This document shows positions 1 through 41,428 of a DNA stretch of 41,428 bases, piece after piece. The notes under the pieces are model-generated. The model did not search any database, was not told the DNA's origin, and saw only the letters and a list, made by a program, of their open reading frames with translations. Source of the DNA: a virus; IMG/VR virus record IMGVR_UViG_3300038436_000169, positions 1-41,428 of that record; one strand, 5' to 3'. Made by a program: the position numbers and the translations under genes. The stretch's first letter is position 1; every line of letters starts with the position of its first letter.

Positions 1-99
1 CTGGAGCGTGTTTCGGGAGCAGAAGGCAGAGGAAACGGAGGTGGTGGAATGATTGAAAACATGAAGGAATTTAAAAGCTATATTTGGAAATTATATCAA
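1..99. repeat. Terminal direct repeat, left copy (circular closure)
   Basis: The first 99 bases are identical to the last 99 bases (41330-41428). An exact repeat of this length at both contig ends is typical of k-mer overlap in a circular assembly. The real molecule is therefore probably circular, or circularly permuted with terminal redundancy, with a unit length of 41,329 bp. It contains the end of the ParB-methyltransferase gene and the start of the next gene. Confidence 0.95.
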
Positions 100-102
100 T
101 AA
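49..102 (+). other. 17-codon ORF, probably the frameshifted 5' end of the next gene
   Basis: An ATG at 49 follows a good ribosome binding site (GGAGG at 37-41) and overlaps the stop of the methyltransferase gene, but reads only 17 codons to TAA at 100-102. The frame one base over is open from 65 and continues directly into the 110-781 ORF, which has no ribosome binding site of its own. Removing one A from the A4 run at 73-76 would join them into one protein with a continuous helix-like N-terminus. I infer a real or sequencing-derived one-base insertion. A genuine leader peptide is the alternative. Confidence 0.5.
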
Positions 103-109
103 TGCGGTC

Positions 110-781
110 TTGGGATTGGCAGAAAACTTTGCAACAAAACTTACATCAAAAGGGATTAATATTTTTCATGATGCAATCAATAAAGACATTGATACATCTC
201 AAATAGATAAATCAGAATACTTTCGCAAAAAGTTGGAAGATAAAGACTTTGAAAAAAGATGGTTTATAACAAAACCTAAATACTGTAATAAGCGATTTCC
301 TTGCGAACAGGCTATTAACCAAAGAGGAATTAATGGTTTGAAATGCAGTGATTGTATTTTTAAAAATAAAAAGGAGGAAGGGAAAATGGTAGAAAAAGAG
401 TTGGAAATGATTGATTTGTATATGGAATCAAGACGCGGGATTATTGGGAGTAATGCGCAAATACTATATCGGGTTCAGGAAACAAAAGGGCTTAAAAGCA
501 TTCTTATCACTATTTCAACAGAAATAACCAGTAAACTCGGGTGGTCGCACAAGGATAAAATCAAGGTTTTGACTGATTATTCCAATTTTGTGTTGCAAAA
601 AACCGAGCGTTTTGGATATAGCATTAACTTATCTGACAAAAAACGGGGTGTGATAAAGTTTGCTATCAAAAACCAACCTTTCAGCCGCGAAAATCAGGAT
701 ATTAAAGACTACCAAATCGACGGCGATGTCTTGAAATTCAGTGTTAAGCCTTTGGAAATCATTATACCCGAGGATAATTGA
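110..781 (+). CDS. Hypothetical protein, possibly 5'-frameshifted; Cys-containing N-terminal part
   Basis: Not recognised. The TTG at 110 is only a formal start with no Shine-Dalgarno; the natural start is probably ATG 49 in another frame. The N-terminal third has paired cysteines (C-x5-C, then CSDC) that could bind zinc. An internal ATG at 386 has a strong AAGGAGG at 371-377, so a 132-residue C-terminal product may be made separately. The C-terminal part alternates short beta-like stretches (ILITIST, VLKFSVKPLEIII), vaguely like a swapped-hairpin fold, but I assign no function. It lies between the methyltransferase and terminase genes and overlaps the next start by one base. Confidence 0.6.
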   Translation: MGLAENFATKLTSKGINIFHDAINKDIDTSQIDKSEYFRKKLEDKDFEKRWFITKPKYCNKRFPCEQAINQRGINGLKCSDCIFKNKKEEGKMVEKELEMIDLYMESRRGIIGSNAQILYRVQETKGLKSILITISTEITSKLGWSHKDKIKVLTDYSNFVLQKTERFGYSINLSDKKRGVIKFAIKNQPFSRENQDIKDYQIDGDVLKFSVKPLEIIIPEDN

Positions 782-984
782 TGGCTTCGTTAATAATGCC
801 AAGAGCGGTGGACTATATTACGGATACATACAAAAAGCCGCCCAAAGAACGTAAAAAAGAGTTGTCGGAATATGAAGAAACCATTGCTTCTTTTGTCGCT
901 ATGGACTTGCCCAGCGAGATTATGCGGATTAACCGTGATGATGAGATTGACGCTTGGATGGAAAAGGTATTACTTAAATTTTAG
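781..984 (+). CDS. Small hypothetical protein (67 aa)
   Basis: Starts at ATG 781, sharing the A of the upstream TGA, with GAGG about 8 bases upstream. A TTG immediately before gives a formally longer frame, but the ATG is the better start. The product is acidic to neutral and mostly helical, with a central KKPPKERKKEL stretch and a C-terminal DDEIDAWMEKVL helix. No domain is recognised. It belongs to the compact cluster leading into the terminase genes. Confidence 0.6.
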   Translation: MASLIMPRAVDYITDTYKKPPKERKKELSEYEETIASFVAMDLPSEIMRINRDDEIDAWMEKVLLKF

Positions 985-995
985 GGAGGATTGAG

Positions 996-1289
996 ATGAA
1001 ATTTGAAGAAATCGCAAAAGAAGTGCAAAAAGAAAGAGAATATCAGGAAAAGAAACACAAAGGAGATTTAGGGCATAATCATTCGTTGTTGGTATGGTTA
1101 GGGATAATTTCAAAATACAATGGCAAGTTATCGGATGCAGTTATAGAAAGTTATATTGGCGAAGTGTTTTCAGGAGATGATAATTACTTTGAAATTGACT
1201 TTGATAAAATAAAACACAGACTAATTCAAATTGCGGCTTTATGTTTTGCTGCTCTTGAAGATATCAATGACGATACGTCAACAAACTAA
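996..1289 (+). CDS. MazG-like small phage protein
   Basis: A 97-residue helical protein starting after AGGGAGG at 984-990. The N-terminal REYQEKKH followed by a His-containing turn and the C-terminal HRLIQIAALCFAALEDI resemble the small phage MazG-like nucleotide pyrophosphohydrolase relatives, which carry R-E-R-x2-Q near the start and an L-I-Q-V-A-A-x-A helix at the end. The full EExxE metal site of true MazG enzymes is not evident, so catalytic activity is uncertain. If active it would hydrolyse nucleoside triphosphates in the cytoplasm. Confidence 0.45.
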   Translation: MKFEEIAKEVQKEREYQEKKHKGDLGHNHSLLVWLGIISKYNGKLSDAVIESYIGEVFSGDDNYFEIDFDKIKHRLIQIAALCFAALEDINDDTSTN

Positions 1290-1334
1290 ATAGTTGGGGC
1301 AAAATTCGGGGAATACGAATCACGGATGGGGTGA

Positions 1335-1784
1335 ATGACACGAAAGAATAAGGCAACGGAGATAGCAAGGTCAATGTATCTGGCAATCACCAATGAATTT
1401 GAACACGAGTTCACGGAAGAAAAGATTATTAAAGAAATAAGGCTTCAGACAGGCAAGACCGTTCGGATTTCGACACTGCGAAAGTGGTGCACGGATTGGT
1501 CGGCGGATTGGCGGGAGGCTATTCTCCAGCGGGCAAAGCAAAGCGAGGTGTTGCGTTCAAGCGATGCGCTTACCGAATCCATCGAGAAGCTCGGGAAGAG
1601 CGCAGTCGGTAAGCTCGCCAAGCAGATGAACCGAAACGAGCTGGAGAATACCGAATTGATACGGATTATCGGGCTTGCGACCAAGCACAAAAACGGGAAA
1701 ACGGACAAATCCGAAGACGCGGAATTGATAGCTATGATAAATAACCGTCTTTCGGGTATGCGAGGGGAGAATGAAGAAAATTGA
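1335..1784 (+). CDS. Terminase small subunit-like protein (copy 1)
   Basis: A 149-residue protein directly upstream of the large terminase and overlapping it by 14 bases. The N-terminal half looks like a helix-turn-helix DNA-binding domain (EEKIIKEIRLQTGKTVRIS then LRKWCTDW). A basic helical oligomerisation-like segment (SIEKLGKSAVGKLAKQMNR) follows, then a charged tail. Position and architecture suggest the subunit that recognises the packaging site. A second protein with the same layout lies at 39527, so which one is the true packaging subunit is open. Confidence 0.65.
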   Translation: MTRKNKATEIARSMYLAITNEFEHEFTEEKIIKEIRLQTGKTVRISTLRKWCTDWSADWREAILQRAKQSEVLRSSDALTESIEKLGKSAVGKLAKQMNRNELENTELIRIIGLATKHKNGKTDKSEDAELIAMINNRLSGMRGENEEN

Positions 1785-3303
1785 CATCGAAATTGATTAT
1801 CAAATCTGTGTAAATATTATTGAAACGATGTTTTGCATCCTGACAAAATCAACAGACCACGGTATCGTCCGTTTTCATACCGTGCCTTTTGTCCTGCGTC
1901 CTTATCAGAAGCAGTTGTTGAAAGACCTGTTTAACACCATGAAAGCAGGCAAATACGTCCAGATTGAGAAATCCACCCAGATGGGTATCTCTTGGCTGAT
2001 GTGCGCACTTATCACCGTTTTCCTGCTTTTCGGGAAAAACGAGATGATGATTATTTTGGGGAAGAAAGAGGACTTTATCGACAAAACAATGAAACGCGGA
2101 CAGCATAACCCAAACACTTTGATGGGTAAAATTAAATTCATGCTGGCAAATCTCCGCGACAAAGGTATGAAAGGATATGCCCAAAAATATATCAGAACCA
2201 AATTCCTGCATATTCAAAATACCTTATTTGAAAATATCCTTGACGGAGAATCATCGAACGCGGACGCATCACGTGGCGGTAGCTACACCAAAGCCTTTTG
2301 GGACGAGGCGGCGTTTACAGACAACTCCGAAGACGTTCTCTCGGCGCTTACATCAGGAGACCGCTCGGGTTGGCTTTGTATGTTCAGTTCAGTCAATTTG
2401 CGCAATCCCAACAATGCGTTTTATAAAAATCGGTGCGCAATTCAAAGCGGTGAAATAGCAGATGCTTGGCGAATACTACGGGTGCATTGGAGCTCGTATT
2501 TTGACAAGGCGTGGTATGAATTTCAATGTAAAAAACTCGGTAATGACCCGCTACGTATCGCTCAGGAGCTCGACATCAATTATGACGGTCCTAAAAACGG
2601 ACTCATATTTTACAACTTCAACGACACAAACTATGCGGATGTCCGATTTGACAACGCTATCCGAAACAGCACCGTTTTGTCGTTTGACTTCGGTATCTCG
2701 GACTTGACGACGGGAGTGGTCATTCAATACCGATGGAATGCGCGCGATAGCAAACACGAGTTTTATGTGGTGGATTCGTTTGTGTTGTTCAATGTCCCGT
2801 TTCGCCTTATCTGGAACGCCATTCTTGAAACGGATAAAAACAAGCTCGCTTTTTTCATGATGGAGATTGAGGCTTCCACCAAACCGAAATATTTTGAGAC
2901 TTTCAGGCGGTTTATGGAGGGACATAATACACACCGCTATCATCATACCAACATCACCGGAGACCCATCAGCAAAGAACCGCAGTATCGAAAGCGGACGA
3001 GGGATTGCCGACCTCATAGAGCAGGATAATCATTTTCATTACTGGGTAAACCCCATTGGTGACAAGGAAGACGATATTCTCTCCTGTATCCGCGGGTGGC
3101 AACCAAATATCAAAATCAATAATGAGCTCACAGAAATGCGGGATATGATAGGCGGGTGGCAATACGATATGAATAAAGACGATGTTCCCATCCGTGTCGG
3201 ACACAATGAACACTCGCACCTTGGCGACGCATTCAAATACGGAATGAACTGGTATATAGAGGAATTATTTGGTGGCGTTACAATGTATTTCGCAAAAAAT
3301 TGA
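1771..3303 (+). CDS. terL: Terminase large subunit
   Basis: DNA-packaging motor, 510 residues, of usual length. The N-terminal ATPase has a deviant Walker A loop (EKSTQMGIS, residues 66-74) and a Walker B with catalytic Glu (FWDEAAF, D178-E179). The C-terminal RNase H-like nuclease shows the expected acids: SFDFG (D306), GDPSA (D398) and HLGDAFKYG (D486). It would use ATP hydrolysis to drive DNA into the prohead through the portal and cut concatemers. Start ATG 1771 lies inside the small subunit gene, suggesting translational coupling. Confidence 0.93.
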   Translation: MKKIDIEIDYQICVNIIETMFCILTKSTDHGIVRFHTVPFVLRPYQKQLLKDLFNTMKAGKYVQIEKSTQMGISWLMCALITVFLLFGKNEMMIILGKKEDFIDKTMKRGQHNPNTLMGKIKFMLANLRDKGMKGYAQKYIRTKFLHIQNTLFENILDGESSNADASRGGSYTKAFWDEAAFTDNSEDVLSALTSGDRSGWLCMFSSVNLRNPNNAFYKNRCAIQSGEIADAWRILRVHWSSYFDKAWYEFQCKKLGNDPLRIAQELDINYDGPKNGLIFYNFNDTNYADVRFDNAIRNSTVLSFDFGISDLTTGVVIQYRWNARDSKHEFYVVDSFVLFNVPFRLIWNAILETDKNKLAFFMMEIEASTKPKYFETFRRFMEGHNTHRYHHTNITGDPSAKNRSIESGRGIADLIEQDNHFHYWVNPIGDKEDDILSCIRGWQPNIKINNELTEMRDMIGGWQYDMNKDDVPIRVGHNEHSHLGDAFKYGMNWYIEELFGGVTMYFAKN

Positions 3304-3306
3304 GCT

Positions 3307-3320
3307 CATTTTGATGTATA
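3307..3320 (+). promoter_or_regulatory. Repeated motif TTTTGATGTATA upstream of portal
   Basis: CATTTTGATGTATA lies in the 37-base gap between terL and portal. The same 12-mer core is in the intergenic spaces at 9691 and 15438. It ends about 20 bases before the portal ATG, a position suited to a promoter-like element recognised by a phage-modified polymerase or to a regulator site. Function is inferred from recurrence and position only. Confidence 0.45.
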
Positions 3321-3340
3321 CCATATCACAGGAGTAAACT

Positions 3341-4672
3341 ATGGATGAAATTAAGCAAATTCCGGACGTGAAAAACAAGCTGTATAAAGACATGAACGAT
3401 TTTTGGAAGCTGTCTTTACTTTCTTATGAGGGTGGGAAAAAGTATATTGAGGGCAATATTACAAAACATTCAAGAGAATCATCAAATAAGTATCAAAGAC
3501 GGGTTGAGCAGGCTTTCAATATCAATTTTACACAAAAATTCGTTCAGATATTGACTTCGTTCATTTCGCAAGGTGTGGTTCGTCAAATCGATATTGGCGA
3601 GGGAAAAGACAATTATTTGGATAAAATCGACTTCTTTCGGACGGCAAAGAGCTTTTTCACCAGAAGGCTGGAAGAATACCTCTTAACTGGCGACTGCCTC
3701 GCGGTTGCAGACGCTTACGAAAACGAACGGGCTTTTCTTCATAACGTCAACGTGCTCAATATTATGGACTGGAAAACCAATGGACGCGGGTATGAATATG
3801 TGGACGTTTGGATTGGCGAACAGGTTATCCGCTATACAAAAGATGAAATAAAGATAGCGGATATACCAAGCTACAATCAGGCGACGGCGACATTTAAAGA
3901 ACCCAAGCCAAACGCAATCCAAATGCTTCCGATTGTATCGGCAAACGGTTTTCTTACCCCGATGCCAGCATACTTCCGAGATGCCATCTATCTTTGCCGC
4001 AATATCTTTTTGCAGATGAACTCCATCGCGTTTCAATACACCGAAAACAACTTCGCCATCCTTGCGCACCCGATGAGAAAAACATTCGGGAAAACCGAGC
4101 CTGCGGATAAAGACTACAATGATTTTGACCCGCACGATTTATCCCATATCGTTATGCCAGACAAAGATTCTCCACTACCCTCTTGGATAACTCAAAATAC
4201 CGACCATCTTGCTGGTAATCTTGAGTTTGTCGTTCAGCAAGTTAAATGGCTGATGTCTATGCTCAACATTTACAACACGGAAAGCGGAAACCTTTCTGGA
4301 GACGCAAAAAGCTATGACTACAGTCTGATGGTCGGCGTTCTGAAGGAAGTATCCAAAGTGATGCAGGAGTTTGAAATTAACTGTTGGTGGATGATGGCGC
4401 AATACGATGCAAAGATTAGAAACAACTGGGAGAAAATCGTTATTCAATATCCTACCGAGTTTGACGTAAAGGCTCTTAAAACCAAGCTGGACGAGTTTGC
4501 GCTCCTGTTCAACTGGGATATTTCGGATACATTCAATAAAGAAATACGCAAGCAGGTAGCAGAGCTCTACATCCGAAATGATGAAAAGCAACAGGCTATT
4601 TTTAAAGAAATTGATACCGCAACAGAACCCGAGGGACTTTTTGAAAAAGAAGGTGAAAATTTAGAGGAATAA
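3341..4672 (+). CDS. Portal protein
   Basis: A 443-residue protein between terL and the scaffold/capsid genes, the standard portal position. It begins with an alpha/beta region containing QAFNINFTQKFVQILTSFISQG, typical of portal N-termini, and has a long helical segment near residues 300-350 (FVVQQVKWLMSMLNIYN) matching the portal stem/crown region. Twelve copies would form the DNA channel at one capsid vertex and dock the terminase. The start follows CAGGAG at 3330. No lineage-specific motif pins it to a named portal family. Confidence 0.82.
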   Translation: MDEIKQIPDVKNKLYKDMNDFWKLSLLSYEGGKKYIEGNITKHSRESSNKYQRRVEQAFNINFTQKFVQILTSFISQGVVRQIDIGEGKDNYLDKIDFFRTAKSFFTRRLEEYLLTGDCLAVADAYENERAFLHNVNVLNIMDWKTNGRGYEYVDVWIGEQVIRYTKDEIKIADIPSYNQATATFKEPKPNAIQMLPIVSANGFLTPMPAYFRDAIYLCRNIFLQMNSIAFQYTENNFAILAHPMRKTFGKTEPADKDYNDFDPHDLSHIVMPDKDSPLPSWITQNTDHLAGNLEFVVQQVKWLMSMLNIYNTESGNLSGDAKSYDYSLMVGVLKEVSKVMQEFEINCWWMMAQYDAKIRNNWEKIVIQYPTEFDVKALKTKLDEFALLFNWDISDTFNKEIRKQVAELYIRNDEKQQAIFKEIDTATEPEGLFEKEGENLEE

Positions 4673-4684
4673 AAGGAGGAAACT

Positions 4685-4978
4685 ATGCCACCGTCACCAC
4701 AGCCGCAAGCGGCAAGAACAGAAGATTTAGATTTTGGAGAAGCGTTGAGATTTTGTAAAAATGGGTATGCAATCCAAAGAAAAGGTTGGAACGGGAAAGG
4801 TTTAACCGTTCTCTATCAGGAGCCAACCCCTGAAAGCAAGATGACGTTGCCCTATTTGTTTATGGAATATCCGCTCAACCATCCTGTTTACCCAGATGGT
4901 TGCCGTGTTCCGTGGCTTGCAAGTCAAACCGACCTGCTGGCAAACGATTGGTGTATCGTTACAGAAAACAATAATTAG
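4685..4978 (+). CDS. Tad2-like anti-Thoeris protein (DUF2829)
   Basis: A 97-residue protein with clear DUF2829 hallmarks: FGEALRFCKNG near residue 17, then RKGWNGKG, a PYLFME strand and the C-terminal PWLASQTDLLANDWCIV. This family includes Tad2, which binds and sequesters cyclic-ADP-ribose-type signals made by Thoeris TIR proteins and so blocks that abortive defence. The family match is seen; the activity is inferred from the family. It sits between portal and scaffold in the head operon, with AAGGAGG at 4674-4680. A short proline/alanine-rich N-terminus precedes the domain. Confidence 0.82.
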   Translation: MPPSPQPQAARTEDLDFGEALRFCKNGYAIQRKGWNGKGLTVLYQEPTPESKMTLPYLFMEYPLNHPVYPDGCRVPWLASQTDLLANDWCIVTENNN

Positions 4979-4987
4979 GAGGAAAAA

Positions 4988-5779
4988 ATGAAGAAGTATT
5001 TACCCTTTCGGTTTGGAATTTTGTCGCTGTTTGTAATTGCAATTCTTTTGTTTGTTACCATGAGCGGTTTTGCAAATACGCCAGACGGGTCTTCTGGAGC
5101 TCCCGCAACACCAGGCGGAACTGGAACAACGCCAGCTGGTAGTCCGCCAACCAATCCGCCACCGCAACCACCCGACATCAACGCGATTGTTTCCAAATCC
5201 CGTAAGGATTATTTGGAAGAACTTGGAGCGGAAAGCGAAGATGATTTGAAAAAGGCGCTGGAGGCTTATAAAAAGCAACAGAAAACCAAGCCAAAGAAAG
5301 CCACTAAAAACGGCGATGGAGACGAGGGAAATCAAGAACCTGACGATAGCGAAGCCCAAGCCAAAATTAAGGCTTTGGAAGAGGAAAACTCCAAAAAAGA
5401 CCTCGCAATACGGCAATCAAAAATTGAAAATGCGGTCTTCAAAGCGGTTGCGGACATCAAGCACCAGCTCCACGACAAAGACCTGTTTGCAAGGTTGATT
5501 ATGGAAGCGGTGGACTTGGATAAGAACGGCGATGTCTTTATCAAGAACTCTGAAGGGAAGCCGCTCTTGAATGATAAGGGCAATCGCAAAACTATTGCCG
5601 AATACATCACTCAGATGCTTGAGGAAAAGAAGTATCTCATCGCCAACAGCGTTACCGGCGGAGCGGGACTTCCACCTTCGGGTAATGCGGGGCTGGATGG
5701 TGGGAATACCAAACCAACAACAACAAAAGCGTTAGTTTCGGATTGGTTGAAAAAATCAGAACAAAATATGAATAAATAA
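4988..5779 (+). CDS. Putative capsid scaffold protein with signal-like hydrophobic N-terminus
   Basis: A 263-residue protein directly upstream of the capsid gene. Residues about 40-260 look like a scaffold: low complexity, highly charged, with coiled-coil-prone stretches around KALEEENSKKDLAIRQ and a hydrophilic C-terminus. The first 30 residues are MKKYLPFRFG followed by a hydrophobic run (ILSLFVIAILLFVT) and an ANA-like small-residue end, which looks like a signal peptide or membrane anchor. A Pro/Gly/Thr linker follows. Scaffolds are normally soluble, so the N-terminus is odd. The start at ATG 4988 has AGGAGG at 4978-4983. Confidence 0.65.
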   Translation: MKKYLPFRFGILSLFVIAILLFVTMSGFANTPDGSSGAPATPGGTGTTPAGSPPTNPPPQPPDINAIVSKSRKDYLEELGAESEDDLKKALEAYKKQQKTKPKKATKNGDGDEGNQEPDDSEAQAKIKALEEENSKKDLAIRQSKIENAVFKAVADIKHQLHDKDLFARLIMEAVDLDKNGDVFIKNSEGKPLLNDKGNRKTIAEYITQMLEEKKYLIANSVTGGAGLPPSGNAGLDGGNTKPTTTKALVSDWLKKSEQNMNK

Positions 5780-5791
5780 GGAGGCTATTCT

Positions 5792-6886
5792 ATGCCCGTA
5801 ATTGAAGAAGGTGCGGTTACATCGTTTGATGTTCCTTCAAATAAACTGGATATATCTAACCAGTTTTATAAATTGGAACATCCCGAAACACCGTTTTATA
5901 ACAAAATTTCTGTTGGAGACAAATTGGTTAGCGATACCGCTAAGTGGTTAGAAGATGGCTTGTATCCCGCCGGAACAAAACTATCCGCCGCATACACTGC
6001 AGCCGGCGGTTCTATAACCGTAGTTAGCACACAGGGTATTCGCGTGGATATGATTTTGCAGATTGAAGATTCAACCTACAAGGTTACCGCAATTAACAGA
6101 ACAACCAAAGTTGTTACCATCGCAATCGTTGCAAATGATGCAAATCACGCATCTGGAAAGGCTGTTAATTTCTTAAACACTGCTCGCATTCAGGGCGCAA
6201 GCGGTCAAGAATCCGACTATACCCCTGAAGAATGGGTTGAAAACTATACCCAAATTGTTGACGATTTTGTTTCTGTAACAGGAACACAACAAGTTATTGA
6301 ACGCTATGCGGGGAATCCTGATTTGCTTGCAGATATGGTTGACAAAAAGCTCAAACGGATTGTATTCAATCTTGCTCGTGCTCTTTTTGCTAACCCACGG
6401 GTCAAAGCGGCAAACAAAACCGAAGCGTCTATTGCTGGTGGCGTTGACTTCTTTACAACTCTTCGCGGTTATGCTCCTGCAGCGAGCGCTTTCTCAACCG
6501 ACAATTTTGATGCTTTTCTTTTTGAGATGTCTCAGGTTCGAGGCGCGGCAGTCTCTGAAGCGTGGATGAATCCATCTGAAATGTCCAATTTTATCAGTCT
6601 TCACGCAGACAAACTCATCGTTGACCGTGGCGATGAAAAGGCTGGAAGAGTGATTAAGAGCTACATATCAAAATATGGCTTTGAAGTCAATTTGAATATG
6701 GACTCTTCTATCCCTGTCAAAAAGATTTTCATTGCGCAACCTTCTATGGTTCGTATCAGACCGCTTCGCCCGATTGTGATGGAAAATCTTCGCAATGACG
6801 GCGATAACAAAAAAGCGGACATCCGCGGTGAATTGACCTTTGAAATTAACCCCAGTAATCGCTTGGGTTGTTTCAAGGTTGCGTAA
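5792..6886 (+). CDS. Major capsid protein (SU10-type, DUF5309-like)
   Basis: A 364-residue HK97-fold candidate. The N-terminal FYKLEHPETPFYNKISVGD and WLEDGLYPAGTKL, the central QIVDDFVSVTGTQQ, and late LNPS/MVRIRPLRP-like strands match the phage SU10/DUF5309 capsid family, where the TPFYxKI and VSGTQ-type motifs recur. An inserted beta domain lies near residues 70-115 (small Ig-like or I-domain-like stretch with VTAINRTTKVVTI). It would form the icosahedral shell. AAGGAGG at 5779-5785 sets the start, and the scaffold precedes it directly. Confidence 0.85.
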   Translation: MPVIEEGAVTSFDVPSNKLDISNQFYKLEHPETPFYNKISVGDKLVSDTAKWLEDGLYPAGTKLSAAYTAAGGSITVVSTQGIRVDMILQIEDSTYKVTAINRTTKVVTIAIVANDANHASGKAVNFLNTARIQGASGQESDYTPEEWVENYTQIVDDFVSVTGTQQVIERYAGNPDLLADMVDKKLKRIVFNLARALFANPRVKAANKTEASIAGGVDFFTTLRGYAPAASAFSTDNFDAFLFEMSQVRGAAVSEAWMNPSEMSNFISLHADKLIVDRGDEKAGRVIKSYISKYGFEVNLNMDSSIPVKKIFIAQPSMVRIRPLRPIVMENLRNDGDNKKADIRGELTFEINPSNRLGCFKVA

Positions 6887-6895
6887 AGTAAAAAA

Positions 6896-6946
6896 AGTCG
6901 TCGACGACACTTTATTTCAATCATTTTACATTTGTCGTCGACGACA
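6896..6946. repeat. Pair of perfect palindromes GTCGTCGACGAC
   Basis: Two copies of the 12-base palindrome GTCGTCGACGAC lie at 6897-6908 and 6934-6945, with the second extended to the 14-base palindrome TGTCGTCGACGACA. They are spaced 37 bases apart in the AT-rich gap after the capsid gene. Each is a candidate dimer-binding operator or partition site. Because each is self-complementary, the two could also pair as one 13-bp RNA stem with a loop of about 24 bases. No T-run follows, so a normal terminator is unlikely. A related split site is at 24831. Confidence 0.7.
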
Positions 6947-6970
6947 CGTTGTTAAGAATAAGGAGGAAGT

Positions 6971-7132
6971 ATGAAACATCAATTACTGAACAACAAAAAA
7001 GAGATTATTGTGAATGGTGAGATTTTTGAGGCTGATAAAAACGGGTTTGTGGACTTGCCTGTTGAAACCAAAAATGTCGATTGCCAGCCTTATAAGGAAA
7101 AGCCAGTCGACAAAACCAAAGATGACAAGTGA
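6971..7132 (+). CDS. Small hypothetical structural-operon protein (53 aa)
   Basis: ATG 6971 follows AAGGAGGAAG, a strong ribosome binding site, and the frame runs 53 codons to TGA at 7130. The product is hydrophilic (for example IIVNGEIFEADKNGFVDLP) with one short beta-like segment. Its position right after the capsid gene is where small decoration or capsid-accessory proteins are common, but no motif supports that assignment. A terminator-like hairpin follows immediately. The small protein at 15864 is similar only in size and position. Confidence 0.6.
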   Translation: MKHQLLNNKKEIIVNGEIFEADKNGFVDLPVETKNVDCQPYKEKPVDKTKDDK

Positions 7133-7138
7133 CATATT

Positions 7139-7172
7139 GGCGGGGTCTCCCCGCCGTCTTTATTTTTATTAT
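7139..7172 (+). terminator. Rho-independent terminator
   Basis: GGCGGGG-TCT-CCCCGCC forms a 7-bp G/C stem (7139-7155) with a three-base loop, followed by GTCTTTATTTTTATTATTT. Two other hairpins in the genome (17903 and about 31801) end in closely similar CCGTCTT(T)ATT tails. It could end or attenuate capsid transcripts before the connector genes. Confidence 0.75.
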
Positions 7173-7186
7173 TTAAGGAGTTCCCT

Positions 7187-7477
7187 ATGCTTATAACGAC
7201 CGATGACCTTCACTTGCTTATAACGGAAGAACAGAAGCAAGCTATCCAACCCGAATTGGTAGCCATCATCGCGGGGGTTAAATCAATCGCTTTTTCATAT
7301 ATGAGTTTCACAGAAGACGACCTTGAGGGTTCTGCGCTTATCGATTTCCGAAACATCGTCATTTGGGAATCGGAAGCGCGGTATCTGTTCCGAAATACCG
7401 AAACCGCTCTCCGTCCGCCGCACGGCAATAAATTCTTCTCTGCGGACGCATACGAGATTTGGAAAATGTATTTGTAA
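7187..7477 (+). CDS. Putative head-tail connector protein
   Basis: A 96-residue protein between capsid and minor head protein, the place for the first head-tail connector (HK97 gp6-type or DUF1320-type). It has the expected small helical content: an N-terminal ITTDDLHLLIT segment, a central helix EDDLEGSALIDFRNIVIWESEARYL (split by a turn) and a C-terminal SADAYEIWKMYL helix. Assignment rests on position, size and helix pattern rather than a definite motif. It starts after AAGGAG at 7175-7180. Confidence 0.5.
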   Translation: MLITTDDLHLLITEEQKQAIQPELVAIIAGVKSIAFSYMSFTEDDLEGSALIDFRNIVIWESEARYLFRNTETALRPPHGNKFFSADAYEIWKMYL

Positions 7478-7486
7478 GGACTAAAT

Positions 7487-8908
7487 ATGGCGCATATTAT
7501 CCGAACCCCAGCTTACGACAAAGAAGGCAAGCTCACTGGTTATTACTATCACGAAGGCGACGGAAAAACCTTTATTCCGCTTTCGGGTGTGGAAGTGTTT
7601 GAGCGGGATAAGAAAATCCGAACCGCCAATGCCGACCTTGACGGAGTTGTGAAAGAAATTATGTCCGAACCGCTTGAGCGTAAAGACCTTCAAATACAAC
7701 TTTCGGTTCTGATGCGCGAACTGCGGGATTTATCCAAGTTTGAAACGATGAACAGCAAATCCAAATCCGACCTGCTCGCCAAAGCGCGAAAAGCCGTCAA
7801 TCTCTTTGTGGACAATTATTCCCGCATCGCTGTGGATGTTTCTCTCAAGCGGTTTGAAGATGACTTCCTTGCGCTCGGGAAAGCGCTCAATCAATACACG
7901 CACATCCAAAAAGAAATCAAGCTCCCAGACCTCAAGGCATACCGCGCCAGCCTGCTTGACCCGGAGATTCAAAAAATGGAGCATTACGTCAATAAAGTCC
8001 TTTTTACCTACTCGGCGCGTTTGACTCTCTTTGATTTGAATAAAAAAGGGCATTTGGAAGATGAATTGAAATCATACCTTTTGCGGCAGGATAATCAAAA
8101 CAAGAAGGGTGTCGGGCTCAATTTTTATGACCAAGTGGACGAGCTGATGGCGATGCTGGACCGTGATTATCCAACGGGCTATATTAAGTTGCCGGTCGTT
8201 CGGGTATCAACCCGCGGGTCAACGGTGAACGGAATCCGCAAGAAAGAATATCGCAAGATGGCGCTGGACTATTATCTCTCGGTTTGGCTTTCCGACCTTG
8301 AGGCAACCGTCCACAACGCCGCAACGCACGCCGCGTATATGAAAGCAGGGATTGATTTGGTTATAATCAAAAACGCATCGGCAAACCCCTGCGATATTTG
8401 CGCTCCCGATATTGACAAAATCTTTTCGCTCTCAGGCAATGACCCCGACTTTCGGGTTTGTCCCTATTTGCCACGCCATCCGCATTGCACCTGTTTTACC
8501 ACTCCCGTTTTGGATAATGAATTTTGGAAGACGGCAGAGGACGTAAAATGGGAATATAACGACGAAAACGAGGTCAGGAAAAATATTAAGAATGGCGTTT
8601 TTAATATGGATATTGTATCTGCTAAACAAAATCATCATATTGTCGGCTCTCCTGAATATGTTGAAGGGAAAAGCATTTTATCCGCAAATCCACGCGAATT
8701 ACTTGACAAATACGCAGGAAGTGGTAAAATAATGATGATTAAAAAAAAGTGGGTTCATAAAGAGCGGATTTACTGTGATGAAGTTATTGGTATTCACAAA
8801 AATCAAAATGGATTGGCTTCTGAAACAAAGGTCGGAATGATTCATTATTCCAAAAAGGGTGTTCACGTTGTGCCAGCAAAAGAGCCTGAAAAAGGAGGAA
8901 AGTTATGA
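7487..8908 (+). CDS. Minor head protein fused to a C-terminal Ntox50 toxin domain
   Basis: 473 residues. Residues about 80-340 are a helical Mu F/SPP1 gp7-like minor head domain ending in a zinc-site-like cluster: PCDIC (C302, C305) and CPYLPRHPHCTC. Residues about 380-470 match the polymorphic toxin type 50 pattern: NHHIVGSPEY, LLDKYAGSG, WVHKERI, IGIHKN and MIHYSKKGVHVVPA. Ntox50 is a predicted RNase-like toxin found fused to phage minor head proteins. The protein could be packaged in the virion and injected with DNA. The next gene overlaps by four bases and is a likely immunity partner. Confidence 0.82.
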   Translation: MAHIIRTPAYDKEGKLTGYYYHEGDGKTFIPLSGVEVFERDKKIRTANADLDGVVKEIMSEPLERKDLQIQLSVLMRELRDLSKFETMNSKSKSDLLAKARKAVNLFVDNYSRIAVDVSLKRFEDDFLALGKALNQYTHIQKEIKLPDLKAYRASLLDPEIQKMEHYVNKVLFTYSARLTLFDLNKKGHLEDELKSYLLRQDNQNKKGVGLNFYDQVDELMAMLDRDYPTGYIKLPVVRVSTRGSTVNGIRKKEYRKMALDYYLSVWLSDLEATVHNAATHAAYMKAGIDLVIIKNASANPCDICAPDIDKIFSLSGNDPDFRVCPYLPRHPHCTCFTTPVLDNEFWKTAEDVKWEYNDENEVRKNIKNGVFNMDIVSAKQNHHIVGSPEYVEGKSILSANPRELLDKYAGSGKIMMIKKKWVHKERIYCDEVIGIHKNQNGLASETKVGMIHYSKKGVHVVPAKEPEKGGKL

Positions 8909-9159
8909 GTGTTTTAACGAATGAAGTGCTTGAAAGTAGGATTATTAAAGTTATACTGAAAAATGGCGCTATTTTTAAAGCAAATTTTATAAATGACGAA
9001 TCAGAGCTTGACGCAGAAGATGGTATTCCAGCATTACAAGTTGAAATACTGGAAGTAATAAAGGATAATGCGGAAGCTGATTTGCATTGGTATGACGGAC
9101 ATGATGTGTTTGTAGAATTTAAAGAACCAGAAATTGAGAGCATTGAAGTTTTGGAATAG
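8905..9159 (+). CDS. Putative immunity protein for the Ntox50 domain
   Basis: An 84-residue, very acidic protein (many Asp/Glu, e.g. NDESELDAEDG) coupled by an ATGA overlap to the toxin-bearing minor head gene, with AAAGGAGG just upstream. Small acidic proteins coded directly after a polymorphic toxin are usually its immunity protein. The fold looks alpha/beta, with strands IIKVILKNGAIFKANF and DVFVEF. No immunity family is recognised, so the role is inferred from position and charge. Its transcription unit ends at a clear terminator about 25 bases downstream. Confidence 0.55.
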   Translation: MSVLTNEVLESRIIKVILKNGAIFKANFINDESELDAEDGIPALQVEILEVIKDNAEADLHWYDGHDVFVEFKEPEIESIEVLE

Positions 9160-9182
9160 CTAATAATTTTCAATATTCCCCC

Positions 9183-9214
9183 AAGCCCGAGAGATAATCC
9201 CGGGCTTTTTCTTT
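9183..9214 (+). terminator. Rho-independent terminator closing the head unit
   Basis: AAGCCCG (9183-9189) pairs with CGGGCTT (9201-9207) across an 11-base loop and is followed by a T-rich run. It separates the head genes from the first promoter/small-gene module. A similar hairpin ends the second module at 15385. Confidence 0.8.
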
Positions 9215-9230
9215 TCCCAGAAACCCCATC

Positions 9231-9354
9231 TATTTACTGTCTATACCATCAAATATCTCAAAAAAATCTGCAACTATTTTACGCAAACACTTGACTTCCA
9301 TCCGCAATGCAAGCTAATCTGTTGTCGTAGAATAAATTAAAGGAGAAAACGATG
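9231..9354 (+). repeat. Duplicated promoter module, copy A
   Basis: This stretch and 15053-15165 share a leading TATTTACTGTCTA, an identical 44-base core (9275-9318 here; 15086-15129 there) and a nearly identical leader to the start codon. A variable AT-rich part lies between the first two blocks. The core carries a promoter. The two copies bracket the GHKL/RM island in the same orientation. Confidence 0.9.
9291..9320 (+). promoter_or_regulatory. Sigma70-like promoter of the 9352 gene
   Basis: TTGACT (9291-9296) and TAATCT (9315-9320) are separated by 18 bases and lie 32 bases before ATG 9352, whose ribosome binding site is AAAGGAG. The same arrangement is conserved in copy B at 15102. This suggests the small gene is transcribed independently of the late operon, as in phage morons. 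Confidence 0.7.
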
Positions 9355-9633
9355 GCAAGAATCAAAAAAACAAACAGAAACGAAATCAAAGAAACCGCGA
9401 TGGACGCTTTTATCCGCAATATGGAAAGCATCCGCGAGAACCTCAAAAAGCTGAACGAGCTGGCAAACGACAATCTTTATTTTAACCCCGACAATATCAA
9501 CTGGGGGCATGTTGGGTCAGCCTCGTATATGAATCAAGAGTTGATGGACCTCGCGGATTGTATGCTGGGCGAAGGTGGTTACTCGGGTTACAACAAATCG
9601 CGGGAATTGACGGGAACGGCGTGTAAGAAATAA
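9352..9633 (+). CDS. Small hypothetical moron protein (93 aa)
   Basis: It has its own promoter and terminator. The N-terminus is basic (MARIKKTNRNEIKE) and is followed by a long helix (MESIRENLKKLNELANDN) and a NWGHVGSASYMNQELMDLADCML region. The WGHVG...MNxxLxDLAD pattern looks like a conserved helical phage protein, but I cannot name a family. It may act in the lysogen or early in infection. The counterpart in module B (15163) has no evident sequence similarity, so only the control regions are duplicated. Confidence 0.65.
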   Translation: MARIKKTNRNEIKETAMDAFIRNMESIRENLKKLNELANDNLYFNPDNINWGHVGSASYMNQELMDLADCMLGEGGYSGYNKSRELTGTACKK

Positions 9634-9656
9634 GGCGGTTTTGGGAGAGGATTTTT

Positions 9657-9686
9657 AGCCGGGCAGAAATGCTCGGCTTTTTTTGT
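9657..9686 (+). terminator. Rho-independent terminator
   Basis: AGCCGGGCA-GAAA-TGCTCGGCT makes a 9-bp stem (one G-T pair) with a GNRA-type tetraloop, followed by TTTTTTTG. It ends the 9352 transcript and lies just before the TTTTGATGTATA motif. Confidence 0.85.
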
Positions 9687-9690
9687 TGGC

Positions 9691-9706
9691 GTTTTGATGT
9701 ATATAA
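9691..9706 (+). promoter_or_regulatory. Repeated motif TTTTGATGTATATAA upstream of the GHKL gene
   Basis: GTTTTGATGTATATAA here matches TTTTGATGTATATAA at 15440-15454 and the shorter copy before portal at 3309. It follows a terminator and precedes the GHKL gene start by about 46 bases, so it is a good candidate promoter or activator site for that gene. Confidence 0.5.
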
Positions 9707-9752
9707 ATTTGTGTCGAAATCTTGCAATTTTAGGAGGGTAAATTATAATTAT

Positions 9753-11828
9753 ATGGGGAAGGATAATGAAGTGAATGTAGACCTGATTGGGAAAGTATCT
9801 AACACACCGTTGTCACAAAAAAAATGTCTATTACCTATTTTTGAAGCTGTTGTAAATTCTTTACAAGCAATAGATGAGATAAATGGTAATGATAATACAA
9901 AAAATGAAATAAAAATATATTTTGACAGAGATGATTCAGAACAAGAAATAGAATTTTTAAAAGATAGTAATGATAGTTATTTGCCTCCAATTAATAATGT
10001 ATCTATACATGATAACGGAATTGGGTTTACAAACGATAATTATCAATCATTTTTAACTTCGGATTCTACAAGAAAAATAAATAAAGGTGGAAAGGGAATA
10101 GGTAGGTTTTTATGGCTTAAAGCGTTTCAAAAAGTTGAAATTGAAAGTATATTTTATAATGATAGTGAAAAACAAAATTACTTTAGAAAATTTGATTTTC
10201 TTTTAACTAAAGAAGGTATAGATATTGTTCAAGAGCCTGTAGTTACACCAAGAGAAAGATTAACAATAGTAAAATTAATAGAATATAAAAAAACATTTAT
10301 TAATAATGTTCCAAAAAAATTGGAAACATTAGCTTCCAGATTACTAGAACATATTCTATCTTATTTTGTTTTGGGAAATATCCCAACAATTACTTTAATA
10401 GATAATTATAATCAAGATGAAATAAATTTAAATGATATATTTAACAAAGAATTTTCAGCAAATATTGAAGAAAAAACAGTATTACTTAATGGGGAAGAAT
10501 ATAACATTAAATTTATAAAAATCTATAATTACGATGACTTAACTCACAAAATTCATTATTGTGCCAATCAACGTGAAGTAACCAATCTAAAGTTAGACAC
10601 ATCTTCCATCCCTAATTTGCCAGAAAAATTATTTGATGAGGAAGAAAAAGCGTATGTATACAAAATTTTTGTTTCTGGCAATATATTAGATAATAGTGTA
10701 AATTCACAACGGACAGATTTTGAATTTACACAACAAGACCTCAATCAAGGTGATTTATTTTCAAGCAAAGAATCCTTGACTAAAGCTTTTTCAAATCATT
10801 TTTCAGAAATACTTTCTGAAAAAATAAAACCAATACTTGATAATAAAATGAAAAAAATCGAAGAAAATATTAAAAAAGAAAATCCTCAATTTAGGTATAT
10901 TTTACATCATGATAAAAAATCGCTCGAAGATATGCCTTTGGATATAAGAATCGGTTCGGATAATTATATTAATTATATGAGAAAACTTGATTATAAAATC
11001 GAATCAAATACGAAGGAAGAAATTACGAAATTACAGAAAAATAAAAAAAACATATCTCCCGACGAATATAAGGAAAAAATAAATAAATATTTAGAAAAAG
11101 AAAATGACCTTTCTAACGCCAGATTGGGACAATATATAGCTCACAGAAAAATTATTTTGTCAATGTTTGAAGATGCTCTGACAATAAATAATGACGGGAC
11201 ATACGATTTAGAAGAGGTTATTCATAATATTATTTTCCCGATGCATAAAACATCAGATGAAGTTTTATACGAAAATCAAAATCTTTGGATTATTGATGAA
11301 CGATTATCCTATCATGAGTTTTTAGCTTCAGATACTGATTTTCGTAATAGCACTATGAAAGAAAATATTTTAGTAACAAAAAAACAAAAACGACCTGATA
11401 TTATAATAAAAAACATTACTGAAAGTGCTATTGCATATTCCGAATGTGACCCTTGTTCATCAATAGCTATTATAGAATTTAAAAAACCTCAAAGAGATGA
11501 TTATAATAAGCAAAAAAATCCATACGAGCAAAGTTTAGATTATATGCATGAAATATTAGATTTAAAACATAATATTGCAGGAAAACCTTTGTTTATACCT
11601 GCAAATATTCCATTTTATATTTATATAATTGCTGATATTACGCCAAAATTAAATAAAGTATTAGAAAATGTTGGTTTTAAAAAAACAGTAGATGGTATAG
11701 GTTTTTATTTTAATCACCCAAATTATAATGCATATTTTGAAGTTATACCCTATAACAAATTACTTAGGGATGCTAAAAAACGTAATAGAATTTTATTTGA
11801 AAAATTAGGGTTGCCGGAAAATCTATAA
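9753..11828 (+). CDS. MORC-like GHKL ATPase fused to a PD-(D/E)XK-type nuclease
   Basis: 691 residues from ATG 9753 (GGAGGG 14 bases upstream); an in-frame ATG further upstream lies in the terminator and is rejected. The N-terminal GHKL (gyrase/Hsp90/MutL) ATPase shows the N-box E31-x3-N35, the DNGIG motif (87-91) and GGKGIGRF (112-119). The middle is helical and lysine-rich, coiled-coil-like around residues 350-470. The C-terminus has D549 ... E575-F-K577 (RPDIII ... IIEFKKP), a PD-(D/E)XK nuclease signature. Bacterial MORC-type GHKL proteins are known to sit beside restriction systems. The gene is markedly AT-rich compared with its neighbours, a sign of recent transfer. Confidence 0.8.
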   Translation: MGKDNEVNVDLIGKVSNTPLSQKKCLLPIFEAVVNSLQAIDEINGNDNTKNEIKIYFDRDDSEQEIEFLKDSNDSYLPPINNVSIHDNGIGFTNDNYQSFLTSDSTRKINKGGKGIGRFLWLKAFQKVEIESIFYNDSEKQNYFRKFDFLLTKEGIDIVQEPVVTPRERLTIVKLIEYKKTFINNVPKKLETLASRLLEHILSYFVLGNIPTITLIDNYNQDEINLNDIFNKEFSANIEEKTVLLNGEEYNIKFIKIYNYDDLTHKIHYCANQREVTNLKLDTSSIPNLPEKLFDEEEKAYVYKIFVSGNILDNSVNSQRTDFEFTQQDLNQGDLFSSKESLTKAFSNHFSEILSEKIKPILDNKMKKIEENIKKENPQFRYILHHDKKSLEDMPLDIRIGSDNYINYMRKLDYKIESNTKEEITKLQKNKKNISPDEYKEKINKYLEKENDLSNARLGQYIAHRKIILSMFEDALTINNDGTYDLEEVIHNIIFPMHKTSDEVLYENQNLWIIDERLSYHEFLASDTDFRNSTMKENILVTKKQKRPDIIIKNITESAIAYSECDPCSSIAIIEFKKPQRDDYNKQKNPYEQSLDYMHEILDLKHNIAGKPLFIPANIPFYIYIIADITPKLNKVLENVGFKKTVDGIGFYFNHPNYNAYFEVIPYNKLLRDAKKRNRILFEKLGLPENL

Positions 11829-11840
11829 TCTCTCCCCCTC

Positions 11841-14800
11841 CTACCACTCCTTAACCCCCTCAATCTCCTGCATAATGCGGATGGTTTCGGACAGGGCGAC
11901 GATGATTTTCTGGTAATGAGTAATGTCGTCATAGGATAGCATTCTGCCCTTGCGGTCTTTGAGCCACTTTTGCGCAGGCTGGTATCCGCCGATGTAAAAC
12001 TCCCACACGTTTTGTAAAACCCCTTCAAAATACTGCGTTTCGTTGATAAAGACCTTGCCGTTTTCGTAAGATAGCTTTTCGACGGTATTGTTGCCCGACT
12101 CGGGAAAACGGGTGATGAAGCGACTGACGACTGGGCTTTCAAGCAGGTGGATTTGCCGTAGTTCTCCACCCAAGCGGACGAGTTGCCAAAAGCTATCGGC
12201 ATCGGTTGGATACGGAACTCGCGGAAAGTCGATTTTGAGGAACTCGCGGTATTTCTCACGGTAGCTGGGACAGTGCAGGACGGCATAGATGTAGTCAAGG
12301 ATGTCTATGGGTGCAAAGACGCTGTCGCCTTGTGTTTTTTCGGGGGTGAAGGAAAGTTCAAGCCGAGTGGCGATTTCAGTGACGATAGCGTCATTCAGGT
12401 TTGGCTTTCGGGCTTTGTCGAGGGAATCCTCATCGGGATAGAGATAGAGCGGACACACAACAGGGATTCCTTTATTACTATAATGAATCCTGTTATCAAC
12501 AATATAATTAGTAACTTGAACATGAGAGTAATTATCTGTTATTGCTTGCCTAGGGATGACCAACCCCACATTCTCACCCGCAAGGAAGTGGCGCATGATG
12601 TCATAGCGACTTCTTTCTATAAAATTCGTATTATAATACACAATCCTGTCGTCAAAAGGTCGGTAGGATATTTTTTGTAAAAAATCAGCCGAATAGTTTT
12701 TTGCTTTCTTCTTTACAATATCAATCTTCCAATTTGACGATTCCTTAATATTGTATTTTGATACCACTTCATTTTCTGATAAATTAAAGAAATCTTTTAT
12801 TCTATTTTCTAATTGGGACTTATAATTATCAATAACAAACTCATCCCTTGCCGTTACTATCCCGACCGAATTAACGCTAAAGAGTTCATTGACCGCAAAG
12901 CCCTCGTTATATATCGTCTGAAGGTCAAAATCCTTGGGCACAAAGTAATAGTTTGGCGGGGTATTGGATAGCAGCGCAAAACCCGCATCCTTGACAGAGT
13001 GGGTATGCAACCATTCGTATTTGGCGTCCCGCGCTCCATAGCAGTCGGCGTGATAGACCTCTGCCAAATCCCCCGCATTTTTCCTACCTTTTTTCTTGAT
13101 AAAGAGATTGATAGACACCCCTTGCTGGATGTCAAAGACGTTCTCATCCTTACTGCCGTCGGGGCAAGCCTCTTTTTTCTTGGAGTTGCCGTGCAAGTCA
13201 AGGCAATAGATTTTGTCAAACACAGACAGCAAGTTCCATCGCATACCCCGAAAGGTCGGGTTGTCCAAAAAGCCGTGATTGTTGATAAAAGCTAAAATTC
13301 CCTCGCCGTTCTTTTCAATAAAATACTGGGCAAAACGGATAAACTTCACATAGTCGTCATTTATCCACTTTGAGTTTTTCTCATCCAGCTTGACCTTGCC
13401 TTCGGGCTCTTTTTTATAGTCTTCCATCAAATTCATAATCCACTTGTCTTTGTTTTGGCTTTCACCGCTATACGGCGGATTACCGATAACCACCATCACT
13501 GGCGTTTCGTGTTTGACGGCATTAGCCTCCTGCGCCTCCCGCGATAACCAGCTTGCAAACAAAATTCCTGTATCGGGGTGCGGTTCTTCAAGGCTGTTGG
13601 TCAGAAAAACCCGCAGTCGCTTTTGGGTTTGGTTGTCTTTGGGCTGGTATCCCGTTTCCGACAACAGCAATTCGATTTTCATATGGCACATCGTATAGCT
13701 TGCCATCAGTATTTCAAATCCGTGAATCCGTGGCAGGAGGTGTTCGTCCACATAGTCGCTCCAAATCCCTTCTTGTCCTTCAAAACGGCGGTGGATGTGC
13801 TCTACGGTTTTGTAAAGAAACGTTCCTGTTCCTGTCGCGGGGTCAAGTATCTGCACGCGGTGGACTTCTATTTCCTTCATCGGTGTTTTTGTCGCGTTTT
13901 TATGGGGGATTTTGACCTTGTCCTCAACCTCAATTTTAACCTTGCCCGTATGCGCCAGTCCGTCGGCAATCCCAAACTCGTCTTTCAAAATATCGTCAAC
14001 CGCCCGCACAATAAAGTCAACCACGGGTTCGGGCGTATAATACACCCCTCGGGATTTTCGCAGTGCTGGGTCGTATTCCGCAAGGAAGGTTTCATAAAAA
14101 TGGATAAAGGGGTCGGCTTGCCCGCTCATTTTTCCAAAGTCTTTGAGTAGAGCGCGGACGTCGGTTGCCCGAAAAGCGACGCATAAATCGTCAATAATCC
14201 ATGCTACGCGGTCGTCCAGCTCCGCCCCAGATATATAGTCAAACAAACTGCGCAAAAAGGGATTGGAACGCGGTATCAATCCGCGGGCTTCCTGCCTTGA
14301 AAAATCTTCCAACGTGGTATCGTGTAGTCGCGCCGCAAAAAGCCCGTAGGCAATAGTTTGCGCATACACGTCGGCAAAGGTCTTTTCATCCATATCGTGA
14401 ATGAGTATTTTCCGAAAGGCAGTCAGTTGGTCTTTGAGCGAGTTATTCAGAGCATCTATCGTAACGGCTTTAAAAAACGCCTCTTCAATCATCTTGGCTT
14501 TATGCGCCATAATCTTGGCAAGTATTTCGGGTGATTTGATGGTTTGCCCGATAAACTCGCAAAAGTCTTTTATTCGATTGGTAAAGCTATCGAAAGAATC
14601 GGCATTCGGCTTGATTTTATCCTTTTCAATAGTGGCAAGAGCTATGGTTTCAACCTTTTCGCCGTATCGGTAAAATCGAAACTCAAGGTAATTGGTCAGG
14701 ATAAGATTTTCGAGGCTGTTTTTGTATCGCTTCATTTGTTCGGATTTTTCAACCTTGTCCAAATCACCCCCGATGTCCTTTGCCTCAATATATCCAAGCG

Positions 14801-14987
14801 GAACATCTTTTTTTTGGATGATATAATCGGGCGCGCCGCATTCCTGACGCTTTGGCTCATTTGTTACCAATATGCCTGATACCATTGATTCAATCAAGGT
14901 TTTCAAATCCCCGCGATAACTATGCTCCGTCGCCAGATGCGTCTTATATGATTTCTTAATATTATTCAAATATTCTTGTATATCCAT
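11841..14987 (-). CDS. Type IIG / ISP-like restriction-modification enzyme
   Basis: 1048 residues, one polypeptide. The N-terminal nuclease is PD-(D/E)XK-type (PDYII D54, then E68-A-K70). A helical linker leads to an N6-adenine methyltransferase with motif I DPATGTGTFL (about residue 380) and motif IV NPPY (about residue 500). The C-terminal 450 residues resemble the LlaBIII/LlaGI-type target-recognition region (SYRPFDDRIVYYN, FVIDNY). No SF2 helicase block is present between nuclease and methylase, so it is closer to type IIG than to full type ISP. It would methylate its own site and cut unmodified DNA. Its end is 12 bases from the end of the GHKL gene, converging on it. Confidence 0.9.
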   Translation of the reverse strand: MDIQEYLNNIKKSYKTHLATEHSYRGDLKTLIESMVSGILVTNEPKRQECGAPDYIIQKKDVPLGYIEAKDIGGDLDKVEKSEQMKRYKNSLENLILTNYLEFRFYRYGEKVETIALATIEKDKIKPNADSFDSFTNRIKDFCEFIGQTIKSPEILAKIMAHKAKMIEEAFFKAVTIDALNNSLKDQLTAFRKILIHDMDEKTFADVYAQTIAYGLFAARLHDTTLEDFSRQEARGLIPRSNPFLRSLFDYISGAELDDRVAWIIDDLCVAFRATDVRALLKDFGKMSGQADPFIHFYETFLAEYDPALRKSRGVYYTPEPVVDFIVRAVDDILKDEFGIADGLAHTGKVKIEVEDKVKIPHKNATKTPMKEIEVHRVQILDPATGTGTFLYKTVEHIHRRFEGQEGIWSDYVDEHLLPRIHGFEILMASYTMCHMKIELLLSETGYQPKDNQTQKRLRVFLTNSLEEPHPDTGILFASWLSREAQEANAVKHETPVMVVIGNPPYSGESQNKDKWIMNLMEDYKKEPEGKVKLDEKNSKWINDDYVKFIRFAQYFIEKNGEGILAFINNHGFLDNPTFRGMRWNLLSVFDKIYCLDLHGNSKKKEACPDGSKDENVFDIQQGVSINLFIKKKGRKNAGDLAEVYHADCYGARDAKYEWLHTHSVKDAGFALLSNTPPNYYFVPKDFDLQTIYNEGFAVNELFSVNSVGIVTARDEFVIDNYKSQLENRIKDFFNLSENEVVSKYNIKESSNWKIDIVKKKAKNYSADFLQKISYRPFDDRIVYYNTNFIERSRYDIMRHFLAGENVGLVIPRQAITDNYSHVQVTNYIVDNRIHYSNKGIPVVCPLYLYPDEDSLDKARKPNLNDAIVTEIATRLELSFTPEKTQGDSVFAPIDILDYIYAVLHCPSYREKYREFLKIDFPRVPYPTDADSFWQLVRLGGELRQIHLLESPVVSRFITRFPESGNNTVEKLSYENGKVFINETQYFEGVLQNVWEFYIGGYQPAQKWLKDRKGRMLSYDDITHYQKIIVALSETIRIMQEIEGVKEW

Positions 14988-15052
14988 AAGACAAACTCCG
15001 TTTTTTTATCTTTTAAATCGGTTTATCGGGTTCACAACTCCAATTTGATGGC

Positions 15053-15165
15053 TATTTACTGTCTAATCAAGCAAATAATTGTAATTATTTTACGCAAACA
15101 CTTGACTTCCATCCGCAATGCAAGCTAATGTGTTGTCGTAAAATAAATTATAGGAGAGAAAAATG
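15053..15165 (+). repeat. Duplicated promoter module, copy B
   Basis: Direct repeat of 9231-9354: TATTTACTGTCTA, a divergent AT-rich spacer, then the identical 44-base core at 15086-15129 and a leader differing at only a few bases. It reads away from the restriction enzyme gene, whose start is 65 bases to the left. Together with copy A it marks the boundaries of the island. Confidence 0.9.
15102..15131 (+). promoter_or_regulatory. Sigma70-like promoter of the 15163 gene
   Basis: TTGACT (15102-15107), an 18-base spacer, and TAATGT (15126-15131), conserved from copy A. A TAGGAG ribosome binding site at 15151-15156 and ATG 15163 follow. Confidence 0.7.
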
Positions 15166-15363
15166 AAACGAAACATGGTAAGGGAAACTTGGGCAACCAT
15201 CGGCGGTCGGATTGAGGATTATAAGGCGATGGCGGAAACGAAAGGCTTTTTGAAAACTTGGTATGCGATTAAAAGAGGCTACGGCAAAGAAAACGCCAAA
15301 GAGGTTTTTAACGGACTGATTGTTTTTATGCTGAACGGTTATGAAACCTACTACGGAATTTAG
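15163..15363 (+). CDS. Small hypothetical moron protein (66 aa)
   Basis: Has its own promoter copy and a terminator, so it is an independent unit in the late region. The protein is basic, aromatic-rich and probably helical (TWATIGGRIEDYKAMAETKG, WYAIKRGYGKENAK), with a hydrophobic C-terminal helix (VFNGLIVFMLNGYETYYGI) that might bind a membrane or partner. No family is recognised and no clear relation to the 9352 product is visible. Confidence 0.65.
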   Translation: MKRNMVRETWATIGGRIEDYKAMAETKGFLKTWYAIKRGYGKENAKEVFNGLIVFMLNGYETYYGI

Positions 15364-15384
15364 GTAAAATTTTAAAATCCACCC

Positions 15385-15414
15385 AAGCCCTCGGAAATAT
15401 CCGGGGGCTTTTTT
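15385..15414 (+). terminator. Rho-independent terminator of module B
   Basis: AAGCCCTCGG pairs with CCGGGGGCTT across an AAATAT loop (10 bp with one G-T), followed by TTTTT. It is related in sequence to the terminator at 9183 just before copy A. Confidence 0.85.
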
Positions 15415-15437
15415 CATTTCCCACCAAAAATCGCCTT

Positions 15438-15455
15438 CATTTTGATGTATATAAC
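15438..15455 (+). promoter_or_regulatory. Repeated motif TTTTGATGTATATAA upstream of the tail genes
   Basis: CATTTTGATGTATATAA follows the module B terminator and lies about 30 bases before the first tail gene. It is the third copy of the 12-mer core also seen at 3309 and 9692, again in a gap where a new transcript must start. Confidence 0.5.
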
Positions 15456-15484
15456 TTTGAGAAAAAAATACTTTGGAGGTATCT

Positions 15485-15853
15485 ATGCAAATCAAAGAAA
15501 CGTTGGCTCTTTTGGGTTTGATTGACCCGGCGGGAGCAGAAAGCTCGCAAAACCTGTCGGGTAACGCCTACTACAACAAAACAAGTGAAACATTCACCGA
15601 GGAAACCCACGGCACAGCTGTGATAGCATCAGAGGGGACTCTTGTCATTCCGTTCGGAGGGATTGAGGAAGCAAAGCGATTGTGTGTCAAAACCAGCGGA
15701 CCGTGCACTTACAAACTCAACGCGCTTACCGAAGCCCAACCGCTTAACGGGATTTTGTATCTGTCTGGCGATGCGACGCGGACTATTACCGCATGCACCG
15801 TTTCGGTTCCCGTTGGCGACCCAGTGACTGTCGAATGGCAAATTTTTGGTTAA
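15485..15853 (+). CDS. Hypothetical beta-rich virion protein (122 aa)
   Basis: Start chosen at ATG 15485 because GGAGG lies at 15475-15479; the ATG-like start 12 bases upstream overlaps that site. The sequence is beta-rich (GTAVIASEGTLVIPFGG, RTITACTVSVPVGDPVTVEW), like a small jelly-roll or Ig-like domain. It is the first gene after the island and precedes head-tail joining genes, so a head decoration or connector role is plausible but not shown by motifs. Confidence 0.6.
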   Translation: MQIKETLALLGLIDPAGAESSQNLSGNAYYNKTSETFTEETHGTAVIASEGTLVIPFGGIEEAKRLCVKTSGPCTYKLNALTEAQPLNGILYLSGDATRTITACTVSVPVGDPVTVEWQIFG

Positions 15854-15863
15854 GGAGGAAGGT

Positions 15864-16094
15864 ATGTTGTATTCAAAATTTTTTGCAGGCAGGGAACTCA
15901 AGGGTGTGAAGTTTGACAAGAACGGGTATAGCGATACGAAGGTCAGCCCGGAGAAATTGAAACTGTTGAAGACGTTCGGCATTGAGGAGAAAGACCCCGA
16001 AAGCGAAGCTCCCGAAAAAGCGATTGGTATTGAGCTATCCACAGATGTCGGACCTGTGTCCGTTGACAAAACCAAAAAACCGAGCAAGCCATGA
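15864..16094 (+). CDS. Small hypothetical protein (76 aa)
   Basis: Starts at ATG 15864 after AAGGAGG; a TTG further upstream runs through this site and is rejected. The N-terminal half (MLYSKFFAGRELKGVKFDKN) is basic and the C-terminal half acidic then lysine-rich, probably flexible. It overlaps the next gene by four bases (ATGA). It resembles small head-tail proteins that precede the tail completion proteins, but nothing defines a family. Confidence 0.55.
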   Translation: MLYSKFFAGRELKGVKFDKNGYSDTKVSPEKLKLLKTFGIEEKDPESEAPEKAIGIELSTDVGPVSVDKTKKPSKP

Positions 16095-16348
16095 CGGAGC
16101 TGTGCCTGTTTGAAAACCGCGTCTATCAGGGAGAATACAAATCCAGCGTCCGCGAGTTTTGGGATGAGAAAACCAAAAACCAGCTCCACGCAACCTGCTC
16201 CGTTTCCTTTGCCAACAAAATCCTTATTTTAGGCGTTGGCAAGATGCTCACTATCCGCAACCTGACCTACAAAATCATAGCGGAAGAGGAATCGAAGGAC
16301 GGCATCTGGACAACCTACTACCTCACCCGCCACGAACGGAGGGATTGA
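16091..16348 (+). CDS. Putative head-closure / head-tail joining protein
   Basis: 85 residues, overlapping both neighbours by ATGA or a shared base. The predicted fold is a small beta-barrel: LFENRVYQGEYKSSVREFWD, ATCSVSFANKILILGVG and MLTIRNLTYKIIAEEESKDG look like consecutive strands. The place between connector and tail completion genes fits a stopper (SPP1 gp16-type) protein. Assignment is by order and predicted fold. Confidence 0.45.
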   Translation: MTELCLFENRVYQGEYKSSVREFWDEKTKNQLHATCSVSFANKILILGVGKMLTIRNLTYKIIAEEESKDGIWTTYYLTRHERRD

Positions 16349-16869
16349 TGGAAACGCGATTTGCCAACGGAGTCCTGCAATACGTCCACGAGTTCCGAAA
16401 GGACTTGCCCTACAATATCGCCGTGGCTATTCTGGGAACGAGCTTCTTACACATGCCCGTCGATACGGGACACATGATGCGCAATACCAAAATTGTCAAA
16501 ACACCAGAAGGCGAAGCGCAACTTCAAACCCTGACACGATATGCTTTTGAGCAATATGAAAATCTGCATTGGCACTTCAAGGTTGGCGGGGAGTATAAGA
16601 GTATATCGCGGTCGGTCGCATTACGCAAAGAGGAATATTCCCGTATCAAGAATTTGAGCGGTTCGGCAAAATTTAAAGAAAGCTATTGGTCCAAATACAA
16701 CGCTTTGAAAAGCGAGGGAAAACTCACGCGCGATGACAAACCGCCCCGATGGTTTTTGACGGCGTATGAAGAGGTAATGGCGGGAAAGGCAAACGGGATT
16801 GTAGCAAAGACCGTGGCGGAAGCGAGGGCAAAAGCCAAACAAGGCGCGTATTACAAGGTCGAGGTGTAG
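16348..16869 (+). CDS. Putative tail completion / minor capsid protein (HK97 gp10-like)
   Basis: 173 residues from ATG 16348, which overlaps the preceding TGA. The motif MPVDTGHMMRNTKIVK with later RYAFEQYENLHWHFK is typical of gp10-type proteins, which carry a P-x-D-T-G-x-L/M-R core and a following Y-A-x-x-x-E/Q-x-G-like strand. PPRWFLTAYEE near the C-terminus also fits. It would cap the tail tube or join head and tail. Confidence 0.65.
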   Translation: METRFANGVLQYVHEFRKDLPYNIAVAILGTSFLHMPVDTGHMMRNTKIVKTPEGEAQLQTLTRYAFEQYENLHWHFKVGGEYKSISRSVALRKEEYSRIKNLSGSAKFKESYWSKYNALKSEGKLTRDDKPPRWFLTAYEEVMAGKANGIVAKTVAEARAKAKQGAYYKVEV

Positions 16870-16878
16870 GGAGGGAGT

Positions 16879-17253
16879 ATGGAAGTATTTTGGAGAGATG
16901 TGCAGGCTCATGCAGCGAGCGTCGGTATAGAATTGAATTTTTTGAGATTCAAAGACTTGGAATCACCGGGCATCTGTTTTGAGATTGCGGACTCGTCGTT
17001 TGAAAAAGCATCGGAGTCCTACGAGAGTTATGAAATCGGGTTTGTGGTTCGCAGTCAGGACATCGCGGGGTTGCTTGCCTTAATAGACACTGTCGCGGGG
17101 TATGTCAAAACCCTCTCGAACACCGAAATTTCAAGCGACTATATCATTAACACGGTTCAGAAAGTCAAGCTCCCCGAATACAGCTATAACGATGATTTTT
17201 ACTTCGGACTTTTGCTGTATAAATTGGGAGTAACGAATAAGAATAATTTATAG
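16879..17253 (+). CDS. Putative tail terminator protein
   Basis: 124 residues between the gp10-like protein and the major tail protein, the usual place of a tail terminator. An alpha/beta protein with strands GICFEIADSSFE and SYEIGFVVRSQD and a long helix (DIAGLLALIDTVAGYVKTL), similar in layout to minor capsid/tail terminator proteins. It ends with a QKVKLPEYSYNDDFYFGLLLYK region. GGAGGG precedes ATG 16879. Confidence 0.55.
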   Translation: MEVFWRDVQAHAASVGIELNFLRFKDLESPGICFEIADSSFEKASESYESYEIGFVVRSQDIAGLLALIDTVAGYVKTLSNTEISSDYIINTVQKVKLPEYSYNDDFYFGLLLYKLGVTNKNNL

Positions 17254-17264
17254 GAGGAAAAACT

Positions 17265-17888
17265 ATGGATGGAGAAAGACTATTAACCGCTCGCGTGTTT
17301 GTCACGATTGTTTCGGGAAAAATTGATAAACTGCCGGCGGCTGTCATCAATTCGATTGTCACCAACAAGACCATACCCACAACTGCTTCGGCAACACCGC
17401 AAAGCTACATGCAGATTTTTACCAAGGGCGAGGTCAGTATCACCGTCAAAAAGGAAACCGAAAAGGTAGGAAATGACCAGGAAGGGACGACGGGTGTGTA
17501 TCGGAAAAGCACGTCGGTCACGGTTAAAATCCCGCTTTCCAAAACTGACTTTGATGCGATGATGTATTATTCAATGGTTGACCCGGACGCAGTTGCCGGT
17601 GATACCGTCGGATTTTACAAGGAAAACGCCGGCGTTCGGGAAAAAGGATTATCACTTTTAATTTACGACAAATCAACTGACAATGCAAACTTTACCGATA
17701 TCCCCGACTTTACCAATGACCCTGAGGCGCAGATTTTGTTTAACTGCGTCAATCTTGCGGACACCGTCAAGAAATTTGACGGCGGGCAAGATATTTGCGA
17801 GTTGGAGTTTGAAGCACTCGCTATTACTGACAGTGGAAGCGCGAAAGGCACCAAGGGCGGATTTGGAACTTTCGATATTGCGGCTTAA
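17265..17888 (+). CDS. Major tail tube protein
   Basis: 207 residues, beta-rich, at the expected place before the tail chaperone and tape measure. Alternating strands (ARVFVTIVSG, EVSITVKKETEKVG, SVTVKIPLSK, LSLLIYDKS, DICELEFEALAIT) and a Gly-rich C-terminus (KGTKGGFGTF) suit a tail-tube subunit. It would polymerise into the siphovirus tube. AGGAGG at 17252-17257. A terminator hairpin follows the gene, consistent with extra control of an abundant protein. Confidence 0.7.
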   Translation: MDGERLLTARVFVTIVSGKIDKLPAAVINSIVTNKTIPTTASATPQSYMQIFTKGEVSITVKKETEKVGNDQEGTTGVYRKSTSVTVKIPLSKTDFDAMMYYSMVDPDAVAGDTVGFYKENAGVREKGLSLLIYDKSTDNANFTDIPDFTNDPEAQILFNCVNLADTVKKFDGGQDICELEFEALAITDSGSAKGTKGGFGTFDIAA

Positions 17889-17902
17889 AATTAAAAAAAC
17901 AA

Positions 17903-17933
17903 CGGAGGGGCGAAAGCCCTTCCCGTCTTTATT
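17903..17933 (+). terminator. Terminator or attenuator after the tail tube gene
   Basis: GGAGGGGC-GAAA-GCCCTTCC is an 8-bp stem with a GNRA tetraloop, followed by CGTCTTTATTTG. The tail CCGTCTTTATTT is also present after the hairpin at 7139. It probably gives partial termination, so the tail tube message exceeds that for downstream genes. Confidence 0.75.
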
Positions 17934-17950
17934 TGTAGGGAGAGAGAACA

Positions 17951-18643
17951 ATGATTTTTATTGACGACCGTGAGTTTTTCATATCCGAAAAACCCAGTAA
18001 AATAGAGGATTTTCAAGATGTAACGCTATACAGGGTTAATCTCTTGACCGTCATCAAAATTGACGAGCTGTGGAAGAAATTTGAGACAACGGAGATTGAA
18101 GCGGTGAAGGAAGAGGTTATCCGTCAGTTTTTGGGACTGACCACCAATCTGAAAGAATTTGACAAACACTCCATCGCCGACCTTTCGGAATTATTCAAAG
18201 AGGCATACAGTTTCAACTTTCCGAAAATCATTGAACGCAACTCAAACGGGGCTGTTTCCTCTTTGGAAACGGAAAAATCCATCTATACGCGGATACTTCG
18301 GATAGCGGAAACCATGGCAAGCGTTTACAACTATACAATCGATTATATCCTTCATAATGTAAACTTGGTGCAAGCCTTATGCCTTCAAAAGAAATTGGAG
18401 GCGCGTCAGGCATCGGTTCATCTCCATCAGCTCTACGCAAACAGCCAGTCGGGAGAGGCAAGGCAGGAATACCAAACCGAACTTATCGGGCTCATTAACG
18501 GCTACGTTATTTCAAAAACATCGGTCGAAGAGGCACTCCGAGAAGCCAAAAACAATCCCGACATAGCAGGCAAAACTTTAAGCGAATATCTGGCAAACCG
18601 CCAAAAAAAGATGATGGAGGAAGCAAATGGGAGAGGAGAATAA
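17951..18643 (+). CDS. Putative tail assembly chaperone
   Basis: 230 residues, helical, directly before the tape measure gene and overlapping it by 17 bases, the standard chaperone position. It starts with IDDREFFISEKPSKIEDFQDVTLY, followed by acidic helices and a C-terminal EYLANRQKKMMEEANGRGE. Near the end lies A-AAA-AAG (18604-18610), a known -1 slippery heptamer, which would add about 31 residues in the other frame. Chaperones often use such a frameshift, but the extension here is short, so this is uncertain. Confidence 0.6.
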   Translation: MIFIDDREFFISEKPSKIEDFQDVTLYRVNLLTVIKIDELWKKFETTEIEAVKEEVIRQFLGLTTNLKEFDKHSIADLSELFKEAYSFNFPKIIERNSNGAVSSLETEKSIYTRILRIAETMASVYNYTIDYILHNVNLVQALCLQKKLEARQASVHLHQLYANSQSGEARQEYQTELIGLINGYVISKTSVEEALREAKNNPDIAGKTLSEYLANRQKKMMEEANGRGE

Positions 18644-21600
18644 GGGCAGTCTTTTTAACGGCGGTGGTGTTCTTTTCACCATCGATGCCGACGGCAAACC
18701 CGTGATGACCGAAATTGCAAATATAGAGAACGCATTCAAAAAGAGTGCGAAGGAAATTAAGAAAAACTATAAGACGGCGCTGTCCGATTTGGACACCAAA
18801 ATGAAAGCAGGAATAGACACCAAGCAAGCCAAAAGCGATGTGAAACGCTTGAAAAAAGAGATTGAGGCGGAACTCGCGCAATTCAAGACTGGGAAAATCA
18901 CATTTGACGCAGGACGGGTGAGAGAACTCAACGAATCGCTTGCGCAGGCAAAAGGCATGTTAACAGGTTCTGGCGGTATCGGAAACATTATGCAGGGCGT
19001 CCTGCAAGGAATCGGGCATAGCATTATGAACTTTGCCACCCAAGCCGTCGGAAACCTTATCGGCGCTTTCAAAAACGGAATCCAGACCGCTATCGATTTC
19101 AATGAAGCCACCTCAAAGTTTATGGTGGTTTTCAAGGGAGTTGAAAAAGAAGCGTTACAAATGCGGGATACGCTCGTTCTCAGTTACGGAATGAGCAAGG
19201 TCGAGGCGACCAAGTTTTTATCGAGCGCTCAAGACCTTCTCGTTCCGATGGGGATGGCGCGGGATAAAGCTCAAGAATTATCAAGCGGAATGGTTAAGCT
19301 TGCCGCCGATATCGGATCGTTCTCAAATAATTCTACCGAAGAAGTTTTCGATAACCTCCAGAGCGCTATGGTGGGTAATTATATTGCGATGAAAAAATAC
19401 GGTATTATTATTAACGAAATAAGATTGAAAGAAGAGGGTTGGACAAAGGAAATGAGCCAAGCGGAAAAAGCCCAATTAATATTTAAGATTATGGCGGAAG
19501 GTAGCGCTGATGCGATGGGGGATTTTGGCAGGACAATCGATTCATCTGCGAACCAAATCAAGATTCTGAACGCAACGATGACAAATCTTTGGCAACAAAT
19601 GGGCGAGGGAGTGGAGAAATACCTCAACCCGTTTTTGCAGGGATTGAATGACTGGCTTATCAATTTTGAGCAGATTGACGACCTGACCAAGCGATATATT
19701 TCCACTACCGACCAGCTCCAGCAGGTGATGAAAGACCTTGCCGAAGCCGAGGCGAACGGCGATGAAGAGGAACGGCTCAAGCTCGAGACAAAGAAAATAA
19801 AGCTGCAGGACAGGCAAATCAAGAATGTTCAGCTGATGTCCAAAAAGACATCGGAATACTTTACCGAACTCAACAAGCTCAAAGACCCTTTCGACATCAA
19901 GACGGAGCGTATAACCGAATACGAGCAGGATTTGCAGAAAATTGAGGAATTAAGAAAGAGGCTTGACGAGCTTAAGAAAATCGACACTTCGGGAATGACA
20001 ACAATTGAAAAGCACAACCTTGACAAGCAGATTAACGAAATAGAAAACCAGATGACCGAGCTCAACTCCAAAATTGCATCCAAAAAAGGTGATTTTTACC
20101 GGTCGACAAAACAAATAACGGATAAAATTATTGCTGGGCTTACTCCCGAACGCCGAGCATTAGAATCTGCTACCGGGGTGTATAAAGACCAATTGATTTT
20201 ACAGCTAAATATTGCGGAAAAAGAATCGGATAAAATTTTGAAAAGGATTGAAGAAAACTACAACGAGCATAACGAGAGGCTTGGAAAATACAAGCTAACA
20301 ATGGTTGCAAGAGCTCTTTATCAAGATTTAGAGACAAAAATCGAAATAGCCGAAAAAAATAAACCACAAACCAAAAACACCGGTGGGGATGATGGCGGGG
20401 GGGCAAAAGTAAAATTTATAGATGAATTAGATGAATATAAAAGATTATATAAAATAGGACAATTGCAAACTGCTGATTACTATCAAAAACTAATTAATTT
20501 ACAGAAAAAATTTACTGATGAATATAATCGAATTAATAAAAAAGGTGGAATTGGGGTTACTGAAGATGAAGGAAAAATAACCCAAAAATACGAAACCATA
20601 ATTGATGAAATAAATAGTATTTATGAAAATAATGCTAAAGAACTGATTGATGCTTTTGAAGAGGAAAACAAAGCAAAAGATGATTATCTTACCAAAGCCG
20701 ATGAGTTTCTTGTCCGTATGGATGCCCAAAAAACAGCGTTAGGACAGGGAGTGTATAACTCGGACGCAATGATTGAGTTTATTAAAAAATTAAATGAGCA
20801 ACGAGCGGCTATTAAAGGAGTAAGTGATGTTCAATATATTTTAGAACAGAATGAATTAGGTTTAATAAAAACTGAATCGCAAAAAAAAGCAATATTAACT
20901 CAAATCAATCAATTATTAAAAGAAAGATTTTCACAAGAAAAAGCAAATGCAATTTTAGCACTTTCACAAAAAAACGATAGTGACCCAAAAATAAAAAAAT
21001 TTAAAGAAGAGAAAAAAGCGCTTGAAGCTCTTCAAAAACAGCTTTCCAAAACAAGCAAACCGCTGGAGAAAAAGGCATTTGATGATGCAACCGAGGCGGG
21101 GAAAAAACTGAATGAGGAATATGAAAAACTCATTGAAAATATGAACAAGCTCGGGAAGTGGCGTTCGCTGGATGTTGGCAATGCCTTACTTCGTCAACTT
21201 TTTGAAAACTGGGAAGGGATTGTCGGTGAGGTATACGACTTTGGTGTGGCTATGAAAAAGCAAGAAGACGCCGTGGCGGGACTTGCCATCAAAAACGCTC
21301 TACTTATCACGCAGGAAAGGGATTTAAACCAGATTAAAGTAAATATAATCGCTGGGCAAAACAGGCTTAATGAATTACAAGCGAAATACAACGAACTGCA
21401 AGACCCAAAGAAACGCAAGGAATATGAGAAATTAATGAAAAAACAAAAAGATATAACTGCGGATTGGCAAGATGAATATCGCAATATGGAAGATTCGATA
21501 AATGATACTGGGAACGAAATGAAAGATTTGCAGGGCAATTCGGACGAAGCTACTAACGCTATGGCTGGCGGTTTTGTTGCGGTTGCCACTATTGTTGCCG

Positions 21601-23102
21601 ACGAGCTTCTGGTTGCTTGGAATCGCTTTGACGAGGTGATGGAAGAAACGGGTGATGAAGCGATGGCTTGGGGTGAGGCGATGGAAACCGTTCTGTTGGA
21701 TTTGGTTTCGCAAATTCCAATCGTGGGCAAATTACTCGCAAAACTGCTGGATGGAGCAATCACAACCGATGCAGAACAACGAGAGGAAAATCTTGCAAAG
21801 ATAGATGATGCAATGGCGGAATATGAGCATCGGCTTAACATGATGACGGATGAAGAACGCGAAGCCAACCTTAAAAATGAGATTGCATTTAATAAAGCAA
21901 TCCTTGCGCAATTGGAAGAACAAGACGCGGATAAAGAGGACATCTGGGCGCAGGAAGAAAAGATTTTTGGCCTTGAGCAAGACCTTCTTGAAATTGAGGA
22001 GCAGAAAACAGAAGAAATAAAAAAGCAACAAGAGGAATTGGATAACCTGAACAACCAGCTCAAAAATATGTATGAGACGGAAGAGGGGAAACAACTGTCG
22101 AATCGCGCGCAGGAGTTTGAACGATTGGTTTCGTCGGGACAGCTCGATATGGGCGTCACCGAGGATGTTCAAACTGCTATTGATTTCTATCAGGGTTTGG
22201 CAGACAAGGCAAAGGAACTGGGACTGGAAGACGAAATGAATACCTATCTGGATAAGGTTGCGGATTTAACGGGCTCTTTGCAATCTTCCCGAACCTATGG
22301 AGAGGACACGACCAGCACAGAAACCAAAGAAGCCGTTGACAATCTAATGTCCTCCATTGGAACGGTCGAAACCGATGCACAATCTGCCGTTGACAATTCC
22401 GACGAGGGTAAAGACCTGCTCCAGCAGATAGCGGATAATACTGCCAACATTGCGAATAACACAATGCCACAAGTTGAAAACATGCCAACCTTTGATAAGC
22501 CTGAAAATAATTTTGAGCATACCTATCAACCAAGCTATGAAAACAGACCTGCAGAACCTGCACAGGAAACATCAAGTAATTCGGGGCAATCCATAGGAAT
22601 TGGAATTGGTGTGGGCGCTACAGCTGGAGCGGCAGTCGGCACAGCCATACTTCCTGGGATAGGGACGGCTGTTGGAGCGGTTGTTGGGGGTTTAGCTGGC
22701 GCAATTGGGGGGTGGTTCGGTTCGCTTTTTTCCTCACACTCTGGCGGGCTTGCGGGAACGGATAAAACCTTTGAAGACCTGAAAAAAGAGGGGCTCAAGG
22801 ATGACGAAATTATTGCCAAGCTCCAAAAGGGCGAAATGGTTATCCCGCGGGAACTGACCAAGGAGCTTCTCAGTCCGTCCGCTTCGCTTTCGGCGTTCGA
22901 TAATTGGAAGGACAGCGCGCTTATGCCAAAAATAAAAGGTATTTCGACTAACACAACCAACAACCTGACCCAGCGCACCGAACTCAATTTTGGTAAAATC
23001 GAAATCCACACTCAAGCCACCGACCCCGACAGAATAGCCAGCGATATGCTTTTGTCCATTAATAAAGTCCTCAAGAAAAACGGAAGGGAGGGAATTTTAT
23101 GA
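18627..23102 (+). CDS. Tail tape measure protein
   Basis: 1491 residues, by far the longest gene, setting tail length. The N-terminal 120 residues are charged and coiled-coil-like. A hydrophobic region follows (GIGNIMQGVLQGIGHSIMNF), then a FNEATSKFMVVFKGVEKEA and SAQDLLVPMGMARDKAQEL block typical of phage tail tape measures. The middle is long coiled coil. Near residue 1310-1360 a glycine-zipper segment (IGIGIGVGATAGAAVGTAIL) precedes a SHSGGLAGTDKTF and GEMVIPRELTKEL motif typical of tape measure C-termini. A segment about 20340-21010 is noticeably more AT-rich than the rest, suggesting a swapped domain. Confidence 0.93.
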   Translation: MGEENKGSLFNGGGVLFTIDADGKPVMTEIANIENAFKKSAKEIKKNYKTALSDLDTKMKAGIDTKQAKSDVKRLKKEIEAELAQFKTGKITFDAGRVRELNESLAQAKGMLTGSGGIGNIMQGVLQGIGHSIMNFATQAVGNLIGAFKNGIQTAIDFNEATSKFMVVFKGVEKEALQMRDTLVLSYGMSKVEATKFLSSAQDLLVPMGMARDKAQELSSGMVKLAADIGSFSNNSTEEVFDNLQSAMVGNYIAMKKYGIIINEIRLKEEGWTKEMSQAEKAQLIFKIMAEGSADAMGDFGRTIDSSANQIKILNATMTNLWQQMGEGVEKYLNPFLQGLNDWLINFEQIDDLTKRYISTTDQLQQVMKDLAEAEANGDEEERLKLETKKIKLQDRQIKNVQLMSKKTSEYFTELNKLKDPFDIKTERITEYEQDLQKIEELRKRLDELKKIDTSGMTTIEKHNLDKQINEIENQMTELNSKIASKKGDFYRSTKQITDKIIAGLTPERRALESATGVYKDQLILQLNIAEKESDKILKRIEENYNEHNERLGKYKLTMVARALYQDLETKIEIAEKNKPQTKNTGGDDGGGAKVKFIDELDEYKRLYKIGQLQTADYYQKLINLQKKFTDEYNRINKKGGIGVTEDEGKITQKYETIIDEINSIYENNAKELIDAFEEENKAKDDYLTKADEFLVRMDAQKTALGQGVYNSDAMIEFIKKLNEQRAAIKGVSDVQYILEQNELGLIKTESQKKAILTQINQLLKERFSQEKANAILALSQKNDSDPKIKKFKEEKKALEALQKQLSKTSKPLEKKAFDDATEAGKKLNEEYEKLIENMNKLGKWRSLDVGNALLRQLFENWEGIVGEVYDFGVAMKKQEDAVAGLAIKNALLITQERDLNQIKVNIIAGQNRLNELQAKYNELQDPKKRKEYEKLMKKQKDITADWQDEYRNMEDSINDTGNEMKDLQGNSDEATNAMAGGFVAVATIVADELLVAWNRFDEVMEETGDEAMAWGEAMETVLLDLVSQIPIVGKLLAKLLDGAITTDAEQREENLAKIDDAMAEYEHRLNMMTDEEREANLKNEIAFNKAILAQLEEQDADKEDIWAQEEKIFGLEQDLLEIEEQKTEEIKKQQEELDNLNNQLKNMYETEEGKQLSNRAQEFERLVSSGQLDMGVTEDVQTAIDFYQGLADKAKELGLEDEMNTYLDKVADLTGSLQSSRTYGEDTTSTETKEAVDNLMSSIGTVETDAQSAVDNSDEGKDLLQQIADNTANIANNTMPQVENMPTFDKPENNFEHTYQPSYENRPAEPAQETSSNSGQSIGIGIGVGATAGAAVGTAILPGIGTAVGAVVGGLAGAIGGWFGSLFSSHSGGLAGTDKTFEDLKKEGLKDDEIIAKLQKGEMVIPRELTKELLSPSASLSAFDNWKDSALMPKIKGISTNTTNNLTQRTELNFGKIEIHTQATDPDRIASDMLLSINKVLKKNGREGIL

Positions 23103-24799
23103 TATTACGAAACGACTTTGTAAAACAGATAGAGAGCGAGGAATTAGACCATTTGTTTCCGCTTAAGAAGGTATCAGGCGCTCTCGCTGTCAACACCGCA
23201 AATTACTATCGTGTTAGCGATATAAGTTTGGATGGCTTGGACATCAAATACGTATCCGAAACAGGAAGCGATGCAACAGGGGATGGCAGTATCGGCAATC
23301 CGTGGCGGACTGTATCTGGACATATGATAGTTGGAGCGTCGACTTTTTTCTTTATCCTTTCTGAAACTTTTTCAGATTCTGGTTCATTGAGCTTTGGAGG
23401 GCTGTTTTATAACTACCAGATTGCAGGATATAACAAACGGGTGGAATTGCAGGATATAGGTTTCACAAACCCGGGCTACGGAAAAGGGTCAATCATATGG
23501 TATAATATAGATTTCAAGCCTTCGGCGAGGAATATCACCAATGATTCGTGGACGCACTTTTTTCAATCATGCTCATTCTTTCAAAATTCTGGCGGGTATA
23601 AGGTGGTTTTTGGGAGCGGTTCAGAAGTGAGTTTTAAGGGTTGTTATATCGGGTCATCTTCGTTTATAGATATTTCAGGAATAACAAACGGATTTAATCT
23701 TGGTTCTGCATATAATTACATTATCCGATATTGCTGGACTGAACAGTATATCAGCACAATGCTTGGTAACAGGGCGGATATCAGAAACTGCTATATCAAG
23801 TCCAATTTAACAGTGGAGCATCGGTTACAACGGTTGTATAACACAATTATTGAGGGAAATATTACAGTCCTGCCTGATATTTACTGGGGTGGTGAAGCAT
23901 TTATTGAATCAATCTTGCTTAAAGGTTCGTATACAGGCGTTAAAGCAGATATATCAAGAATCATCGAGGTGAATAATATTGAGCTTTCCGATGATTTTTG
24001 GAATGTTTCTCAACCTGAGTTTCAAATCCGAGAAAAAATTTATACCTTTGCAGATATCGGGCACACGTTTTGTCTGGATTTGACCAACCGAAAGATAGAA
24101 TTAGACATCGGGATGGTAAACCGATTCGATTATTCCGATGACACCGACTCCGAAAGACAAGTCAATAACGCCACCAATATTAACAAAATTATCTCGTTTT
24201 GGCTTGATGGTGATGAATATAGGAAAATCCAGTATTCGCTAAAAAAAGGCGGGTATTTCATTCTTTCCGATTTTGACAGAGCTGCGGATATTCTCAAAAA
24301 GAATCCAGAAAGCACCGACCATCGCAATATTTTAATGAGTTATCAGCAAGGATTGGGGTATTTCTTTCAACTGAATGATGATGTTTTTCGATATGAAGAC
24401 GGAGCGGAAACCTACAAATGGGAAGGGTATATTGCTGAAATGGTTCAATATGAATCCTTTGATGACCTCAATCCTACGCATTTGGATTGGATTTATATTG
24501 AAAAGACAATCAGACATTTGTTCTACACCGAATCCGAGTGGTTCTATCGATTTCAAACCATAAACGCGCCTTCCGACAATTATCGCGTGGATAATCCTTA
24601 CAATTACGTCTACCATTACCCGATGCACGCTTGCATTATGGCGTATAAGCTCTATACCCTTTATGATTTCAAGGTTGATGACACAATGGGGGAAGATAAG
24701 GTTTACAAAATTCAATTAACCCTGAAAGAAAAACGGTTTGACAGTGTCCGCAACAACCTGCTTATCACCGCGAAAGCGGGCAATATTGTTCGACCATAG
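23099..24799 (+). CDS. Tail-tip protein with beta-helix (tailspike-like) domain
   Basis: 566 residues, overlapping the tape measure gene by four bases. Residues about 45-75 carry YVSETGSDATGDGSIGNPW, the common entry motif of right-handed beta-helix tailspikes and pectate-lyase-like proteins. Repeated short strands follow to about residue 290 (IRNCYIKSNL, IYNTII-like turns). The C-terminal half is alpha/beta and may bind the tail tip. It probably recognises or degrades surface polysaccharide, but no catalytic residues can be assigned. In this position a distal tail protein is usual, so a fusion of structural and receptor-binding parts is possible. Confidence 0.65.
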   Translation: MILRNDFVKQIESEELDHLFPLKKVSGALAVNTANYYRVSDISLDGLDIKYVSETGSDATGDGSIGNPWRTVSGHMIVGASTFFFILSETFSDSGSLSFGGLFYNYQIAGYNKRVELQDIGFTNPGYGKGSIIWYNIDFKPSARNITNDSWTHFFQSCSFFQNSGGYKVVFGSGSEVSFKGCYIGSSSFIDISGITNGFNLGSAYNYIIRYCWTEQYISTMLGNRADIRNCYIKSNLTVEHRLQRLYNTIIEGNITVLPDIYWGGEAFIESILLKGSYTGVKADISRIIEVNNIELSDDFWNVSQPEFQIREKIYTFADIGHTFCLDLTNRKIELDIGMVNRFDYSDDTDSERQVNNATNINKIISFWLDGDEYRKIQYSLKKGGYFILSDFDRAADILKKNPESTDHRNILMSYQQGLGYFFQLNDDVFRYEDGAETYKWEGYIAEMVQYESFDDLNPTHLDWIYIEKTIRHLFYTESEWFYRFQTINAPSDNYRVDNPYNYVYHYPMHACIMAYKLYTLYDFKVDDTMGEDKVYKIQLTLKEKRFDSVRNNLLITAKAGNIVRP

Positions 24800-24808
24800 G
24801 AGTGTCCA

Positions 24809-25807
24809 ATGCAAGTGCAAATAAATGATGAAGTCGTATCATACGACACTTTTGACCGAAAACTCATCGGGCACGATTTGAAGATTTGCGAGATTGTCAA
24901 TTTGGAGGAAGAAAGCGTCATCAGCGCGGGGATGATTGAGATTTTCGACAATCAGTCGGTTGAGCGGTTTTGCAATGACGCCTATGACTTCGCGGTGATT
25001 CGGGTATTTGACAACCGTAATGTCCTCACCTACGAGGGCAAGATTATGGTGGTTGAGATGGACGGAAAGAAGCTCACTCTCACCTGTCGCCGTAAAATCG
25101 ATATGGCGATGGACGGCTTTCTGACTTACACAGCGACCAATAAAAACCCCGTGACCGCAGTGAAGGCAATTCTCGAGCTTCTGGATGCCAATATTCACAC
25201 CGCGAGCTACACGGCAGTTTCGGCGCTCTTTGAAACCTCGGGGTTGGTTGGCGAGGTGCGGGCAAACTTTTCCTACATCCACCAAAACGGAACAGAAGTG
25301 ATAGATACCAAGACCTATCACGACGCAATTAATGAAATCTGCAAGCTGTTCCACTTTTATGTTTACTACTCCGAAGGGCTGTGGTTCTTTTTCGTCCCTG
25401 AGATTTATAGCCAGATTGTTGAAATATCAGCGGACGACATAACATCGCCCCAGTTTGAATCTGTTGCTCCAGAATTTAATCGGCTCTTGGTTGAATGGGA
25501 GGGCGGCGAATCGCTTGCCGAATTTGCAGGGGACACCGTTCGGTATGACGAGGTGGAGCAGACGCTTGATATTTCTCGTGCGCAGAATATAATGATGAAT
25601 AATGAGCTCTATGTGGAGCGGACTTTTAACAGAACTATCGCTTATTACGGTTATTGCCAGAAATACCTGTCTTTCACGGCAACCCAGAACTATGACATCC
25701 AGAATCGATACACCTACGAAAAAAACGGGTTTATGTTCAGTTTTCGGATTATCAGTAAAATTATGAAGCAAAATAATGTGTATGAATACAGAGGGGTGGT
25801 GCTATGA
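24809..25807 (+). CDS. Putative baseplate hub / tail-tip protein
   Basis: 332 residues. The start region NDEVVSYDTFDRKLIGHDLKI, and the beta-rich first 100 residues with an ILELLDANIHT helix after, resemble gp27/gpD-like hub proteins that sit under the tail tube. A further beta-sheet block (FHFYVYYSEGLWFFFVPEIY) and a final FSFRIISKIMKQNNVYEYRGVVL (split here for reading) complete it. The gene ends in a junction sequence that is repeated 125 bases downstream. Assignment is from order and fold pattern. Confidence 0.55.
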   Translation: MQVQINDEVVSYDTFDRKLIGHDLKICEIVNLEEESVISAGMIEIFDNQSVERFCNDAYDFAVIRVFDNRNVLTYEGKIMVVEMDGKKLTLTCRRKIDMAMDGFLTYTATNKNPVTAVKAILELLDANIHTASYTAVSALFETSGLVGEVRANFSYIHQNGTEVIDTKTYHDAINEICKLFHFYVYYSEGLWFFFVPEIYSQIVEISADDITSPQFESVAPEFNRLLVEWEGGESLAEFAGDTVRYDEVEQTLDISRAQNIMMNNELYVERTFNRTIAYYGYCQKYLSFTATQNYDIQNRYTYEKNGFMFSFRIISKIMKQNNVYEYRGVVL

Positions 25808-25813
25808 AATTCA
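25779..25813 (+). repeat. Duplicated gene junction, copy 1
   Basis: 35 bases spanning the end of the hub gene and the start of the next ORF are repeated at 25904-25938 with three mismatches. Each copy contains a YEYRGV(V/M)L-coding end, GAGGGGTG and an overlapping ATGA. The 125-base offset shows this is a duplicated stop/start junction, probably left by a recombination event next to the tail-fibre gene. Confidence 0.85.
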
Positions 25814-25932
25814 TAAAAAGATTTCACACTTGCAAGTTACTATCAAAAAATTTGGAGATTTTGCGCGGCTTTTATGTAAAATTTGGAAGCCGCACAAAAC
25901 TCTTGTATGAATACCGAGGGGTGATGCTATGA
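25804..25932 (+). CDS. Short ORF between duplicated junctions (42 aa)
   Basis: ATG 25804 overlaps the hub stop (ATGA), uses the duplicated GAGGGGTG as ribosome binding site and reads 42 codons to the second junction. The product is basic (MKFIKRFHTCKLLSKN) with a C-terminus identical in type to the hub end (LYEYRGVML). A hairpin (GCGGCTT ... AAGCCGC, about 25864-25892) lies inside. It is more likely a recombination remnant than a selected gene, although translation coupling would work. Confidence 0.4.
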   Translation: MKFIKRFHTCKLLSKNLEILRGFYVKFGSRTKLLYEYRGVML

Positions 25933-25938
25933 CATTCA
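25904..25938 (+). repeat. Duplicated gene junction, copy 2
   Basis: Second copy of the 35-base junction at 25779, with three substitutions. It supplies the ribosome binding site and start of the receptor-binding gene at 25929. Confidence 0.85.
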
Positions 25939-26546
25939 AAGACATCATTTCTTACGTGAAGCGGATGACGGGCTACAAAAAGGGCGATATTCCCGTTATC
26001 GGAAGCGAACTTTCCCCGGGCTTTTTGTTGGAAGTGGGAGCTGATGGGACAGTCAAGACGGATGGGTTTGAAATAGCCAAACTGAAACGAACTCGGACTT
26101 ATATCCTTGCCCGCAGGTCAACGGCTCAAACTTGTGGAGCCGGAGACACGATTATGTATTACAACACAGAGGATTACGATACGCTTGGTGAATTTACAAC
26201 AGACGGTTCATTCAGTATTTTTCAACCCGCAACGGATAAACTGGTGTGCATCCGAATGCAAACCTATGTAAAATCAACACCACCAACCTACGGGGTAGAA
26301 CCCTATATTGAGGTTGCAAATGTCGGGAGCTCGACTTGGAGCTTATTAACAAAAACAAATGCCTCACACGCGTATGGTTACAACGTAAATATTGTCGGTC
26401 GGGATACTTGGATATTTAAAACATTGCAGGGTAAGAAATACCGTTTTAAAACTTACATAAACCCAGGGCGCGACCTATACACATCGGCGGATGGCAATAC
26501 CTACGCAACCAACGTCGAAATTATTGAATTGTTGGGGGAATTATGA
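25929..26546 (+). CDS. Putative receptor-binding tail fibre protein
   Basis: 205 residues. After a helical N-terminal anchor (FKDIISYVKRMTGYKKGD), a GADGTVKTDGFEIAKLKR linker leads to a beta-rich C-terminal domain (ILARRSTAQ, DTIMYYNTED, LVCIRMQTYVKS, WSLLTKT, YRFKTYINPG), consistent with a jelly-roll or C1q-like head. Such short fibres trimerise and bind host surface sugars or proteins. It lies between the hub and lysis genes, right after a duplicated junction, as expected of a swappable host-range module. Confidence 0.55.
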   Translation: MTFKDIISYVKRMTGYKKGDIPVIGSELSPGFLLEVGADGTVKTDGFEIAKLKRTRTYILARRSTAQTCGAGDTIMYYNTEDYDTLGEFTTDGSFSIFQPATDKLVCIRMQTYVKSTPPTYGVEPYIEVANVGSSTWSLLTKTNASHAYGYNVNIVGRDTWIFKTLQGKKYRFKTYINPGRDLYTSADGNTYATNVEIIELLGEL

Positions 26547-26881
26547 TGATAGATATTTTGGAAATAGCAAATCTCTATTGCGGACGACAGCTCGTTTTCG
26601 GTAGGGAAATTATTGTTGAACACTGCGGGGATAATAGCCGCATCGCATATTGGAATGTGAAAGGGATTCCCCAACCGACACTGGAAGAATTGCTCAAGTG
26701 GGCAAAAAGCGGGAGTTATTCATCAAGGTTGAAAATAAAGGAGCTGGAAGCCAAAACCGAAAAAGCCCGAACACTTATCGCGCAAGCGTGGGTGATGGAC
26801 GTGGACTCGGAAAAGTATCGCAATACCCTGCTGGGCGCAATACGGAAATACAAGGCAGAAATATCAGAACTGGAGGGATAG
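26543..26881 (+). CDS. Hypothetical tail-fibre-associated protein (112 aa)
   Basis: Overlaps the fibre gene by four bases. The N-terminus is beta-like (YCGRQLVFGREIIVEH). The middle carries WNVKGIPQPTLEELLKWAKSG, a pattern common in small phage proteins next to tail fibres (including XkdW-like and DUF4376-like tails). The C-terminus is a charged coiled coil (LKIKELEAKTEKARTLI). Possible fibre attachment or assembly protein; no activity can be stated. Confidence 0.5.
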   Translation: MMIDILEIANLYCGRQLVFGREIIVEHCGDNSRIAYWNVKGIPQPTLEELLKWAKSGSYSSRLKIKELEAKTEKARTLIAQAWVMDVDSEKYRNTLLGAIRKYKAEISELEG

Positions 26882-26883
26882 AT

Positions 26884-27195
26884 ATGGGAGAAATTGATAT
26901 TGTTTTACAACGACTTGAAGAGCTTCGCATAGATATTAAGGAGCTTTTTGCGAAAATTGACGACAAAGGGCAAGCAATCTCGGAATTGGGACGAGAAATT
27001 GGCGAGGTGCGAACCAACCTTTCGCATTACCAGCAGTCCACAAATAAAGACGTTCAATCACTTTGGGTAGCAATAAATGAAATCCGTTCAAAACCAGATA
27101 AATCAAGAGCAACCGCTACTCAAATCGTTACCATAATCGGGGGAGTTACGGGTTGGATAGTTCTTGTTTTGAAAGCGTTCGGAGTCCTGCAATAA
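26884..27195 (+). CDS. Hemolysin XhlA-like holin-associated membrane protein
   Basis: 103 residues from ATG 26884 (GGAGG just upstream); a longer open frame begins earlier but overlaps the previous gene. A coiled-coil N-terminal two-thirds (VLQRLEELRIDIKELFAKID, ELGREIGEVRTNL) is followed by one C-terminal membrane helix (IVTIIGGVTGWIVLVLKAFG). This layout matches XhlA/hemolysin-like proteins of phage lysis cassettes, which sit in the cytoplasmic membrane and help the holin. Confidence 0.65.
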   Translation: MGEIDIVLQRLEELRIDIKELFAKIDDKGQAISELGREIGEVRTNLSHYQQSTNKDVQSLWVAINEIRSKPDKSRATATQIVTIIGGVTGWIVLVLKAFGVLQ

Positions 27196-27225
27196 TAGGA
27201 TTGATTGTGGTTACAAGGAGCAAAA

Positions 27226-27384
27226 ATGGAGACGACTAAAGAAAAAATAAAAACCCGTATTCTTTTATTGGTGCAGGCAACGTTGGAATCCTTTCATTAT
27301 CCGTATCCGCAAGCGTTTGATTTGGCAATAGACATATCAAAAGCTATTGATAATCATTTTGAAAGGGAGGGGAATAATGGGTAA
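27226..27384 (+). CDS. Small hypothetical lysis-region protein (52 aa)
   Basis: ATG 27226 has ACAAGGAG upstream and reads 52 codons, overlapping the next gene's start by eight bases. It is a soluble helical protein (KEKIKTRILLLVQATLESF, AFDLAIDISKAIDNHFERE) with no membrane segment and no recognised family. Overlap with the holin gene suggests co-translation. It is similar in length to small phage gene regulators, but that is only a comparison. Confidence 0.5.
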   Translation: METTKEKIKTRILLLVQATLESFHYPYPQAFDLAIDISKAIDNHFEREGNNG

Positions 27385-27613
27385 AGCGGTTTCGATGCTC
27401 TGTTTTATTTTGGGTTTGATTTTCACTGTTACCGGCGGAGCAATCGCATTGCATCGCGGAACTATCGCAAATGATTGGACTGGGATTGTCGGGCTTGGAT
27501 TTGCTATTTCTCAAATCGCTATGCCTGTAAACATCAGTAAAATAATCCAGAATTTAAAGGGAACAGATATATCGCATTCGGGAGGGAAAGAGTATGACCA
27601 TGAAAATAATTGA
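27377..27613 (+). CDS. Putative holin
   Basis: 78 residues from ATG 27377 (GGGAGGGG upstream); the longer TTG start lacks support. Two hydrophobic segments (AVSMLCFILGLIFTVTGGAI and WTGIVGLGFAISQIAM) with a short loop and a charged C-terminus (GGKEYDHENN) give a two-helix holin layout. It lies just before the lysis enzyme, so it would open the membrane at the end of infection. Confidence 0.55.
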   Translation: MGKAVSMLCFILGLIFTVTGGAIALHRGTIANDWTGIVGLGFAISQIAMPVNISKIIQNLKGTDISHSGGKEYDHENN

Positions 27614-28103
27614 AATCAAACGCGGAAAATCTCCTATGAAAATAAACCTGCCCAATGGAGATGCCTACGATAGCACATTAACCATCATTGACGAAGGGAA
27701 AGAAATTTTTCATACCGACAAAGTCAATACTGATGCCACAAATAATTATAATGGCGGAGAATTGGCAGAAGGGGTTTACTATGGAATTGTCGGTTATCGC
27801 TGGAATCCGAAGTCGAACAAATGGGATGGAAAGCGGATTATCAAGCTGTTTCAAAACAGCGTCAATCTGAAGCGAATCAAAGACCATACTTGTTTGTCGG
27901 TTGACGATATGACTTTACCGTCAAAAAAGCCGAATCCCAATCACAAAAACAAGAAAATCATTGCTTATGTCCAGATTCACGATGGCGGATGGGATTGGGA
28001 TTGGTCACACGGGTGCATTACCATCCTCAATACAAGTTTGGATTTTAACAAAATGATGTCGTTACTTGAGGATAATGAAATAGTAGCGGTGAAACTGGTA
28101 TGA
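27594..28103 (+). CDS. Putative L,D-transpeptidase-like lysis enzyme
   Basis: 169 residues, in the lysis cassette between holin and spanin-like genes. The C-terminal half carries YVQIHDGG (H129) and WSHGCITIL (S138-H139-G140-C141), the H ... S-H-G-C signature of YkuD-type L,D-transpeptidases, whose Cys attacks peptidoglycan peptide bonds. The first 90 residues are a beta-rich domain. No amidase, lysozyme or endopeptidase is otherwise visible in the window, so this is the best endolysin candidate. The conserved Arg of YkuD enzymes (SHGC-x-R) is replaced by a Thr-containing sequence. GGAGGG precedes ATG 27594. Confidence 0.5.
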   Translation: MTMKIIEIKRGKSPMKINLPNGDAYDSTLTIIDEGKEIFHTDKVNTDATNNYNGGELAEGVYYGIVGYRWNPKSNKWDGKRIIKLFQNSVNLKRIKDHTCLSVDDMTLPSKKPNPNHKNKKIIAYVQIHDGGWDWDWSHGCITILNTSLDFNKMMSLLEDNEIVAVKLV

Positions 28104-28669
28104 AGCACTTTTGGCTTTATCTCCTGCTTGCCTTCATTGCCGGCGGACTGGTCGGATTTTTCGGTTATCGGGCATTTTCCCCGGGCGTGCCTTTAGTAGC
28201 GAATATTACCAATGTGGTTTACGAAACCAACTACGGCACGCTGACCAGCTACATCAAGGTGCCGAATTATACACGGATTACCAACTGGACGGAATTGACG
28301 AATATTCGCGTCTATCGGACGGACGTTTCCAACTTGGTCACCGTCACCAACACCGAGACATTGACTATTACGAATATCATCGAAATCATTGCGGATTACA
28401 CGGGATTTTTTGAATCGCCGTTTGTTTTTCGGCAGTCCAACGAGTTGCTCACAGTCCAATTATACAAGCGGAGTGCCGATTACAAAATCCGCGCTTGGCG
28501 GACTCCAAAGCGGCATACCCTCGGGTTGTATTATCCGCCGATGTTGTCGTATCAGTATGCGCCGTTTGGTGAATCGGACGGGTTGTTTGGCTCGCTATCG
28601 CTCGGCGGATATTTGGGGTATATCAATAGCAATATCGCTTTCGGCATCGGTCTCGGGTTTCAGTTTTGA
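28100..28669 (+). CDS. Putative spanin-like membrane protein
   Basis: 189 residues, overlapping the lysis enzyme by four bases. An N-terminal membrane helix (FWLYLLLAFIAGGLVGFFGY) is followed by an extended periplasmic region with repeated TN motifs (ANITNVVYETN, TRITNWTELTN, VTVTNTETLTITN). It ends in a beta-like tail GYLGYINSNIAFGIGLGFQF with terminal Phe, as in outer-membrane proteins. This suggests a protein bridging inner and outer membranes at lysis. It is not a normal two-component Rz/Rz1 pair. Confidence 0.55.
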   Translation: MKHFWLYLLLAFIAGGLVGFFGYRAFSPGVPLVANITNVVYETNYGTLTSYIKVPNYTRITNWTELTNIRVYRTDVSNLVTVTNTETLTITNIIEIIADYTGFFESPFVFRQSNELLTVQLYKRSADYKIRAWRTPKRHTLGLYYPPMLSYQYAPFGESDGLFGSLSLGGYLGYINSNIAFGIGLGFQF

Positions 28670-28691
28670 AAAAATCTCCTTCATAAAATTT

Positions 28692-28731
28692 GCCCCAAGC
28701 AGGTTTGGCTACCGCTTGGGGTTATTTTTTT
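28692..28731 (+). terminator. Terminator of the late operon
   Basis: CCCCAAGC (28693-28700) pairs with GCTTGGGG (28714-28721) across a 13-base loop and is followed by a run of nine T. It ends the plus-strand late transcript. The T-run also encodes the lysine-rich end of the convergent minus-strand gene, so the two units share it. Confidence 0.85.
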
Positions 28732-29216
28732 TTATTGTATGAAATATAAAAATTATATTTATTTTTACTTTTTTTTTCGGCAAATAATTCTATTGTAAAT
28801 TCAGAAAACATCCATTTCCAATGAATTTTTTTCTTTTTCTCATAACGTTTGCTTTCAATTCCATTATTTGCAAAATAATAAGCTGATAAATAAGTTATGC
28901 TTGCGTTTAACTCAGATAAAGATACGTAAGGATAATTAACTCCAATCCAAATTAATTTATTATCTTTAAAGCCATACCATAAATATGAATATTCATCATC
29001 ATCATCACCATCATAGCATAAAAGAAAAGTCCCATTCGTAGTTATATCATTCGTAACTGACCTTAATTTCCCTTTTTCTGCTCTTAACACTTCGTCAATA
29101 CTCATACCAAATCGTATGCCATTCAATTCAAATGGTTCATCGCTTCCTTTATCCGCAAACCCTATTGCCGTCAAGCACAATGAAAAAACCAACCCTATAA
29201 TCCATAACTTACGCAT
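28722..29216 (-). CDS. Secreted or periplasmic hypothetical protein (lysogenic moron candidate)
   Basis: 164 residues with a classical signal peptide (MRKLWIIGLVFSLCLTAIGFA, cleavage after A-x-A). The mature part contains LNGIRFGMSIDEVLRAEKGK, a pattern seen in small exported proteins, and ends in a lysine-rich tail. It has AGGAGG upstream of ATG. It is transcribed against the late operon, between its terminator and the recombinase gene, which is where morons expressed in the lysogen often sit. AT-richer than the structural genes. Function unknown; surface change or superinfection exclusion is possible. Confidence 0.65.
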   Translation of the reverse strand: MRKLWIIGLVFSLCLTAIGFADKGSDEPFELNGIRFGMSIDEVLRAEKGKLRSVTNDITTNGTFLLCYDGDDDDEYSYLWYGFKDNKLIWIGVNYPYVSLSELNASITYLSAYYFANNGIESKRYEKKKKIHWKWMFSEFTIELFAEKKSKNKYNFYISYNKKK

Positions 29217-29271
29217 TTTTCTTTCCTCCTATTTTTATTGAACCTCATTTATTTTATACCCAATCTAAGAC

Positions 29272-29325
29272 TTTTGCACGTCTTTTCAACGTATTACCCT
29301 GCAAAAAAATAAAAGACGTGCAAAA
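29272..29325. repeat. 15-bp inverted repeat with 24-base spacer
   Basis: TTTTGCACGTCTTTT (29272-29286) and AAAAGACGTGCAAAA (29311-29325) are perfect inverse copies. The pair lies between the recombinase stop and the secreted protein gene and overlaps the region expected to hold that gene's promoter (TATAAA about 29255 on the minus strand). It may be an operator, a recombination accessory site or a transcript-ending stem; no T-run follows. Confidence 0.7.
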
Positions 29326-29388
29326 TGTCCAAATTTTAATCATTTAGCAATTTATTTTATTTTACATAAAGCATTTAGGGAAATTAGG

Positions 29389-30441
29389 TTATGCAAAGGT
29401 CTCAATTTTCGATTTATCCAATATTTTTATCTTTTTATCGGTATCGAATTTCATATATCTCTGTGTGTTTTTAAGGCTGGCATGCCCAAGCTGTTCTTTT
29501 ACAAACATAAGGTTACCCGTCTCTGCGCAAGCATTAGTTGCGTAGGACGTTCGGATTGATGCAAGACAAATTTCCTTGCGCAACCCTAACTTGCTAATTA
29601 ACTTTTTAAATCCGTGGTTTTGTATAAAATAATCGCGTTTTGGAAACAAAAGTGGGTTGTTCGCATCATGGGTTTTCATATATTGCTGAAGCTCGTTCAT
29701 AAATTCTTGTGTCAAAACCACATACTTTGTTCCCCTAACTTTTGTTTGGTATATGGCAATAGTCCGTTTTTCTGGATTAATTCCCTTGCGTTCAATTCCC
29801 CACGCTTCATTCACCCTGCAACCCGTATTCCAAAGCACTTTTAAATACATCCGCCAGCTTTCTGGGCTTGCTTTCAAAATCCGTTCAAACTCCGCGGGAG
29901 ATATTACAGCTTCCGCAGTCCGTTCGGAGTCTTTTTGTCGCTTAAAGACCAGTTTGTTTTTTGCCTCTACTGTATAATACCCATATCGGATACAGAAATT
30001 GAGAAAGGCTTTTAACTTGGAGATAATAAATTTTTGAGACCCTTCTTGCAATCCGCGGGAAGCCATATTGGCATATAAACTATCAACAAACTTTTGGTCG
30101 ATTTCATCACAGAATTTAGAGGTTATAGCTTTCAATTCTACAATAATGTGTCGTTTTTGGGCTTTATCTGATTTCGATGTATCTGCCGTTGTCATATTAT
30201 ACCATTCCAGCGCAGCAGTGTGAATCCGAACTCGTTTCGTATTTTTAGATTTTGGCGGGGTTATTCCGTTCATTTTGTAATAAAGTCTTTGTTTCATAGG
30301 CTCAATCATCAAGATTTTTGCAGTTTCATAATCTTGTGTTCCAAGGGCTATGGTTTTGCTTTGTCCGTTCAGTTTGTAGAAAAAATAAAACCACCCATTT
30401 GCGACATACAGATTCCTTAATCCAAATTTCTTAATACCCAT
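29389..30441 (-). CDS. Tyrosine recombinase (integrase/resolvase)
   Basis: 350 residues. An N-terminal beta-sheet arm-type domain (LYVANGWFYFFYKLNG) and a SAM-like core-binding domain precede the catalytic domain. Catalytic residues seen are R209 (TGCRVNEAWG), K234, R297 (IRTSYAT), H320 (QLGHAS) and Y329 (NTQRYMKF). The first His of the HxxR box is replaced (A294-S-I-R297), which is unusual. It cuts and rejoins DNA at paired sites via a 3'-phosphotyrosine. Candidate sites lie just upstream at 30991 and 30832. With ParA present, it may resolve multimers (Cre-like) rather than, or as well as, integrate. Confidence 0.88.
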   Translation of the reverse strand: MGIKKFGLRNLYVANGWFYFFYKLNGQSKTIALGTQDYETAKILMIEPMKQRLYYKMNGITPPKSKNTKRVRIHTAALEWYNMTTADTSKSDKAQKRHIIVELKAITSKFCDEIDQKFVDSLYANMASRGLQEGSQKFIISKLKAFLNFCIRYGYYTVEAKNKLVFKRQKDSERTAEAVISPAEFERILKASPESWRMYLKVLWNTGCRVNEAWGIERKGINPEKRTIAIYQTKVRGTKYVVLTQEFMNELQQYMKTHDANNPLLFPKRDYFIQNHGFKKLISKLGLRKEICLASIRTSYATNACAETGNLMFVKEQLGHASLKNTQRYMKFDTDKKIKILDKSKIETFA

Positions 30442-30755
30442 TTTGAACTCCTTTTCAAAATTTTATTGGTATTAGTATTAATACAAATAATTTGTTAAAT
30501 TTGGTTATGAAAAGATGGAAAAAAGATTAATTTTTAACTTCATGCTTGACATGGATTTTAATAGCTATTTACATATTTGTCAATTATAATAAGTGTGTAA
30601 TACAAAACATAAAAAACACTAATTCATGATAAACCATGTTTTATAAAAATCAAGGTTATTAGATAAAACATATAAATTATTTAAAACGATTAGAAGGGTA
30701 TTTTGGCAATATTTTTCCAAAAATAAAAAAAGTAGGAAAAAAGTGGCAAAAACTA
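30442..30755. other. AT-rich noncoding region with inverted repeats and iteron-like words
   Basis: No gene. It contains a 10-base palindrome GTATTAATAC (30475-30484) in the recombinase promoter region and TTGACA at 30548 with a weak -10. A 9-bp inverted repeat ATGTTTTAT/ATAAAACAT spans 30636-30671. Two words shared with the putative origin at 39.1-39.5 kb are present: ATTGCCAAAA in reverse at 30701-30710 and TGGCAAAAACT at 30744-30754. Confidence 0.6.
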
Positions 30756-30784
30756 TTGACAAAAAAATCGCGTTGATTTATAAT
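30756..30784 (+). promoter_or_regulatory. Perfect-consensus sigma70 promoter
   Basis: TTGACA (30756-30761), a 17-base spacer and TATAAT (30779-30784): both hexamers and spacing match the bacterial housekeeping consensus exactly, the strongest promoter seen in the window. Expected start near 30791. The transcript would run into the inverted repeats and the terminator at 31034. Confidence 0.85.
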
Positions 30785-30831
30785 TTTGTTGATGAGGAAT
30801 TTGATAGGTTTCTCAATCTCTAAACACACTT

Positions 30832-30902
30832 CTTAAAATTCATTTCTTAACAGATACAAACTTTGGTCTCAAGTTTGTATCTGTTTAGAAATGAATTTTA
30901 AG
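30832..30902. repeat. 32-bp-arm inverted repeat with 7-base centre
   Basis: The arms 30832-30863 and 30871-30902 are inverse copies with a single mismatch, separated by TGGTCTC. The inner part (AGATACAAACTT, 7 bases, AAGTTTGTATCT) has the shape of a tyrosine recombinase crossover site. The long arms could also give an RNA hairpin or a cruciform. Confidence 0.85.
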
Positions 30903-30990
30903 ATAACAAATCACAAGAACCTATCAAATTTCAATTCACAAAAGGCCAATAACCATTATAACAAAAAGCAGGAAAAAAGACAAATAAGCG

Positions 30991-31024
30991 ATTAGCAATA
31001 TATACGCTCTCATATATGGCTAAT
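30991..31024. repeat. lox-like 13-8-13 inverted repeat
   Basis: ATTAGCAATATAT, spacer ACGCTCTC, ATATATGGCTAAT: 13-base arms with one mismatch and an asymmetric 8-base centre, exactly the 34-base geometry of loxP-type sites. It lies about 550 bases from the tyrosine recombinase gene. It is a candidate resolution or attachment site; the alternative is an RNA hairpin of the 30791 transcript. Confidence 0.6.
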
Positions 31025-31033
31025 TGAAAATCA

Positions 31034-31084
31034 AAAACCCCAACCCCGAGAGCAACAGGGCAACCTGTGGGGCTTGGGGTTTTT
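31034..31084 (+). terminator. Strong rho-independent terminator
   Basis: AACCCCAA pairs with TTGGGGTT and the inner CCCC with GGGG (one bulged C). A top hairpin CAGG/CCTG is included, and a TTTTT run follows. It ends the transcript from the consensus promoter, or acts as an attenuator before the early genes. Confidence 0.85.
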
Positions 31085-31227
31085 CTATTTAGGACTCCTT
31101 CTGCGGGGTGGGGAAGTGCGCGGACTGCGTCGGGAGGGGATGGAGGGGATTCAGGACAGATTGCCTGATTCGCAGGGGTGAAAGTCCCATTCCTGCGACT
31201 CTTAAAAATCGATATGGGAGGGAATAG
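31085..31227 (+). other. G-rich leader with a small hairpin before the early operon
   Basis: No gene. Very G-rich (GCGGGGTGGGG, GGGAGGGGATGGAGGGG), unlike the flanking AT-rich DNA. A hairpin TCGCAGG/CCTGCGA (31170-31198) encloses GGGTGAAAGTCCC, itself able to pair. It ends in GGGAGGG before ATG 31228. It looks like a structured 5' leader; no known riboswitch is matched. Confidence 0.4.
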
Positions 31228-31371
31228 ATGATTCGATTCTTTATTACCCTGTTGGAGAAATTGGAAGATTTTCTATCAAAAATGAGCTGGAAAGTGAAAC
31301 ATTGGGGCAAGCGGGTTGAGTTTCGGAACTACCTGCGCAACGAAATCAAAAACCGAGGCGGTCGATTATGA
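31228..31371 (+). CDS. Small basic hypothetical protein (47 aa)
   Basis: ATG 31228 follows GGGAGGG and reads 47 codons, ending in a four-base overlap with the next gene. The product has an amphipathic N-terminal helix (MIRFFITLLEKLEDFLSKM) and a basic C-terminus (FRNYLRNEIKNRGGRL). It is the first gene of the early operon. No family is recognised; a regulatory or membrane-associated role would be a guess. Confidence 0.6.
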   Translation: MIRFFITLLEKLEDFLSKMSWKVKHWGKRVEFRNYLRNEIKNRGGRL

Positions 31372-31631
31372 CTTATGATAATAAAGAAGAATTTATGTAT
31401 ATGAAAGCGCAAGAAATGGGAGAGTTATTAGATAACGCTTTTTCTATAGTTCAATGTGAAAATGATGACGGCTTTGAATTGACCCATGAGGAAATAGAAA
31501 GAATTCGTATCGACGCCATCAAAACTCATTCGGGTTTGTCAGTAGATATTTTTATTTGGGCTGAAAAGTCATTAAAAGAAATAGCTATTGAAATGTATCC
31601 AGATGAAAAAGCAGCAGAGGACAGTTTATGA
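31368..31631 (+). CDS. Hypothetical acidic protein (87 aa)
   Basis: Coupled to both neighbours by four-base overlaps. Acidic and helical (FMYMKAQEMGELLDNAFSIV, LTHEEIERIRIDAIKTHSG, FIWAEKSLKEIAIEMYPDEK), without membrane segments or known motifs. Part of the small-protein block at the front of the early operon. Confidence 0.6.
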   Translation: MTYDNKEEFMYMKAQEMGELLDNAFSIVQCENDDGFELTHEEIERIRIDAIKTHSGLSVDIFIWAEKSLKEIAIEMYPDEKAAEDSL

Positions 31632-31834
31632 GGGAGTATGCTTGGGTATTCACAGCCTATTGGATAAATCAGGTCATTGCGGTTATATCTATTGTAATCA
31701 ATACAATATTAGCAATAACGCTCCTGTTCCTTATAGGAAAAGTGAGCGAAACAAAACGCCCTATGCCCGTCGGGGATGTGGTGACGGAAGAAAAACGGAT
31801 GGGTGGGGGTTTCCCCTCCCGCCCGTCTTATTAA
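31628..31834 (+). CDS. Small single-pass membrane protein (68 aa)
   Basis: After a short N-terminal segment, residues about 8-38 are strongly hydrophobic (WVFTAYWINQVIAVISIVIN, then ILAITLLFLIG), one long or two short membrane helices. A soluble tail VSETKRPMPVGDVV follows. Early phage membrane proteins sometimes act in exclusion or host takeover, but nothing here defines the role. The 3' end includes a G/C hairpin ending CCGTCTTATT at about 31801-31830, similar to the hairpins at 7139 and 17903. Confidence 0.6.
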   Translation: MREYAWVFTAYWINQVIAVISIVINTILAITLLFLIGKVSETKRPMPVGDVVTEEKRMGGGFPSRPSY

Positions 31835-31835
31835 G

Positions 31836-32027
31836 ATGGAAACTTACGATAGGACGATGATGCTTGCAGACGGGGCAATCAAAGACCTACAAAAATTGAA
31901 TAAAAGATTAAAACGAATAAAAGCGCTTCTATGCGGGACACTCCAAAAAACAGGAGGTTCTTATGGAAATGAAAAGACAGGAATTAACGAGCCTGATACT
32001 CGGTTACGCGAGGATAAGCAAGATTAA
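31836..32027 (+). CDS. Small basic hypothetical protein (63 aa)
   Basis: Starts at ATG 31836, two bases after the preceding stop. The first half is a basic helix (AIKDLQKLNKRLKRIKALL) and the rest hydrophilic. Its last 65 bases overlap the following, better-supported gene in another frame, so the true end product is uncertain. No family is recognised. Confidence 0.4.
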   Translation: METYDRTMMLADGAIKDLQKLNKRLKRIKALLCGTLQKTGGSYGNEKTGINEPDTRLREDKQD

Positions 32028-32190
32028 ACCCGCGTATCTTTACGGGACGCTGTATGCGAAGTTTTCCGACCGCATCAGGCTCGACATTCAGGCGGAAGCG
32101 AAACGGTATCACCAGTCGGTGATTGCCTACTTGGAGCAGAAGGGACTGCTAGACAAAGCGGTAACTCTGGCAAAAGAAATATTTCAATAG
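31963..32190 (+). CDS. Hypothetical small helical protein (75 aa)
   Basis: ATG 31963 has CAGGAGG 7 bases upstream. The protein is basic and helical: LTSLILGYARISKIKPAYLYG, LYAKFSDRIRLDIQAEAKRY, VIAYLEQKGLLDKAVTLAKE. The first part resembles the helix-turn-helix-like ORF6C/Rha-type small regulators only loosely. Function unknown; it could bind nucleic acid given its charge. Confidence 0.55.
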   Translation: MEMKRQELTSLILGYARISKIKPAYLYGTLYAKFSDRIRLDIQAEAKRYHQSVIAYLEQKGLLDKAVTLAKEIFQ

Positions 32191-32199
32191 GAGGATAAA

Positions 32200-32427
32200 A
32201 TGACTGATATTTTATTGATTACGTTTTTAATAGCGTTTGTGTTTCGGGTTGACAGGATGATGAATGAAATTATTAGGTTTATTCGTAATGCTATCGAGAA
32301 ACGTTATGGTTTTGACAAATTTATACTTGTTCACGAAAACAAGACGAGTAGACGTAAGGAAAATCCAAATTATAAAAAAGGATGGTTTCCAGAATTTTTA
32401 AGATTTTTATTTAATCAAAATCAGTAA
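32200..32427 (+). CDS. Small N-terminally anchored membrane protein (75 aa)
   Basis: AGGAGGATAAAATG gives a clear start. The first 16 residues are hydrophobic (TDILLITFLIAFVFRV), followed by a basic, soluble region (NKTSRRKENPNYKKGWF). It overlaps the convergent minus-strand gene at its 3' end by 17 bases. Unknown role. Confidence 0.6.
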   Translation: MTDILLITFLIAFVFRVDRMMNEIIRFIRNAIEKRYGFDKFILVHENKTSRRKENPNYKKGWFPEFLRFLFNQNQ

Positions 32428-32698
32428 AAACATCATCTACAGAGACTTCGTTTCCTTCTAAATCTTCAAATTCATTAATATGTTTTTCATATTGTATGAG
32501 GTCTTTTGACCATTGAAGAAGGAAAACACAAGTTAGTAAACCACCAAGATGATAGGTGATTTTATCATTTATACTATTTTTAGTGTATTTTTTTTCAGGG
32601 TCTATTGTGTAAAGACGCCTAAAAAACATACAATCTTCGTGAATACAAGGAGAAGGTTGATTATTTTCACCTTTTATAAATGGACATAAGCGACCCAT
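32411..32698 (-). CDS. Small Cys-motif protein (95 aa)
   Basis: Minus-strand gene inside the plus-strand early operon. The start is the ATG at 32698 because GGAGG lies 6 bases upstream; an earlier in-frame ATG is less likely. The N-terminus MGRLCPFIKG ... CIHEDCMFF has the C-P-F and C-x4-C spacing of small metal-binding proteins, seen often as 'CPF ... C ... C' small proteins next to phage or plasmid genes. The rest is helical with a hydrophobic GGLLTCVFLLQW stretch. Its isolated orientation suggests expression in the lysogen or episome state. Confidence 0.55.
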   Translation of the reverse strand: MGRLCPFIKGENNQPSPCIHEDCMFFRRLYTIDPEKKYTKNSINDKITYHLGGLLTCVFLLQWSKDLIQYEKHINEFEDLEGNEVSVDDVFTDFD

Positions 32699-32720
32699 AA
32701 TCGCCTCCAATTATGTTATT

Positions 32721-32749
32721 TAAGGAAGCAATTATAAGTTGCTTCCTTA
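32721..32749. repeat. 11-bp inverted repeat in the divergent promoter region
   Basis: TAAGGAAGCAA (32721-32731) and TTGCTTCCTTA (32739-32749) are perfect inverse copies with a 7-base centre TTATAAG, in the 100-base gap between the minus gene at 32698 and the plus gene at 32799. The position suggests an operator controlling both directions; a weak bidirectional terminator is the alternative. Confidence 0.65.
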
Positions 32750-32798
32750 TGGTTTTATTATAAAACAATTATAAAAATCATGCAAACGGAGAATAAAT

Positions 32799-33143
32799 AT
32801 GCAAATCTATATCAGCTCCATGATGACGGGGCTACCCAATGATAATTTTGAGGCGTTTGATAAGGTCGCCAAAGAACTATCCAAACTCGGTTACCGCGTG
32901 GTCAATCCGGCGAACATTAGCAGGGAATTGATTTTTAGATTTGAAGAAATCGAGAAGGCGCCTTCCCGCAAGGATTATCTGGTTGCGGACATTGACAGGC
33001 TGATGGATTGCGAAGCGATTGCGATGTTCGGCAACTGGTGGATGAGTAATGGCGCGATGCTGGAGTATCATATTGCGCGGGAGCTCGGTCTCCAAATCTA
33101 TCAATATGATTCGGAGCTGGGGTTAAGACGGATGCAAATGTAA
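32799..33143 (+). CDS. DUF4406 family, nucleoside 2-deoxyribosyltransferase-like
   Basis: 114 residues with the family pattern: MQIYISSMMTGLPNDNFEAF, then LGYRVVNPANIS, DYLVADIDRLMDCEAIAMFG and MLEYHIARELGLQIYQYDS. DUF4406 proteins share the fold of nucleoside deoxyribosyltransferases, exchanging bases on deoxynucleosides, but activity in phage members is not established. A GGAGAA site lies just upstream. It begins the second half of the early operon. Confidence 0.8.
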   Translation: MQIYISSMMTGLPNDNFEAFDKVAKELSKLGYRVVNPANISRELIFRFEEIEKAPSRKDYLVADIDRLMDCEAIAMFGNWWMSNGAMLEYHIARELGLQIYQYDSELGLRRMQM

Positions 33144-33163
33144 GAAAATATTAGGAGGAAAGT

Positions 33164-33919
33164 ATGCAGGTAATTAGTTTTGTTTCGCTCAAGGGAGGAG
33201 TCGGGAAAAGCTCCTCCGCGATTTCGGTCGCAAAGATTTTATCGGAAAAATCGCGGGTTTTACTGATTGACCTTGACCCGCAAAATGCAACCAGTAGCCA
33301 TTTTTGCCCGGACTTTGAGGGCAAGACGATTCGGGAAGTGTTGAAAAATGAGGTTGACATTGCCGACGTCATTCAGAAAATCAAGAAAAATCTAGACTTT
33401 GTGCCTTCCAACATCGAACTTTCGATTATCGAAATCGAGCTCGCGCGGGAAGGCAACAACACGATGCGGCTTTTTGAGGCGCTGGACTCGATTGATGATG
33501 AATACGACTATTGCGTCATCGACACGCCGCCAACACCCGGACTTTTGATGAACTCCGCGGTGATTGCATCCGACCTCGTGGTGATACCGACGCAAGCCGA
33601 AAAATTCTCTGCCAATGCGGTCGGGTTGACGCTGACTATTCTGGAATCCAACAAAAAGATGTCGCGCTACACGAACAAGAGCTTCAAAACCGTCATCTTG
33701 CCGACGTTTTTTGAGGGCAACCGCACGGTAAAAACCGTAATGCTGGACAAGGTTTTTGAGGCTTTCGGTGAGATTGTCTCCCGCGACCTCATCCACCTTT
33801 CGACCGATGTCGCCAAGACCTATGCGCAGATCGGTGAATTTCTTCCGAAGTCCAGCCGTCCGCACAAGGAATACAAGGCTTTTGTAGAGAAATTCATCTG
33901 GGAGGCGGAACATGTCTAA
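33164..33919 (+). CDS. parA: ParA partition ATPase
   Basis: 251 residues, without an N-terminal helix-turn-helix (type Ib-like). It has the deviant Walker A KGGVGKS (residues 10-16), VLLIDLDPQNATSSHF for Walker A' and YDYCVIDTPPTPGL for Walker B. The ATP-bound dimer coats nucleoid DNA and moves partner-bound plasmid copies apart. It overlaps the next gene by eight bases, forming a parAB-like pair. Presence in a phage genome points to episomal maintenance. Confidence 0.93.
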   Translation: MQVISFVSLKGGVGKSSSAISVAKILSEKSRVLLIDLDPQNATSSHFCPDFEGKTIREVLKNEVDIADVIQKIKKNLDFVPSNIELSIIEIELAREGNNTMRLFEALDSIDDEYDYCVIDTPPTPGLLMNSAVIASDLVVIPTQAEKFSANAVGLTLTILESNKKMSRYTNKSFKTVILPTFFEGNRTVKTVMLDKVFEAFGEIVSRDLIHLSTDVAKTYAQIGEFLPKSSRPHKEYKAFVEKFIWEAEHV

Positions 33920-34796
33920 AATTGATGCCGCCAAAATCAAAATCAGCGGATTCAAACCGCAGGGAAACACGGCTGTTCAGGTGGTTGAGGATAACCAGTT
34001 GCTCAAGAGCCGTTATTACGACATCGATACGGGTAAACCGCTCTCACTTGCGGAAATCGAGGGGCGGATTACCCGCAATTTTAATCGAATCGAAAAGTCG
34101 AGTATTGAAAGCATTTTGGATATTTACTTCATTCATAAAAACTGGAAGGATTACAAAAACGAGGCTGGCGTTGAGAGCTTTCAGGAATACCTGCGGGAAA
34201 AAATCTCCCTCTCGCGGAGTTATGCTTATGACATCATCAAGGCGGTGGATATGCTCATTGAGCACTCGCCCTCCGATTCGGAAGACCTTTTTATGACTGT
34301 CGCCGAGCCGATTGAGCGCATCGGGATGAGCCGATTGAAGTTGGTCTCGCAGGTGAAGGACGATACCCGCAAGCACGAGATTCTTTCTGATTTACTCGCA
34401 GGCAAGGAAATCACAACGGACGAAATATTGACGGAAAACCGAGCTGCAACACAAGCGGAAGAACCCAAAGTTGCGGAGTTGGTTGAGAATACAAAAATCG
34501 AACCGCAAGAAGAAATCGAAGATGAAGAAACAGAATCGCAGGACGAATCGGAAATCAATGCGGAAAGCGAACCCGAAGCGGATGAGGAAACCAAAGATGC
34601 TCCAGAAATCGAAAAACCTACTTTTCGTGAAGAAAATTATACAAATATTAATTGTGATCGCGGATGGTTGTCAAAAAACGGGCAAATCGTTATTGATAAC
34701 AATCGCATTGCCTTCCTTTATTGCTCAAGCGACCGCGACCGCATAAAGATTTTTGAACTCATTTATGAATATATGACCCGGGAGGAAAAACTATGA
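33912..34796 (+). CDS. Partition partner / plasmid partition protein (Borrelia PF49-like)
   Basis: 294 residues, overlapping parA. Residues about 55-125 (SSIESILDIYFIHKNWKDYK, FQEYLREKISLSRSYAYDII) resemble the Pfam Plasmid_parti family of Borrelia, with its K-x2-GY-x-SF-x-x-F-x-x2-Y and SQAYxYxKLA-type helix-turn-helix. No canonical ParB (ParBc) nuclease-like domain is present. A long acidic stretch (about 190-240) then precedes a C-terminal block with NCDRGWLSKNGQIVIDNN. It is the likely centromere-binding partner of ParA. The resemblance was judged by eye. Confidence 0.7.
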   Translation: MSKIDAAKIKISGFKPQGNTAVQVVEDNQLLKSRYYDIDTGKPLSLAEIEGRITRNFNRIEKSSIESILDIYFIHKNWKDYKNEAGVESFQEYLREKISLSRSYAYDIIKAVDMLIEHSPSDSEDLFMTVAEPIERIGMSRLKLVSQVKDDTRKHEILSDLLAGKEITTDEILTENRAATQAEEPKVAELVENTKIEPQEEIEDEETESQDESEINAESEPEADEETKDAPEIEKPTFREENYTNINCDRGWLSKNGQIVIDNNRIAFLYCSSDRDRIKIFELIYEYMTREEKL

Positions 34797-34846
34797 GTAG
34801 CGCGCAAGACCGAAACGAAGGCAAGGGAGCGTTCTAGTGGAAACCC

Positions 34847-34948
34847 ATGAGGGCGAGAAATGAACCCTATCTGTCGGGCAATATCCAGATTAACGGTGAA
34901 ATCTATTACATCGCAAAACTATCGACCAAGCAGGAAGAAAACAAGTAA
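34847..34948 (+). CDS. Very small hypothetical ORF (33 aa)
   Basis: In the 166-base gap between the partition gene and the Cys-rich gene, an ATG at 34847 reads 33 codons (MRARNEPYLSGNIQINGEIY start). The middle is beta-like (NIQINGEIYYIAKLS). No strong ribosome binding site is seen and two shorter frames overlap. It is plausible but weak. Confidence 0.3.
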   Translation: MRARNEPYLSGNIQINGEIYYIAKLSTKQEENK

Positions 34949-34962
34949 AAAAGGATTTAGAT

Positions 34963-35163
34963 ATGACACCGAAAGAAATGAAAAACCGCGAGGGTGAAGA
35001 AAAACTCTGCGTTGTGAGATACTTTAAAAATCTTTGCTCGACCAAATGCGATGGAAATTTCGTTGATAAGTGCCAATTATTTTCAAAAGATTTAAAGATT
35101 GAAATTATTGATGGTAACGAGACTTATAAACGCTGTGATTCGTGCAAAAGATTATTCAGATAA
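34963..35163 (+). CDS. Small Cys-rich protein (66 aa)
   Basis: ATG 34963 with AAAAAGGA upstream. Seven of 66 residues are Cys, in the arrangement C...NLC-x3-KC...DKC...RCDSCKR. These could form one or two zinc sites. No family is recognised. It lies just before the primase-helicase gene, so a role in replication or transcription control is possible but not shown. Confidence 0.55.
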   Translation: MTPKEMKNREGEEKLCVVRYFKNLCSTKCDGNFVDKCQLFSKDLKIEIIDGNETYKRCDSCKRLFR

Positions 35164-35187
35164 AACCGACCAGAAAAGAGGGGAAAT

Positions 35188-38100
35188 ATGAAGCTACCGC
35201 AGACGGTGATTGACGAGATTTTAGAGCGGGTATCGATTGTTGAACTCGTTGGACGCTATCAAAAAATCGAGCGTAACGGCACAGAAGCCCTTGCGCTTTG
35301 CCCGTTTCATGCCGACAAAAACCCTTCCCTCTCCATCTCCGACGAAAAAGGACTATACAACTGCTTTGCCTGCGGGGCTTCTGGAAACGCAGCGACATTC
35401 CTGATGAACTATAAAAAAATCGACTTCCGTGAGGCAATGCAGGAACTTGCCGATATTGCCAAAATCGACATCACCCAGTATGATAAAAAAGATGTGGGGT
35501 ATAACCCAACGCAACCACAAGTGAAGCGACCCAAAGATTTTCAGTTTATCCGAAAACTTCGAACCAATCTCGAGGCTCTCGGAGAAATTGACAGCTCCTA
35601 TTGTGTTTCAAGCTACAAATCAAGCGATGGAAAACAGGCGTTTTGGCGGGATAATTACTTTCCGATGGTGGATAATAACGGTAAAACCAAAAAGGGAAAT
35701 CCTGCCGGCGCGATAACCCAAAAGCAAATCAATTACCATCAAAAGCAATCCCAGAATCACGGCAAGATGATAAGTTGCGGGGTTTCACTCTTCGGAACGC
35801 AGACCATTCAAAACAAAAATACGGGCAACTGGAATAAAAGCAAAGCGCACGCAAATGCCACCCACTGCCTTGAGGTCGCTCTCGATTTTGATAATATGGA
35901 GTGGAAAGCGAATAAGGATAATATTGAATACCGCAATATTGATAACAAGCTCAAGTTTTTGAATGAATCCAAGGAGCGTCTGCTTACATCGGTCAAAACC
36001 CGCCTCACACAAATCGGGCTTTATGATTATGCAACCATAGTGGATACAGGGTCGGGGTTTCACGTCCATTTCATTTTAGACAAAATCGAAACCTATAATG
36101 ACCTCGACAGCGTATTTGAGGAAGGTGTTTTTAATATCAAAGAATACCATGAACTTTTAATGGAAGAGTTGGTTCTCAAGGTGGGAAGTGACCCTGCGGC
36201 AATCCCGCGGACGTTTATGTTCAAATGGATTCCAGATACCCACTACCACAAAATCAGTCCCGCGCAAAAGGTAAACATCCGTAAGGACGCGGGAGCATAC
36301 CTCACATTCAAAGAGTTATTCGACAAGGTCAAAACCAACCGAGCGAAAAAAGACGTAGACCGCGAATTTTTCATTTACGAAAAGGCAACCAAACTTTTTG
36401 AATCGGTTGGTCGAGCCCCGGACAGAGAGTTTTTGGATGCCGTTGTTGCTACCTATCCTGAGAAGCCAAAAGCCGACGATATAGCGGCAGACTTTGAAAG
36501 CTACATCCAGCAGGGAAGCCTTCCCAATGGTGAAATAAAAGAAAACGAATACAACGGACAAACCAACTTTGAGGGCGGTGACGGCTCGGCAATCTGCATC
36601 ACTAAAAACTACCTGATGAAATACCGAATCAAAAAAATGAAAAAGGATTCGGAAGGCAATGAAACTTGGGAAGAGGAATGGATTACTATACCGTCCAGCT
36701 ATGCGCTGATGCCGAAATACCGCATTGAAGATAACGAAGACCCCGAGGGTTTTTCCATTGTTTTTGACTGCATCCGTGCCGGCGAGAAAAGACGAATCAC
36801 CGTTGAGGGCAAGAAATTTGGGTCTGCGGACAGCCTTCAAAAAGCCCTCCGAGCGCAACAAGTGGATATTACCCTGTCAAACAAGAGCGCATCCGCTTTC
36901 TATTCCTACGCGCTCAAATACTCAAAGAAAATCCGCAACTCCTATGTCGGAGCGAATTACCAGTATGACGCGGAAGGCAAGCTGACCGATAGCTATGTGG
37001 CGGGATGGGACTATATCCTTTCGGACGGCAAAATAACCAAGGGCGATAATGGCATCATTGAAACAGGCGCGGATGCCTATTACATCCGCGGTTATCATAT
37101 GCGAAAGCCAAACGAACACAAACGCAACTTCGTCAAGAAAAATCCTGACTATTTCGGAAAGCTGGAAGAATTAAGAGGAAAAATAGATAAAATCTTTATG
37201 GATAAAAACGTCTCAAGGCTTTATCTGTCCTTCCTTGCTGTTGCCATCGCCAGAGAGCCGCTTTTGGACTCCTTCTCAGGAGTTCCGTTTCTGTCGCTCC
37301 ATGGGCAGTCAGGTTGCGGAAAATCAACCCTCTTGGAAGTTGCGCAAAATATGTTTAACCAACAACTTTTGACCTCCAAGCCAACGGTATCGACCACGAT
37401 AAAAAGTCAAAAATATCGACGTAACGGAGTCCTTTTATTCGACGAGCTCGATGAGCACCACCTTCAAACTTTAATGCCGTTTTTGAAAGATTCGGTCACC
37501 AACGCTTACAGACCACGACAGGACAAGGAAGGAAACATCATCTCCGACGACCAGATACTCAATACCCCTATTATATCCACCAACCTACCCATACATTATC
37601 ACGGGGAGGCTTGGGACAACCGAATGGTCAAAATTGCATTCTCCAAAAAGATGCGAAAGCTTGATGTGGATGCGCTTGCAGACCTTCGCTATTTTGCTTC
37701 CAAAGAGGGATTTGCACTGTTTATCGACCTTTATGAACGCGTTAAGAAGATAGATTTTACCGCTTTGGAGGAGGAAATCCACGCTATTGAAAAAGACTTC
37801 ATCAAAATTGTCCCCAAGGATGCGCGACTTGCTCAGATGTATTCGATGTTGTTGGCGCTCGGTAAGAAAATCGGTATTATCGACTGCGAATACGCGGATA
37901 TAATGCCGTTTATTCAATCGAATGAGACCGACCGCGGTTCATCCGAAGATATTCTCATCGGCTCGTTGGTTGCCTGCGCGGCAGATTTGACCCGTGAAAA
38001 CCCAAGACCCGAGGGAACGCCGCAAAATATAGATGGAAAAGAAAAATATCCCGATGGACAATTTATACCCGAAGAATTTGCTATCAGTATGGCGCGGTTT

Positions 38101-38424
38101 ACCAAGTATATGGATAAAGAGAAAGTCTTCCAAAACGTCAATCAGCGGGCTGTCCGCGACCTTCTTTACCGGTTGCCGTTCCTGAAAGTCAAACGCGGGA
38201 CAAAGAAAATGCTATTTAACAAGGATTGGGTCAATGAAAATGGCAATCTGATTTACATCGATTTTTCGGACGAAGCATTTAAGGATTATTTTGAAGCAAG
38301 GGTCGAGTGCGTTAAGAATTTCTGGTTGCACGGAAAATACAGCAGTATTTCAAGCAAATACCTTTGGATTTCAAGCGGAAAAACGGATGAAGGGATAGAA
38401 AAAACACAGGAGATTCCATACTGA
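35188..38424 (+). CDS. Primase-helicase fusion (CHC2 zinc finger, AEP-like primase, SF3-like helicase)
   Basis: 1078 residues. The N-terminal CHC2 zinc finger as in DnaG has C38-P-F-H41 and C59-F-A-C62. A primase-polymerase-like core follows: LDFDN with D233-F-D235 and GSGFHVHF with H292 and H294, the D-x-D and H of archaeo-eukaryotic primases. A linker leads to a helicase-type ATPase with Walker A HGQSGCGKST (G706-S713) and Walker B FDELDE (D752-E753), resembling DUF927/D5-type. It would prime and unwind at the origin. Two primase lineages joined in one protein is unusual. Confidence 0.8.
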   Translation: MKLPQTVIDEILERVSIVELVGRYQKIERNGTEALALCPFHADKNPSLSISDEKGLYNCFACGASGNAATFLMNYKKIDFREAMQELADIAKIDITQYDKKDVGYNPTQPQVKRPKDFQFIRKLRTNLEALGEIDSSYCVSSYKSSDGKQAFWRDNYFPMVDNNGKTKKGNPAGAITQKQINYHQKQSQNHGKMISCGVSLFGTQTIQNKNTGNWNKSKAHANATHCLEVALDFDNMEWKANKDNIEYRNIDNKLKFLNESKERLLTSVKTRLTQIGLYDYATIVDTGSGFHVHFILDKIETYNDLDSVFEEGVFNIKEYHELLMEELVLKVGSDPAAIPRTFMFKWIPDTHYHKISPAQKVNIRKDAGAYLTFKELFDKVKTNRAKKDVDREFFIYEKATKLFESVGRAPDREFLDAVVATYPEKPKADDIAADFESYIQQGSLPNGEIKENEYNGQTNFEGGDGSAICITKNYLMKYRIKKMKKDSEGNETWEEEWITIPSSYALMPKYRIEDNEDPEGFSIVFDCIRAGEKRRITVEGKKFGSADSLQKALRAQQVDITLSNKSASAFYSYALKYSKKIRNSYVGANYQYDAEGKLTDSYVAGWDYILSDGKITKGDNGIIETGADAYYIRGYHMRKPNEHKRNFVKKNPDYFGKLEELRGKIDKIFMDKNVSRLYLSFLAVAIAREPLLDSFSGVPFLSLHGQSGCGKSTLLEVAQNMFNQQLLTSKPTVSTTIKSQKYRRNGVLLFDELDEHHLQTLMPFLKDSVTNAYRPRQDKEGNIISDDQILNTPIISTNLPIHYHGEAWDNRMVKIAFSKKMRKLDVDALADLRYFASKEGFALFIDLYERVKKIDFTALEEEIHAIEKDFIKIVPKDARLAQMYSMLLALGKKIGIIDCEYADIMPFIQSNETDRGSSEDILIGSLVACAADLTRENPRPEGTPQNIDGKEKYPDGQFIPEEFAISMARFTKYMDKEKVFQNVNQRAVRDLLYRLPFLKVKRGTKKMLFNKDWVNENGNLIYIDFSDEAFKDYFEARVECVKNFWLHGKYSSISSKYLWISSGKTDEGIEKTQEIPY

Positions 38425-38885
38425 TGAATGACGAAGCCGTGTTGAATCGACAACGGGAGCTGAATCAAATTATTGTCGACTTTAAGGCGGGAAAACTGAC
38501 AAAACTGCGGGATTTAGAGCCTCTCAAAACCTTCATATTGAAAAAATTATCGAAATACAACCTTGCCGACCGCGAGGATATCTATTCCCGGGTGCTTTCT
38601 TCCATCTGGAATGGTGAAATAATCCCACAAGAATATGAAACCTATCTATATATCAAACAACGAATTATCAACGCGCTGCACCAGCTGGGTTTCATCAAGG
38701 ACAAAAAGGACACTCAACGCTATCTCATCAATCGCCGACCTTCAGAAATCAAGCGCGACTTCCACGAATACCCGGTCGCGTCCATCGAAAAGGGATATAA
38801 CCGCGTCGAAGTGGCAATTTCAGCCACATTCTCTTATACACCCCGTAAAATCAACGTTCTTGCAGGCGAAACCTCGCTATTTTAA
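38424..38885 (+). CDS. Putative sigma-70 region 2-like protein
   Basis: 153 residues, starting in a one-base overlap with the primase stop. Residues about 33-95 (LKTFILKKLSKYNLADREDI, IWNGEIIPQEYETYLYIKQ, RIINALHQLG) resemble sigma-70 region 2, with the D-x-ED-I-x2-V motif and following YLYIKQRIINA helix. No region 4 is evident, so it would not act as an ordinary sigma factor. It could redirect host RNA polymerase to late genes, which would fit the repeated TTTTGATGTATA motif. The similarity is by eye and needs a profile search. Confidence 0.35.
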   Translation: MNDEAVLNRQRELNQIIVDFKAGKLTKLRDLEPLKTFILKKLSKYNLADREDIYSRVLSSIWNGEIIPQEYETYLYIKQRIINALHQLGFIKDKKDTQRYLINRRPSEIKRDFHEYPVASIEKGYNRVEVAISATFSYTPRKINVLAGETSLF

Positions 38886-38903
38886 CCACTATCCTCCGTT
38901 TGT

Positions 38904-38938
38904 AAGCCCGGGAAGCGCCATGAGCCCGGGCTTTTTTT
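38904..38938 (+). terminator. Terminator ending the early operon
   Basis: AAGCCCGGG (38904-38912) pairs with CCCGGGCTT (38925-38933) over a 12-base loop and runs into seven T. It marks the end of the primase operon just before the putative origin region. Confidence 0.9.
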
Positions 38939-39073
38939 ATCCAGCTCAATTTTGCCCTGCTGTGTCGCAATCGACCTCCGTGTCTGCGCCTGACACGCTC
39001 ACAATCGGCATCCTTGCCTGTTCGCGTGTTCAGACATCCTGTCCATACCCCGCAACCCCTAAAAGTAGGTTAA
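38939..39073. other. Noncoding G+C-balanced segment
   Basis: No gene or clear structure is seen in these 135 bases between the early-operon terminator and the iteron-like region. It is noticeably richer in C than the DNA that follows. Confidence 0.5.
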
Positions 39074-39079
39074 AAGTTA

Positions 39080-39530
39080 GCGCCAAAAGTAAAAATGGCA
39101 AAAACTTTTTCCGTAATACCAAAAATCTTTACCATTCAATATTGCCAAAACTTTTTTAAAAATCAAAAACTTTTATCCCTATTTTTATCCTTCGTCATTT
39201 TTAATCATTTTCTATTAATAAATCTAATGTATATCACTATATAAGATAAATAATTATAAAACGGTATGAAAATATGAGTGATATGACGGTATTTTTAAGG
39301 GAAAATAAAAGAGGCGGAAGTTTTAGAGAAAATGCCAAAAATAGAAATGGCGAAAACTTGAGGGCGTTTTTTAATGATTGTGAAATAGCGTCATATCACG
39401 CATAAAAACACATAAGAAAAGGATGTGAAAATCCGCCAAGTTTTAGAAAAATCAATGAATTTTAATGTGTATTCGTGTGAGAAGATGCGCAAAACTGAAA
39501 AATAAAAAACGTGGGAGGTTGGCAAAATGG
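39080..39530. other. Candidate replication origin with iteron-like repeats
   Basis: AT-rich, about 450 bases, directly after the primase gene. Short words built on (G/T)GC(C/A/G)AAAACTT recur in both orientations: at 39082, 39097, 39143, 39163, 39315 (inverse), 39333, 39349, 39433 (inverse) and 39521. An 11-bp inverted pair GTGATATGACG / CGTCATATCAC lies at 39278-39288 and 39389-39399. Degenerate repeats beside a replication protein and an AT-rich segment (39200-39260) are typical of an iteron origin. A TAATGTATATCACT element at 39225 resembles the TTTTGATGTATA motif. Confidence 0.55.
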
Positions 39531-40087
39531 CATACACCGAGCAACAAAAGACCAACTGCGTGAAGATTTATACAGAATCGGAATCTGCAGAATCCGCTCT
39601 CATCGAGATACGTCAAATGCTGTCCATCACGCCCTCACGCCGAAGTCTTGAAAACTGGGCAAAAGACCCAAAATACAAACCGCAAGTCGGGAAAGGCGAA
39701 CTCGCGTTGTTCAACCACGAAGCAGATATTCCAACCCAAACACAAAAGAAAATCGCGGTGATAAAGAAAATAACCCCTGCATTTACCGAAGGGTTGACAA
39801 AAGTTTCCAAGCGGGTTTTGGATAACCTGACTGACGCAAAACTCAGGGCGATGGAGGGGAAAGACCTTATTTATGCGTATGTTCGACTGCAGAACCTGAA
39901 ACTTAAAAACGGCTTATTTGTAGCTTCTCTATTGGAAAATGAAAACGATGATAGTCCCGACAAGGTAATAGAAATGCTTGGGGAAGCGATGAAAAAAGCA
40001 AGAGGCAATAGCGAAGATAGCATAATCGATACGGAAGTGATAAATGAAGGAGAGATGAATGAAAGAAAGGATTCTTTGTCAGGTTAA
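39527..40087 (+). CDS. Terminase small subunit-like protein (copy 2)
   Basis: 186 residues with the same architecture as the 1335 product. An N-terminal helix-turn-helix region (YTEQQKTNCVKIYTESESAE, RSLENWAKDPKYK) is followed by a basic helical segment (LTKVSKRVLDNLTDAKLRAM) and a repeat of the LIxxxxLxxLKxKN pattern. The C-terminus is acidic. It lies after the origin-like region and overlaps the ParB-methyltransferase gene. It may be the DNA-binding packaging subunit, a regulator derived from it, or an origin-binding protein. Confidence 0.55.
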   Translation: MAYTEQQKTNCVKIYTESESAESALIEIRQMLSITPSRRSLENWAKDPKYKPQVGKGELALFNHEADIPTQTQKKIAVIKKITPAFTEGLTKVSKRVLDNLTDAKLRAMEGKDLIYAYVRLQNLKLKNGLFVASLLENENDDSPDKVIEMLGEAMKKARGNSEDSIIDTEVINEGEMNERKDSLSG

Positions 40088-41381
40088 ATTGGAAGAACTC
40101 ACCGAGTTTGAAGGAAATCCGCGCAGGATGAAGACGGACTGGTTTGCGAAATTGCGGACTTCCATCAATGAACACGGGTTTATCGGCGTTATAGTGATTG
40201 ATGAAAATAACCGTATTATTGCGGGACACCAGCGAGTAAGGGCATTGCGTCAGATGGGACACACTGCTCCGATTGACGCGATAAGGCTTGTCGGATATAC
40301 CGAAACGGAGCTCAAAGCGGTCAATCTTGCGCTCAATCAAATCAACGGCGATTGGAATACGGAAAAGCTGACGACTTGGCTTTCGGAACTGAAAGACGCG
40401 GATTACAATATCTACCTCGCTGGATTTGATGATAGCGACCTTGAGGAGCTGGATATTGAACTCACGGATGAAGAAATTGAGGAAGACCTTGCAGAGTTGG
40501 AATCTGTGAGTGAGGAAGCTGGCGAGTGTTATATGCCGTTCATCATAACGGGAGATTTAATCGAGCTGGGTGAGCATCGGCTTCTCTGCGGAGATTCAAC
40601 CGACCCCGCGCAAGTCAAGCGACTGATGGATGGAGAGCTGGCGCACTTAGTCTTTACCGACCCGCCTTACAATGTGAACTATGGAGAATTTAACAAGACG
40701 CGTCGACGCGGTAAAGATTGGACGGACACTTACTGCCCTGACAATGAGGACAATATGACACGGGAAGGTTATGCGGAGTTTCTGAAATCCATCGTCCGCA
40801 ACGCAAAAGAAAATACCATCGAATACGCTCATTACTACGTTTGGTTCGCTATGCAATATTTGCCTGAATTAACGGGCACTTTTATAGCCAACGACATTGA
40901 TTACGACAAAGTGCCAATCATTTGGAAAAAACAAACCCTACCAGTCTCTTGGGCAAATTACAAGCGAAACTATGAACCCTGTCTTTTTGGCGGCAAGGGT
41001 GCAACCACGGCAAATAAAAACTCTCGGTGGTTCGGACCTAACAATGAACGCGCGGTGTGGGAAATTGACGCGGACAGCAACAATAAATACATCCACCCGA
41101 CACAGAAACCCACTGCTTTGGCGGAAAAGGCTATTGGCAACAGCTCATTATTGGGTGAACTTGTGCTGGATTTATTCGGAGGTAGTGGTTCGACCCTCAT
41201 TGCCTGTGAAAAGACCGACCGAAAGTGCAGGATGATGGAAAAGAGCGAATTTTACTGCTTCGGTATCGTTGACCGCTGGTGGAAACTGACGGGTATTGAT
41301 GAAATCCGCATCAATGGCGAGGTTATTGACTGGAGCGTGTTTCGGGAGCAGAAGGCAGAGGAAACGGAGGTGGTGGAATGA
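40059..41381 (+). CDS. ParB-like domain fused to a beta-class DNA methyltransferase
   Basis: 440 residues. Residues about 10-110 are a ParB/sulfiredoxin-like domain (LTEFEGNPRRM, INEHGFIGVIVIDENNRIIA, AGHQRVRALRQMG). The methyltransferase part has motif IV TDPPYNVNY (D201-P-P-Y204) before motif I DLFGGSGSTL (371-380), the beta order, as in N6-adenine or N4-cytosine enzymes. Such fusions are common in phages, where they may protect phage DNA from restriction. No matching nuclease is adjacent. GAAGGAGAG precedes ATG 40059. The gene ends across the circle junction. Confidence 0.9.
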   Translation: MKERILCQVKLEELTEFEGNPRRMKTDWFAKLRTSINEHGFIGVIVIDENNRIIAGHQRVRALRQMGHTAPIDAIRLVGYTETELKAVNLALNQINGDWNTEKLTTWLSELKDADYNIYLAGFDDSDLEELDIELTDEEIEEDLAELESVSEEAGECYMPFIITGDLIELGEHRLLCGDSTDPAQVKRLMDGELAHLVFTDPPYNVNYGEFNKTRRRGKDWTDTYCPDNEDNMTREGYAEFLKSIVRNAKENTIEYAHYYVWFAMQYLPELTGTFIANDIDYDKVPIIWKKQTLPVSWANYKRNYEPCLFGGKGATTANKNSRWFGPNNERAVWEIDADSNNKYIHPTQKPTALAEKAIGNSSLLGELVLDLFGGSGSTLIACEKTDRKCRMMEKSEFYCFGIVDRWWKLTGIDEIRINGEVIDWSVFREQKAEETEVVE

Positions 41382-41428
41382 TTGAAAACATGAAGGAATT
41401 TAAAAGCTATATTTGGAAATTATATCAA
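41330..41428. repeat. Terminal direct repeat, right copy (circular closure)
   Basis: Exact copy of 1-99. It includes the last 52 bases of the ParB-methyltransferase gene and the first codons of the following ORF (ATG at 41378, truncated by the window end, continuing at 100). See the left copy at 1-99. Confidence 0.95.

Follow-up and report, generated by a model that had tools for sequence, protein, structure and literature searches.

ParaMORC3 proteins are defined as GHKL ATPases with an S5 domain and a C-terminal RE-fold nuclease carrying the residues E-D-ExK (Iyer, Abhiman and Aravind 2008, PMC2292703). That paper describes MORC and paraMORC1-5 genes as often linked to restriction systems, a subset of the nuclease-bearing paraMORC3 members as standalone, and paraMORC3 in general as sporadic, mobile and often standalone; the passages on paraMORC3 make no mention of phage genomes or of a head-tail slot. 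A 2025 paper on VcSduA of V. cholerae reports that this protein, tested alone, protects both E. coli and V. cholerae and needs E27 and K557; the paper places it in Shedu type I-D (PMC12137116). Antiviral hotspots at fixed sites are known from P2-like phages and P4-like satellites, as set out in the abstract of PMC9122126. The phage described below resembles these hotspots in that its putative accessory defence genes are gathered at a single site of a temperate genome; there a GHKL-Shedu (paraMORC3) gene and a one-gene restriction enzyme sit side by side in a phage genome that is complete.

We analysed the whole virus record IMGVR_UViG_3300038436_000169 of IMG/VR, 41,428 bases in length (hereafter the window). 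Its first 99 bases are identical to its last 99, so the phage genome is circularly closed and complete, at ∼41.3 kb. The presence of a tyrosine integrase indicates that the phage is temperate. It also encodes a scaffold protein, ParA, a primase and a ParB_N-methylase. The main phage genes are as follows.

1771-3303: terminase
3341-4672: portal
5792-6886: major capsid protein (MCP)
7487-8908: minor head protein
18627-23102: tape-measure-like protein with a lysin match
29389-30441: tyrosine integrase

The island occupies the gap between the head and tail genes, and both of the conflict genes placed there by the original prediction are present as described. Its anatomy can be read directly from the window.

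9183..9207, plus strand: terminator T1, following the last head-region gene and forming the left edge (RNA folding energy -13.1 kcal/mol, z -3.6)
9275..9318, plus strand: 44-base core of the left module, exactly identical to 15086-15129
9291-9296 and 9315-9320, plus strand: -35 TTGACT and weak -10 TAATCT of the left core, a presumed promoter
9352..9633, plus strand: small ORF A, 93 aa, matching PHROG 14596 (unknown function, 5.7e-17)
9657..9678, plus strand: terminator T2 (-15.9 kcal/mol, z -3.7)
9692..9706, plus strand: TTTTGATGTATATAA, the copy before the GHKL gene
9753..11828, plus strand: GHKL ATPase with S5 domain and C-terminal PD-(D/E)XK nuclease, 691 aa, of paraMORC3 / VcSduA-like (GHKL-Shedu) architecture
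11841..14987, minus strand: type IIG / type ISP restriction-methyltransferase (RM), 1048 aa, convergent with the GHKL gene
15086..15129, plus strand: 44-base core of the right module
15163..15363, plus strand: small ORF B, 66 aa, without a family match and unrelated to ORF A
15385..15410, plus strand: terminator T3 (-19.5 kcal/mol, z -4.3), homologous to T1
15440..15454, plus strand: TTTTGATGTATATAA, the copy before the first tail-block gene (15485)
3309..3320, plus strand, outside the island: the element for a third time, as TTTTGATGTATA, ahead of the portal gene (3341)

The reading that we favour, and consider probable, is that the island holds two anti-phage genes, each independent and sufficient by itself, which this temperate phage carries as accessory cargo (morons) between its head and tail genes. 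The description of both as conflict genes is supported, and we consider the two in turn.

The open reading frame of the GHKL gene spans 9669-11828. Its start is likely the ATG at 9753 rather than position 9669, because homologues begin nearby, a ribosome-binding sequence (AGGAGGG) lies upstream, and TTTTGATGTATATAA would otherwise be coding; with the start at 9753, the gene is ∼2.1 kb long and TTTTGATGTATATAA falls outside it. The GHKL motif residues E31, N35, D87, G89, G91, G115, G117 and R118 are invariant in 63 proteins. An AlphaFold2 model of the full-length protein (pLDDT 87) agrees with the proposed MORC-like ATPase, in that its residues 6-357, which include the S5/transducer domain, match Hsp90, SMCHD1, MORC3 and MORC2 at Z of about 17-18. 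The C-terminal PD-(D/E)XK signature is likewise real: the nuclease residues E487, D549, E575 and K577 (E-D-ExK) are invariant in the 63 homologues. Folded alone, the C-terminal domain gives a model of pLDDT 85, which aligns best with the Shedu nuclease of Bacillus cereus (Z 7.7 over 146 residues) and with SduA of E. coli (Z 7.5). These Shedu chains are tied with EndoMS and other PD-(D/E)XK enzymes, all matches to the C-terminal fold lying below Z 8, and they appear for the C-terminal domain alone, being absent among the matches listed for the full-length model.

The window protein matched neither SduA_C (DUF4263) nor the PADLOC models, had no match in NCBIfam, and was barely recognized by Pfam. 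Among its relatives, SduA_C ties for the most frequent Pfam match, with hits in 8 of 63, and also has the strongest score (2.7e-4); profile searches of the PDB with the family returned nothing useful. The assignment to the paraMORC3 / VcSduA-like architecture and mechanism class is well supported, and the protein may also be a member of Shedu in the strict sense. With paraMORC3 the protein shares the GHKL and S5 domains and a C-terminal RE-fold with E-D-ExK; with VcSduA it shares an N-terminal GHKL ATPase, a clamp/S5 region, a C-terminal PD-(D/E)xK nuclease and the single-gene format. Residues E27 and K556 of a Vibrio fluvialis homologue align with E31 and K577 of the window protein, and by residue numbers, through this homologue, the E27 and K557 needed by VcSduA correspond to the same two positions. 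Unlike VcSduA, the window protein falls below the SduA_C Pfam threshold and its gene lies in the late region of a phage.

The second gene is, judging from its sequence, an intact and complete one-gene restriction system. It encodes a type IIG/ISP enzyme, as the original prediction held, and lies on the minus strand; the enzyme is full-length, with its motifs undamaged (PD..EAK at 53-70, DPATGTGTFL at 382 and NPPY at 503). The protein matches Type_ISP_C (2.7e-89), N6_Mtase (3.1e-14) and the PADLOC model REase_MTase_IIG (1202 bits). Full-length relatives are found in viral contigs at 43-57% identity (63% for a fragment) and on plasmids at 35-53%. A helicase block is a feature of LlaBIII and LlaGI that the window enzyme lacks. 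What it shares with these type IIG / type ISP enzymes (LlaBIII, LlaGI; 7lo5) is a single chain with an N-terminal PD-ExK nuclease, an N6-MTase and a type ISP C-terminal specificity domain.

The two genes differ sharply in composition, and the original prediction was correct that only the GHKL gene is AT-rich. Its GC content is 25.7%, against 45.0% for the RM gene and 41.7% for the phage overall, and its GC3 is 0.155, compared with 0.39-0.52 for the RM, terminase, capsid and primase genes (RM 0.524). This contrast points to different histories of the two cargo genes.

It had also been proposed that the two genes form a two-part system, with the GHKL protein either assisting or controlling the restriction enzyme. 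It might do so, e.g., by sensing that enzyme's methylation state, as suggested for MORC/paraMORC restriction operons. The two genes are adjacent in one island, and the restriction links described for MORC and paraMORC1-5 in PMC2292703 give the idea a precedent. No recurrent pairing was observed, however. Of ∼110 GHKL loci, just one had a homologue of this restriction enzyme within 10 kb. The asked-for check of co-occurrence gave the same answer, as 37 of 50 genomes carrying the GHKL gene have no ISP-type enzyme anywhere; Type_ISP_C occurs somewhere in the other 13, compared with 3 of 14 control genomes. Relatives bearing one gene without the other had been named beforehand as evidence against a paired system, and on that count the pairing fails. 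At the sole other locus with both kinds of gene, in an uncultured Ruminococcus (L087, 5968-14502), the GHKL-nuclease and type IIG genes are less than 4 kb apart and lie on the same strand. In the window they are convergent, on opposite strands, and so do not form a co-directional operon; their GC3 values suggest that they probably arrived separately. The precedents also run the other way, since paraMORC3 members are often standalone in the account of PMC2292703 and VcSduA works alone (PMC12137116). We therefore regard a two-part system as very improbable, and the two genes seem to share this defence cargo site by chance.

The distribution of the GHKL family fits two independent genes. Single-sequence scans for relatives gave nothing, and an alignment query was needed; with it, at least 485 stretches of GTDB genomes and 31 viral loci were found to encode a relative. 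By tblastn, relatives were found on 57 plasmids, with matches over 80% or more of the protein in 47 cases (the best 30 of the 57 at 24-35% identity), and in one phage. The sequence comparisons thus place the GHKL protein in a widespread family. Its neighbours vary and include SIR2 with an ATPase, CBASS genes, AbiE, type I RM operons, a Shedu-annotated gene and integrases. Among the 140 nearest neighbours of GHKL genes, even the commonest PADLOC families matched no more than five, and the listed type IIG models two each. Near the viral copies lie, among others, genes for CI-type repressors, further genes of lysogeny or replication and sometimes genes for packaging. The family is thus a single-gene one without a fixed partner, a claim about the diversity of its neighbours and not about enrichment for defence genes. 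Together the results support the view that paraMORC3 genes are mobile and act in defence on their own, and are not adjuncts to restriction systems.

How each gene might act can be proposed from its described relatives. If the protein works as VcSduA does, ATP would make the GHKL-S5 module dimerise and clamp incoming DNA or a DNA-bound complex; this ATP-gated clamp would then allow the C-terminal PD-(D/E)XK nuclease to cleave the invader's DNA, and the host would survive the cleavage. As is typical of its family, the type IIG/ISP enzyme would methylate one strand of an asymmetric site and cut unmodified DNA. We infer both expression and activity here; if the genes are active in the lysogen, each enzyme could protect it, and thereby the prophage, against other phages, and both together could broaden the lysogen's immunity to superinfection. 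Alternatively, the GHKL-nuclease might serve the phage's own lytic cycle, as a late-expressed enzyme for DNA processing or host takeover, because its gene follows the copy of TTTTGATGTATATAA at 9692 and runs in the same direction within the late block. This seems very improbable. The closest GHKL relatives are chromosomal or plasmid-borne, several of them in defence islands, and are not phage core genes; the gene has a foreign, AT-rich composition; and phage-borne relatives are often found beside repressors, whereas the gene in the window sits in the late region. Protection of the lysogen by two independent genes remains the reading that we prefer for both enzymes.

The island is bracketed by repeated elements, largely as the original prediction had described. 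The same module lies in direct orientation on both sides, and positions 9275-9318 are exactly identical to 15086-15129. The longest identity between the modules is exactly these 44 bases (TATTTTACGC...GCTAAT), set within a 103-nt block that is 85% identical. A 42-base part of the core occurs at only two places in the window, even with three mismatches allowed, and in 0 of 100 shuffles. The small ORFs within the modules are indeed unrelated, their alignment score of 24 being equalled by 52% of shuffles; ORF A has relatives in Roseobacter and other phages. The GC-rich terminators also stood up to analysis, with a folding z of about -4 for each of the hairpins (9657-9678 and 15385-15410). The outer terminators are themselves homologous (T1, 9183-9207, with T3, 15385-15410), with an alignment score reached by 0 of 2000 shuffles.

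Two of the proposed elements needed qualification. The shared core had been called a promoter, and its -35 hexamer (TTGACT) is good, but its -10 hexamers (TAATCT and TAATGT) hold only three of six consensus bases. The 44-mer is only a modest sigma-70 match and was not among the promoters listed by a consensus scan; its position makes it a likely, putative promoter. The core is also part of an imperfect inverted repeat, TTATTTTACGCAAACAC..GTGTTGTCGTAAAATAA (15085-15101/15130-15146, 88% complementary; 15085-15146 and 9275-9335), whose arms flank the -35 and -10 and form a possible operator. The half-site TTTTACGNNAACAC occurs elsewhere in the window no more often than chance. As for TTTTGATGTATATAA, it does stand on both sides of the island, exactly twice in the window (9692 and 15440), but it is not island-specific, because a TTTTGATGTATA copy also precedes the portal gene at 3309. 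The TTTTGATGTATA copies at 3309, 9692 and 15440 lie just ahead of the portal, GHKL and first tail-block genes, respectively. Given the copy before the portal gene, TTTTGATGTATA is most simply read as a candidate late-expression element of the phage.

The anatomy makes a cargo slot plausible. In its strong form, homologous recombination between the 44-base cores, the terminators or the TTTTGATGTATATAA elements would swap the cargo. The direct 103-nt block with its identical core on both sides, the homologous outer terminators and the mixed composition of the cargo are what such exchange could leave, and the P2/P4 hotspots described in the abstract of PMC9122126 offer a parallel at fixed sites. 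The same repeats could equally come from two successive moron insertions or from tandem duplication, and TTTTGATGTATA stands before the portal gene too. If exchange takes place, different cargo would be expected between these modules in related phages. The collections searched yielded no relative, whether bearing the cargo or lacking it, and exchange thus has no comparative support. Nucleotide searches with the first 20 kb of the phage found no relatives among GenBank phages; exact patterns of the 44-base core found none in IMG/VR, nor did peptide scans of IMG/VR with MCP, TerL and ORF A. In genomes of several phyla (from draws of which two overlapped), MCP found only proteins ∼25% identical, in short loci whose surroundings match no other gene of the window, and the portal protein found nothing in eight chosen records. 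Swapping of cargo by recombination is a rather unlikely account of this island. Equally unlikely is the broader suggestion that duplicated promoter-ORF-terminator modules, with a 44-base core in an inverted repeat, form a recombination-based slot among the late genes of these phages, which would load defence genes such as a GHKL-Shedu protein and a type IIG enzyme between the head and tail operons. Exchange would be compatible with two independent defence genes, because it concerns how the cargo arrived.

For the origin of the modules we infer the following. The ancestral phage plausibly ran from the head gene through a terminator and the late element straight to the tail genes, with the promoter-ORF-terminator units and the cargo inserted later. 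Each small ORF, with its promoter-like core and terminator, would be a separate small moron, and the cargo may have landed beside, or duplicated, the phage late-expression element TTTTGATGTATA.

Elsewhere in the genome, three features merit mention. The minor head protein (7487-8908) is SPP1 gp7-like and carries a C-terminal Ntox50 domain (PF15542, 7.8e-25), which gives this virion component a putative toxin moiety. At 40059-41381 a DNA methylase is fused to a ParB_N-like domain; the end of this gene falls inside the 99-bp terminal repeat, and distant relatives of the fusion occur near other GHKL and RM loci. Finally, a 33-bp inverted repeat (30831-30903, 97% complementary, 7-nt loop), with outer arms at 30785-30810 and 30918-30943, sits in the AT-rich gap between the integrase and the early genes and is possibly attP or a partition or replication site.
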